A stretch of DNA of 64,000 bases. Source: Branchiostoma floridae (taxonomy: Eukaryota > Chordata > Leptocardii > Amphioxiformes > Branchiostomatidae). The translations under genes and the position numbers were made by a program. The notes under the pieces were generated by a model that saw nothing but the letters and a program-made list of their open reading frames with translations, had not been told where the DNA came from and ran no database searches. The stretch is from NCBI RefSeq assembly GCF_000003815.2, contig NC_049981.1, positions 11,760,964-11,824,963 on the forward strand. The letters run 5' to 3'. Below are positions 1-64,000 of the stretch, in pieces. Numbering within the stretch: the first letter of the stretch is position 1; each line of letters begins with the position of its first letter.

Positions 1-3000
1 CTCTCCTCTACTTCACTCTTGTTGTTTTCTTGTTCATTCTTTAATTGGTCCAACATCCGGTCTGCTGATTTTTTTCAGGTCAGTTTTTTCTGGACCAGTC
101 CAACAAGAAAATATGGTTTTGTACCCAACCCTTCTAACAAACATTTCATATGACATTTTCCGCCAATAGGGAACACGTACGGTGACGACTCAAAGACGAC
201 AGTGAGCACATAGTCGAGGAACACAGTCTATTGGTAACTATCTCATGGAACCCATGCTGGTGAACAACAGGCACCACGTCATGCGTGACGTAAGCACTAG
301 CGGACCCTACCACTACACACATGGGTGGTGGTAACAATCACTACACAATAGTGGCGTTCAGAGAGTTGTTGACTGACCTTGTGATCATATGCTGAGCTGA
401 GAAGGATGTTTTCTGCGGTGGGGTGCCAGAGTATGTTGGTGACCCGTCTGTGGTGGCCGTATAACGACATCAATGGCTCCGACAGGTTATCTTCTAAACC
501 ATCGTCTGGGATGTACCATATCCTGACCTGGGGTGGGTTAATACATACAACATACTTACAGTTTCCTTCAAGTTGTCATTAAATACAACGCACTGTGTAC
601 ATTGCAAATACATTTTGCTAACATTCCATATAGTTTCTTAGCAAAAGGAACTGTGAAAGACACAAGAGGGACTAAGAAAAAATCATTAACTTCTAAATAT
701 GACACTACCAATAAAAGCAACTTACAACAACTACTGGATCAGTGCAAACCTTGTAGAAAGAAGATATAGAGTAACAAAAGAATAAAAAATGTTTGTAGAG
801 CTGTCTAGTTGACACAGACAAAAGAAGTTCAACATAATACGAAAAAAGATATAAACGTCTTCACACATCCCTACTACCATCCTTGCTGAACAGAACTCAC
901 CGATGTGTCTTCTGAGCAGGAAGCAATGACGTTGTCATTGAAAGGGTTCCACTTGACGTCCAGTACTGCGCCCTGGTGACCTATGACCTTTGGCATCATG
1001 GGGTCAATCTTCCCTGTCTGTGCAGGAAGAAATAAGAAAATGAAACTTGCATGATACATTTGCAATATCAGTAATAAACTTATCATAATAAAGCAAACCA
1101 AAAGTATCCTTGAGCAACTTTTTAAAAGACAATTGACATCAAGAAAATGCTGCATCTACATGTATTTGGCTGGTCAGTTATTGGGAATATTCATCATCTT
1201 CCCAGTGCTGAACTGAACAACCTGCAATTTTCTCAAAGAATGCCAGGTGGGGCTTCTTTTGGATGCCCTGATTAATACTGATAGCAAGAGCAAATTTGAA
1301 ACCAAGAAATTTCAACTGTTAATCAGTTCCCTTAGCAACACCCTAATGTATTGAGCCCTACATGCACATGTATATAATCTTTACAAAGGTTCAACCCTGT
1401 CCCTGTGTAAATTCTCCTATCCTGGCAGGCTGGCACCATATCAAGACTTGAGGCTATTGAAAGACTCTCTCATCCAGGAAACTGACCACACCCACCACAC
1501 GTGTGAAGTCTTATCTTCAGATTACAGATTCTAGATCTATTGCCTCTCTTATATGTTACAAAGAAAATGAAATTGATTGATCTTTCTAGATACACAGATA
1601 ATTTCTATCATATTACTCTGCTTATCAGTATTAAGTTAAATATAGACAACTTTGTTTCAAGGAGGAACAACTTTCAAAGCTAATCCATCCCTGTGACTAT
1701 ACATGTACAAATTATGACAGAAAAAGTAGATACCATATAGAGGAAAACAATCATTCTTTCAACTAGAGCTGTGTACTGACTGTCATACCAGTACAATCAA
1801 TTAGGTACAGGGCCAAAATACTGAGCCCCTGGTGTACCTGTACTGTACCTGATAATCCACAACACATGTGATCATCCACAGAGGGACTGATTGTCTGTCA
1901 CTTAGCACTTAGTACACAAGGGAACTGACAGAAGAGATCACTTTAAATCAGGGCAAGCAGTCCCTTTGAATGGTAAAAACATCCCAAACTTTAACTTGCA
2001 GAGACATTTTGCAAACATTCAGGAAGAATGCATTACTGTTACAGTAACAATTTCTTGTTGTCAACATGGGGACGATTTTTGTCTTTGTTTCCATAAGTTC
2101 AAACATACTTTTATCGTCCTCAAAGATCGACCTTCATATACATTGTATTTGAACAAGTAGTTCAGGTACAGAAACAGGTCTGAACCACCTAAACCCGTGT
2201 GCATGTACCTGTACCTAAAATCTGTTTAGGGTAACATAGCAACTTTGACTACTTTAGACTGTGACAATCAACTTTACATTGCCCCTGCGTCTTTCCAAAC
2301 TACAGTCATACCAACAAAGTTATTGGTTATATGTACTTTCTTATAGATTAAGTTATATCATTGGAAGTCTTGCATAGGTGACTTTGAATCAATTAGTTGA
2401 ACTCACCTCATCTAAGCGTATAACAGTAAAGCACCCCCCACATGCTGCGTCCGTCACCACAGCGAGGAACTTGGGGTTGACGGCACAGAACTCTCCTTCG
2501 TGTGCGCTCCGGGAGATACGCAGCCCCTCATAACATCGCTCCCTCCGCGCCGGACTGCCGTACACGTGACGGAATTTGGAACTCCGAAGCTTCCACGACA
2601 TCTGTGTAGCAAAGGAACATTATTGAAAGTTTAACGGAAAAAAACAATGGGCAATAAAGTACAGAAGGCAACAAAGAGAATACCATGAATGGTATCTCAT
2701 TTATGTAACAGATAAGGTACTAGTAAATAATTCAATGATAGCTGACTGGTTGATAATGGTTGCAGATGACAGTCACTGAGATTTTATGCAAATCTTCACA
2801 AATCATATGCTTTGCATCAAGTAAGGAACAAATGATGTTGACAGAGTAAGATTATCATATTGTTTAGAGTAACAGTCCTGTCTTTATTGATAACTGTATG
2901 CTACATTATTTTTTGTGTTATATGTCATTAGGTATATTCTACCACTCAAAATAAGGACCATAGCATGTCCAGAACACAAGATGTCAAAACCGAAAGTTCT

Positions 3001-5631
3001 ACTGTACCTACTAAGGTAGAAAAGCAACTAGAAATTTGACTTTTTCCAACCCCTTTACCCAAATACCATATTGGGCTGTTCATAAAAAGCTTCTCTGGCC
3101 ATGTTATCCACAAACATATAAACATACACAAGGGCACTGAAAACATTATTGAACCTTCTAATTGGCAAGCTGGTAAAACTTACGAGGTAGGAACAGATCT
3201 GCCTACATACCTATACTCCTACATACTATAGTATATACAATTTTACACCTACATGTATATATGTAAGTTGAAGAATAAACTTAAGAATTTTATGACATCC
3301 TTAATTCATAGTGTAACTTAATAATGAATCAAAAGCTGTCATTAGAATAAACTTATCTTCCACTGATATTTCGATAAGTAATATCATACCAGGCAACGAG
3401 AGAAAAATCAAAACATAGCGTTTGACCGCCCACCTTGAAATGGCTGACTCAGTCTCCCAGTGTTGACAATCTAACTAAAAACAGACTGTAGGGGAATCGT
3501 CTAATAGATAACTATGGGTCAACAGATTAATATCAGAAGAAGGGGGTACAAGAATTAAATTTTTTTATAGGAACGCTTTTAAGCATTACTAGAAAACAAA
3601 TATGACTCTTTGAACAATACTCTTCAAAACTGACTGTTTGAACAAGTTTGTATAATTTTCCTATGGATGCCAAATTTAAAACAAATGTCTGGAAACCCCC
3701 TAATGTGTCCAATGCTGTGGAACGGTCTACGTGATCTTTGATCTGAATCTTGGCCTGAGATACCATCTGGAACTGCGACAAGTGGAAAGAGTGCCAACAA
3801 AGTTATCATTTCACCCCCTACATAACATTGGAATGTCTGGGAGGCAATATCCTCCTGCTTTTTCTTTGGATCATACCATTAAATTGGGGGTGCTTTACTC
3901 TGCTTCCTACCTCTCAGGGATTAGTAATAATAAGGAGCTCAAGGTAAACCTACATGTACCTGACTAGTGGTATATGCTATTTGGAGAGATTCAACTTTCA
4001 AGTGTATATTAACAAACTGTGCTCTAAAATGTTCTTCAGTGCATGCTCCTCTAATAAATGGACCAGCCCTGCAGATCTTTGAAGGAGTCTAACAAATCCA
4101 GAATTTTAAGGAGGTTCAATATATCATAAAAAGCTCAGTGTCTTGAGACTTAGATGTCACTATAGATGATTCAAAATATTATAACCCTTATGATATAAAT
4201 GAAGCCTGACTCAGTGTATAAAATGGAAATAGTTTTATGCCAATGTTATATTGCATAGACAATTGAAATTGAGTGGCAAACAATTTACTCTATACATTCA
4301 GCACAAAAAGGAGTGATAGTAGATTTTATTTTCATAATTAAATTAAAGTTTTAATTCATAATCTGAAATATACATTTTCTAATTGTTAGAAAAGATATCA
4401 ACAGATAAAGCTGAATGACATAATTGTCAATCACGCAACTGTCAGACATTACATCAGATTTTTCACAGCAGCATACTAAATGATTTACCAGCTAGGAAGG
4501 CTATAAAAGCATCACAAATAACCTATTCACTATATATTATACGAATATTAATTTGTCTGCAAATGATGACATGTAACCTTTATTGAAAAATAATATTTTC
4601 TATAAAAATCTAATTATTGTTGATTTGAAATATTTTCATTCAGAGAAAATTATGACTCACTCCAGATCATTAAGCAATGATACAAATTGATGAAGAAGTC
4701 GGATTTGCCTGCCAAAAATTTTATGGGAATTGCATTTTCTGAAAAAAAAACAAAAACAATAACACTGTATTGCAGTAAAGGAAGCGTCAGGTTAAAGTTC
4801 ATTAGTGTAACAAATGATGGACGTAAGATTGGATCAAATCACAGGCACTGCAGAATATCAATTGGATTTTCCAGGAAGAGAATTTCAGTAATAAGTGAAA
4901 TTGCATTACTAGGACAGCTTTTGCTGCTGATATTGACATTTTATAATGCAGATGAGGAAACATCTAATAAAACTGAACAAAATGAAATGTATTCACTGGG
5001 ACAGTATTGGTCTCTAGGGACAGGGGCAGCAAAAATGAGCTGTCAGAATCGCTAAACGTTTTCACAGCTTCAGCCTGGAAATAATGCAATTTCTCTCAAT
5101 GTAATTTTGCAATTGTCAAAAAATTCAAGGTTGTCTTAATCATTTAGTATATTTCACTAAAATAGAACACTATATATACTGTATCATTTAATTGTACCAA
5201 TATCAAATGGTAATGGAGCAAGGTACGGTAGCCATGATGGTTTATTTCACAGTAAAAATGTCCTGCCATTCAAATTTGGCTCTTTTCATGTAGCCTATGA
5301 AAAATTTGTCTAAAAATACCAGCAGTTTGTGCTTTATTCACCTTCTCATTTATCGGCCTTAGAGCATCAATGGAAAAATCTATAAACTACACAGAGCAGA
5401 AATCTGTAAATCATGCCGATGATACTGGCAAGCATTAAGGCAAGGATCATCACAATTCACATCACCCCTATGATATAAGAACTCACAGTGCCGTGTGACT
5501 AATTAGAAGCAGTTTAAAGATCAATAGTAAGAAAAATCACAATTTGATCACATCATGATTATAAAATCAGTTACCTGTGCAATGAGCGCCTCGCCCTTTG
5601 CGCAGATATCGGCAGCGAACCCCTGCATCAT
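1..5631 (-). CDS. CORO2-like: Coronin-2-like actin-binding protein, 5' part (partial gene)
   Basis: Four exons were read on the minus strand: 5575-5631, 2407-2601, 901-1017 and 378-527. All join in phase 0 with GT-AG borders, and the gene runs off the left edge. Exon 2 starts MSWKLRSSKFRHVYG and contains FCAVNPKFLAVV, the typical coronin N-terminus. Exon 3 carries PKVIGHQGAVLDVKWNPF and ASCSEDTS, the first WD40 repeat. Exon 4 carries VRIWYIP and GHHRRVTNILWHPTAENILL, the second WD40 repeat. The MSW start and the GHQG/SEDTS wording fit the coronin-2A/2B branch better than coronin-1. Coronins are cytoplasmic beta-propeller proteins that bind F-actin and regulate Arp2/3 and actin turnover. The rest of the propeller and the C-terminal coiled coil lie outside the window. 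Family assignment is firm; the 2A versus 2B distinction is not resolved. Confidence 0.93.
378..527 (-). CDS. CORO2-like: Coronin exon 4: second WD40 repeat
   Basis: The exon is 150 nt (50 codons), phase 0 on both sides, with acceptor CACCCCAG and donor AAG|GTCAGT. Its translation, VRIWYIPDDGLEDNL... through GHHRRVTNILWHPTAENILL to SSAYDHK, corresponds to the coronin region whose vertebrate form reads GH(S/A)RRVGLVEWHPT. It is the last coronin exon in the window. The remaining 377 bases to the left edge are intron; I see no further coronin exon there. Confidence 0.9.
901..1017 (-). CDS. CORO2-like: Coronin exon 3: first WD40 repeat
   Basis: The exon is 117 nt (39 codons), starting after TTCCTGCACAG and ending TCG|GTGAGT. 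It encodes TGKIDPMMPKVIGHQG through WNPFNDNVIASCSEDTS, which matches coronin-2B-type sequence closely, including the Trp-Asn-Pro-Phe core and the SEDTS blade edge. The longer open frame that continues on both sides is intron read-through and is not part of the protein. Confidence 0.92.
2407..2601 (-). CDS. CORO2-like: Coronin exon 2: conserved N-terminus, starts at its own ATG
   Basis: The exon is 195 nt (65 codons), phase 0. The acceptor TTTGCTACACAG sits directly before ATG, so the canonical MSW start of coronin-2 is the first codon of this exon. It ends GATGAG|GTGAGT. The residues RSSKFRHVYG, CYEGLRISRS and FCAVNPKFLAVVTDAACGG line up with the coronin signature. Because any upstream leader exon could be spliced to this ATG without frame constraint, several alternative promoters are possible. 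Confidence 0.93.
5575..5631 (-). CDS. CORO2-like: Coronin first coding exon (19 codons) with likely upstream promoter
   Basis: This short exon begins with two Met codons (MMQGFAADICAKGEALIAQ) and ends CAG|GTAACTG. It joins the exon at 2601 in phase 0, giving a 19-residue extension before MSWKLRSS. An in-frame stop lies just upstream of the two Mets. The sequence above it (about 5640-5720 on the plus strand) is CpG-richer than its surroundings and contains a TATATA tract, so a promoter here is plausible. Because the next exon itself begins with ATG directly after its acceptor, this exon may act only as an alternative N-terminus or leader. No comparable extension is known to me in other coronins. 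Confidence 0.6.
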
Positions 5632-6926
5632 TGCTACAGCCTTACATCAACATCTTCCGTCCTCAGTACATGATATATACCTGCCTCGGCAGCGGCCGTT
5701 AAACTCAAAACAGGGCGGAATACCACGCTAGCTTTACCGTCCCCTAAACTGCTTATTATTTACATTGGGCACAAATATGTCCATTCATTGTTTCATGTGC
5801 AGACTGATTTTTTTCCAGATGACAGTGTTGAGATGATGATGCTATGTTTTGACAATATCGAAATTGATGGCATAAGAAACAGATTTTTAGCACAAATTGT
5901 GGCATAAGAAATATGCATCCATGTTAAACAAAAAAAACTATCATAAATGATTTTCCATGACACACCATTGGCAAATGTTATTACATATGCATGCAATATT
6001 TTTGTAATGAATAGATTAGACAATCTAGCCATTAATTTCATGCAGCCTGCCTGGCCAGCATTATGTTGCTCCCAAGGGAAAATGTCTGCAGACATTTCGG
6101 ATGCATTTTTTATGAGGCTGGTATAAATTTCCCCTGTTCAGCTGGTGGTCTTCATATACACCTGACCAAGGGTAGATGGTTCCAAGAAATCATCATATTA
6201 TCAAGGCAGCATCAAGTTAATATTTGGTTTTCATCATCCAAAAATTCAAAACAAAATGATTTTATTTATAGGAGAAAACACTTAATCCAAACAATATATT
6301 CCAGCTGCTCAGATTGTAGTAAAAACATTTCAGACAATTAATGATTACCTGGAATCTTGTAAACCCCTTTTAGACCCACGTAATGCATTGATTCAGACAT
6401 TGGTGGGCTAACACACTCAACCTTGCAGATATTTTAGACATTGATTATGTTAGTAAGTATCAATTTGAATTTACCAATCTCTTATCACCAAATGTACAAT
6501 TTTACATTAAACGAATGGTATGATTATGCTTAAAATTAAAATATGTGTACTTTATCTTCAAAATCTTTAACGATTAAGGAATTAAGGATGCCAAATTTGT
6601 TGCATTGAATATTCGGCTTCAGAAAATAAACCAAAGACAGATTTATAGTGGTAAGAAATAAATTGATGTAGTCCAAGTTGAAGTTTTTTCTTTTTGTCTG
6701 CAAATACTCACTGACAGGTGAAAACAGAGGAACAGTCACTTGATACTCAAAGTATGACCAATGGGATATTCAAGTTTTGCTTATTGAGAATTAGTCTTAT
6801 ACAACAGCACTAGACCTTTTAGAAAACACAACATCTTGAATGTGACTTCTAAAATCTGTGAAGTTGCAACGTTACATCATCAAATTGTGACAGAATGAAA
6901 CGTTACAGTAACTGTATTATACTGAC

Positions 6927-7014
6927 CTTGGTTTTGTGAGAAGAAAGGCTCAGCTGTTTTCCACTCCAACTCCGCTGCCTTCTGACTAACCCAGAAAATC
7001 CCTCCAGACTGCAT
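6927..7014 (-). CDS. Candidate alternative first exon (weak)
   Basis: An ATG at 7014 opens 29 codons (MQSGGIFWVSQKAAELEWKT...) that end at CCAAG|GTCAGT. This donor is of the same type as a genuine coronin donor. The exon would leave phase 1, so it could not extend the coronin frame, but it could splice as a leader to the coronin exon that starts with its own ATG. There is no homology support; transcript data would decide. Confidence 0.22.
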
Positions 7015-10000
7015 TCAATGGCTCCTTTAGAAACACTGCCACAGCAAAGAAGCTTTTCTTAACTTCAAAGTTACTCTTAGCTTCATCATTTGTCCATAGT
7101 ATCACAACTATGTACTAAGTTGTCAGGTATTCGGGGCACACCCAAGGGCACACAAACAGCTTGGGTATGTGGGCTGCATTTGAAGAACTCATTATTGTAA
7201 CTCTAACTCTTCCACCAGCTGAAAGGTGAGGTGGTCCGTACACAAAGCGGGGCACAAACAAAACAGTTCTCTGGTTTGGAGCTGACACAAAGAACTTGAC
7301 TGTTGATGTTGTAACTTAAGACTATTATTCAATTGAGTAAATAAACCTAACTTTTTAGAATTTTGAAAAGAGTTTCCTTTTCAAGAATCAAAAGTTTTTC
7401 CTAGTAGAAGATAATGAATCTAACATTATGAAGATTTTGTCTTAAGTCATCATGCAAAAGTTTGGAATTGAAATGTTCTTGACAAGTACAAATCAAATTA
7501 TTCTTGACAAGTACAAATCAAATTACTAAATAAATAAATTAACTACTAATGACTTTCTCAAAGATTTGACCAGTGCTCTTTTCCTAACTTTCTTGAAACA
7601 GAAACAAAACCTTGACAACAGCTAATTGAATTACTGTGTCCCTAACCAATGATGTCATAGCGTGCAAGATTGCTGATGTTGACAAAGGGGTGACACCTGG
7701 GGGAAGCTTTGATGTTGACCTTGACTCCTTCCCCACATGGGGAGCCAGCCATGGCTGACTTGTTAGTTATACCTGGAATTGACCTACCATATCTGTCTAG
7801 ACTAATCATTCAGTAAAGCTTCTGAAAACTTTTCCTGGTAAAATGTAGACGGATTTACATGTATTGTGAAGCAAAAAATACTATTATTTAATAAATGTCT
7901 TCATGTTTCTCTTTAGCATTTCTACTCTTTGAGTATCAGGCCATGTTGACTTACCATATTTATCATACTATGCAATGATATCTGCACCTGTATCAGTTTT
8001 TGTCTATCATACAAACAAGCTGCAAAATGGACAAACATACTGCCTGAAAATTTTTTTGTGGGAAAATGGATACAAATGAGAGATTATTATTATCCAAAGA
8101 AGCAGATGGTGCATCAAGAAGCATCTTTAAAAAGTACCTTAAATTTCCTATTTGATTTCCTCTTTTAAGAGTCATTGACAAATGCTGTTGAAAACTTTTA
8201 ACATACAAATACAGGTGCACCCAAAATATTATCTTTAAAGTTTACATTGTATTTGGTAACACGTCCAGATTTGAGAACAGGGGCCTGGGCAGGGATTGAA
8301 CTGTGGGTAATTTCCCCACACAATCTCAGTGATAGTCCTGAGGTCTGACCCGGCATGTTGGCACAGAGCCACACCGACCCACAGAAGTCTCAGCACTATT
8401 GAACATCAATACATCAATGACTGGCCAGTGATTTAAATCATGGGAACCACAGGAACCTGCAATGGGGTTAGGACCCTGAACACTTAGCAATCTGGGGATA
8501 ACACCTCAAAGTAGTTAACATGGTTACATTGCTAGTAACTCTAACTCTAAACAGATTTTTTCATTTAAGCTGGTAGCACTGTATATTATATATAACTAAA
8601 TTCTTACAATATTCTGTATACACGTATTTGGGCAGCATATGTAGGAACATTCACAATTGTTTTGCATTCAGGTGTCATGTTTTGCATTCAGGTGTCTAAA
8701 TTGTTTTGAAGTAAGTGTTTTGAGTATAAGTCCCAATTACTAATACATGGAGAAAGGCAAAGGCCAATGACTTACGGAATTCATTACCTGCATGACGTAT
8801 ACAAATGTATGGTAGTAGAGGTTATTATATGTTTTAGGCAGAGTTTGTAGATCTGTGTGTCTTAATTTGGTCAACAAGCTTAAGATAACACAAGAATGGT
8901 GCTTGATGGATTGGTTTCATACTTGGTGTGTTGGTAGTCCTGCTGTGACAAAAAAGTTGGAAATGATAAGATTTCAGCCCCCCTAGTGGCTTCTGTAATA
9001 ATTTCATATTCTATTACGCTATCCCCTGCTAGGACATACAATTCATTTCCTGTAATGAATTTGAGTTACTTTAATCTTTGCAACACCAGAACCCTTAACA
9101 GTAAATCTTAACGGTAAGAGCTAAAAGGAAAAGAACAGGTTAATACTTATGGCTGCCCAGACTTTGCTTTATGATAATCATAATATCATATTTCATGCTT
9201 TAATGATTTTGGTCATTATGCTACATATTTCATTATGTAATCCAATGTATGTCAAAGCACAAGGGATTCCTTAAAAGAAGTCGCCATAGTGAGGTTTGAT
9301 ATATTATTATGTGATTTTTTTCCATGTAAATTGTTTCATTTTTTCTTTGACAATTGATAATTTTTGGTTTGTGGGTGGCATATTCTGAAATTTATCTTAT
9401 TTTCTGTTAGCTTCTTAAAACAATTTTTTAAAGCTTGAATAAAAGCATACTTTTGTGCATTTCTGAAAAGTCTGTCTTTAGTCTATCTCTTGGTCCATTT
9501 CTAAGAAAAACTAGGATACTACCTTAGTGCAAGAGAACATCACAATGTTGTTTATACTATCATACCCATGGGAATTCATGGCCTGTATTATGATATACTA
9601 GCACAAGAACACCTATACCTAGTGATTTAGCAAGGGACCTATCAATAAAACATGATGGACCAAATAAAAACATTGAATTTTATCTTATATCATAAATTGT
9701 TTGTTAAAGAATAATATCTTACAGATAACATATATATCACTTTAGATATGAAAACATAGATGTTATTACGTTATACCCTCTCCTTGTTGCTATCATGCAT
9801 ACTAAGGCAAAGAACAAATTTTGAGACAAAAGACTTAACTTCAGCAAAAATAAGGTTAAACAACATTAACTTTATGCTGCAACAGTTAAGTACAAATGCA
9901 ATACAATTCTCAGTTGGATGGTGACAACCTGTTCTATCATAATGGCATCATGCAGTATGGTTTGTGTTCCATATAATATGCACCAGCTGGCTCGTGGTTA

Positions 10001-10284
10001 AGTGATGTTCTCTAAATGAGCCAATTATACTGCATAACGAGTAATCAATGAACAACCCAGGAAATTCGTGTTAACGTACAATGTACATCAATGGTCCAAG
10101 ATGTGCTGTACTACAAGATTCTTAAAGAATACTTTTCTGCAGAAAACCAGCATACTACTGGGATACTACCAGAGACAATTACACCAATCCAACTTACCTT
10201 AAAACAGAACATAATGCTTTGTTCCACTCCAAGCTATATGTGGGTTAAAAGAAAGAAGTGGTTCGATAGAAAGGCCTACTTTAC

Positions 10285-10333
10285 CTTCAGAGTGGTCCGC
10301 TTGTTTCCGCTCGTACGAGCCTGCTAGCTGCAT
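10285..10333 (-). CDS. Candidate alternative first exon (weak)
   Basis: The ATG at 10333 begins 16 codons (MQLAGSYERKQADHSE) ending at GAAG|GTAAAG, just downstream of a small CpG-containing patch (GGCGCCGGC). The gene-poor setting and orientation fit an alternative coronin leader exon, but nothing except the donor and base composition supports it. Confidence 0.2.
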
Positions 10334-12847
10334 GACCTCATAACGTGGCGCCGGCTTCGCTATGGAACAGGTTGCTACCCCTCGTCATCGATCCTTTGAT
10401 GAAGGTGGAAATAGCAGGGGAAAGTTCATAAACGATGCAGAAGGGAGATAATGGCTAATTCTTCAGTGCTTCCGTAAAAATACATTCAAAGGCAATTCTG
10501 GTGAGGATCTAGAAAATCAGGGGTAAAATCTACTAAAAGATTACCTAGAAGACACCTCTGACTACTTCAAATAAGAAAATGAATTATGTATCATATTTTA
10601 GGAAAATGAAATCAAAACGACAGTCATTACACTTTCTTTCCATACTATGGTTTTGTAAAAAAGTGTCATCAAAAGCTAAGTGTTAGTTAACTTATCTAAG
10701 AAGCAAGACTTGTGACCGTAAGGAACTTACGGACACAATGTTTCTCTTATAATATAGGGGTTGAGTTGAAGTAATGCTCACTGGTCTCAAGACAGTTTAT
10801 TCACATCAAACTTCAAGCTTTAATATCTAAATTGATGTCCTAATGAATGTTTTACCGTCAGGTATAGATTTTTAGAAATAATATATTAAAGCTAAAATGA
10901 CAGAATTGTCCGACCTTTCTCCAACCATGTATTAATGAACCTCCCCCTGGTGAGGGCACACCAATTGGATTATGGGTTATACTGCAGCCAAAACACTCCA
11001 ATAATTATAGCAATCACAGGCTGTACTGGGAGGAGTTACAGGTCAAGAAAATCTACATCAACATATGGTCGTAAAGGTGTTCTTCAAGCATGAAAATGGC
11101 CCTTAATAACTGTTATATTGTTCTTGATGAAAAAGCGTATGAACGAATGTAAAATTATGACACAAACATCAGAGGGAAAATGGTTTGTCCCACATAATAG
11201 GCTATTGTACTACTGGGTATTGAGTATTCTCAAGGGAAACAGACTCAAAGGATCGGACAAAAAAATGGGGTCAGATTTCAAAACATGGAAATGTGCAAGT
11301 TAAAGGGGCAAAATCCTAGCATTACTGACCTGAATGCAATGTTTCGGAAAATGTAAGAGATATATACAATGTTATCAATGAAGAACAATTGAATTACTGC
11401 TGGGGATAAAACAATAAATTTCTTCTCCTTAAAGCAATTGGCTGAGTGCCAATTACATTCAGCATTGATTGTTCCCTAGAAAGTATATATAAACTCCCAG
11501 GAAAAATATACTATAATACAAGTCAACATAAGACTTTAAAATCTGTAAAGTTGTGGAATGCATTTATTTACTAAGTGAATTTAAGACAGTATCTGATGTG
11601 AGGCAGAAAACGATAGACCAGGAATTCAAACTACATGTGTACATCTGTTTATGTATTTGTATTTCACTACTTGTCCTTGTTGTCGAGCCCCAGAAGAAAT
11701 TCCATTAATATTTGGGGCACCTCAGTAAATTTCAATACAATATGGCCACAATATTCTTTTTATCTGATCACGCATTTCTTGTTCTTCTACTCTCCAAGCT
11801 TTAAGATCAGCAAACTGTAAAGGGAAACTGAAGCATTCTCCAATGAAGTGGACAAACAACTGGCAATTAGTGATAACGACTGGGCTCATTCAAATGAACA
11901 AGTCGGCTGGTGCATCAAATATTCTGCACTTAAAACCGAAGATGAAACATTTTGATCGCTAATTGCTCACTAGGGTTGTGTTGTGTTGTTGTCTAAGCTC
12001 TGTATGTTAGAAAAATGTGATAAATTCAGTTCTAAGTTGCTTTCATTGTGAAAGGGGAGGGAATTTTGACCTTTTTTTACTTTCTTTTTAGCTAATCCAA
12101 CAGGTGTTATTGAAAAAATTGGTTTAATGCCTTGAAAAACTTAAACCAATGGAAGTTTAAGTTGTGAAAATGGTGGAATGTCACTACTTAACAGAATAAA
12201 CAGGATGGTTGAAGTAAAACCTGCTTTGACAACAAAATCATCAACAATTTTTTTCAACTATTCCCCCAGGTCTATGCTCAATGGTAGTGTTCCAATGCCT
12301 ACCTCAGATGAAGAGATATGCAGGCCTGAAGCCATTTCTATGGTAATTATGATGGAATGTTTTATGTATTCAAGAGTGAAGACAAAATCCAGACATTACA
12401 GCTCTGGGAAATGTCTAGTACTGACTGTGATCATGGCACTGATATTCATCACTAAGGGATCGACCATGATGCATTGGTAAGGGGGTATGGAAACATTTCT
12501 TTAAAGGTCAATAGTTTGTAGAAAGTTCCTCTCATTTTTACAGTCAATATTTGACCCTAAAATCTATTTTTGATTGTTCCCTGATTTTTATCTCCCCTCT
12601 GCATAGCTTTCTGGACAGTCCCTAATTTAGTGTACTACCCCTAACTACTGTTGAAGAGTATTTCACTCTGTTTGCTTTCACTACAAGGATGTATTCTTTA
12701 TTGATTTTGTATACAGCAAATGTCAAATAAATGTTGATGGGCCCTTCAGGAACTTTCAAGCTCATTTAAGTGCTCTTAGGATAAAAAGAACAATACTACT
12801 TCTAGGATACTATGGCATATTTTTAAACATTTCTTTTCATACAAGAG

Positions 12848-13702
12848 CAGTGGCGGCGGCACCGGGGGGGCAGGGGGGGCGGCTGCCCCCCCGAAAAATA
12901 TGTTGGGGGGGCGTCGCCCCCCAAAAAAATCAACCTGAAACCTTGTGTATTTTTTTGATGATGGAAATTTCATTCAATCAAACTAGTCTAACGTCAAAAT
13001 TTACGCCTGAAAACGCAAGAAATGACGTTTCAGAGAGTCCCGATTTAAAAATTTCGCCAGAGTTCCCTTGTGACGGCTCGCGTCTTCGGCCATGTCGGCG
13101 TAGGACAATATGTTGCGGGAGCGTCGCTCTCAAAAAACTTTTAAACTAATAGAAATTTAACTTTCGTACTTAGCTTAGTTTAAAAGCAGAATGTGGCCCT
13201 CAAATGCTGGAAATGACGTTTCAGGCGGTCAAGATTTCAAAATTTTCTCCGGACCTCCCTAGCCGCGGATGACTAAGTGTGCCTCCGGCGCTCACAACGA
13301 CATGGTGAAATGGTTGAGGCGTGGGTCATCGCCCCTTAAACATCTTTCTTTGACAAAAATTTAGCATAGTCCCTCAGCAAAATTTGTCCCTCAAAATACA
13401 GAAAATGGGGTTTCAGAGGGTGCAGATTTTAAAATTTCCCCAGACCAACCTTGCGACAGCTTGCACCTTCCACACTCGAAATCGTGAATATATTTGGGGG
13501 GCATCGCCCTCGCTAAAACCATGTGTCTTTTTAACAGAATTGCCATCAAAGTTAGCTTAGTCTCGCAGCAAAATTTGGCAGTCAAAACGCAGGAAATGGC
13601 GTTTTAGAGGGTCAAGATTTCAAATTCGGCACTACATGTGCGGCATAATTTTGTCAGTAAAAGTTCGCACCCCCCAAACGAAATTTGCTGCCGCCGCCTC
13701 TG
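12848..13702. mobile_element. Non-autonomous TIR element built of ~190-bp tandem repeats
   Basis: The element is bounded by inverted ends: left CAGTGGCGGCGGCACC, right (reverse complement) CAGAGGCGGCGGCAGC, 14 of 16 identical. AAGAG occurs immediately outside both ends (12843-12847 and 13703-13707), a possible 5-bp target duplication that could also be chance. Inside, a degenerate unit of about 190 bp with the core AAATGACGTTTCAGAGGGTC recurs near 13020, 13210, 13403 and 13592, each unit also carrying a G-run followed by a TCGCCC box. No transposase is encoded. The CAGTGGCGG end resembles hAT-type termini, but an 8-bp duplication typical of hAT is not visible, so the class is open. Confidence 0.6.
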
Positions 13703-13707
13703 AAGAG

Positions 13708-14176
13708 GGTAGGAAGCTGACTTTAATGTGCGGATCTTGGTTGTCAGTATTGACTGCAAACCTAGAAATGGCTGTACAACATTTTGGTTTCCTTCGGATG
13801 ACCAATGCTAACAAAGACCACTTCAGTCTGTCATTTCTGTCAATGATTCAACTGAGTGCTCAGCTCAAAACCGATGTTAACCACTTCTGACATTACTTTA
13901 AAATGTATGTAAATATACATCAGAGTACAGAAATGGTGCATATTGTACAGCCTTTATACACATTGTACAACACAGACAAATGCTGTCAATGCCATTGTAT
14001 GATGTTGACACATGGCATACCGTTACTTCTGCTGAACTTTAAAGTTTACGAGTAAAGAATTCAAATTTTAAAGTACTACAGTGTTAGTTGTAAAGGATTT
14101 TAAGGTACTACACTGTTGGTTATAACAAAAATGTATCTGTAAGAACACTGTTGAATTGGAAAACACTGAACATTAC
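13708..14176. other. Non-coding stretch
   Basis: I see nothing gene-like here. There is an imperfect local duplication around 14070-14125 (AAAGTACTACAGTGTTAGTTGTAA and TAAGGTACTACACTGTTGGTTATAA) and otherwise unique AT-rich sequence. Confidence 0.5.
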
Positions 14177-14341
14177 CTGCCATTAGTCCTTGTGATTGTG
14201 AATGGCCACCATGTACACACACCTCGCTCTCCCAGACACACAACAAAGGGCTCCTTCAACAGGTGGCCATGACCTCTGACCTCACGCCTGCAGGGCCTTG
14301 ACCCGAATCCGTCCATGACCTTTGCCATAGTGTTGATGTTC
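14177..14341 (-). CDS. Candidate orphan exon (165 nt)
   Basis: A minus-strand segment has a good acceptor (TCTGGTTGCAG), a good donor (GGCAG|GTAATG) and one frame open across it (phase 2 in, phase 2 out). It reads NINTMAKVMDGFGSRPCRR through KEPFVVCLGERGVCTWWPF. It is GC-richer than its surroundings. I do not recognise the product. It could be a 5' exon of coronin, an exon of an unseen minus-strand gene, or a fortuitous match. The frame cannot continue directly into the phase-0 coronin exons. Confidence 0.3.
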
Positions 14342-14589
14342 CTGCAACCAGATGTTAGACTGAAAAGTTACGTTGAAAACCATTGTATATCAAAATGTAT
14401 GACAAATTATTTCTGTTAATTACAAATAATTAGTAACAGCACAGGCCAATTAGCACAGGCCAATTAAACTTAATTGATAGGAATGGACCTTAGTATAATC
14501 TTTTTGTTTAGAACAATACAGAGAAATGAATTTGCAGACACTACTGAGGGGTCAACACTTACCCCACACTTATGGGGAATTACAACACT

Positions 14590-14805
14590 ATTAGGGGTAG
14601 AAACTCTGCGTACAGACACTACTGGGGGTACGGACACTACTGGGGGTATGGACATTACTAGGGGTAGAGACACTTCTGGGGGTATGGACACTACTGTGGG
14701 TGAGGGTAAAGACAATACTGGGGGTACAGAAACTACTGGGAGTATGGCCATATAATGGGGGACTACGGGCAATAATGGGGGTATGGACACTACTAGCAAC
14801 TTCCC
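14590..14805. repeat. Minisatellite, ~18-bp unit (GGACACTACTGGGGGTAT)
   Basis: About nine imperfect copies of an 18-bp unit, with some 12- and 24-bp variants, follow one another. The array happens to be open on both strands (Thr/Gly-rich on plus, Val/Pro-rich on minus). There is no splice context, start or homology, so it is treated as a simple tandem array. Confidence 0.8.
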
Positions 14806-14829
14806 TTTTAATGGTACTGCAGCGAAACT

Positions 14830-15257
14830 TCCGGTTTTTGTATCACATATTCAGAACAAACTATGGACATGATTTTTAAGGGTTAGATTGCTCTTCTGTT
14901 AAGGAAAAAATGGCCTTAAACTTAAGTTTTAGCTCATTCATGCGGCTAGGGCATTTGTAGGGTAAAAATTCCAAAGTAGATAACTCAAGATAGGAATAAT
15001 GGATATTCATAATTTTTGGTATGTAGGTAGCTTGGACCAAAATGTACAAAATGAAATCCTCATTATGCAAATGGCGGGTATATTAGCATAATTAATGAGG
15101 ATATTCTATCATAGCCATTTTTCAACGTATCACTTGTCCCGAACATGATGTGGTCTTGACAATTTGGTGGCAAATAGCCATCTATTTGATATCTTAAGAC
15201 ACTGATGTAGAAACAACAAAAAATCTTGCTAAAAAAGTGGGGTTTGGCAACCAGACA
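14830..15257. other. Non-coding stretch
   Basis: AT-rich sequence without recognisable genes. It leads into the foldback repeat at 15258 and may include outer parts of that element. Confidence 0.45.
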
Positions 15258-15416
15258 AATAAGCCCTTCCACAGAAGTCAGAATGCATGTGCGGTGACAG
15301 ATTAATTCTACTAGGTAATATGTCAAAGTGTAACTTTCTGCATTTACAGTATTACCTAGAAATCCTCAATTTCCTGTCGTCACACATGCGTTCTGACTTC
15401 TGTGAAAGGGCTTATT
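15258..15416. repeat. Foldback (inverted-repeat) element with 43-bp arms
   Basis: The left arm 15258-15300 (AATAAGCCCTTCCACAGAAG...) and the right arm 15374-15416 are near-perfect reverse complements. Nested inside is a second inverted pair, CTAGGTAATA at 15311 and TATTACCTAG at 15350. The structure predicts a long hairpin typical of MITE or foldback elements. No protein is encoded. Confidence 0.7.
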
Positions 15417-16287
15417 GTTTCAAATTGCATAACAATGTCTCATATAACGTCCTTGACAATGCCCAGACGGGCTTGTTTACATTTGTGGGCCTTTACCCCC
15501 CTTTGACATAATACCTAGAATTTCTAATGTGAAATGGCCTGTATAACAACAATTTACACAACATTTCAAGCAAACACGGCTAACGAAATTCTGTCGCCTT
15601 TCAACTGCACTTTTTGACAATTTTGCAAAATGTCGCTTCTTCTTCTTCTGTCGCTTCTTGAGTGTACGGCACTGCATCATTTTAAACAACAAAAGTCAAC
15701 AACAAGAAAATCTGCACAAAAAGAAACGTTGCCAGAGGTTCCGGTTTAAAAATGGTCCAGATCCCTCATCAGTCGAGGCTTCATAATTTGACACGTTGTC
15801 GTCTACAGTGGGGTAAATCTTACTCACTTTGCGTACGTAGCGCCCCTCCTCGTCTCCCTCTCTAAAAATAATCTTTCAAACTTTGTCAGCTGAGGTCCGC
15901 AGTTTGGCTGGGGAAATGCCCGCCACTGTCACACACAGAGACACAAATTGGATGGCACGTATACATGTGCATCCAACGGTGGATTTCCGAAATGAAGGAG
16001 CCTCAACAGCTCGCTAAGAAAACAGACGATGCCCGTCATCTGCAACTTCATGAACTCGCTGCAGTACAAGGACGCCACTATCATTTAGCGGATCATAGTA
16101 GAACTGCAAGCAATATCGTCTGGAATATGATGTTGATGCTGATTGGACAAATAAGATCAAGTCACCAATCAATGCAGACGTATATTTGCTCTGCGGGGAT
16201 ATGACACTATTAGAATAGTCTCCCACCTAGCCGAATAGTAATAGGGGAATTTGGCCAAGTTAGGAATAAAAGCCAGGTAGGAGTGAA
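15417..16287. other. Non-coding stretch
   Basis: Short open frames on both strands have no homology, start context or splice signals that I trust. A polypyrimidine/CTT-rich patch lies near 15630-15660. Confidence 0.45.
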
Positions 16288-18110
16288 CAAGTCAAGTCAA
16301 GTCAAGTTTATTGCACAACGATTGTATCAGGTACAATGTATGACAAGTAACATGTATTACTAGCAACTACGAACTATCTACATGAGTATACTAATCTAAC
16401 ATAATAGAAAATAAGGCGGCATAGTGTATTTTACATTGTTAAAGCACGACTTCTCTTTTGCATAGCATTATATATATATTGGCCTAGGTGGACAGATATG
16501 GAGTCGGGACATGATAGAATTACATTGAATATTTCTCTACTTGTATTAGGTAGTGTTGTTCTGTTGTTACACATGGTCAATAACTTTTTCCTTTCTTCAT
16601 CATAACAAGGGCATATCATCAGGAAATGGTATTCATCTTCAATACTGTCTTTGCAGATGGGACACATTCTCTTTTCGGATGGTATATTTTTGTGACGACC
16701 CTTTTCAATTTCTAAACAATGTGCTCCAATCCTTAGTTTTGTTATGCTATTAGTGAATGATCTGTTTTGAATTGATAAAAGATAGTTTTCTAGCGCAAAG
16801 GTTGTCTTAATTTTCGAATATGTTGCCAGTTTACTAAAGTTTCTTATCTTTTGTCTCCAGTTCGAAAGATATGTGTCCTTTAGGCGTTCCTTGAACATGT
16901 TTCCAAAATATTTGGCATCGACATTAGGGTTTAGCCAAATATTTTGGAAACCATGTCTGCATAGTATATCTTGTACATGTGTAATCCATTCATGTTCTTG
17001 AGCAACAGCAGTGTCGTACGCTTTTTTAACAATTCTATCATTAGACATATTGTGTAATCTAAGCCAATATTTAATCAGTCGTGTCTGGGTGTCTATATAC
17101 AGTGGAAACACACCCAGCTCGCCCAGTACAGCAGCGTTAACAGAACTTCTAGGAACACTAAGCAATACATTACAGTAGTTAAGCAGTACATGTTCTAGAT
17201 CGGGAATCTCGTAGGAAATATTAGGCTGCTCTAGTGTTACGTTCTGATTTCTCAGGGCGTCTGATTGATATGTAATATTCATTTTGTCAGTATACTTCTT
17301 AAATCGAACAAGAACAGGACGGGTAGATGATGTATCATATTTCCTGCCAACACGGATAGCCTTAAGTATATTTACATCCGGTCCCAGTATCGGGGAAATG
17401 ATGTTTGATACTGTATCCCTAACACTTTCATTCGGATATTGCTTAATTCCTTTTAGGATGAGCTCTTTGCTTTGAGCGTTTGTTCCAAGTATTTCCCCGC
17501 AGTAGAGCAAGATCGGCTTGACTAGGCTTTGGAATAAATCCAAGGCAAGAGATATTGAGGGATTATGATTTGATGCTAGCAATGATTTAAGTTTAAAGGA
17601 TGCTCGCATAGCTTTTACTCTGAGTTGTTTATTGGCACGGTGAAATGATCCTGATGGTGTGATGTCTACTCCTAGGTAAGTGTAAAAGTTTGTGAAATTT
17701 ATAGGTTGTCCTTGTGACTGAAAGGGGGAGCGTTTATTATAGTTAGCTCGCCCATTTTTTGAAAATATCATAACTTTAGTTTTTTCTCTATTGATCGATA
17801 GTTTCCAAGTAGAACAAAATTTATCTAGTCTTTCTAGGCAATGCTTCAGACCCGTTTCCGATTTTGAGATGAGCACAAGGTCATCAGCCCAGAGAAGGCT
17901 GCTTATGGGGGTATCGTTTAGTATTACAGGGTCGCATAATGGTGATGACAATCTGTCTGGAAGATCATTAACAAATAGATTAAAAAGGAGTGGGCTTAGA
18001 TTGCATCCCTGACCGGCCGACTGGATAGCTGGGTAGACTGCAAAAGTCTGACTGAAATACCATAACAACGTATTTGTCCCTGGCCTATTAGGCCAAATTC
18101 TTCTCTTTTT
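16288..18110 (-). mobile_element. 5'-truncated non-LTR retrotransposon with RT fragment
   Basis: The minus strand carries the 3' half of a LINE-type element. The reading frame is intact for 545 codons to its stop. The 3' end at about 16288-16312 is a short (CTTGA)n-type pentanucleotide tail, as in several LINE clades that end in microsatellites instead of poly(A). The 5' end is truncated around 18070-18110, upstream of RT motif B. There is no second arm, LTR or integrase. Confidence 0.88.
16431..18068 (-). CDS. Reverse transcriptase, C-terminal 545 codons (LINE ORF2 remnant)
   Basis: Visible motifs in order: GQGCNLSPLLFNLFVNDLP (RT motif B, residues ~18-36), SSLLWADDLVLIS (the catalytic xxDD box with W in place of the usual Y/F-A, ~56-68), KLSINREKTKVMIFSK (motifs D/E), a long thumb/linker region, and near the C-terminus MCPICKDSIEDEYHFLMIC, a CCHC zinc knuckle (C-x2-C-x8-H-x4-C). 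The endonuclease and RT fingers are missing, so it cannot be an autonomous element. The absence of internal stops suggests a young insertion. The exact clade (CR1/L2/Jockey-like) cannot be settled by eye. Confidence 0.9.
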   Translation of the reverse strand: MLWYFSQTFAVYPAIQSAGQGCNLSPLLFNLFVNDLPDRLSSPLCDPVILNDTPISSLLWADDLVLISKSETGLKHCLERLDKFCSTWKLSINREKTKVMIFSKNGRANYNKRSPFQSQGQPINFTNFYTYLGVDITPSGSFHRANKQLRVKAMRASFKLKSLLASNHNPSISLALDLFQSLVKPILLYCGEILGTNAQSKELILKGIKQYPNESVRDTVSNIISPILGPDVNILKAIRVGRKYDTSSTRPVLVRFKKYTDKMNITYQSDALRNQNVTLEQPNISYEIPDLEHVLLNYCNVLLSVPRSSVNAAVLGELGVFPLYIDTQTRLIKYWLRLHNMSNDRIVKKAYDTAVAQEHEWITHVQDILCRHGFQNIWLNPNVDAKYFGNMFKERLKDTYLSNWRQKIRNFSKLATYSKIKTTFALENYLLSIQNRSFTNSITKLRIGAHCLEIEKGRHKNIPSEKRMCPICKDSIEDEYHFLMICPCYDEERKKLLTMCNNRTTLPNTSREIFNVILSCPDSISVHLGQYIYNAMQKRSRALTM

Positions 18111-21100
18111 TATCCATCTGACACGTCTGCTTGGATCTGTCCCGCCAGCCGTTCCCTAGCAACGTCAGTCCACCTGGTCTTGCAACATGTTGTCAAACTA
18201 CTCCTGATAATTAACTAACAAGCCCGTAGTTATAGCATTGCAATCACAGCTATTAACCTTAGCTTGGATGAGAAAAGGAAAAGATGGGTTGAAACCACTT
18301 ATTAAGATACAAAAAATGTACTACTGTACAATATGACACAGATACCTGCGTCTTTTATGTACATTTTAGTCCATTATATACTAGTAACTGTTCTGGCGAA
18401 TAATTATGGTCAAAAAGTAGGTCAAACGAACACCTCCTGTCGTTAAAACTTTACTTCTTTCAATAAGTAGATAAGAGAGAGTAACAAATAGATCTTACAC
18501 CTGTAACAATCTTTGCGTAAATGAGGTGGCAAAAAATGGCACTTAGCCTGTTTGTCGTTTGCTCATAGTTAAAGAGAGCGGGGTATGATGATACTGTGTA
18601 TTTGCCTGCGTACAAGTGTGAGCTTGCAGATAAATATTCGAACTGAAACATCGGTACTCTCAATACACTAAAAAGGGAAGATATTCAAAACATACAGACT
18701 ACATCACTTAGTCAAGAAACTGAGAAGATTCTGACATTAATGATAATATACAGCTGGTAATTTTAATCAAAAGGCTGGAAATACGCGATAAAATCATGTA
18801 TAGATGACATCTACATTGTGGAATAACAAGATAATGGATCAATTGGTTTCAGTTCAATTGGTGTACTCATTTATTTCGAGGTTGCTGATGTTGTCAAAAC
18901 AAACAACAACTAGAAAGGTAACATTTGCAAGCAAATGCAGAATGTTTACCTTCACATGGTCTAGCCTAGCATTTCTACCTGAAGGGTAAACTGATTTAGT
19001 TGAAGATGTTGATACAGGATAAGTCAAGAAGGTACAAATAATTGTTGATAATTTTTTTATGTGTAACGTTATGCATCTTGAATAATGAACCCAATGTTCA
19101 ATGTTGTTTCAAACAGGGTTTCTCATCATCACCTCATCTGAGTCCCATAGCTATAAGCCACAGGGGCAGTCTGTCCACAAAGGTTTCTGACGGTCGTCAA
19201 CATGGTTTACTCGACGAAATTTAGCGTGGGGAAGGCGGTCATCTGCGGGAGGGTCATGGCCTAGGAATTTTTTTCGGCTTGGGGGAGGGCCATGGAGAAA
19301 TTTCTTGGCTTGTGGCTAGAGAGCCATGGTTAAAAAACTGGTTTCCTTCGACAATATGTATTCAAATGTTAAAAAATTAAAGCTTTGAATCACTCGGAAA
19401 TTCATAATCTCTGACTTGGTGCAGGACGCGCGCCGCGAAGTTCAGTTGATAACATAAGAATAAGTTAAATTTTACGCTATTCGTCATTGTTGACGGACAA
19501 ACTCTGCGCGTAAGTATAGACAAATTTTGCAAAAATCTGTAGAACATCAGCGGATGTTTGCGGACGGTGCTGACTTAGATGATAACTCCTAACGCCCGCC
19601 GGCGGCGAGAGAGAAGCGAGAAGCGACTGGTCGAACCCAGTCGGTGCCGCGCCCCTCCCCCTACTGTTCTGGTCAGTCGCATCGTGCTAGCGCCGATGTT
19701 TTTGTTGTCATTTTCCCGGCCCCGATTAACTGTCAGTTATTGCTACCATAGAAGTAAAAAAAATCTCAAAATATGTGAATTTAAATGTGTGAGGTACTTT
19801 CAAAATGGTCTCCGGTAAGCCGATCGGACCTCACATGCTTGCGTTCTATATGGGGGCGGGGCGCTACATGAAACGTGACAAATAGGTTTGCTTTTGATTC
19901 TTTAATTAACTGCTTATAAAATATGGACCGAATCTACAGGTGTCTGACAAGCTGCAACAAATGTAGGCTGACTGTCTTTAAAAATTAAGATGTCGGAGAT
20001 ATTTCCCAAAAGGTAGGCAGAGATTTGTTGATGTTGGCGGTGTTGTTTTTTCGTAATGATATTCTTAGTCGGACTGTCACAAACAGTGCATTTAGCCCAT
20101 TTCTCCGCGAAAACATCAGCTAGATTGTGCTAGATACAGCCTCACATGAGACAAGAAGTACATACAGTCACAATTTTATTGTCAAAGGGAAGCCAAAATA
20201 TTATAGAATTGAATTCTTCTGAAGAGAGCAAAATTAAAACAAGCCTACCAAGTTACGGCGCACTGTCTAGCTTAACGTTAGCACAAATTCGGAATGTACA
20301 TTCACAAAAACGTCTCACAGAGTTTGCCGCTTGTACTACGCAGCGCGAAGGGTTCTCCTCAGCATGCTCAGTCACACGTTTACGTTTTCTATGATTACCA
20401 AGTGTGAAATCGAAGGTTACACATATCCTATTTATGTCTCAGTAAGAGCGCAGCGCGATCGCCGTCTAGTGGAAAGGGGGCCTTACCAACCTATAAATCG
20501 CACAAATTGACAGAAACAGCTGGTTAGCGTAATCGCTAAAATTGCCACAAATCTATTCGTTCACGTCCCGCAGTTGCCGAGCACTCTCAGACCAGAAATT
20601 GATATGGCTACCCCTGCACACTGCACGTGATCTTCACAGTACGCTGCAAATCTTCGTTATGCTTCCTGTCACAGTCCATCTGTGTAAACTCATTCATATT
20701 TTGAACTGCTCAATCATTTCAGAGCCCGCAATCCATATTTCATAAATTTCTTTTATTCTTAGCAAACAATTTTGATTTACGTTTGATGTACGTAGTTTGT
20801 TTATGCCCTCATTATCAATACGTTCCGCCCTGCCCACTTCAAAACCCGTCCGCCTGTCAATCATGCAAACTTCAAGGGGTTAGGTTTCTGCTACATTAAA
20901 CTTTTGCGTTGACTTGTGCTAATTTGTGCCTAGGGATTTGTGCTGTGCCGGCCACTCCCACCGTGTACTGTACGTAGCTTAATTGTAATTAATTTCTTCA
21001 TCTTTTATTACTTCTTGGCAAAATGAATTCCACAAATCATTCAGAGGACGGCTTCTGCCTCAATTCAGGCCGTCCAAAGTAAGATGAAGTCATCATTTGA

Positions 21101-21769
21101 CTGGCGGACACTTCCGCGTTGCGTAGCAGCGGTCGTTGACCTCGTTCGAACATCGTGTTCCATATCTCCCGGGCGGGTTCCATAGCTACCGGTCATTGAC
21201 CCCGGGTCCTTAGAACATAGTTCTAACGTTCTACGGGGGCTCGAAAGTTCGATTTTGTGTTAAAATTGCTATTTTTTTCACCCTTTTTTGCTCAATAAAA
21301 TCATCAAAGAAGATACACACAGACAAGAAGGTGAACATTTCGCGTAACCTTTGACCCAAAGTGACATATTGTCTACTTTCCCGTAACCCATTGAGGCATT
21401 CACACATATTCCCCTAATTCTATGTCTTTGAATTCTTAAGTGTGAAAGGAAATTTTGTAAATAGCAACTCAAGTCATTTTTTTTACAATAATCATACATT
21501 GCTGGTCTAGAGCATACTAAAGCAACATCGATATCGTTCAGTGTACGTTTATAAACCATAGCCCTCCTTGATCATTAGGAGAAAAAGCCCGTTTTGTTCT
21601 TTTGGAACAGCCCGCGGCAGAGACTTGGGGTGAAGACAAGTGGTGGTGAAAGTGTGTCAGATTGTGCACGTTTAAGGTCCGACGCACTATGACACGAACA
21701 TAGCTGCACCTGTGGAGATCCCCGTCTTCAAAACGGAGCTGCGTGCAGGTGGGAGTACGGAAATACCTG
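18111..21769. other. Intergenic stretch with a CpG-rich patch before the mucin gene
   Basis: No coding exon was recognised. Two GC/CpG-richer zones stand out. One is at 19425-19700 (GACGCGCGCCGCG, GCCCGCCGGCGGCGAG), the other at roughly 20540-21240. Either may hold a promoter, but neither abuts an identified first exon. A short repeat at 18915-18985 (AGGTAACATTTGC...GCAAATGCAGAATG) has relatives near 41840 and 42892. Confidence 0.4.
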
Positions 21770-21793
21770 ATGGAAGCTACAGGTGGAACTAAG

Positions 21794-21863
21794 ATGCGAA
21801 TTTTGCTGTTGGGGATATTGCTTCTGCTTCTGGACGGGATCCAAGGAACGTCTGCACAGTCAG
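21794..21863 (+). CDS. Mucin gene exon 1: signal peptide
   Basis: ATG at 21794 gives MRILLLGILLLLLDGIQGTSA, a basic residue followed by a strong Leu/Ile core and small residues before the likely cleavage site. The exon ends TCAG|GTAAAT in phase 1, as required by exon 2. An earlier in-frame ATG at 21770 would add MEATGGTK before this core. I prefer 21794 because it places the hydrophobic core at the very N-terminus. The next coding exon is 3.9 kb away. Confidence 0.8.
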
Positions 21864-24800
21864 GTAAATGTCCCGTGTTGTTGTACGTGCTACTGCCTTG
21901 TCATAAAATGACTCCATCGACGAGCTAGAACGGATGTTTGAACCATGGGAGAATAGTATTAGGCCAAATAAAAATGAAGAAAATTTATCAAGAGTGTGCG
22001 AGAAGTAAGATCAATATTAGAGAAGTAAGAAATAAAAGTTTTCCCTACAATGGAGTAAGGTGTTGGTTAGGGTTAACGTTACTAGTATGTCACTCAGATT
22101 GGCACAGATTCGTTTCAAAGTCCCCGTGTGAGAACAAATCTAACGACCTTACCGGTTCCATGATTTGGAACGTAGCATCATGTTTATTTTCATAATTCAC
22201 AGGATTTGTTTTAAAAAAGGAGTCAACATTCTGGTCGCGCAATAGACCGTATTATGATTAACCACACTAAGTTGTGTAATTGTTCGATTTCTACCATAAG
22301 ATGCTTTAATTCATCAAAGGAGCTACTCAGCTGTGTAGTTTTGAACTATATTTTTGCCCAGTCTACTACAATGATGTCGAACAACGTTGTGTTAGAAGAT
22401 TCTAGAAGAAACTGACACTTTCTGCAACAGGTGATTTGGTTGTGGATGGCTAAAACCGGTTTGAACTGCATGATTCCCATGGGAGTTTCTGTGCATCGGT
22501 GTGTATGTTAGATAGCTGCAAACCATTACTTATTAAATTCCTCACTCCGACACATGGAAACACACGTTTTAATAATGTGTGCAGTTTCCTTAGGACCGCT
22601 TCTCGTTTTTACTTCATTTGTTAAGAGAAAGTATTGGCGAGGATGTGTGTGTTGTGTGTGTGTGTGTGGGTGTGGGTGGGGGGGGGGCTTGCCTGTTTAA
22701 CTTAAATACATATCTACTGGCGATAGCTGATGGGTAACAAAACATGACAAACAGAAAGAGATCTAGAAGATCTAATCAACGTTGAACACATAATGTACTT
22801 TGCAGATGGTTGAAGAACAATCAAAGTAGATAAAATCAAAGTAGACAAAATACTTAGCAGGCATCGTTTCTGTAATGATTAACAGTATCAATCAAAAATG
22901 ATTGATGGAGATTTTATACTGTACTGGTGGTGTTACAGACAATTTATCGGACAGCCTAATGGAAATGTTGGAGGAAAAAAATTATACATAATTGTCATTC
23001 TGTCTTATATAATGGTTTATTTGGCAAGCATGTCATACGGATCGCAGCCTTGCGGCTGAATTGAGGTAATGGCATTACATTCAGCACAATTATGACTTCA
23101 TGCAATATAAACGATACAATTCCTAGCACATTAAGATAAGAAGCAAGGTTTAAAATATCTATAAATGAATTACGCGATTAAAAACTAATATGGCACATTC
23201 AATTAATCGTGATTTTCCATCATATTGCACTAAGGTACATACGCAGTGGGTAAAGAGCAGCAAACAGGTCAGTTCGGGATTCAGATGTGCTTTTGCATCA
23301 GTACTAGGATGAATTTAGCAGTCTGACAAGGAAAGGAATGCTGCTGTTATGGTACCGGGCAGTTCTAGTGAGAACAGAGTTCAGATTATTACAAGTTCTG
23401 GTGAGACGGCCGTTGATTTCGCCACGGGACGGTGGAAGCCAGTCACGGTAGAGGGGAGATCTTAACAGTCTGAGTCCGAACTTTCTACATAACAGGGTCC
23501 GTCTCGCCTCAAGTGTCGGGAGGTTGAGTTGTTGGCAGGCCTCTAAGTAGGAGGAGTAGTGCTTGCCTAGAATTGTGCGGCACGCACGACGTTGTATTTT
23601 CTCAAGTTGTGACGCTTGGGTACTGATGAGACCTGGACTCCAGGTGGGTGCAGCGTATTCGAGGAGCGGCCGAACATAGCATGTGTACACTGCTAGAAGG
23701 TCTTCCTGGGGGAGGTGGAACTTCTTTAGTTGTCTTAAGAGGAAAATGCGCTTTGAGCTCTGTTTGGTGATGTGAGTGACATGTGTGGCCCATTTCAGGT
23801 CAGCCTGTCTTCATTACCTAAACAACAGGTACTAAACAAACTTTGCGTAACTGTTACTCAAACTCCATCGAAGTTTGAAGCCCATATCAGATAATGTGTT
23901 GCATATAATCGTCTAAGGAAGGCAAATCAAGATTAGTACCAAAAACCGGTAGTTACATATTTCTGTCCAATTCAGAGCACTGTATTTGTCAGTCATGGTT
24001 ATCCTACATTTGGTACCGACTGTAAACAAAAGATGTTATGTTTGTATGCTGAGTAACCAATAACACAACATTACTGATGCGTGTAGAGCGTGTAGAGGTT
24101 CTGGTGTTATGTGGTTGTGCAGCCAATATTGTAGATCAAAATCAGCTCTCCTTATTTTTTATCACCGCAAAATTTCCCTTTCAAATGAACGACGTAATGC
24201 CACCACAATGGTCGCTCTGGGATTATAACATTTTTTCCACCTTGTCCAACAACTGTGCAAACCGTACCTGGTTGTGATGTAGGTTTTCAGTGACGTAAGT
24301 CCGAATGAAAAACTTGAAAGTTGTGATACGAATTGTCATTTTTTTTGGCAAGGAAACAGCCTTCCCATGAATGTCGGATGTTTCGGTTCCTGGACAATTC
24401 GTCTCGTAGCCCGGTTTTTAGACGTTTCGCTATCAGATGATGGTCTAACCCTAACCTTTAACTCAACCCTAACCCTAACCTTAACCTTAACCATTCATAA
24501 TCATATCACCGTATAGTCCCTGACCTGGTCGCCCTGATCATGGCGGCTTGGGGCCGAGCTGTCCAGGTGCCGAAACACCCTGATACCAAGATCTCAGGAC
24601 ATCGTAAATTATACATCAAGTTTTCAACACCACTTAGACACATGGGGAGCAACCCAGGCTTCGGGGCTGGGCGTTTTGAGTTTAGACATCGGATGGAAAA
24701 AATGCATTATTTCCAGACGTTTAAACTCATGCATCACCTAGTGTCCGGAATCCGTGCAACCAGAGCACCACTGCTTACGGATATATACTGAAATCTATAA

Positions 24801-27800
24801 CAAGCTGCTCTTTACACAAAGATTGTGTCACATTTGTAAAGTGCATAAGGATGACAAGGACTAGATATCAAGTGATGAGGATAGACAGGGAAAGAATGAC
24901 TACTATACCAGACTGAGTATAGACAACTCCTGACCACAGTTACTCACTACAGCCCCGGGCAAAACTGCGGTATCTAAAGGAGACACTTAGTTGACAGTCA
25001 TATCAGAAAGGTCAAAAGTTTGGTAGAACATAATCAGGGGTGGTTGAGCTTTGATAAGTACCGAGATGAATCAGAAAGGTTTAGACAACAATTGCCCCTC
25101 CTTATGCTAACAGTTTTCAAAGTCACCTATCCAGTTTAGTAAAGTAGCTGAAATAATTGCTTTACACCAAGCAGGTTGCTTTTTGTATCAAATTAGCTTA
25201 CGTTTTACTACACCGAGGAATTACAGGCTGTGATAGCCATTGGAGTTGTGTACTCAATGAAGATAAGCAGAAACGTATTTCTTCTTCGATGTAACATAGA
25301 TTTGAGGTATCTTTTGGAACAGACAGGCCTTTGTGCCCAGGGCGTCGTTATATGGGTCAGATGACTAATGAGACGATGTGATAAAAGAAGCTGATACGGA
25401 ATTGCACAGGCTGCTTTTTTGGCGACGCCTCTGGGGCTATCCTAACATCATGGCTTCGTGTACAGTCTACAAGAATGTGTGAGGTACGATGGCGTAACGG
25501 CAGCGTGTTTGGCTCAGAACGAATAAAAATGTTGAATTTGTCAACCTTTTTTTATTCGCATGCTCATATCAGTTTCGGTACTCCCAGAGGACATCATCTT
25601 TATAATCAAATCGACGTGGTATGGTGTAAGATACATTAAACCAATGTCTTATATACCTTCCCCGTAGAAACGTAGGAAGAGACCATTGTACTGATCATGA
25701 CATGGATGAATTTATTTTCCCAGGAGCGACACCAGTGAGTGGCACGACACAGGCTCGGAACACGGCCGGGGAAACAGGACCCGCTCTGAACGCTACATCG
25801 GCCCCTTCCACAAACGTTACAACTGCCGCGCCCAAAATCACGACGGTACACCCGGAAAATGCTACAACGGTTCTACCAGAGAGTGCCACTGCAACTACAC
25901 AGGGAAATGCCACGATGTCAACATCTACGGCATCTGTAACAAACGCCACAGCACCAGCGGCACCTGTAACAAACGCCACAGCACCAGCGGCACCTGTAAC
26001 AAATGCTACAGCACCAGCAGTACCTGTAACAAATGCCACAATGCCAACAGCACCTGTAACAAATGCCACAATGCCAACAGCACCTGTAACAAATGCTACC
26101 ATGCCAGCCGCACCTGCAACAAATGCTACAATACCAGTGGGACCTGTAACAAACGCCACAAGACCAGCAGCACCTGCAACAAATGCTACAATACCAGCGG
26201 CACCTGTGACAAACGCCACAGCACCAGCGGTACCTGTAACAAATGCTACAATGCCAGCAGCACCTGTAACAAATGCCACAACTCCAGTAGCACCTGTCAC
26301 AAATGCTAGAGCATCAGCGGCACCACCTACAATACCAGCGGTCACAAATGTCACTACTGCTGGTCAAGGTGGGTTCACCTACGTTCCCTTGAATGCCTGA
26401 AATGACCAAAAAATGTATATTCAATGCTTTTGATATTTTCAATGTTCTGATTTCATAGAGTCTGCAATAACATCAAATTATCGACAATGACAAAGAAAAC
26501 TTTTGAGATACTAGATAGGCCGACATTTCCTTGAGAGCAAATACAGCATCTCAGCCATCTCCCTCCCCATGCAACAATAGACTGTTCCAAAATCACTCAT
26601 GTGTGAAAATGGTACTCTCCAAGAGTGCAAAAACACCTGGGGGTATTTGCTATCCCTACATTCATGCCAAATGGCAACTCATTTAAATTTGGCCCCAAAA
26701 TGAAAAAGTTGAATCCATTTGAATGATTGGACAGGAGGAGAAGGAGAAGAAGAGGCATGACAACAGACAATACATTTCAATCCATGTATGGATAACTAAT
26801 ATGATAAATAATTACAAATACAATATATTTCACCACACCTGTTGTATGGCTGAAATATAATAAAGATAATCCTATTGTCATTAACACATAACGGTCACTT
26901 CTTTAGTTGCAAGTGTCGCGGTGTCCCTGAGTCTGACAAGTGAGACCTTCCAACCTGCCCTTAACGACCCCAGCTCTTCGGCTTATAGGACCCTCGCCTC
27001 TAATGTGGAATCAAGTGTGAGTACCTACTTGTACTGTACATGTATAACCCTTTGATTTCCTGTTGTAGCTTCTGATGACTTTTGAGTTATGCAGGTATCT
27101 TACTGAAGCTGTAACACTTTGGCGACCTTGATCGCCACGGCTGAGCGATTCGACAGAACGCACAACGGATTTCATCGATAAAACAAATCTTTTTACGCTT
27201 TGTGTCTTGTTGCCCTTTTAGTCATACTTGTACGTTTTGCATGATATTCCCATTATAAAGTCAAGGCCTCAAGGGTAACACAAATCAAATTTAAGACGCA
27301 CATGAACTTAAAAGTACAATGAGATACCCCGATTTAAATAGCTTGTTTCATTGAATGTGTGCAACAACGCAGTGTAACTTATCGTCGTGTATTCATAGAT
27401 TAAAGAACATGAATACAAGTGTAGAACAAATTTACCAAGTCAACATTGAAGACCAGTATAGAAAAATGCTAACACTTTACTTTCAACATTGGAATTCCAG
27501 TGTTGGAAGTTAAGTGCTTTAGCATTTTTCTATAATGTATTATACCAACGCAGATGGGCTTTCATGCTAAGACTGTAAGACGAATGTTACGTGAAATAAT
27601 CATGCTTACATGTTATAACATACAGCTCAACTCAGCACTGAGCAGCACGCCGGGATACATCAGCTCTCAAGTGACAGGCTTTAGGTAAGGCATGATAATG
27701 TATACCGCTATAGCTAACATACTACCATTGATGTAAACAACGTGCAAACAAAGTTACCCAACACAATACATATAATTTAATACGTATATAATGTAAACGC

Positions 27801-30800
27801 CCACAGCATGCAAATAACTATCTCAAACATCAAAAGTTTATAATGTACTTGACTGTACTCTACAAGCAGAGGTTGGTGGGGAAAAATCGTGACCTTTTCC
27901 TTTCATCAATATTTTTCGACCGGCCTTCCCACCAACCATTTCGATGTGAGGAAGAAGTTTTGTATGATTGGCCCCCTTGCAGCTTGCTCTGGAACTGCAG
28001 GGGCGATTTTCTACATGTATTGTAGAGGAGTGTGTTTACCCTTCACCACAGGTCTGGAAGTGTCATAGCGGACACGAGCATCAGCTACAGGTCTGGTGGG
28101 TCAGCCCAGGGCTCGCCTGATGTCAGGTCGGCCATACAGAACACTCTCACTGCAGCCGTGGCCGGCGGGTCCCTGGGAAGCTTCACAGTAGACCCGAGCT
28201 CACTAGCCTTCACCGACCCGACAACGGTCAGCCCTACCCCGGGGGGTGGAGGTGGGGGTGGAGGCGGGGGTTTGGGAGTGGGCATCGGTGTGACCGGCGC
28301 GCTCTTTCCAACGACAGGATCGGGCGACTCAGCGATGTCTGAACCGGGAAGTAGTACAACGGCACGTACCCCTGCAAACATGACAGCGGGTATGCCAAGA
28401 CCTAATGTTACACTGGCTACAGTGGAAACTACAACAATGCCTCGTCCGGAAAATGTCACGTCACCTCGATCAGACAATATCACGATGTCTCACCTGCAGA
28501 ATTTTACAACTCCTCAACCAGATGGTGTTACAACGCCTCGTCCTGAAAACGTTACATCGCCTCGACCAGATGGTGTTACAACGCCTCGTCCTGAAAACGT
28601 TACATCGCCTCGACCAGATGGTGTTACAACGCATCGTCCTGAAAACGTTACATCGCCTCGACCAGATGGTGTTACAACGCATCGTCCTGAAAACGTTACA
28701 TCGCCTCGACCAGATAGTATTACAACGCATCGTCCTGAAAACGTTACATCGCCTCGACCAGATGGTGTTACATCACCTCGTCCTGAAAACGTTACATCGC
28801 CCCGACCGGATGGTGTTACAACGCCTCGTCCAGAAAACGCCACCATGGCTCAGTCTCCAAGCGTTTCATCTGGTGCTCCTGACAATGTGACAATGACACC
28901 TTTACAGCCACCGATCACCACATCTTCTCCAGTTGTAACAACAACAACAACAACAGATACAACTACAGCAGCTGAGCGTACGTACTTACTGATGTTTCCA
29001 CTGTATTGCCTTCAAATATCGTTATATATTTTTCGTTATATATTATATATTATATAATATACTTTATAAAGATAATAACTATTTGCCATATACACGTCTG
29101 TTATAAGTACCTGTCCGATTGATATTTGATTTTTTCATCCAGCTCCCAAACTTGAGGTTTCCCTGAAGCTGACCAGCGTGCCGTTCACACCTTCTCTTAA
29201 TAACCCAGAATCTCCGGAGTTCAAGAATCTGGCATCAAATGTTGAAGACACGGTAAGTAAAGCATCCCTGTATGTAGCTTTCTTCTTTAGCACCACGACA
29301 ATGCATTGTTTTACATTGATAGTCTCTAACACATTGCCCTCTTTCCCCAGTTCGACCAACTGTTTGCAAACAATCCTGGGTATGTCAGGACTAATGTTCG
29401 CGGATTTAGGTGAGCATGTTTACTTTGACTTTATCTAGATTTTGTGGTCTTGCAACTTTCATTGTTGGCATTGCCGTGGTAGTTTTATTGCAGCTGTATT
29501 GCCGTGTAACTATTTTGTCTTTTCTCTAAATTGTTGTACATCAGACAGGGCAGTGTTATCGCTGATACGGAGGTAGTTTTAGAAGACACCGGAGACTCTG
29601 GTCCGGACGTGTCTGCCGTCAGTGCGTCCATACAGAACACCCTAACGTCAGCCGTCTCCAATGGCTCACTGGGAAACTTCACGGTGGATCCCAGCTCACT
29701 GACCATCACCACACCGACAACTGCTCGGCCTACTGTTACACCAAACGTTACAGCGACACGACCAGACAACGCAACCAGTCCTCGAATGGACGGGGTTACA
29801 ACGCCTCGATCAGACAACGTTACGATGGGCCGCCCTGAAAACGCCACATCACACCGACCAGATGGTGTTACAACGCCTCGCTCTGAAAACGTTACATCTC
29901 CCCGACCGGATGGTGTTACAACGCGTCGTCCAGAAAACGTTACATCGCCTCGACCAGATGGTATTACAACGCCTCGCTCTGAAAACGTTACATCGCCCCG
30001 ACCGGATGGTGTTACAACGCCTCGTCCTGAAAACGTTACATCGCCTCGACCAGATGGTGTAACAACGCCTCGCTCTGAAAACGTTACATCACCCCGACCA
30101 GATAGTGTTACAACGCCTCATCCTGAAAACGTTACATCACCCCGACTGGATGGTGTTACAACGCCTCGTCCCGGAAACGTTACACAACCCCGACCAGACA
30201 GTGTTACAACGCCTCGTCCCGAAAACGCCACAATGGTTCAGTCTCCAGACGTTTCATCTGGTCCTCCTGACAGCGTCACGATGACGCCTTTACAGCCACA
30301 AACCACAACTGCACCAACTGAAACAACAACGACAGGTGCAACTACAACGGCAGCACGTAGGTTTAACACGTTGTGTCCGCTACTAAACTTATTTTATCTG
30401 TACTGCTTTTTAATGTAGATAGTTTCCTTACTTTATTCAATAATACTATGTTGTATCACTTATGTGTCATTGTGTGACAAATATATACTGCTTACGTCAA
30501 GCTTTTAGTTTCTTTTCATCGTAGATTGTACTTATTTTACTTTTTATCCTTCCAGCCCCGAAACTTGAGATTTCACTGACGTTTACCAGTGTGACGTTCA
30601 CGCCTACTCTCAACGACAAAAACTCTGCGGAGTTTAAAAATCTGGCAGCTAATGTTGCAAACACGGTAAGTACAAGGGTTTATTCCCAGTAATCATGAAA
30701 TCTGTTTACCAAACATTACAAAATCCGCGTAGATGTAAATTCTTTCAAAATTTTTCTTTATATCGAAGCCATTCAATCTTTTTTTTGTCAATTTTTCCAC

Positions 30801-33800
30801 AGTTTGACTTGTTATTTGTCAACGTACAAGGATACGTCAAGACAATTGTCCTCGGATTTAGGTGAGTAGTGTTCACTTGACTCTTTCTTAATCTGAATCT
30901 GAATTACACTTGATCAACGAGCTTTTATCAGCTTGATGGTGTAATTAAGACGCGCATTCTGGTCTACATGTTGGAAGGTACAACACTACATTGGGGTACA
31001 CAGAACCATGTCCCTATAGTTATCACTTAGAAATGTGTGATGTGTTTTATAAGACTTAAGCTGGGTAGCCATAATCATTGTTTATTAAGTGGCCATGTGC
31101 AGATACATACCTTCAATTGTCAAAAGACGATTTCCCCATCCCGACAAGTTAAGGGTTAATCAGCACTTGATATAAGTCACGGTTATTATTATGTTAACAT
31201 GTTAGATTAAATCCAGCACCCAGGTCGGTAGAAGCGACATTGCTATGAAACCAATGTACAATGACGCGTATATGAGAAAATGTTCGGAGCCACCAATTTA
31301 CTGAAATAGAGATAGGCTTTCTTCCTGTAGTAAGCATCCTTCAACAATTTTAGTCTACTTCAGTGTGTTCTTGTTGTACTTTTACCCCAGACAGGGCAGT
31401 GTTATCGCAGATACGGAGGTAGTTTTAGAAGACACCGGAGGCTCTGGTCCGGACTTGTCTGCCGTCAGTGCGTCCATACAGAACACCCTAACGTCAGCCG
31501 TCTCCAATGGCTCCCTGGGAAACTTCACGGTGGATCCCAGCTCACTGACCATCACCACACCGACAACTGCTCGTCCTACTGTTACACCAAACGTTACAGC
31601 GACACGGCCAGACAACGCAACCAGTCCTCGAATGGACGGGGATACAACGCCTCGATCAGACAACGTTACGATGGGTCGTCCTGAAAACGTTACATCGCCC
31701 CGACCGGATGGTGTTACAATGCCTCGTCCTGAAAACGTTACATCACCCCGACCAGATGGTATTACAACGCCTCGATCTGAAAACGTTCCATCACCGCGTC
31801 CTGAAAACGTTACATCGCCCCGACCGGATGGTGTTACAATGCCTCGTCCTGAAAACGTTACATCATCCCGACCGGATGGTGTTACAACGCCTCGTCCTGA
31901 AAACGCCACAATGACTCCGCGTGAAGACGTTACATCCGGTCCTCCTGACGTCATCAGGACGCCTTTACAGCCACAAATCACCACCACTGCTACAAAGAGT
32001 GAAACAACAACGACAGGTGTAACCACAACGGCTGAACGTAAGCTCAATGCATTGTGTTTAAAAATGTCAATATCTTCCTTTTTCTATTCCACCAATGTTT
32101 TGTTGTGTCAGACACGTTTCATTGAGCTACAAAATATATTGGTTACGTCAAACCTTAAGTTTCGTTTCGTCGTAGAGTTTGACTTATTTTTCATACTTTT
32201 GTGTATCCTTTACCAGCCCCGAAACTTGAGATTTCACTGACGTTTACCAGTGTGACGTTCACGCCTACTCTCAACGACAAAAACTCTGCGGAGTTCAAGA
32301 ATCTGGCAGCTAATGTTGCAAACACGGTAAGTGCAATTTCAAAATAATCACACTTCCGTCTCTGGCAGTGAAATTAAAGGAAAGTATCCGACTTCCTTTG
32401 AAGTCGTTCTTCTGTTTCTGGGTCATGACCAAACAATGATTGGGATCGACTATGATAAGACAAAAAACTTTTCGCAAAAATTTCGTCAATGATTTCTTGA
32501 TATCTTTACAAACAACAGTCCATACAAGTAGTCACTTACAGGCAGAAATAATGGATGATAAGGATTGATTCTTGTTAATAATCAAATATATTTTTTACGT
32601 TTATCAAACCTTATCAAATCTGTGTAGAAGTAAATGCTTTCAAATATCTGATACTAACTTTACCTTTTACATTCTTGTGTAATATTTCGTTTGCCTTTTT
32701 TCTATGTATATTGAAGTAGTTCTGACAATCTACTTCCATTTTTCCACAGTTTGACTTGTTATTTATCAACGTACAAGGATACGTCAAGACAATTGTCCTC
32801 GGATTCAGGTAAGCAATTTTCACTTGACTATCTCTTAATCTGAATCTGAATTGCTTATGATTATGGCCGCGCATTCTGTACTTCATGTTTGGAAGTATGA
32901 CACTGAAAGGAGTACTGAGAATCATGGCGTCCCACTTAACAATGTGTGATACCTTTTATAATACTTAAGCTAGTTACCTGTATTTATTATCTATTGGGTG
33001 TACATACCCCTAATTGTCAAACGAGGATTTCCACATCCTGAAAAGTTTATAGAACTCACCGGTATGGGGAACTAGTACGGTAGAAGCGAGTTTGCAGGGA
33101 AACTAATGTACAATATGACGTTACTTATGCGCATATGAGAAATTGTTCGGAGCCACAGACTTAATTTACTGTCAAGCTTTTCCTGCAGTAAGAACCTTTT
33201 AACAATTTCAGTCTGCTTCAGTGTGTTCTTGTTGTACTTTTACCTCAGACAGGGCAGTGTTATCGCAGATACGGAGGTGGTTTTAGAAGACACCGGAGAC
33301 TCTGGTCCGGACGTGTCTGCCGTCAGTGCGTCCATACAGAACACCCTAACGTCAGCCGTCTCCAATGGCTCACTGGGAAACTTCACGGTGGATCCCAGCT
33401 CACTGACCATCACCACACCGACAACTGCACGTCCTACTGTTGCACCAAACGTTACAGCAGCCCGACTTGAAAATACAACCAGACTGCAACCGAGTCCGCC
33501 AGATGTCACTACAAGTCTTCGACCTGACGGGGTTACAACGCCTCGATCAGACCACGTTACGACGGGTCGTCCTGAAAACGCTACAGCACCCATACCGGAT
33601 GGTGCTACAACACCTCGTCCTGAAAACGTTTCATCGTCTCGACCAGATGGTGTTACATCTCCTCGTCCTGAAAACGTTACATCACCTAGACCAGATGGTG
33701 TTACATCGCGTCGTTCTGAAAATGTTACATCGCCTCGTCCAGAAAATGCATCCTCGCCTCGCCCTACAATGGCTCGTCCGGACAACATGACCAGGCCGCC

Positions 33801-36800
33801 GACAGAGAATGTCACAAGACCCGATATTACAACACCTCGTCAAGAAAACGTCACCAGCCCCCGACCAGAAGTCACAACTCCCATGGCCACTAGACCAAAC
33901 GTAACTTCCGCAGAAAATGTCACGGACATACGGCCAGATATCACAACTCCTAGGGTCACTAGACCTGAGGCAACGTCAGCAGAAAACGCTACCAGGCCTG
34001 AAATAACTACAAGACAAAACGCCACGGGTCGTCGACCAGACCCCACAACTCCTGGCGCGACGAGACCCGACATAACAACGGGCCAAAACGCCACAACTCT
34101 GCGACCTGATGTTACAACTGCTGGAGCTACCAGACCTGACATGACTCCCAGAGAAAACGCCACACGTGCCCGTCCAGATGTCACCAGCCCTAGTGTAACC
34201 ACACCCGACATGACTACAGCTACAGCATGTGAGTTCCTTTCTTATACTTTGAAAGACAAGTGTTGTGAGCGTACTGCATTCCATGTGCAATAAGTCTTTT
34301 TTTGTGTATAGGAGCAGAGAAATGATTCAATGATCCTTTGCTGAATCTATCGGAGGCTGCACTTGTTAACGTTGTAACAGGCAAGATAAGAACACATTTT
34401 GCATGAAATTGAATGATGATCTGAGTTACCATGACGACAAATCTTCTTTCATTTCCAGCTTCCCTGGCCTTAGCCCTGACGCTGAGTGGCGAGTCATGGC
34501 GGTCCACCCTGAGTAACTCCAGCTCGGCTGACTTTCAGAACCTCGCATCAACCGTCACGTCTAACGTAAGAACATCATCTATTTATCGTCTGTATCTGTT
34601 CATGTACTTAATGCAGATTCTATCATGCATTTTGTGTCGTTATACACATGTTTGGACGTTTCGTGTGAAGCATTGGAGGGTATCTGTGTTGGCAGAACAT
34701 GTAAAATAGAGATAAATGTCGATAAAAACAACATTGCGGTTTACGGAATCAATGAAGAGAGTCATAAGGCTAGTACCAAAAGAGATGGGTCATTTCTTCA
34801 AATAGTTGATGAATGATGAATATTGGAGAATGAAGTCTGACGGTGCAACTTATAATTAAATTGCCAATGACAAGAATGTATCTCTTTTTCAACAGTTGCA
34901 AACCGAACTGGGGAGCACTCCTGGATACGTCCGGAGCGAAGTGACAGGGTTCAGGTAATGCCATGTAATTAAGTACTCTTAAATGCTACAATGGAAGCAG
35001 AAAAGTAAGCTCTTTTATCCAAATATTCATACTTTACATTTATATAAAGATTTTAACTTAAAACGTTATTTCTAGGCAGGGCAGTGTTATAGCAGACGTG
35101 AATGTTTACTACGCGGCGAGCGGCGGGTCCTCTGCGGCGGACGTCGAGAGTTCCCTGCTGACTCAGGCCAAAGCAGCGGTGTCCAGCGGGACCATTGGCA
35201 GCCTCACTGTCGATCCAACGTCACTGGATTACCTGTCAGGTAGGCGACATATTTATCACTGAAAAAAAATTCCTCGTGCATTTTGATAACCCAATTATAT
35301 CTGTATATATCTAATATATGTAGACATGTCTTTGTTGTGACCTGCAGGTAGCTCAGTTGAGAAAAATGTACAATAGTCTTCATTCATTCATAACGATATG
35401 GAGAGATTACTGTGACACGTGACCTCGCGGACTTCAGTGACGGGTCATTGGTATGGAAGTTTGTAATGCCCCCGTCACGGTTCTTTGAAGATTTGTTTTT
35501 GATCACATCACGTACTGGCACGGAGCTTGTCCGCAGAAATGCACCAATACTTTCCTACGATGCTTTCTCTCATCACCATTCTTGTACGTCGATCGCTGCG
35601 TCTTACGTGTGATGATATGTTGACATTGCTAATACATTTTTTTATCTACAGCTACATCGCCAGGTGTCACACAACCAGCTACAACAGCGGGTGCCTCGCA
35701 ACCGGCTATGACGCCAGGTGTCACACAACCGGCTACAACAGCGGGTGCCACACAACCTGCTATGACCCAAGGGGTCACACAACCAGCTACAACAGTGGGT
35801 GCCTCGCAACCGGCAACAACAGCGGGTGCCACACAATCTGCTATGACGCCAGGTGCCACACAACCGGCCATGACGCCAGGTGCCACACAACCAGCTGCAA
35901 CAGCGGGTGCCTCGCAACCGGCTATGACGCCAGGTGTCACACAACCAGCTGCAACAGCGGGTGCCACACAACCAGCTATGACGTCAGGTGCCACACAACC
36001 GGCAACAACAGCGGGTGCCACACAACCGGCAACAACGGCGGGTGCCTCGCAACCGGCGACAAGGCCTGTTGCCACCCAGGAAGCGACATCACCAGCCGAA
36101 CCGGCGTCATCACCAGCCACCACTGATGAGCCAACTACGGCAAAACGTACCACTAAAGCCCCAGGTGAGAATATACAGATACTCATGGTGCTGAAAACTA
36201 AAGGGTTAGGCTGTTCTAATTATATCTACGACACATTCCATCGTAGAGATGTTTCTCATATCTCTTATCAAACCTTCATTTTTCACTTACGATCTTGGCT
36301 AATTCACACTTTTGTATGAAAATACCAAAAGCATGAGAACCAGCTATTGAACTAGAATGATAAATTTTGCAAGCAAGTGCTCTGTTTATTCTTGCTGAAA
36401 AAGATAATGTAGGCGGAGAATTGCCCCACCGGATTCTGTCCTACCGCTTGCTACATACATGTAATGCAATCAAACACCACAGGGTGTGTACTACCTTACC
36501 AGGAACCATAGTAAAAGCCGGATATTCCACGTCAATGATCTTATTTCTTTGGAACGGTAATGAAATTTGAAGACACGTACCACAAACAACCCCCCCCCCC
36601 CGGTGAAAGTAAATATGATGTTAGATATGATCTTAACCGCATCATTCTATTTCTTCATTTACAGCCCAAAAGTTGTCGGTTTCCTTCACGATGACAAGTT
36701 TGACATATACTGCAGATCTCGGCGACAGCAACTCATCTCAATTCAAGAGCCTTGCATTAACTGTAGTAACACAGGTAAGTGTCTTTCAAACCTAATTTCA

Positions 36801-39800
36801 TTTCAGTTTTGCGTATCGGTATCCTTATCTTTGTAAGCGAAAGTTTAAAGATGATGCAAAATGACATCACTCTGTTGTATATACATTTCTATCCAGATGC
36901 TTACAATTTTGATTTTTCAATATTTGTAAAGCTCAATATCCTCTTGGTATAGTTAGTCACTCTCTTTGAATACTAATATGCAAGCTTTCATACTGGTAGT
37001 GTTTACTTTGGCTAGTATTTAGATAAAAATCCCCTCATGGCAGTAAGTAATAAAATTAAGCTAAACCCATGTCACGTGACCTGAAGTGTGACGTAAGCAA
37101 CGAGTCAAAGCTGCCCGGTAATCGATACCGCCGTTTCTGTTGAGGGATTGATTTCCTTGTGTTATCTTTTCTACAGATGACGCTTATACTGAGTTCACAG
37201 CCAGGGTTCGTCAGTGTAACAGTCCTACGGTTCCGGTAAGATAGGGTCCTATTTTAATGTAGAAGGTGCTGTAGAATGGGGGAAAATTAAAGGTACTGAG
37301 AAAATCCTCTCTTGAAGACAGAAGTTTAATGTCATATCATATATGTAACTGAATGAGAACAGTCTTTCATAATTTAATTACATTATTGTGGGATAAGTAG
37401 CATTGTGGACCTCTCCTCTTTCAAAGTCTTTGTTTTCATCATGGTTTTGGAATGCACTGACTTTCCCATCCGACCAGTCTCCAGCTACAGCATGCTGGCA
37501 TCTTCCCCCTCACATCCTGTCACTAGTCCGTATTCACATGACGAACACGCAATAACATAGGTCTCCTTTCTTTGCCTTCACCATGACTGATTTTTGGAAT
37601 GTGCTGACCTTCCCATCCTACCAGTATCCAGCTACGTCATCTCCCCCTCACACCCTGTGACTCATCCGTATTCACATAACTACGAACATGCAATAGGCCT
37701 CCGTGCATGAAGTTGGGAAGAAGGTCCATTATTTCACATTTTGTGTCAAGTGTATAACTATGAACTGTTTGTCGCATGATCCCCTTCAGCCAGGGAAGCG
37801 TGGTAGCTGACACAGAGGTTCAGGTGGAGCAACCGTCCAGTGGAGGAGCTGACCTGGCTAACGTCAGCTCAGCCGTACAGGACACGATAACCACGGCCGT
37901 GTCGAACGGGACGCTGGGCAACCTTACCGTGGATCCGAGCTCTCTACAGATATCTCCTGTCACGACGCCGAGCCCAAGTATGTAACCCATTCAAGATTAC
38001 ATTTATAAGAATGGAACGATGTTGGTGAATATTGCAAATTTTACTAAACTCAACTTCAGAACATCATGACCATCAAAAACTGGGACAACCAAGATTAGAA
38101 GATCCAAAATCACAACTTCAAAAATCAGGACGTCCAAATTCAGAACGTCCTAAACCAGAACATTCAATATCAGAACATCCAAGATCAGAGCATCAACAAA
38201 TCATTCACAACATTAAATTCATCGTAAACAAAAGTAAACAATAGTACCCTACACTAGATTCAAACAACAGTTCGACATGTGCAATATTTACAGTCAGAGG
38301 GATGTAACGTTACACGTTTTTAGAAATACCCACCAAGATGACAATAAGAAATGCTGTTGTCATTGGACATGCAGGGCTTGATACTTGAGTGTTAGTACCA
38401 CACAATTATTTTCTGTGTCAGTGTAGGTAGACGATGGTAACGAAATAAATCTGGCACGCAGAATTGAAGGAGATGAAAGGAAATAAAAGGATTCTTATTG
38501 TAATTGCATTATCTTGAAGCTTACTTGTAACTGTTTTATTGTTCCAGGTACAACTCCTTCACCAACTGAAGCAGGTAAGATGTTCGTTGCTCAGTGACTA
38601 TGTAGCTTTAACATGCAGTGCGACTTGAAATTGAGGTCACGGTCGGTTTGGATCCATGCCACAATCGGCAATTTCACTATTTGTCACAAGATGGCGCCCT
38701 GTCACTTTGACCATGGTACAACCACTTGCAATACGTGCTTCAATATACTGATACGTGCACGTGGTTTGAAGCATTTTGAGTCCAACAAGCAGCTGAATTT
38801 AGGGTTGTTGTTTGGCATTTTCCTAGGGTTGGCTAGCAAGCATGATTAGGCTTTCGTCGGTTTAAAGAGTAAGCCAATTTTAGTTCATAAAGACTAATTT
38901 AGGCACGACTCAAATGATGCATCTTAAGAATTCCAACGCGAATTTACTGCTGACTCATTCAAGTTTAAGACGTCTCAAGAGGAGAAGAGACTTTCAAGAT
39001 TTAACTCAAGTCGCGACGTATCAACACGTCTTTAGTCAAAGACTTTTGCTAACGTCGCAAGTACGAAGGACGTACCCGCTAAAAGCTAACGTCACATTGC
39101 CAAACTACGGCCAGGCGCGCCGAGCTGTTTGTGTAGACGAAATAGAAATGTATACGCAAAAACATACACAAATAATGCTCACGACTATTCTCTTTACGTC
39201 TTGTGCATTTTTGTGTCTTTTATGACTGGGCCTCGGTTCGGACCTAAACCGTTATCCCAGTCAACTGTGAAGTTCTAACAGTCTCCTGTCTGTCCTCTGC
39301 AGGTCACTACCAGACGGCGTTCATCTCCTTCGTACTGGACACCAATGTGGGAGCGGACGCCCTGGACCCCACATGTCCCTCGCACGACGAACTCACCAGG
39401 GAGATCGAACAAAACGTGAGTAGTACTACATATTTTATGACTGTTATGAAAGTGGGTTCATGACTTTTTCCTCTGCGATCAGCAATGATGATCCTTTTGG
39501 TGGAGAGAGGATATATAAGTCTATTCAAGTCTGCCTTTCCACTCTACAATTATTCAATAACAAAAAGTGTTCTTGTCGACTATCAAAGGGAGCGACAAAA
39601 CACACTACATAAAGTTACAGCTATCGTTCGATCACTGAGAACATAGCTATACTGCCTACAATATGACTGTATGATGTAATTAATGTCCGTTTACGTTTGA
39701 ATTCTCAGCTGGACGCGTTATTTGCTCATATACAAGGGTACAAGTCAGCAAAGGTCGTGTCTCGGAGGTAGGTGTTTCGTCTTTGTCCGAACAAAGTAAA

Positions 39801-40146
39801 TTTGCCCTCCCATACCGCGAGAGATCCGCTTAACAATCAAGGAGGTTATATTGTAACAATTAACCACCGTGAAATGTAATGACGATCAAGGACAACTTTT
39901 CCTTCAAAACGGAAGTCCATATGCAATGCTAGAACCTCTTTGCCTTTAGTTAAATCAAGCTTGAAACGACAAAAGACACGAGAGCGCCTTCGTCGAAGTA
40001 AGTAAGTCACGAGTAAAAGAAATTATCAAATAGATTACTCAGTTGCAAAATTTTATTTAAAGAGAGTAACGTTTTTTTTTGGTATTGACCATTTTCGTAA
40101 TGTTTACTTTTGCAGGAACGTCGAATCGGACAACAACGTGTACTAG
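21794..40146 (+). CDS. Secreted mucin-like protein with six SEA domains and C-terminal half-SEA (25 exons, complete)
   Basis: Exons: 21794-21863, 25724-26368, 26907-27016, 27626-27684, 28052-28977, 29143-29252, 29351-29409, 29545-30356, 30556-30665, 30803-30861, 31391-32037, 32217-32326, 32750-32808, 33249-34228, 34459-34565, 34896-34954, 35076-35239, 35652-36164, 36665-36774, 37177-37235, 37790-37977, 38548-38574, 39303-39415, 39709-39767, 40116-40146. Every junction is GT-AG and phase-consistent. The total is 6,186 nt, 2,062 codons with the stop. An in-frame ATG at 21770 would add eight residues. The protein has a signal peptide, six complete SEA domains (GSVIAD/GSVVAD), long Pro/Thr repeats and no transmembrane helix, so it is predicted to be secreted. 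Known SEA domains often self-cleave within G-S-V-x and occur in mucins and matrix proteins. Only one cysteine is present in the whole product. Splice choices were made by eye. Confidence 0.88.
22645..22690. repeat. GT microsatellite followed by G-run
   Basis: A (TG)n tract runs into GTGGG repeats and a homopolymeric G stretch within mucin intron 1. Simple repeat, no other content. Confidence 0.85.
22990..23808 (-). mobile_element. LINE fragment: RT C-terminal part and 3' UTR
   Basis: On the minus strand, frame 23806-23304 reads ADLKWATHVTHITKQSSKR..., then RPLLEYAAPTWSPG, EKIQRRACRTILG and EARRTLLCRKFGLRLL, and ends in LLNSS and a stop. This is the conserved segment after the RT domain of CR1/L2-like LINEs. 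About 300 bp of 3' UTR follow, ending in an ACAATTATG(TATAAT)-like tail near 22990. The element is 5'-truncated and lies antisense in intron 1 of the mucin gene. It belongs to a different family from the element at 16.3-18.1 kb. Confidence 0.85.
24445..24492. repeat. Telomere-like interstitial tract
   Basis: About eight CTAACC/CCCTAA/CCTTAA hexamers in a row, degenerate at several positions. The metazoan telomere unit on this strand is CCCTAA. The tract is short and imperfect, so it is probably a slippage product or repair scar and not a telomere. Confidence 0.7.
25724..26368 (+). CDS. Mucin gene exon 2: N-glycosylation-sequon repeat domain (PVTNATAPAA)
   Basis: 645 nt, phase 1 on both sides (acceptor TTTTCCCAG, donor CAAG|GTGGGT). 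After a Thr/Ala-rich lead it holds about 13 copies of a 10-residue unit of the type VTNAT(A/M)PA(A/V)P. Each unit contains an Asn-Ala-Thr sequon, so nearly every repeat can take an N-glycan as well as O-glycans on Thr. There is no cysteine. Antisense translation is also open (FVTGAAGIVA) because of the repeat, and is not regarded as coding. Upstream of the repeats lie further sequons such as NVT and NAT. Confidence 0.85.
26505..26880. repeat. Dispersed repeat (shared with 47.2 kb and 50.45 kb)
   Basis: The segment starting GGCCGACATTT.CTT.AGAGCAAATAC near 26517 reappears near 47183. Its distal end, a purine-rich AGAAGAAG tract followed by ACAATATATTTCACCA and TATGGCTGAAATATA, reappears near 50445-50520. 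It lies in mucin intron 2. Function and class are unknown; it resembles the ends of a non-coding interspersed element. Confidence 0.6.
26907..28205 (+). CDS. Mucin gene exons 3-5: SEA domain 1
   Basis: The domain is split as 26907-27016 (VAVSLSLTSETFQPALNDP..., phase 1 to 0), 27626-27684 (LNSALSSTPGYISSQVTGFR, phase 0 to 2) and the start of 28052-28977 (SGSVIADTSISYRSG... to FTVDPSSL). The order beta1/helix, helix/beta2, cleavage loop G-S-V-I-A-D, then the second half fits the SEA fold. The same three-exon layout recurs in every SEA of the gene. SEA1 is more divergent from SEA2-4 than those are from one another. Confidence 0.85.
27457..27534. repeat. 78-bp near-perfect palindrome in mucin intron 3
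   Basis: The sequence is centred on GGAATTCC (27491-27498) with arms starting TATAGAAAAATGCTAA on one side and its complement on the other, with only a few mismatches. A hairpin-forming mini-element of this kind is typical of small MITEs. No coding content. Confidence 0.75.
28052..28977 (+). CDS. Mucin gene exon 5: SEA1 second half plus 16-aa repeat array
   Basis: 926 nt, phase 2 in, phase 1 out (donor GAGC|GTACGT). The first ~52 residues finish SEA1. A glycine run (ten consecutive Gly after SPTP) and a Ser/Thr/Pro stretch follow. Then come about seven copies of a 48-nt unit coding SPRPDGVTTPRPENVT, each with an Asn-Val-Thr sequon, and a Thr-rich tail (TTTTTTDTTTAA). The array is open in other frames too (for example Leu/His-rich in +2); those are shadows of the repeat. 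Confidence 0.85.
29143..30356 (+). CDS. Mucin gene exons 6-8: SEA domain 2 and its repeat array
   Basis: Exons 29143-29252 (PKLEVSLKLTSVPFTPSL...), 29351-29409 (FDQLFANNPGYVRTNVRGFR) and 29545-30356 (QGSVIADTEVVLEDTGDSG...). The last exon continues into about nine 16-residue PRPDGVTTPR(P/S)ENVT units and a Thr-rich end. Phases 1-0-2-1 repeat exactly. The putative self-cleavage loop is Gly-Ser-Val-Ile. This is the first of three very similar consecutive modules. Confidence 0.88.
30556..32037 (+). CDS. Mucin gene exons 9-11: SEA domain 3 and its repeat array
   Basis: Exons 30556-30665 (PKLEISLTFTSVTFTPTL...), 30803-30861 (FDLLFVNVQGYVKTIVLGFR) and 31391-32037 (QGSVIADTEVVLEDTGGSG..., then a shorter array of ENVTSPRPDGVT units). 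By eye, exon 9 differs from exon 12 at only two of 110 positions, and exon 10 from exon 13 at two of 59. The introns are also alike, so this module and the next arose by a recent duplication. Confidence 0.88.
32217..34228 (+). CDS. Mucin gene exons 12-14: SEA domain 4 and long repeat array
   Basis: Exons 32217-32326, 32750-32808 and 33249-34228. The SEA part is nearly identical to SEA3. Exon 14 (980 nt) starts with the regular 16-residue units, then drifts into a looser pattern of the type TRPDITTxxQNAT with frequent NAT/NVT sequons and Arg-Pro pairs. It ends in phase 1 at GCAT|GTGAGT. No cysteine is encoded. The decay of the repeat toward the 3' end suggests that array homogenisation acts mainly on the 5' part. 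Confidence 0.87.
34459..35239 (+). CDS. Mucin gene exons 15-17: SEA domain 5
   Basis: Exons 34459-34565 (SLALALTLSGESWRSTLSNS..., one codon shorter than the other A exons), 34896-34954 (LQTELGSTPGYVRSEVTGFR) and 35076-35239 (QGSVIADVNVYYAASGG... to LTVDPTSLDYLS). This SEA exon ends directly after the domain, and its Pro/Thr-rich partner is a separate exon (35652-36164). The GSVIAD loop is kept. Confidence 0.87.
35652..36164 (+). CDS. Mucin gene exon 18: 9-aa repeat domain (TQPATTAGA)
   Basis: 513 nt, phase 1 on both sides. About 15 copies of a 27-nt unit of the form GA(T/S)QPA(T/M)T(A/P) precede a Thr/Pro/Lys-rich tail (KRTTKAPG). Unlike the other repeat exons it has no Asn sequons, so it should be modified only by O-glycans. 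Antisense and shifted frames are open because of the repeat (for example CHTTGYNSGC) and are rejected. Confidence 0.85.
36665..37977 (+). CDS. Mucin gene exons 19-21: SEA domain 6
   Basis: Exons 36665-36774 (AQKLSVSFTMTSLTYTADLG...), 37177-37235 (MTLILSSQPGFVSVTVLRFR) and 37790-37977 (QGSVVADTEVQVEQPSSG... to LTVDPSSLQISPVTTPSP). The loop is Gly-Ser-Val-Val. The exon phases equal those of the other modules. It is the last complete SEA in the protein. Confidence 0.87.
37421..37710. repeat. Tandem duplication (~140 bp, two copies) in mucin intron 20
   Basis: Two imperfect copies in a row share TTTGGAATG(C/T)(A/G)CTGAC, TTCCCATCC.ACCAGT.TCCAGCTAC and TCCGTATTCACAT. No coding role seen. Confidence 0.65.
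38055..38205. repeat. Degenerate intronic minisatellite (CCA/AGAACATC-rich)
   Basis: Repeats around TCAGAACATCCAAGATCAG of 15-17 bp lie between exons 21 and 22. The longest frame (Ser-Glu-His-Pro-Arg-like) has no acceptor/donor pair that fits the gene's phase, so I treat it as non-coding. Confidence 0.55.
38548..38574 (+). CDS. Mucin gene exon 22: 27-nt microexon
   Basis: Acceptor TTGTTCCAG and donor GCAG|GTAAGA enclose 27 nt, phase 1 in and out, coding STTPSPTEA. It bridges the Pro/Thr tail of SEA6 to the half-SEA. Its symmetric phase means that including or skipping it leaves the frame intact. Confidence 0.7.
39303..40146 (+). CDS. Mucin gene exons 23-25: C-terminal half-SEA and stop
   Basis: Exons 39303-39415 (HYQTAFISFVLDTNVGADAL... 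with LDPTCPSHDEL), 39709-39767 (LDALFAHIQGYKSAKVVSRR) and 40116-40146 (NVESDNNVY and stop). The first two exons match SEA exons A and B in length and phase. Where the G-S-V exon should follow, a 31-nt exon instead adds nine polar residues and ends the protein. The module therefore contains only the part of SEA that precedes the cleavage site. Its cysteine is the only one found in the whole 2,061-residue protein. Confidence 0.85.
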
Positions 40147-40587
40147 ATTATACTGAGGACACGTTGAATGTCAACTTCAAGAATTCAAAGTTTCTGTCTT
40201 GATCTTTATTGTTTTAGTTAGACCGAAATCGTCTTTTGTCTGATCTTTTATCTAGAATATCTATATTTAGGAAACATTAAATGTAAAGGAAAAGAAATAT
40301 AATGGCAATTTCATTTAGAACAAATGTTTCGTGAATGCAGGTTATGATTTGATATTAGTTTACGTATCAACTTATGATGGTGTTTTTTTCTCTATCAGTG
40401 GTCTTGGGAACTACTGGGTTTCACAAGTGATTTAAAATAATGAAATTATTTAATACACCCATACTTATAATGTTGTCTGTTTTTTTTTTCTAGTTGCAAA
40501 ATTAAAATATCCTTTTCCAAAGATCAGTATAAAACACATGTTAGATCTCTAAACAAAAGCTAATGTTGATGGTTGTAGGCTCTACTC

Positions 40588-40609
40588 AATAAATCAGACC
40601 TTCAATAAA
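40588..40609 (+). terminator. Polyadenylation signals of the mucin gene (candidate)
   Basis: Two AATAAA hexamers, at 40588-40593 and 40604-40609, lie about 450 bp after the stop codon at 40144-40146. The 3' UTR in between is AT-rich and without open frames of note. Confidence 0.5.
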
Positions 40610-42633
40610 TAACAGGCAGTGTCATGTTTACTTATATTTGTGCCGCACAGTCGAAGACTAACTTAAAATCTCTCTTTGCAATCGTGTTTCTCAATGCACA
40701 ATACGTCGATGATTTCTGTGTTATAAGTTTTGCATATTCAGCAAAGAACAAAGGAATATATATTGGTGGAGATTTAATTGTTTCGATCTTGTGAGGGTAA
40801 ATGCGTCATAGGTTCCAAACTGGAGCTATCGGTGTGTATGATACGGTAATTATGGCACCTCGCATTGATTGGAGTAACCCTGAGGGTAACAGCATTTAAG
40901 GGTCACAAAGTTTGATATCATAATTGTTCCCTAGGGGTATGAAACAAGCTGGCGGCAGCCAGAATTCCATTGGCGAGAAATCACGTGTTCGGCAACTATT
41001 TTTAGCATCCTATATATGCTGGAGAACCTGGAAGACGGGTTGTCATAAACGGCAAACCTTCTTGTGAGTCGGACGATCCGACACGGAGGGTTACCGCCCA
41101 TGTGTACTGAGTGAAATTAACTGTAAAATATCACTGGGTGGTACCGGTAACTTATTATACGCACAGATTGTCTGTCAGCTTGCCTTCCAAGGTCATGTCA
41201 ACAATCAATTTTATAAGTGCACTAATGACAAAGATTTCAGTTGATTTACAGTTTGATAACACTTTTTATTTTGAAAGGAGCTTTATGTAGAGTAAGAGTG
41301 ACCTTGATTATGAGACTACTGTTTGCTAACTGTGCAAGGTGACGAGGTTATAACAAGTCAATAAAACATATCTTTGTAGATGTCTCTCCCGCCATGTTTA
41401 TATCGCATTGATTTGTGGGTACTTTTCCTCTGCCAAATGAGAAATTGCACTGTTTAGATTTGGTCAGCATAAGAGTGAAAAGGGGTGGTGTTTTAAGTTT
41501 TAAAAGGGCATAAAAGCGAACGATTTGGTGACAGTAATTATAATAACATGTTCTACCTGTTTTCTTAAAACCACATACGTTCTTTGATTACCTCCCCCCT
41601 ATGATATTGATAAAAACCAAACATGTGCTGTCATACGTGAGTTGGGACAGTCCCATGGAATAGCCCGCTACAGTGCGCCTCCTAGTGACTTGCCTAATAT
41701 TGCAAGCACTGTGTCCAACCAGCAAGCACGTTGAAAATGTAATATGAATGCCACTGTTATAGTGGTGTCAACGATTAACGATTAAATCCAAACGATTACT
41801 TATAAGTTGGAATTTTGCTGAATTTGCCAAAGTTAAGACTATAAAAATAACATTTGCAGACAAATAAATAATATTTACCTTCACATGGTGTAACCTAATA
41901 ATCTACTGCTTTGTTTATTTTTACTGAAAAAATATTTCTGGTCATCAACCTCTCCAGCTCTTTCCTACCTTCTGCACATTATAATGCAGGTTCACCTTCT
42001 GTGAAGGTTAAAGTAGGAAGAAGAAAAACAGCAATGACAAAAAGAAATTATTCATGCATCGATAAAAGGTGGACTGTACATGTAGTGACGGTGCATCACC
42101 ACCACAAGTTGTGGATGAAATACGTGTGTCCTTGGTAACATTCAGACGATGGAGGATCTGTTCTACTTCTGGGTCAGGGCAACGACCCCATTATGTTAAA
42201 CACAGCTTTGACATGTCTGCTAAAATTGCAGGCTGACTTCGAGCTTCTTAACTTAGAATACAGCGAGTTGCCAGGCCGGGCCTATACACCCCTGAAATTG
42301 ACTAAGCCCGGGACTGCAAATTGTTTAACAGCGTCAAAAAAATGACCGGGATGTGATTAGTCAGCCAGGCGGGTTAGAGGCTTCCAGAGCGGAGGAAACC
42401 CAGCCTACAGCCCTGGGAGTGACCCATATGCAGATTACGACCTTCTGGTGATACCTGGACTGACCGGTAGTGGAGACAGACTCCCCGTGTGGTATATTGT
42501 TTAGACGTCGAGTGGGGGTATGTAAATTAATACTATGTAATGATAGTGCGGTCAGGAGGTGCCGATTCACTCCAAGCAGTCGACAGCACCTGGCGACAGC
42601 ACAAGAAAAAGGAACGCTGCTTTGGAGTACAGC
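40610..42633. other. Intergenic stretch between the two plus-strand SEA genes
   Basis: No exon recognised. A short dispersed repeat near 41835-41905 (ATTTGCAGACAAA... TTTACCTTCACATGGT) is related to the one at 18.9 kb. The promoter of the following gene should lie just before 42634, but no clear TATA box is seen at the usual distance. Confidence 0.5.
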
Positions 42634-42691
42634 ATGTCTAGAACACTTGGACTACTGCTGTTGTTAGTAACAGGCCACATATACCTTGCAG
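42634..42691 (+). CDS. Half-SEA gene exon 1: signal peptide
   Basis: ATG at 42634 opens MSRTLGLLLLLVTGHIYLA and the exon ends CTTGCAG|GTTAGC in phase 1. A hydrophobic Leu/Val core with a basic N-terminal residue supports secretion. This start is the only Met before the core within the exon. Confidence 0.78.
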
Positions 42692-44790
42692 GTTAGCAGT
42701 TTATCAACTTTTTTATAGGCAACATTGCCACGAATGGGTAATATATAGAACGGAAGTACGCTAGTGTCCTTTATAAGTGGCATAAGTGATGTTGAAGGGG
42801 AACTGTCGTACTTTCGCACTAAAATTTTTGTCCCCGTATTCACTCGATGTCTAGTTATTCGCATGAGTCGTAATGAAACAAATTGAATACTAGAAAGGTA
42901 ACATTTTCGCGGAAATGCAGAATGTTTTCATCGTAGCCTTTTGTCAAGCTACTCGCACACAATACTCTACTCTCTACCTTTAGGCTTGCTCTATGCTCGA
43001 GTAAAAAAACTACACCTGCTTGGTTTTGGACCAGGTATTCAACATAATCATACTGTTCCATTAGGCTCGCCCTATACTATTGTAGGTCAGTAAAAGAATT
43101 CCCATATGTATCTACAAAAACAGCTAATATATATCCTATGATCCTTTGATTGGCTACTAACGTCTGATGCAAAAATACATTGTAATATATTTTTCCCTTC
43201 TGAGGAAAACATAATAACACAATCTGCTTAACACGGTTACAACGGCTGTTTCTTCAGAGGCCAAAGATGTTTACGTCTCGTTCGTGGTTGACGCCGAGGT
43301 GGGGCCGGACAGTTTGGACCCGACCTGTCCGTCCTACGATGACCTCACAGCAGAGGTGGAGAGAAATGTGAGTCTGTGTCACACAACCGTACGACACAAA
43401 GTCTGTGTCGCACTATTATATACCATCCCTCTACTCACACCTAGTAACATTAGTACAAGGGACTCGAACGAACATGGGAACGATTGCTTAGTGTCCTCTT
43501 TGTAAGGACTGCAACGCGCCCCATTTCTTGGAAGCTTAGTGATTTCTCCTTTAGAACTTATCAGCCTAACACGTCAACTATGGTATCTTTGCCGTTGAGT
43601 TTGTCAAATGTAGCGTCAAGAAAGCATAAGACTTAGTGTAAATTCTATGTAATCATTCGAGCTTTTGTTGCTAAATACAGGCGTGTCTTCTGTGAACTAT
43701 CATGATATCAAATTGTGCCCAAACTGTGCCCAGGGCACAGTTTGACATAAACAGGGCCCGACAAGGTTGATAGGTCAGTGACCGTAAGGTAAACTCTGGA
43801 CGAACATGAGAATACCAAGGACTTGGAACTACTATCTATTGTGTGTGATTCTCTCACCTTTCTTACATTTCGTCTCTATAAAATCCCATCTTCTAGAACA
43901 TCTGTGGTGGGAACTAAGCATACGACAGGGCTGTACGCTTCGGGCTAGGTCACATAATGTCAGATCAGTGTTATCCACTTACTGCACAGGAACAAAAGAT
44001 AGCATAACCCCCTAGCACAGGGGTCATCTTGTTTTGCATTGTGCCATATTGTTGACAAAAACTAAACTTTCTACCATCATAATTCCGTTATAATTACGTG
44101 AATCCTACTAAGGAAATCTCTCCCAGCATCTTAAGGGGAGGGGAACTGTCCCTAGGAAACTTTGGTATTCCTATTAAAAGATAATTATTGGGCGTGGTAT
44201 CCACTCAAATTGTAACGCCATTTGCTTTGATGAAAGGTTATCTAATTGTTTGAAAGAAGCACTCCAAGTAGGGTAAAACATAGACCTGAATCAAAGCTGA
44301 CAGATACTTTGTCTTTGCAGATAGACAAGTCATTCTCTAGCATAGAGGGTTATGAGTCAGCTAACGTCGTCTCTAGGAGGTGAGTTTCAGTCACCTTTCT
44401 TTCGTGTGATGCAAATGCCTTTGATTGAATAACGAAGCTACGGTATGTTTTCAAGTCAAGCTGATCACATTATCTATGCGAGTGGTTTTGCACTGAAACT
44501 GGATACGGAACAGTATTTCACAACATCACAAAACATTGATGATCAAGAATTGGTACAATGTTATGCTGACTGGTTTGGTGTTATGTGGCACTCAAGGTTG
44601 ACTGCATTTTGTGGTGGATTCTTTAACAATCCTCTGACAGATTTTGATATTATGTTTTTCATTGAAACAGACATGCAGGATACGTTTTGCCAATGTCTGC
44701 TAAATAATATCATAGCCGTGATGGTTTCACAACGTATTTGCCATGTTTTTCTCTTTCAGAAAAGTCAAACAGGACGAAAATCTACCCTGA
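42634..44790 (+). CDS. Small secreted half-SEA protein, 85 aa (4 exons, complete)
   Basis: Exons 42634-42691, 43258-43367, 44321-44379 and 44760-44790, 258 nt in total (86 codons with the stop), all GT-AG with phases 1, 0, 2. The signal peptide is MSRTLGLLLLLVTGHIYLA. The mature part has VYVSFVVDAEVGPDSL with LDPTCPSYDDL, then IDKSFSSIEGYESANVVSRR and KVKQDENLP. It is clearly a paralogue of the C-terminal module of the upstream mucin gene: 110 versus 113, 59 versus 59 and 31 versus 31 nt exons. It keeps the single cysteine and lacks the SEA cleavage loop and second half. Its function is unknown. It could be a free binding or capping unit for SEA proteins; that is inference. Confidence 0.85.
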
Positions 44791-45095
44791 GTGTATTCTG
44801 AACTGAAGAAAATTATAAGGATGACTTTTTAAAGCGCACTTAAAAGTACTATAAGTAACTTAAACTAGATCTTGCCACAGTTCTTCTGAAGACAAATATG
44901 TATTCTTTCTTTTAATATTGTTGCTGATTGTCATTGTATTTTTAGTGGTCTTCGTGTGATTACTTTGGCAATTAAGTTATTTGATTATTACACCATGCAT
45001 TTGATGATTTTTTTTTCTATATTCATCCCTACCAAAATATCTTTTGGATACGTAAGCCTGTTGTCACTACTCAAGTGTGTGTTACAGTTGCACCA

Positions 45096-45101
45096 AATAA
45101 A
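45096..45101 (+). terminator. Polyadenylation signal of the half-SEA gene (candidate)
   Basis: AATAAA about 300 bp after the stop at 44788-44790; a second AATAAA is at 45288-45293. The opposing gene ends at 45702, so the two genes converge with less than 1 kb between stops. Confidence 0.45.
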
Positions 45102-45406
45102 TGAATTGAAAACAAGTTTTACCCTCCCAACGTCTTCCAGTATGGATCATTTATGGCACAATATGGCTATTTAAGTACATAAAATTCATTGTCTAGTACA
45201 GCAAATGATGGAACGAAAATTCCAATATCCGGATGCATCGTTTTATTTTTTGTTTGGCGTTTTAGGTAGCGTATATCAAGTATATCAAATAAAACATTTT
45301 TGACTGCGGTTTGTAAACAATGCTCCAACTGTAAGTTTGGAATTCACTACTTAGAGTAATATGCTTATAGCTATGAGTACTTAAAAATCTATATGTATAT
45401 GAATAA

Positions 45407-45412
45407 TTTATT
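45407..45412 (-). terminator. Polyadenylation signal of the mosaic gene (candidate)
   Basis: TTTATT on the plus strand (AATAAA on the minus) lies about 290 bp beyond the stop at 45702-45704. Another copy is at 45242-45247. The interval 44791-45701 holds only the converging 3' ends; no further gene is seen. Confidence 0.4.
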
Positions 45413-45701
45413 CATGAAGGTTGACAACATGGTTGGATCAAGTCTCAAACTTACATGTAAGGCTACTGTATATACTTGAGCACTTTTGTTGCATTCATCG
45501 AGAAATGTAAGAAAACCATTTATGTCTTAAAGAAGAGATAAAAATATATAAACGATTTAGAATTGAAATACAACTTTCATTTTACACAAGCTGAAGAGAT
45601 ATCTGAAAATTAATGGTAATACCTGTATAACATTGAAAAGTAATCCCTGTACAATATTTCTTCATCAATTTTGTATAGTCTACGTCTAAGTATTGATACG
45701 T

Positions 45702-46640
45702 TTAGTTATTTTCACTGCCCTCTTCATCCTCGTCTCTGAAAGCACAAAATGATTGAACTTTTAGCTGCAGTTTGAGGGAGATGTGTAATGAGTGTCATTT
45801 TCTCTTTTCAAAAATGACACCATATACTTTGAGAGTCATAAAGGTGCACGTCAAACGACTGCGAATTCATGCAAAAATATCAACTAATTCGCTTGTTTGG
45901 TAACAAAACAATTTTGATGCTGACAAAAATGATGTCATATCAATGTAAAAATCAAAAGTAAAAAAGCAAATTCATAGAATTTAAGATAAAATATATGTTG
46001 AAAGTCGAATGGTACTTACAGCAGCATAGCTACCTCCAAGTCTGTATAACCCTCGATGTCACCTATTAAGTCTATAAGCTGGAAAAGGAACAAAGTGTTA
46101 GCTTGAATTCTAAAACATCGATGGTAATACATAAATACTGATGAGGCAGCAAACATATTGTAATTACCTTCACCGAGAATGTTTGCGTCTATGGGTTTGT
46201 GGACAGCAGAACTCAAAAAGCTCGCGATGGATCATAATGATATTTGATAATGGCCCCCCTGACGGCTTTATACGGTACTGCAGCGGAACTTCCGGTTTTG
46301 ATATCACGTGTTCTAGACTTGTGTGGTACGACCGTAGATCGTACATGTGATTAGTGGAGCATAGAGTAACTGGTGCAGAATTAGAAAGAGAGAACTCAAG
46401 GAGGGATTGATGTACCGTCATGATTTTGGTATGTTCTGTATTAAAGAAGTTGTCAGTAACGCTGTCGATCTTTAGATAGACAACGACAGTTACGTTCCTA
46501 TAGTACATACAGCTAACTTACCTGGGATGTAATGTTGTTTGCGGCTGTTGCGTATGCTGCCTGGTCCATAAGAATGTCATCGTTGTTTTCTAGCATCACG
46601 AAGGATCCCGCCAAACAGTCTATTGCTGGGGGTGGGATCG
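45702..46640 (-). CDS. Mosaic gene last three exons: half-SEA and stop
   Basis: Exons 46522-46640 (IPPPAIDCLAGSFVMLENND... to ANNITSQ), 46020-46078 (LIDLIGDIEGYTDLEVAMLL) and 45702-45735 (DEDEEGSENN, stop). Lengths 119, 59 and 34 nt and phases 1-0-2 mirror the half-SEA ends of both plus-strand genes. The GSV cleavage exon is again replaced by a tiny acidic last exon. A cysteine lies just before the first strand, not at the position used in the other two genes. An Asn-Ile-Thr sequon is present. Confidence 0.8.
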
Positions 46641-49600
46641 CTGTGAGGTGATCAGAAACATACCAATCAGTGATTATGAGACGTGTACTTCTCAACCAGC
46701 GGCTGAATAGCGAGGAGTTTACAATTGGTTGGCTGAATCGCAAGGGTGTGCCATTCGGTGCTAACACGCGTCATCTCAATACGATAGCAATTGCCCCAAA
46801 GATGCGGCCAAAGGATTCTAACGTTATGAACAATCAAACACTCAATGAAATGTACCTATGTAAGAGGGAGGACCAACCAAAGACGGAGACACACAAGACA
46901 AACGTCACACTTGTAAGACGATCAAGACAAGACTGACTTTATTTTGAATCACATTACTGGTCGCGTTCTGGCGGTTCTAGAACACCCTTCTCCGAACGGG
47001 GCCACCGCCCGTTCGAGCACGTCGAGTTGTTGTTGTTTACTCCGAAGAAGGGCCGCCAGAACGCGACAGTTACGGGGCCACCGCCCGTTCGAGCACGTCG
47101 AGTTGTTGTTGTTTACTCCGAAGAAGGGCCGCCAGAACGCGACAGTTACAATAAGCAAATTCAAATACAATTACATACTAGAAAGGCCGACATTTGCTTA
47201 AGAGCAAATACAGTATATTTCAGCCATACCCCTTCCCACGCAACATTGGACTGTTCCAAATCACCCCTGCGCAAAAATGGAACATCCTCTTAACAGTACA
47301 TTATCCCCCAAAGTGGACTGGTACTGTGAATTGATTCCAGGTAAAAACAGAGCTTGCTTCTATTTTTCAGAAAATGACAATAATCACACCTTCCATTCAG
47401 AAAATTTTCATCATGACTGAAAATTGTTGAATGACTTCATGTAATGTCATTAACAATTTTCAGTACGATAACTAGGTGTAAGTTTAAAAAAGTATAAGCT
47501 CCTTGTGATGTGGGTACATTTATTATTGCAGTGAACTTTTTTTATTCAAGTAGGGCATACGATTTAATAATTATCAAGCAGGTGCAGGTACTGTAGGAGC
47601 GTTTGTTTTCTTCAAGCTGTAAAACTGTTAAACTGTTTTACTTTGTATGCAATCAGCAATCGAGCCTATTCTTATTTTAGTTTAACAACTTTCTGCCAGA
47701 CCCGGAAGATACGATTGAACCTTGTTCGAGGATTTATTTTCGTCTGTCTGGTCAGTCTGTTCATACCCTCGAGGCTGGCGCTGAGAGTGTTTTATTGGGC
47801 TGAAACTCTGGCAGTTTAAAGTTACTTACACTTTAAATGTTCAAAGTATAGGTCAAACAACAACAGCACTAGGAAATGTGTCCACTATAGACAGGTGGTC
47901 ACTATAGAGAAAATGCTGATCTATTGACTAGGAGCCATACGTTACACATGATCATTAATCATATAAACATTGCACAGGTAAGCCAATTGTTTAGATGTAC
48001 AATTAAGTTCAAATAATTCTGAAGAGAAATATTGATGAGAAAATAATCATTCTCGCCACTGTCTAACTTATAATTACGTATCAAAACTAAACGCAGATTT
48101 TCTAACTAACGCACCTTTCGCCGACTTCATCAAAGGACCGGCGGCTATCAATCAAACACGGCTGTTGATTAGACTTAGAGTTTCAAACAGCCATGTGCTG
48201 TGTGCCAGTTGACAGCGAACTTCATGCTACGTGATGTTTTACATTGCTTGGGCCTTCTTTCCTACAGCGGTGCTTCTACAAAATATTTAGACTGTAACAC
48301 TGAGTCCCACATGTTTTATAGAATAGAATTTGACGCAGAACAGCGTTTTTTGCTGGGTATTTTTCTTGAAACATGTTCGTGGGAATATCAGCGAGGCGGC
48401 GACGTAGGGATATCAGACCGTCAACAAAAGTCGCACGGCGGCTAACGGCGCATCGAAGATACTAGCGCTATAAATAAGCGCTTCAACTAAGGATGGCAAC
48501 CCGTACAATATTTTTGTATACTGTTGAGCTAAGTAAAGTTTGTTGTTTATGAGGTTTTAGTTGTCTTTGAAGCTTTGACCCGAAATATTTTAAAGTCAAA
48601 CTGCTGAAGAGAAGTAAGTGACTGCTACGATTATCGTAGATATGGCCCTAAAAAAACTGATAAAAGAAGCCTTCTCAATAGTCTAAAATGCAAGAGCTTC
48701 CGGGGGGGCTTCGCCCACCTGGGATCCCCCCCCCCCCCCCACAGTGGCCCTCCCCCTGGACCCCGCCAGGGACATTCGGCGGCCCCCGGACCCCTGTCCG
48801 ACGCTTTGAAAAAATCCTGGCGAGAAGTCTGTACGGCCTGAGTCTTCAAGTTAACGTATTGTGTGGTCCCGCTTATGAATATTAATTAGCCTTCGCTTTC
48901 CTCTTCGCTGATTGGCTGAACCATTAATTGAATTAACTCTTCCTGCCGGCTAGACGCAGGTGCAGATGTCGGCTCTGTGGGGTGAACGTCCGAAAGATCA
49001 TGGCATGGAGAACGAAAGAAAACCAATTTCCCCTAAAAAAAGTGCTGTAATTAAGCCTTTTACAGTACTTTAAGCCAAAAATTTTACTTGGATCATTTTA
49101 CCAACTATCTTATGCCTATCTATACCAAATGTTACTCATACCAGGGTACAGGGGTGCAAAATATACCGTTATAAGACCGTCAACAACAGTCGCACGGAGC
49201 TAACAGCGCAGCGAAAATACCATCGCTAGCGTTTCAACTCGGATACAAAGTTATAAGTACTGTTGAACTCAGTAACGTTAAAGTTGTATTTAGTTGCCTT
49301 TGACGGTTTGACCTGAAATAGTGTTACGCTAAACTCCTGAAGAGAAGTTAAGTGACTGCTGCGATTATCATAGATATGCCCCTAAGAACTGATACAATAT
49401 AAAGCCTTCTGAATAGTGTAAAATGCGAGAGCCTTAGGCGGGCTTCGCTCCCCCTGGCGGGAACACTGCTATATACGGGATCATGAGGCCCCGCTTATGA
49501 ATATTAATTAGCCTTTGGCCTCCTCTTCGCTGATTGGCTAGGTCTTTGATTCAATCAACTCTCCGGCTGACGCGCACAGGTGTGGCTCTGTGCGGGGTCA

Positions 49601-52600
49601 CGGAAGGTCACGTCAGGAGGCCAAAAGAAAACAAATTTCCCCTCAGAAAAGTGCCAAAATTAATCATTTTAAAGTTGTTTATGTCAAAAATATGACTGGA
49701 ATCTTGTTACCAAGTATCTAATGCCTATCTATACCAAATTTCAGGTCATTTAATTGTAATACCAGGGTACAGGAGCCAAAAGTGTCCTTTTTTGGTCAAA
49801 AATTGGCCAAAAATCGCAAAAATAAGCATTTTGTTGCACTGTACACCAACAGTGTTATTGAATTTATATGAAGGTATTATCAAGGCACATCTGTGTCAGA
49901 TTTCAGCTCATTCGGTTGCAATACCAAGGTACAGGAGCCAAAAGTGTCCTTTTTTGGTCAAAAATTGGTCAAAAAATCGCAAAAATAAGCATTTTGTTGT
50001 ACTGTACACCAAAAGTGTTATTGAATTTATATGGGGGCATTATCAAGGCACATCTCCGTCAAATTTCAGCTCATTTGGTTGTAATACCAGGGTACAGGGG
50101 CCAAAAGTGTCCTTTTTTGGTCAAAAATTGGTCAAAAAATCGCAAAAATAAGCATTTTGTTGTAGTGTACACCAAAAGTGTTATCGAATTTATATGGGGG
50201 CATTATCAAGGCACATCTCTGTCAAATTTCAGCTCATTTGGTTGTAATACCAGGGTACAGGGGCCAAAATATACAGTTTTGGTCTAAAATTGACCAAAAA
50301 AATCTCAATAAAATCATTTTAGAGGCAGATATGAAAAAACTGAGAAAAAAGCATCAAGGTATTGGCCCATTCTACCCCTGTGCCAAATTTCAGGTCATTC
50401 AGTCCAGGAACAGCGGAGATGAATCACTTTGAAGATTTGACAGGAGAAAGAAAGAAGAAGAAGAAAGAAACATTACGAATACAATATATTTCACCATACT
50501 ATGTATGGCTGAAATATAAATATACGATACATACAATACATAACACCTATTAGGAGGTGTAGACGGGACGGAACTGCGACATATTTTAGTAAAACGCTGT
50601 TTTGGCATTGAAGTATCGAAGAACAAAAGCATAGCAATGTTTTTATTTTTATTCAATGGTCAATACTCAACAAGACCAAAGGTAACTTAAATGTGTGACC
50701 TTGAGGCTATTCCAAGGTTACGGCTTACGTGAATAGCACTGTAACAGCATCTCTTCACCCTGAGTCAGATACGTCATGCTGGAAGCCATTTCAACTGCTC
50801 ACTAGGAGTGAAGACTAACTGACGCCATAGGAAAACCAGAGTTTCATTTCACTGCACCAAAGTTGTAAAGCATTAAAAGAAAAAACAGCTTTACTTACGC
50901 TTTTGACAGATGTATCCTTGTAGATCTGCACAGACCTCAGGGTTCCATCCGTATGGAGGGGTTCCTGATGGATCCATGGCGGCACAAAACCTCAGCTGGG
51001 TCGGCCTACTCGCAGGGTTGAAGCTGTCAACCCACAGCTCGTCGATCAAAACCTCTGATCCGTCGGAGTACTCCCAAGCCTCTGAGGGAGGGTCATACCG
51101 AACGCCGACGCCGTAAGCAGTACCGTTGAGGGAGGAATTCTTCGCCATTTGGATGATGAACGCGAGGAATCCGTGCGTTGTTCTGTTGCTGACGTAGACT
51201 GGCACAGCGCCGACGTCATCGCAAGCATTTTCAAAGTCTTCGAAGTTGATGTTTCTGCCGCTACCGACGCTCTCGTTAAAGAACAAGTAGCACACGTCGT
51301 TGTACCCGTACCCGTTGGTGAAGTCATCAGTCAGGCAAGCTAATGTAGGATACATTCGAAGTATTAGAATTAAACAGCACATGCTTGGAGATATCTACTG
51401 TAGTCTGAACGATAATCACTGTCACATATGGTACTCAATTAAAAAAACGATACTCACGCTCGATATCGAACTCTGGCATTGCAGGCGCTGTTGGTTGCGG
51501 TGTTGTGGCAGGGATTGCTAAAACAATAACAAAAATATTAAGTCTTGGTAACACACTGATTCGCCGTTAAATGTTGCTATAACAAATCTTTTCCAAGACT
51601 TTTAAAATTTCCATGAGTAAAAAAAAAAGAAGATGCTTACCCAATTGACAGATGTATCCATCAAAATCTTCACACGGTGCCGGGTCCCATCCGTAGATCG
51701 GGGTCCCTGTTGGACTCATCACCGCACAGTGGTCCGTGATGGGCGGGTTTGTCGCTGGATCGTACGTATCCACCCACAGTTCCTCTATCAGCACGTCTGA
51801 GTTGTCCATGTACTCCCACACGGCTGTCCCAGCGTTCCACTGAACCCCGACGCCGAAAGCAGATCCAGTGAGTGAGTTGTCGTTTTGGATGACGAAGACC
51901 AAGAAGTGATGAGTGACGTTGTCTGTCACGTACACAGGTATGCCACCGAGTCGACCACAGGCGTTGTTGAAGTCTTCGAAGTTTGTGCTCGCACCAAGAC
52001 TCTCGTTGACGAAAACGTAACAGATGCCGTTGTAACCGTATGAAAATTGAAACATATTCGCAAAACAAGCTGTAAAAAGATATATGTTGCAATGTGAATG
52101 ATTATTCAAATCATCATTGAGTCCAAATTGTACAGAATCTTGTTAGAAATTATATCTACCGCAAAACATATAATGTATAAGCTCCGGTGACATGATCTTT
52201 TGGGGTGTGTATACGGGCGGTCTCTCATTTCGTTTATTTTTCAATTCACTGCAAGACATGATATTATTTAGCCAATTAAACCTAGCAAATTATAGTTATA
52301 GTATGTTAGCAAAGTCTTAAGTGGCAGAACTAAGTAAAACTTACGTTCAAACTGGAAGGGTCCTGAAAATGAAGGAGTTTAGTCGTTAGATACAGAGTTT
52401 AAAAATCGAACACATACAGGATGTAGTAGGCAAAAGGGATGTGGGCTAAAGTTTGAAACTTCTCATAATGCAAGAGTAACATTTCCGAACCGGGGCCCGG
52501 CTGGGCTGTCCGCCAGAGTGAAGAATACATCTATGTGTGTATCAAGAAATATATACAAATTATGTTCATGAAGAATTTGCTTTTCACGTTTAGCGTCTTT

Positions 52601-55600
52601 TGAAGTCTGACTCTGGCAGAAGACAAACATATCTTATGCCACTTTGCTACGTGCAGCAAGATAATTGAATTTAACATGAGCCTGTTCTCTGTATCGCATA
52701 CATTCTTGAATCTATTATAAGCTTGTACGTCGTAGATGTGGATATTGATCATTCAAAGCTAATGTTCTTACTTGGATCGTCGAGATGGAAGAGCGTTCCG
52801 TTGAGATCCCCAAACCTCCCCGTCCTATTGGCAGCAATCAACGCGCTGTACTTCTGGATGGCCACAGAGCGGTTCGGCATGAAAATGAGCAGATCTGCCA
52901 AGACGTACCCGTTCTCTTCCCTGAGGTTTGAAACAGGAATCGGAGATGGTTATCTATCAATTTAGGCCACAGCAAGTAAATATTATAGATTGCATCCTCT
53001 GCCGATTGCAAATTCAATGCAAGATAGAAAAAAAGATGGGTAGAAACAAACTAGACACTATAAACGTTTATAATAACGTTTGTAGTGACAAAAAAAATCA
53101 TCATGAGCCAACAGGAATTCTATTCCTTTATTTAAAAAGTGTAAATGGTGACACTTGTGAGGCAGTATGACGTACCGATTTGGAAACTACACTCAAGGCT
53201 AATCCACATGTGTCACTTCTACAACTACCGAACATATCTTCAAGAGAACATGAATGAACTATAGCAAAAGTTGCAAACTGTATCTTATTCTAAACCCACA
53301 CAAAATCAGGAAAACCTTGTTGAATGGATTATATCACAGTTTTTTTCTTTGATTAGTATTGATTATCTATTATTATGTAATCATATGTCTATACATTCCT
53401 GTGATATAGTCATCACTTACGTGAAGTTCTTGACAAGAGCAACGGAGGCGTCTTCAAGATGTAGTGCCTCCTCCAACACCTAAAGTTGCCGAGAAAGATT
53501 ATTGCAACTAGCTGGTCTTCTTGACTAAAATCTATACGTTGTCTATGTGTACCTATTCTGTTATCGTAAATCTGTTATCGTAAAAGACGGCAGTGGCGTA
53601 TTATCGTATAACCACAATGAATTAAAAAATGACTATGACCATTTTTATCAGAAGCACCCTCCGAATAGCAAGCATAACTTACGTTTAAGTGAACGTCATT
53701 GTGTAATTCTTCATAGTCCGTTGAGCTGACATTGGCGTAGGCATCTCTCCAAGGAGTGTCATAAAGATAAAAGATGCCCTCAAGTACAAAATCTAGGAGC
53801 AAAAAGTTATGGTAAGCAAAAGCAATCGATCACAGGGAACAAATGGCTTCAATGTCAAATACACATGTAAACAGAAATTTTATTGATCCATATGTTACAA
53901 AACCTGGTATGTCATACAAAAGAGGATAGAACGTCAGTCAAAAGGCAGGAACCAACCAAATTGCTCCACTGTAAAAGAGGCGTTGGTAACTGTGAGGTTT
54001 CCGAATGATCCTGAAGACACAGCATTTTGTAGAGTATCGGCCAGGTCGTCCAGGTTGTTGGAAGATGTAGCAATGATCAGCTCGGCGATAACACTACCTT
54101 GCCTGTAACCAAGGGGGAAAATACAATACTCTTCTTGATAAAAAAACTAGTAAAAGGGATGCAATACCTGTGTAAAATATTTACCATGGGATAATGATAC
54201 TAACACACCATGCTGTATAGTAAAATTATCGTCGTCGTCGTCGTCATTCCTTCTCCTATGAAGTTCATAATTTATTTTATATACCATAGAAATGTTGCCC
54301 ATACCAGTGTACGTTTAAATACTAGCTTTTTGTACCTACCTTAAAGACTTCACTGATACACCAAGGAGCTCATCAATTAGATTCCTAAAAGCTTGCCTCG
54401 CCTAAAATGGATGAGAGATATCATTATGGACAAGGTAACTATATGAAAATGAGTTCAATTCTCTTTATATGATGATCCGTTATCAACAGTGTTTTAACTA
54501 AAAGGCATTGGAAGAAAACACACTGCAGAATGTTGTGACTCACATTTTCCTTGATCTCAGCTCTAAGATCTTTGAACTCTTGCGAGCTGTGATTCAGGTA
54601 CGCTCGTAACCATGGCCGGGAGAGCGACATTTCACTCCGCAGTACTTTTCTCACGACACCCAGGCTGTCTACAGAAATGGAGATTTGAAAGAATGATCGT
54701 AATTATGTATAAAAGACAGCCAAACCTGTGGTGGTGACAACGTTCTGTGTACCTGGCCACATTTCAGTGGTCATTGAAATTATTTTTCGCTCTATCTGGA
54801 CCATTTGAAGCCCCGTATACTGAAAAGGTTTGACTCAGCAAATTCAGACATTAAGCAGTAAATACTTAAGTTAACGTAACTGTTGACGATACTACAAATT
54901 ATATTCTACAGCATGATGGCATAAACATACATTTTTTAAAGATACAATTACAAAAGTCGAGTAGAGAATGTATATCTATACCAGGTTTGGCATAGCGTAC
55001 GCATTCCATTGTATTCAATATGATTGTGAAGACGTTCACATCTACTTACCTTTAAGAACTTGAACTAAATCCCTTGCAAAGTCTTGTCTATTCTGTCTGC
55101 CCAGGTCAGCCGTTGGTGCAGTTGTTGGGGCAACTAAAAAACACATAGTACGCAGATTGTACACAGGACATACCTTTATTCTGACTATAATTTAGTGAAA
55201 GCTCATTCAATTTAGGAAAATGCAAATGCTTAAAAGTCGTGGTTGTCTTTTTTTACCGGTGCTTCTTTGCAAAGTTGGCAAAACAGATGTTTCATCAGTT
55301 GCTTCCTCCGTGGCAAAAGCAACAGTTACTGTTGCTTCTTCCGTAGCAGGAGTTGCTGTAGCTTCCTCTGTAGCAGGAGTGGCTGTTGCTTCCTCTGTCG
55401 CAATAGGAGGTGTTACTTCCTCTGTAGCGGGAGGAGCTGTTGCTTCTTCTGTAGCAGGAGCGGCCGTAGCTTCTTCTGTAGCGAGAGGAGCTGTTGGTTC
55501 CTCTGTAGCGGGAAGAGCTGTTGCTTCTTCTGTAGCAGGAGCGGCCGTTGCTTCTCCTGTAGCGGGAGGAGCTGTTGGTTCCTCTGTTAGGGGAGGAACT

Positions 55601-58600
55601 GTTGCTTCATCTGTCGCAAGAGGAGCTGTTGCTTCTTCTGTAGCGGTAGGAGCTGTTGCTTCCTCCGTAGCGAGAGGAGCTGTTACTTCCTTCGTAGCTG
55701 GAGGAGCTGTTTCTTCCTCTGTAGCGGGAGGAGCTGTTGGTTCCTCTGTAGCGGGAGGAGCTGTTAAGTCCTCTGTGGCAGGAGGAGCTGTTGCTTCTTC
55801 TGTAGCGGGAGGAGCTGTTTCTTCCTCTGTAGCGGGAGGAGCTGTTGCTTCCTCCGTAGCAGGAGGAGCTGTTACTTTCTCTGTTGGGGGAGGAGCTGTT
55901 TCTTCCTCTGTAGCGGGAGGAGCTGTTGCTTCTTCTGTTGGGGGAAGAGCTGTTGTTTCTGTAGCAAGAGTGGTGGTTACATCCTCTGTCGCAAGAGGAG
56001 CTGTTACATCCTCTGTCGCAAGAGGAGCTGTTACTTCCTCTGTAGCAGGAGGAGCTGTTATTTCCTCTGTAGCAGGAGGAGTTGTTGCTTTCTCTGTAGC
56101 GGGAGGAGATGTTGCTTCTTCTGAAGTGGATGGAGCTGTTGCCTCCTCTGTAGCAGGAGCGGCCGTTGCTTCTTCTGTAGGAGGAATAGTTGTTGCCTCC
56201 CCTGTAGCAGGACGAGACAGGTAAAAAATTGTACGGGCCTGTTCTCTGTATCATACAAAAACTTTAATCTGATGTAAGTCACTTGTACGTCGGAGATCTG
56301 TGAATATAGATAATTCAAAGCTAATGTTCTTACTAGGGTCGTCGAGATGGAAGAGCGTTCCGTTGAGATCCCCAAACCTCCCCGTCCTATTGGCAGCAAT
56401 CAACGCGCTGTACTTCTGGATGGCCACAGAGCGGTTCGGCATGAAAATGAGCAGATCTGCCAAGACGTATCCGTTCTCTTCCCTGAAGTTGGAAACAGGT
56501 TTCGGAGATGAATATCTATCTATGCCAAAACGCAGTTGCTCAAGCAACTAGATATGATTTTGGAAACGGTCAGACGTTTCAGATAGTATCCACTATCTTT
56601 TGTCAGTGACACTGAAGTGATCTGAAAGAAGCTGGTCTTTTATACCCTAACTATGAATGACAAATAGACAGTTTTAGATGACTAATAAGAAACATGGAAA
56701 GGCAAAGTCAAGCTGAAGACAATTTTCCGATGGGAAGCAAAGCTAAGACATATTTGATGCGAATGGGTCAATTAGCTCCTGTTGTTTTGGTTACCCCATT
56801 GTCATTGATGAAAAATAGTGGATACTATCTGAAGCGTCTGACCGTTTCCAAAATCATATCCAGTTGCTTGAGTAACTGCATTATGGCATATCTTACTACC
56901 TAGATGTCTAATCTTCATCGGCGAATATCTATCTATCTTTGTTTAGACCACAGCAAGTAGATATCATGGATGGCAACTTAATGCAACTTAAATGCGAGAG
57001 AAAGAAAGAGATGGGTAAAGCAAGATGCACACATTGTCAATCTAGACACCTTAAAAGATGTAACAATAATTGCAATGACAAATCATCACTATGACCCAAA
57101 AATATTTTATTCCTTTATTCAAAACGTGCAGACAAAAATTGCACTTGCATGTCAATGGACGTACCAATTTAGAAACTACGTGTCACTACTACAGCTACAG
57201 GACACATCTTCCAGAGAACATGAATGAACTACAACAAAATTTGCAACTATTCTGTTCTTAAAACATACAACTTCAGGATAGCTTGGCTCGTTTATTTTAT
57301 CACAGCTGTACGTCTTTGAAATGTAGTCAGCTCTTACGTGAAGTTCTTGACAAGAGCAACAGAGGCGTCTTCAAGATGTAGTGCCTCCTCCAACACCTAA
57401 AGTTGCAGAGACAGATTATTGAAACGAGTCTTATGGACGAAAATGCATGCGTTATTTTCATTATAGTTATTTTGTTATCGTAAAAATGGCAGCGAAGTAT
57501 GATCTTTTAACCATAATAAATTAAAAAAAAACGATTGTAACCCTTTCCGTCAGAAACGTCTTCCAAACAGCAAGCATAACTTACGTTTAAGTGAACGTCA
57601 TTGTGTAATTCTTCATAGTCCGGTGAACTGACATTGGCGTAGGCATCTCTCCAAGGAGTGTCATATAGATAAAGGATGCCCTCCAGTACAAAATCTAGGA
57701 GCAAAAAGATATTATGGTAAGCAAAACTCGTCGACTACAACGAAAGAAAAAGAAAAATTAACTTAGATGTCACATGTTTGTAAATGTAAGACATGGTAAA
57801 GGAAAGGAAAGAAATTTTATTGATCTTTATGTTACAAAACCTGTTATGTCATACATTAAGAATAGATCATCAGTCAAAAGGCAGGAACCAACCAAATTGC
57901 TCCACTGTAAAAGAGGCGTTGGTAACTGTGAGGTTTCCGAATGATCCTGAAGACACAGCATTTTGTAAAGTATCGGCCAGGTCATCCAGGTTGTTGGAAG
58001 ATGTAGCAATTATCAGATCGGCGATAACACTACCTTGTCTGCAGGCAGAAGTAAAAATAAATACTATTATTTGGTGACATTGGCGTGTTTTAAGAGGCAA
58101 CGTTTCTTGATAAAAGCATCACTTTGTAAAAGGGATGCAATACCTGTGTAGAATATTTACTATGGAGCAATGCTTGGTGGTAATTATTGAATATTATCAT
58201 TATCATCATCGCCGTCGTCGTTGTCGTCATTACTTCTATGAAGTTCATGATTTGTTTTCTGTACAACGGCAACATTGCCGATGTTGTAGTATCAAATGCT
58301 TGCTTTCAGAACCTACCTTAATGACATCACTGACACGCCAAGCAGGTCATCGCTGAGATTCCTAAAAGCTTGCCTCGCCTAAAATGGACAATAGTTTGAT
58401 AAGAAAATATGTAGTAAGGGAACTATTCGAAATTAGTTCAATTCTCTCTTTATGATTATCCGTTGTCAAAAGTATTTCAACTCATATAACCATTGAAAGA
58501 AAACACACTGCACAATGTTGTGACTCACATTTTCCTTGATCTCAGCCTTAAGTTCTTTGAACTCCTGAGAGCTGTGATTCAGGTACGCTCGTAACCATGG

Positions 58601-61600
58601 CCGATTGAGTGCTATTTCACTACGCAGTACTTTTCTCACGACACCCAGGCGGCCTACAGAGATGAAAGATTTGAAAGAATTATGTATGAAAGACAGTCAA
58701 ACATGTGGTGGCGACCACCTCTGTGTATTTGGTCACATTTCAGTGGTCCTTGGAATTATTTATCGCACTACCTGAACCATTTAAAGACATGTATATTGCT
58801 AAGGTATGACTCAGCAAAGTCGGAATTTACACAGTAGATACTTAAGTTACTGTACTGTCATTGTTGACGATATTACACATTTTGGCATAAGATAACTGTT
58901 TTTAAAGATACAATTATAAAAGTCGAATAAAGAACGTATATGTATGCAAGGTATGGCATAGGGCACACATTCTATTGTATTCAATATATGATTATGAAGA
59001 TCGGATGGACGGAAGACTACTTACCTTTAAGAACTTGAACTAAGTCATTAGCAAAGTCCTCCCTATTCTGTCTATCAAGGTCAGCCGTTGGTGCAGTTGT
59101 TGGAGCAACTGAAAAATGGAATTATTTTGACGTCTTGTAGGCAAGATAGATATAGGACAGAATGCATTAGAAAATAACTTGAAGTGCAGCAGCATACAAA
59201 TAACAACGAATCAAGTACATAGATTTACATAGAAATAAGAATGGGCACAAATAACTGGCACAGGACATGCCTTTATACTGACTATAAGTAAGTAAAAGCT
59301 CATTCAATTTAATGAGATGCATATACTTAAAAGTCGTGGCTGTTGCTTTTTTGTGAAGTTGGCAAAAAGTAGATCCATCTGTTGCTCATTCCTCAACCAT
59401 CTATCTAAATTTACATATCTGACAATAACGGTCACTAAGCAGGACCACATTAAACCAACAGTAAACATTGTCACAAGAGAAGGCAAGGACGCAAATATAG
59501 CATTATAATAAAGATCTTGATGACAGACGAAGTATGATTATGAAATCCTCCAACCTTCTGGTAGAAGGCACTCTTCTTCAGGCAGAGTTGGACAAATGGA
59601 GTCCTGCCAATCCAGACCGAGGGCCAGAGCTCGTTCCCCACATGTATCATTTATCTCATAACAAAATGAGCGACATGGAAGTCTGTAAGATAAAATTAAG
59701 ATGATGTAGTTAAAATCGTGACTCCCTTACATAAAAACTGGAATTATGTTATAATGGGAATGTAAGAAACAGATCGAAAGTTTGTCCAAATCCATTTGTA
59801 ATGTAACTTTTCTTTATCCTACATGCATTTATTGAAGTACGTTAACATATATTGCATCAATCTATAAAGGTAAACTCTACAATGTAGTAAGATTGCACAA
59901 AGCTGCTTTCTGGTAAAGAAAACTTTGGTTAACCTGTAAAGAACAATCAATATTTGAAAATTTATAACATTTTGCCAAATAATCAATATTCCGCTTTGAC
60001 ATACCTTGATAAAAATCAATTGTGTTATGTTCTACTCACACTTGTCCTTCAGATGTGCATTTTGGAAACAAAATTGAACACAAGAAGAAATTGAAATCCG
60101 GATGACAGTCGCTGATGTTGTCGTATGACGGGAACACTGTTGGGGCAACTTGGAGAGCAAAGCCATGACTGGGCCACTGGACGAGGTTCGGGAAGGATGT
60201 TTGGGAGTACGACAGGTCCATGCATTCGCTGTACAAGATGGGCTCACATCCTGCAGATGAAAAGTAATTGACGGGTGAATGAAGCTTCGGGCGATTATCA
60301 CCCTTGTCATCAATATCAACAGGGTAAAGCAATTATGGCACATGTACGCCGTCAACTAAACTAAACACCGAAATCATCTTCTTAAATGAGTAGATGTTGA
60401 AGATGTTAACAAAATTTTCTAAATGGCAGAGGTTGGGGAGGACCTCTTGGTATTGACATTTTGAAGTCATTCAAATCACGTCGTTGGCTCAGAGAATTAC
60501 GTAATTTGTTGTATTTGACACATGCCAGAGGTTTTGATGCATGTCAATTGCATGTCAAGACAGAAATAAAAATGGTAGACAGCTACATACTAGGGGAGGG
60601 GGTGATAATGATGGCTTAACTACGCGTTTCAAACAAAGACGAGACAAGCTAACCTGCTTCTGGAGCAACACAGTCCTGTGGTTCATTGGCTTCGGGAAAA
60701 CCGAGACAGCCATTTGGATCCCATCTGAGGCCGATCGCATTCGCCCTGGCTGCGCAAGCAGCGGTGACGTTCTCACAGAACGAGCGGCATGGAAGCCTAG
60801 ATAAGCACGATAAAGTAGGTGATTAGTAGTAAATCTCATGTGATGGTCATGCATCCATTGCCGTAACAATACAGTCCTAAACCACATCTTTCGCTCCGGT
60901 CGCTCAGTGCCTTATGTGGTTGGTGTAGGGACAGACGATGTCTAATGACACCATTAACACCTCAGTGTTTTTAAACTCTACAAGATAAACATAGCATAGA
61001 ACACAAACAAACAAAAATATCATTAGAAAATTAGAGTTAATAGTATGAAAAATCCAAATCCTGTACCTCAATCCTTTTGGTGTACATTCAGAGAAGATCA
61101 CCGAGCAGAGGTAAAACTCTAAGTCAGGATGGCAGTCTGCGATCTGGTCAAACGCCTGGAAGGTTCCGGGGGCGATGGAAAGGGCGAGATCTTTGTCCCA
61201 GCCGAGCAGATTAGGGTAGGTGGTGAAGTTGTAGGGCATAGCCAAGCAACGCACAAACTCTATTTCCTCACATCCAGGAGAAACTGAAAAGAATAATTTT
61301 CATTACGACTAAACACACTAAAGCGTGTTCTGTTATGAAAACGATACCCCTAATGACTGAAACTAAAGCCTTCGACCAAAGTGAAATATTTAAGCAGATC
61401 TGGAGAAAGATATAGGTAGATAGAGAAATAGTACTAGTTCGAATCATGCACTTTTGCTAATAGCAAAGTCAGTGTAATTTTTGTTTTTACCTTGTCCTTC
61501 ACACGAGCCGTCCGACAGAGTGACATCATCAACACCCACTTTCCCGCCAACGGCCACGTACGCGTCCAAAGACACCTGCAATGAAAATAAATGCATCAAC

Positions 61601-63939
61601 CTTCATTCTGTCACAGGGATTGCCATATTAGCTAGTCGCCAATCATCATGATAAAAATGATGGTGGCGAAACGAGAATATAGAACTAAGAGCCCAGAAAT
61701 AGAATTGTGCCAAACTTCAGCGGTTCGCTGCTCCTTGAATGCAAAAATCCAAAGTGACATCTGAGACTTAATTTCATCAGCTTTGGTTTGGTAACAGATT
61801 TTGATCTAGGTTACTGCCTACCAAAATGTCCTTACCAAATAACATAGATCTATAATTAAACCTTCTAGCCGAAAAGCGATTACTTTTCTTTGTACAGGTA
61901 AATTATTGAGGTAAATAATCTAAATTTAGATTACCTTGAACCATGGCCATCCTTTGTTGATGTTCAGACTGAGTGATGACCACCCCATTCCATCATCCTC
62001 AGATTGTCGCCACGTGAAGAAGATACTATTTCCCGGTCCAGACACGTACACGGTTAACTTACTGCCGTCACCTCTCAGCCAATAGTCCAACTTCAAGCAC
62101 TTGTTGTCCGTGTACATGGCCGGGCTTGTTGGCTTTGACGATACTCCATCCAAAGAAAAATACATACCTATTGGAATACAATAACCGAACAAGATTGATA
62201 GTAATTTGGAGTAGTTGACGTTTATAACATTGCATGTAGATCTCAGTATAGGGTTAACCACAGTTGTTAGTTGCAATGTGTTAAAAGATGACAATTTCAT
62301 CGTTAATTCATGGGTTAGTTTATAACAATGTATATGACAATGAATCGGATCTAAGTATATGACAATGTATCTATTTCATTCTTATGGATCTATTTAGTTT
62401 CTTTTATACATATTCATCGTAAGATTACTGATGCAGCAAGTTGGCTCTCCCTATCATCACAGTGTACTGTAATCAATGATTCTATTGAAGCCATTTGAAG
62501 CACTGACCAAATTCAGAGTCGTTTCTTGGTTTCAGCATCTCAACCTGACTGTAGTTGCCGGCCAGCCACCCACACGAGTCCACATCGAATGAGCAGTCAA
62601 ATTCTGTAACAGGAATTAGAAATTGTACAAACAACATCATCTGCTACAACGACTATTCTATTTGTCTTTGGTAAATGCGTTTCTTAATCATCATCATCAT
62701 CATCAAATCCATTTGATTGATATCGACTAGAGTAATCCTGAACTTCGAGGATGTGATGCTAGCGTCATTTTCAGCAGTTTTAGTAAGTTGTAGAATTCAA
62801 AGTTTGTCACAACATGTTAACATTCTGAAACTATTGAATTTGATTCATCTGAGAATTTTTCAATTCGAACATAACGTAATAAATCAATATATCCGTTTGC
62901 AAGATAATTCCATTCAGTAGTAATACAAATTCCACAATACCTTTTATCAGCTTGCATGTATCCTTCTGAACAGAATCTGGAAAGATGCCGTCACAGGTGC
63001 TCTTTGTAAACTCGAACCCAATCTCTTGTATCTCCGCGGAGCAGGATTGTCTGACCTCTTCACACACAGTACGGCATAGGGGCTGGCCCCGCACACCATC
63101 CTTGACGCACTCAGGAACCGCCTGTGATGATATATACGTGTTAAAGGAGCCGTAATCTACATACAGATGGCATTATGAAGACTACATAAAAGTAGTTGAG
63201 ACACATTTACCGGTACCTGGCGTAATAATGATGGAGCCCTAACCTGCACTGACTTTTGGGGCTTCCTTATTTCGATAAAAAGGACACCCTGCACTGATTG
63301 CAGACTATATTGATAATGGATTTGATATTTGAATGTTTTCAACTGATAATTATAGAACTATTTGCATTGCTTTAAAAGTCATTAAGGATGCTAAAGTTGA
63401 GGTAAATATACCATATGACAGTATAGGAATTTCACGTATTCGTGGCACGCCGTGTCGGCTAGAAGAGACACATTTGCATGTATGTCGGATTCCTCAATCA
63501 TCGTCACATTCTGCTGCCCAAGGTAGTTTGGAAACGTCGTTCTGTTGTAGGGAACTTCATTCTGGCAGAACTCAAGCTCCATGGGCACGCACGTATCTGG
63601 AAAGAAGGTAAAACTTTCTATTAACACCTTAAGTTATGACTACCCTTACTAGACTGATCCAAGACAAATTCATCAACAGCCAACATTACTTGATATCACT
63701 TAAACGATAGGTTACATAATCACTGACATTATCGAGATATCTTGCTTAATGTATTTCATATTACAGTATAATTATAATTTCTGCAATTTTTCGTTTTACA
63801 GGATACTTACAGTTACTGCATAAAGGCTCGTATTCATCGTCATTAAATGGACAGAAGCTGTCTCCATCACAGAACTGCCAAGCACCCACACAGCTTCCAG
63901 GAGATCCGTAACATTCGTACGGCCAGTCATCGCTCGTCG
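45702..63939 (-). CDS. Large secreted mosaic protein: LDLa-FZ-MAM-FZ-FZ-SEA2-TEP repeat-SEA2-CTLD2-half-SEA (3' 32 exons)
   Basis: Minus-strand exons: 63811-63939, 63412-63596, 62941-63121, 62508-62603, 61935-62167, 61491-61575, 61067-61283, 60654-60796, 60040-60250, 59555-59682, 59025-59108, 58529-58653, 58317-58378, 57893-58038, 57585-57694, 57338-57396, 56334-56482, 55257-56201, 55050-55133, 54544-54668, 54340-54401, 53957-54102, 53683-53792, 53421-53479, 52772-52920, 52345-52362, 51641-52069, 51458-51517, 50899-51339, 46522-46640, 46020-46078, 45702-45735. Every junction is GT-AG. 5,183 nt stay in one frame to TAA, about 1,726 residues; the 5' end is beyond the right edge. No transmembrane segment is visible, so a secreted matrix-type protein is likely. 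I know of no named protein with this domain order. The 4.3-kb gap between 46640 and 50899 could hide extra exons. Confidence 0.87.
46957..47150. repeat. Inverted-ended element with a 76-bp internal tandem duplication
   Basis: The left end GTCGCGTTCTGGCGG (46959 onward) is the inverse of CCGCCAGAACGCGAC at the right end (near 47131-47145) and also at 47053-47067. Between them the 76-bp unit starting GGGGCCACCGCCCGTTCG is present twice without visible change. The GC content is far above the surroundings. Confidence 0.75.
47165..47300. repeat. Dispersed repeat, second copy of the 26.5-kb element
   Basis: ACTAGA.AGGCCGACATTT.CTT.AGAGCAAATACAG and CAACA.T.GACTGTTCCAAA match the copy at 26505. It is non-coding. 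Confidence 0.65.
48414..49780. repeat. Two-copy tandem repeat of ~760 bp
   Basis: Copy 1 starts AGACCGTCAACAAAAGTCGCACGG at 48414, copy 2 AGACCGTCAACAACAGTCGCACGG at 49174. Shared landmarks follow in the same order: CTGAAGAGAAGT.AGTGACTGCT, a GGGCTTCGC box with adjacent CCCCC runs, CGCTTATGAATATTAATTAGCC and TACCAGGGTACAGG. Copy 2 is shorter because the C-rich part is reduced. No transposase frame is seen. Confidence 0.75.
49720..50310. repeat. Satellite of ~163-bp unit, ~3.3 copies
   Basis: The sequence TACAGGAGCCAAAAGTGTCC (or TACAGGGGCC...) recurs at 49769, 49931, 50094 and 50257, i.e. every 162-163 bp, with TTTTTTGGTCAAAAATTGG and GCATTATCAAGGCACATCT at matching offsets. The array continues directly from the end of the 760-bp repeat. 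It yields long chance frames that I reject. Confidence 0.85.
50899..51339 (-). CDS. Mosaic gene: C-type lectin-like domain 2
   Basis: A single exon of 441 nt, phase 1 on both sides. It has six cysteines in the long-form CTLD pattern: PCLTDDF, DVCYLFF, FENACDDVG, RFCAAMD, EVCADLQGYICQ. Core features are FEDFENAC (helix 2), YGVGVRYD (in place of WIGL), WEYSDGSEV and the final GYIC. Neither the EPN/QPD motif nor a WND motif is visible, so canonical calcium-dependent sugar binding is not predicted. Several N-glycan sequons (NES, NRT, NSS, NGT) are present. Confidence 0.88.
51458..51517 (-). CDS. Mosaic gene: short linker exon between the two CTLDs
   Basis: 60 nt, phase 1 to 1, coding IPATTPQPTAPAMPEFDIE, a Pro/Thr-rich spacer. 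The acceptor GTTTTAG and donor GAGC|GTGAGT fit. It is symmetric and could be skipped without a frame change. Confidence 0.75.
51641..52069 (-). CDS. Mosaic gene: C-type lectin-like domain 1
   Basis: 429 nt, phase 1 to 1, paralogous to the CTLD at 50899-51339 (shared FEDF.NAC, FGVGV, WEY.D.S.VLI.ELWVD, DGYICQ). Six cysteines: PCFANMF, GICYVF, NACGRLG, DHCAVMS, APCEDFD, YICQ. The region aligned with the WND calcium site reads YGWDPAPC and no EPN/QPD is seen, again arguing for a protein-binding or structural lectin fold. Confidence 0.88.
52345..52362 (-). CDS. Mosaic gene: 18-nt microexon
   Basis: Acceptor CATTTTCAG and donor GAAC|GTAAGT enclose only 18 nt, phase 1 to 1, adding PFQFE between the second SEA pair and the first CTLD. 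Skipping it would keep the frame, so inclusion needs transcript evidence. Confidence 0.55.
52772..55133 (-). CDS. Mosaic gene: SEA pair, downstream copy (7 exons)
   Basis: Exons 55050-55133 (linker APTTAPTADLGRQNRQDF...), 54544-54668 (LGVVRKVLRSEMSLSRPW...), 54340-54401 (ARQAFRNLIDELLGVSVKSLR), 53957-54102 (QGSVIAELIIATSSNN...), 53683-53792 (DFVLEGIFYLYDTPWRDAYA...), 53421-53479 (VLEEALHLEDASVALVKNF) and 52772-52920 (EENGYVLADLLIFMPNRSVA...). Two SEA domains in series: the first keeps the G-S-V-I-A cleavage loop. The second has N-G-Y-V-L-A-D and probably cannot self-cleave. The block is a tandem duplicate of 56334-59108, introns included. Confidence 0.87.
54229..54246. repeat. Trinucleotide (CGT)n microsatellite in a SEA intron
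   Basis: A short CGT/GTC run lies in the intron between SEA exons B and C. The paralogous intron of the upstream copy carries a related ATC/GTC tract at 58190-58230, showing that the intron was duplicated with the exons. Confidence 0.75.
55257..56201 (-). CDS. Mosaic gene: Thr/Glu/Pro repeat domain (ATEEATAPP)n
   Basis: 945 nt, phase 1 to 1, between the two SEA pairs. The frame codes about 34 copies of a nine-residue unit, APPATEEAT, with variants such as TIPPTEEAT and APSTSEEAT. It lacks any Met, so a Met-initiated frame search misses it, while the complementary plus strand shows a spurious 334-codon Val/Ser/Ala frame. The domain is acidic and Thr-rich, lacks cysteine and Asn sequons, and is expected to be an extended O-glycosylated stalk. 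The start after CTACAG and the end at ACCG|GTAAAA both keep the frame with the neighbours. Confidence 0.85.
56334..59108 (-). CDS. Mosaic gene: SEA pair, upstream copy (7 exons)
   Basis: Exons 59025-59108 (APTTAPTADLDRQNREDF...), 58529-58653 (LGVVRKVLRSEIALNRPW...), 58317-58378 (ARQAFRNLSDDLLGVSVMSLR), 57893-58038 (QGSVIADLIIATSSNN...), 57585-57694 (DFVLEGILYLYDTPWRDAYA...), 57338-57396 and 56334-56482 (EENGYVLADLLIFMPNRSVA...). Exon lengths are identical to the downstream copy (84, 125, 62, 146, 110, 59, 149). The first SEA has G-S-V-I-A-D; the second lacks it. Confidence 0.87.
59555..60250 (-). CDS. Mosaic gene: Frizzled-type cysteine-rich domain 3
   Basis: Exons 60040-60250 (GCEPILYSECMDLSYSQTSF... 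to SDCHPDFNFFLCSILFPKC) and 59555-59682 (LPCRSFCYEINDTCGERALA... to CLLPE), joined in phase 2. All ten FZ cysteines are present, five in each exon, and the PN motif after the second cysteine (FPNLVQW) and the LCS..FPKC segment are kept. FZ domains bind Wnt lipids in receptors; in a secreted mosaic protein like this, ligand binding is possible but unproven. Confidence 0.9.
60654..61283 (-). CDS. Mosaic gene: Frizzled-type cysteine-rich domain 2
   Basis: Exons 61067-61283 (SPGCEEIEFVRCLAMPYNFT... to ADCHPDLEFYLCSVIFSEC) and 60654-60796 (LPCRSFCENVTAACAARANA... to QDCVAPEA), phase 2 junction. Ten cysteines, 5+5, as in FZ3, with the same intron position, so FZ2 and FZ3 are a tandem pair. YPNLLGW matches the conserved FZ PN motif. 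Confidence 0.9.
61491..62603 (-). CDS. Mosaic gene: MAM domain
   Basis: Exons 62508-62603 (EFDCSFDVDSCGWLAGNYSQ...), 61935-62167 (MYFSLDGVSSKPTSPAMYTD..., KCLKLDYWLRGDGSKLTVYV) and 61491-61575 (VSLDAYVAVGGKVGVDDVTL to GSCEGQ). The four MAM cysteines and the typical opening (F-D-C...CGW) and closing (.. DDVTLSDGSC) are present. At about 138 residues it is shorter than the usual ~160-170. MAM domains mediate protein-protein adhesion. It sits between FZ1 and FZ2. Confidence 0.88.
62941..63596 (-). CDS. Mosaic gene: Frizzled-type cysteine-rich domain 1
   Basis: Exons 63412-63596 (TCVPMELEFCQNEVPYNRTT..., FPNYLGQQ, ACHEYVKFLYCHM) and 62941-63121 (AVPECVKDGVRGQPLCRTVC... to KDTCKLIK), joined in phase 0. 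Ten cysteines are present but split 4+6, so the intron position differs from that of FZ2 and FZ3, indicating a separate origin. PYNRTT and FPN match the FZ consensus. Confidence 0.88.
63811..63939 (-). CDS. Mosaic gene: LDL-receptor class A-like module (first exon in window)
   Basis: 129 nt, phase 1 to 1. It codes TSDDWPYECYGSPGSCVGAW, then QFCDGDSFCPFNDDEYEPLC. The spacing C-6-C-6-C-5-C-10-C and the acidic DDE near the last cysteine resemble an LDLa module. The usual first cysteine is not in this exon, and one more cysteine (codon split across the donor) follows. I call it LDLa-like and do not claim a complete calcium site. Bases 63940-64000 are intron. Confidence 0.65.
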
Positions 63940-64000
63940 CTGTAGGGAAGGTTATGTTACAGTTTATAGCGTAAAATACAATACAATACAATAGATAATA

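Follow-up and report, generated by a model that had tools for sequence, protein, structure and literature searches.

The 64,000-nucleotide stretch of the Branchiostoma floridae genome analysed here (the window; contig NC_049981.1, positions 11,760,964 to 11,824,963) holds a secreted mucin gene and a gene for an 85-aa protein on the plus strand, and a mosaic gene on the minus strand, each of which is predicted to end in the first half of a SEA module (Table 1). The exon anatomy of these three half-SEA genes had been described in an earlier note on this DNA, and re-derivation from splice sites and phases (with the acceptors of the tiny last exons judged by eye) returned matching figures. As predictions from sequence, the structures of the three genes are established.

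Table 1. Positions of the half-SEA exons, the complete SEA modules and other features in the window.
Feature	Positions	Strand	Details
Secreted mucin gene	21794..40146	+	25 predicted exons, 2061 aa; signal peptide, six complete SEA, T/P/N-rich repeats, C-terminal half-SEA
Mucin half-SEA exon A	39303..39415	+	113 nt, phase 1 to 0; LDPTCPS
Mucin half-SEA exon B	39709..39767	+	59 nt, phase 0 to 2
Mucin last coding exon	40116..40146	+	31 nt, replaces the G-S-V exon; AATAAA at 40588, 40604
85-aa gene signal-peptide exon	42634..42691	+	phase 1 out
85-aa gene half-SEA exon A	43258..43367	+	110 nt; LDPTCPS holds the protein's only Cys
85-aa gene half-SEA exon B	44321..44379	+	59 nt
85-aa gene last coding exon	44760..44790	+	31 nt; AATAAA at 45096
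Mosaic gene half-SEA exon A	46522..46640	-	119 nt (104 if acceptor 46625); one Cys (IDC) ahead of strand beta1; weaker homology
Mosaic gene half-SEA exon B	46020..46078	-	59 nt
Mosaic gene last coding exon	45702..45735	-	34 nt; acidic tail DEDEEGSENN
Two C-type-lectin-like domains upstream of mosaic half-SEA	50897..52074	-	second: Pfam Lectin_C, E 1.3e-8
Complete SEA S1	26907..28214	+	A 26907-27016, B 27626-27684, C from 28052
Complete SEA S2	29143..29710	+	exon HMMs, phases; in Pfam test set
Complete SEA S3	30556..31556	+	exon HMMs, phases
Complete SEA S4	32217..33414	+	exon HMMs, phases
Complete SEA S5	34459..35232	+	exon HMMs, phases
Complete SEA S6	36665..37955	+	exon HMMs, phases; in Pfam test set
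Complete SEA m1b, mosaic gene	57900..58653	-	exon HMMs, phases; in Pfam test set
SEA-like m2b, mosaic gene	56332..57694	-	GYVLAD instead of GSV; no Pfam SEA match
Complete SEA m1a, mosaic gene	53964..54668	-	exon HMMs, phases
SEA-like m2a, mosaic gene	52770..53792	-	GYVLAD instead of GSV

All 24 junctions of the mucin model are GT/AG and join its predicted exons into a single open frame, the product of which contains 371 T, 209 S and 249 P residues and 77 N-glycosylation sequons. Two candidate signal exons were found, at 21770/21794-21863 (chosen) and at 22554/22575-22644, the latter of which would bring an extra Cys within the signal peptide. Because the highest 19-residue mean hydropathy past the signal peptide is 1.27, no membrane anchor is evident in the predicted mucin, which on its sequence alone resembles a secreted mucin in its predicted signal peptide, its glycosylated T/S/P-rich repeats and the lack of such an anchor. 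Once its predicted signal peptide is removed, the 85-aa protein leaves 66 residues, all of which belong to the half-SEA module; the prediction of signal peptides in the half-SEA gene products relied on hydropathy and visual judgement. For the first lectin-like domain of the mosaic gene, Pfam gave no match at E 0.01, and its name reflects its resemblance to the second.

The window also contains 10 complete modules, which include near-copies (S3/S4, m1a/m1b and m2a/m2b) and amount to about seven independent ones. Their A exons measure 107-125 nt, and their B exons 59 nt in eight and 62 nt in two. Scanning HMMs of the A, B and C exons against 2821 six-frame fragments of the entire window revealed 13 A, 13 B and 10 C exons (four weak additional matches, with E 0.56 to 4.5, were left out). 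A C (G-S-V) exon follows 10 of the 13 A+B pairs, and the three pairs without one are the mucin, 85-aa and mosaic halves. The A and B HMMs of this first scan were seeded with the halves, making their recovery circular, and A and B HMMs built from the complete modules only recovered none of the three halves as single exons in the same window scan. The C HMM, on the other hand, was seeded without the halves, and throughout the window it detected no C exon downstream of any half-SEA at E up to 5, bearing out the earlier claim that the half-SEA genes lack a G-S-V exon.

In all three half-SEA genes a terminal exon is predicted with which the chain stops at the SEA cleavage loop, and every one of these last exons is followed by a stop and then AATAAA, the two signals of the mosaic gene being located in a convergent region. 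That these gene models are in error, with the half-SEA exons in fact spliced to a G-S-V exon that lies far away or is missing from the assembly, is highly improbable in light of these ends (with the same reservation about the mosaic signals), the missing downstream C exon, and a window sequence without any N.

The relationship of the mucin half (hM), the 85-aa half (h85) and the mosaic half (hMos) to SEA was examined with their A and B exons joined. With an HMM built from the N-halves of the 10 complete modules, hM, h85 and hMos scored 15.3, 18.1 and 6.5 bits, and the real score was reached by 0/2000, 0/2000 and 1/2000 shuffles, respectively (hmmsearch scored 1810, 1823 and 1620 of these, the remainder yielding no score). 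Single-comparison E-values against the plus-strand SEAs alone were 5.8e-6, 1.2e-7 and 6.9e-5, and against the minus-strand SEAs alone 0.0045, 9.7e-5 and 0.13. Profile-profile comparison of hM plus h85 with the SEAs by hhalign aligned half-SEA positions 6-58 to the SEA N-half with P 4.4e-7 (the SEA profile consisting of eight of the 10 complete modules, with the near-copies S4 and m2a omitted). By these comparisons, the joined A+B of the two plus-strand halves is homologous to the SEA N-half (beta1-helices-beta2). The earlier view that the products end at the SEA cleavage point is thereby upheld for the plus-strand pair; the kinship of the mosaic half to SEA appears weak and is supported mainly by its exon phases.

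Database searches with the halves were less telling. Pfam SEA (PF01390) matched none of the three halves, versus three of the four complete modules tested. A PDB search with h85 returned as its sole match 8hc0_B, the GPR110 SEA N-fragment, at a non-significant E of 1.5, and the two-sequence profile ranked 8hc0_B first (E 0.089), followed by ribosomal uS2 (0.65) and sphingomyelinase (1.7), again not significant. Searching the PDB with hM gave just two uS2 sequences (E 0.097 and 0.36) and with hMos 6iuf_A (E 0.18), none of them significant. These PDB results, together with the failure of Pfam SEA and of the complete-module single-exon HMMs to find any half, might be taken to mean that the halves adopt a different small fold that shares only exon phases with SEA. 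However, such a fold has very little chance of being correct when the joined A+B exons of both hM and h85 beat 2000/2000 shuffles, the profile match falls in the correct register, and the 59-nt B exon is held in common along with the SEA exon phases. As a separate observation, the non-significant PDB searches and the missing of 3/3 halves by Pfam SEA and single-exon HMMs also speak against the joining model put forward below.

Between hM and h85, 35 of 65 residues are identical, including the whole LDPTCPS motif. Overall, pN is 0.28 and pS 0.65 (pN>=pS in 1/2000 bootstraps), and for A+B pN is 0.26 and pS 0.68 (0/2000 bootstraps), although the high pS (dS 1.3 to 2.7 depending on method) makes any dN/dS rough. 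By this measure, A+B of the plus-strand half-SEAs is under purifying selection. The tiny last exons alone gave no sign of selection (pN 0.42, pS 0.36; nine codons), and the introns and 3' UTRs of the two plus-strand genes shared no match beyond 9-12 bases, leaving the introns unalignable. In a tree, the grouping of hM with h85 was firm (96/100) and the mosaic half sat on a long branch. A single origin of all three halves is not supported: the tree needed two changes, and the halves formed one group in 20% of bootstrap trees.

The halves could in principle be tolerated leftovers of SEA domains cut short by the loss of exon C. The last exons are indeed tiny and carry no selection signal of their own, and retention of the intron at the cleavage loop yields such an end without further change: in 13/13 modules of the window, the phase-2 intron at this loop would, if retained, lead to an immediate stop, with chain ends at FR predicted for S1-S6. 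The low pN relative to pS of A+B and the identity of LDPTCPS in both plus-strand halves nevertheless make a mere relic improbable.

The cysteines of these proteins set the halves apart from the complete modules, since Cys is absent from 10/10 complete SEAs and present once in each of the three halves, which points to covalent pairing. The mucin model has exactly one Cys in its entire length, at position 2019 within the LDPTCPS of its half-SEA, and the same motif carries the single Cys of the 85-aa protein. The Cys of the mosaic half is located elsewhere; with six Cys in each lectin-like domain, as counted on the translations, it is left without an evident partner there. The 85-aa protein might alternatively be a free secreted peptide (a ligand, an inhibitor or a defence molecule) that reuses the half-SEA fold, with the mucin end being a separate anchor or targeting tail. 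The module indeed stands alone behind its signal peptide, and its amino acids are conserved while the introns are unalignable, but this explanation offers no reason for finding the same lone-Cys motif in an otherwise Cys-free mucin model, and we consider it unlikely.

The halves also differ from complete modules immediately before the cleavage site, where a Phe is kept in eight of 10 complete modules and absent from all three halves. The hydropathy of the outward face of beta1 was 2.07 for hM, 1.73 for hMos and 0.70 for h85, versus -2.93 to 0.97 for the complete SEAs, with the beta1 register being set from residue alternation and not from structure. These values speak for the joining model put forward below, except that h85 lies under the complete S5 (0.97), which counts against it.

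The earlier note had proposed that the halves pair with, cap or exchange into neighbouring SEA domains. In an exchange, the half-SEA would replace the N-half of another chain's cleaved SEA and thereby act as a non-covalent cap or crosslink between neighbours. Cleaved SEA partners are likely to be nearby, as G-S-V is carried by S1-S6 and m1a/m1b, and cleaved SEA halves remain associated without a covalent bond, according to passages in PMC6954182 and PMC5560680. However, there is no orphan C-half among the 10 C exons of the window, each of which follows its own A+B in cis, and besides the loss of the Phe in 3/3 halves, exchange leaves the Cys unexplained. A role in association is therefore plausible, but insertion into other SEA domains is quite unlikely, and the lone Cys of the mucin and 85-aa halves favours joining by an intermolecular disulfide instead.

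At a probability of roughly 0.45, we thus read the half-SEA as a selected C-terminal joining module that pairs and is locked by a disulfide; we infer the disulfide, the pairing, the capping and the origin. The module would correspond to the N-half of SEA (beta1, helices and beta2), ending where SEA would be cleaved, and two such halves, both borne by mucin chains or one of them the free 85-aa half, would associate through those surfaces that a complete SEA hides beneath its C-half. The lone Cys of LDPTCPS would then lock the pair by an intermolecular disulfide, by which a secreted mucin that lacks a membrane anchor would gain a means to dimerise, and the small 85-aa protein may act as its partner, cap or competitor. 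Such genes probably arose when the phase-2 intron at the SEA cleavage loop became a 3' end. One complication is that a symmetric two-half model based on the ferredoxin fold would place the two cysteines at opposite ends, so that the disulfide might join separate pairs rather than the two partners of one. As precedents, an engineered N-terminal piece of matriptase with half a SEA has been expressed in cells as an EGFP fusion, as described in part of PMC7015431, and passages in PMC3174154 report that the SEA-fold ectodomain of ICA512 dimerises by strand pairing in solution. We regard as doubtful, if conceivable, a more far-reaching proposal in which mucins are joined end to end by the half-SEA and the chain's one Cys, the free 66-residue half caps or tunes this joining, and many SEA genes may give rise to half-SEA products unnoticed, through either cleavage of the protein after the G or phase-2 intron retention.

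Dimerisation through a C-terminal cystine knot is known from secreted gel-forming mucins. The mucin described here would function similarly if its Cys-poor stretch were joined through a disulfide module at the C-terminus, although its one Cys means that, unlike in gel-forming mucins, there is no cystine knot. The N-fragment of MUC1 (PDB 6bsb/2acm) is likewise comparable to the halves, with 6bsb_A having 57 aa, ending in FRPG, and showing about the same size and register. The MUC1 half, however, is a cleavage product that remains together with its own C-half, whereas the half-SEA genes encode no C-half. SEA-domain proteins of Schistosoma are described in passages of PMC3886910 as oligomerising, perhaps through disulfides, but with a complete SEA of about 120 aa that includes the cleavage site, unlike the halves.

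A closer parallel is provided by human GPR110/ADGRF1. According to passages in PMC2830182, isoform 2 has exon 6 spliced to exon 7a, a terminal exon of its own, and its product can be secreted, while translation of isoform 3 meets an in-frame stop right where the intron following exon 6 begins. Only isoform 2 was found in the medium; that isoform 3, with its bare half-SEA end, was not found there counts against the joining model. The isoform 3 primer encodes the end V-T-Q-F-R, corresponding to the residues directly before N-G-S-I-V-A of the GPR110 SEA. On the strength of these passages, isoforms 2 and 3 appear to be natural half-SEA products with the same cut site and the same kind of G-S-V exon replacement as the half-SEA genes, even though these passages of PMC2830182 do not describe them as half-SEA. 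The earlier statement that no description of such a C-terminal half-SEA family was known consequently has to be toned down, as this type of product seems to have a precedent. The GPR110 products are alternative isoforms of a receptor, in contrast to the dedicated half-SEA genes found here, which look new. Among the matches listed, our literature search found no description of a half-SEA as a means of linking secreted mucins; for partial or split SEA these matches were mostly unrelated uses of the word "sea", and passages of PMC8994340, on SEA in amphioxus SNPs, and of PMC6705488 contributed nothing further.

Taken together, this suggests that secreted proteins are linked to one another by half of a self-cleaving SEA domain. 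Should this be true, one half of a domain known for self-cleavage and shedding would have been turned into a stand-alone joining module for secreted mucins. The phase-2 intron at the cleavage loop would then constitute a simple rule, by which any SEA gene so built can yield a soluble half-domain, and the truncated GPR110 isoforms, and others like them, would be possible partners or competitors of the cleaved receptor.

The window (64,000 bases, no N, GC 0.40, genes of animal type) was scanned on both strands with HMMs of the three SEA exon types, namely A (phase 1 to 0), which encodes beta1 and the first helix, B (phase 0 to 2), which encodes the second helix and beta2, and C, the G-S-V exon, which is entered in phase 2. 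Once four weak extra matches are excluded, the scan shows 13 exons each of types A and B and 10 of type C, although exon-level recognition of the halves in this first scan is circular because its A and B HMMs were seeded with them. Ten modules are complete, with six in the mucin gene (plus strand) and four in the mosaic gene (minus strand), while three A+B pairs lack a C exon. These pairs are exactly the ends of the mucin, 85-aa and mosaic genes, each followed by a tiny last exon (31, 31 and 34 nt, respectively) with a stop and an AATAAA beyond. The earlier note's claim of three genes ending in A+B and a tiny exon, without C, is thereby borne out; as far as sequence can show, these gene ends are real, and inside this window they are no artefact of a missing exon.

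The plus-strand halves of the mucin and 85-aa genes are very probably SEA halves. With A and B joined, and scored against an HMM built from the N-halves of all ten complete modules, they reached 15.3 and 18.1 bits (0/2000 shuffles that high for each), and under an HMM from plus-strand SEAs alone both outranked all four minus-strand modules. Profile-to-profile comparison gave P 4.4e-7, with the alignment restricted to the SEA N-half. Among 177,635 PDB sequences, the sole match of the 85-aa protein at E up to 10 was 8hc0_B (E 1.5), a 57-residue human ADGRF1/GPR110 chain that aligns as a SEA N-fragment, and a two-sequence profile of both halves placed this chain first (E 0.089); the mucin half alone matched ribosomal uS2 and no SEA. 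Pfam SEA matched none of the three halves versus three of four complete modules tested, and when HMMs were built from complete modules one exon type at a time (A or B), the window scan recovered no half. The mosaic half scored 6.5 bits (1/2000 shuffles as high), with E 6.9e-5 against plus-strand and 0.13 against minus-strand SEAs, and its case leans on how its exons are ordered and phased and on the 59-nt length of B. The plus-strand pair share 35 of 65 residues, with pN 0.26 and pS 0.68 over A+B (reversed in 0/2000 bootstraps), and the introns and UTRs of their genes are not alignable. They look like old duplicates under purifying selection, of which the last exon alone gave no sign.

Further features of the window are collected in the table. 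The mucin SEAs S3 and S4 are probably a recent tandem duplication. Alternative 3′ ends are suggested at the mosaic module m1, because its stop and weak donor are kept in both copies, and the m2 modules probably lack self-cleavage because GYVLAD replaces G-S-V. The Fz and MAM matches fall upstream in what is probably the mosaic gene, and the WD40-like match probably marks an exon of a different gene, at the window start.

Further features, by position
Position	Strand	Feature
874-1155	-	WD40-like match, E 1.2e-4, below Pfam cut-off
16431-18155	-	574-aa open frame upstream of mucin gene; reverse transcriptase match RVT_1, E 1.1e-15
30556-31556	+	mucin S3; A+B and C parts nearly identical to S4
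32217-33414	+	mucin S4
46996-47147		perfect tandem repeat of two 76-nt units, near exon A of mosaic half-SEA
52770-54668; 56332-58653	-	mosaic two-SEA block, duplicated nearly unchanged
52770-52913; 56332-56475	-	SEA-like m2, GYVLAD instead of G-S-V
53879; 57816	+	TTTATT (AATAAA soon past m1 stop)
53934-54102; 57870-58038	-	m1 C exon: reads through to stop (..VEQFGWFLPFD); weak in-phase donor TTG|GTTGGT (5 of 9) towards next SEA module
about 55300-56200		T/P/E-rich stretch separating two-SEA block copies
60036-63633	-	four Fz (frizzled cysteine-rich) matches, one below Pfam cut-off; weak MAM match, below cut-off

The B/C intron is a phase-2 intron situated at the cleavage loop, and its retention makes the next codon a stop in 13/13 modules (ends such as ...VTGFR). 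This is a by-product of phase and no evidence of selection, since a GTAA, GTGA or GTAG donor has the same effect in any intron of phase 2. Human GPR110 isoform 3 has its stop at the start of the cleavage-loop intron and went undetected in the medium, while in isoform 2 exon 6 is spliced to a unique terminal exon, with secretion possible (PMC2830182). The cloning primer of isoform 3 encodes a VTQFR end, the residues preceding NGSIVA of the GPR110 SEA, and the half-SEA end therefore has a human counterpart. Both routes, retained-intron stop and unique terminal exon, are thus already published, although the consulted portion of that paper describes such ends as truncated isoforms. The earlier note knew of no description of such a family; this holds insofar as no dedicated half-SEA gene, mucin closed by a half-SEA or conserved Cys in a half-SEA was among the matches listed from the open-access literature (mostly titles and abstract openings), but not for the type of end, which the GPR110 isoforms share.

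The mucin model (25 exons, GT/AG at all junctions, a single open frame of 2061 residues, its signal exon picked from two candidates) comprises six SEAs and long T/P-rich repeats besides a signal peptide, with 77 N-glycosylation sequons and a single Cys, residue 2019, within the half-SEA motif LDPTCPS. Essentially a half-SEA behind a signal peptide, the 85-aa protein likewise has its single Cys in LDPTCPS. Cys is found in none of the ten complete SEAs versus one in each of the three halves, that of the mosaic half sitting elsewhere. The lone Cys of a secreted chain bonds to another chain or a small thiol, or remains free. Because it can only bond outside its own chain or stay free, the half-SEA may be read as a joining module.

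The earlier note had instead proposed that the halves could exchange into SEA domains of neighbouring chains. Cleaved SEA halves are indeed kept together without covalent bonds (PMC6954182), but exchange requires free C-halves, and all ten C exons found in the window stand behind their own A+B. Moreover, the Phe preceding the cleavage site is missing from all three halves and the Cys would be left without a role, making such insertion improbable.

As to the joining module, helices cover only one face of a SEA-type sheet according to the ICA512 text consulted, and the SEA fold of ICA512 dimerises via strand pairing in solution (PMC3174154). With the beta1 register taken from alternation, the outward face is clearly hydrophobic in the mucin and mosaic halves and mildly so in the 85-aa half, whose value is below that of the complete S5; this would add a little to the joining reading. 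We put the half-SEA as a joining module, by a mechanism that we infer, at slightly under even odds.
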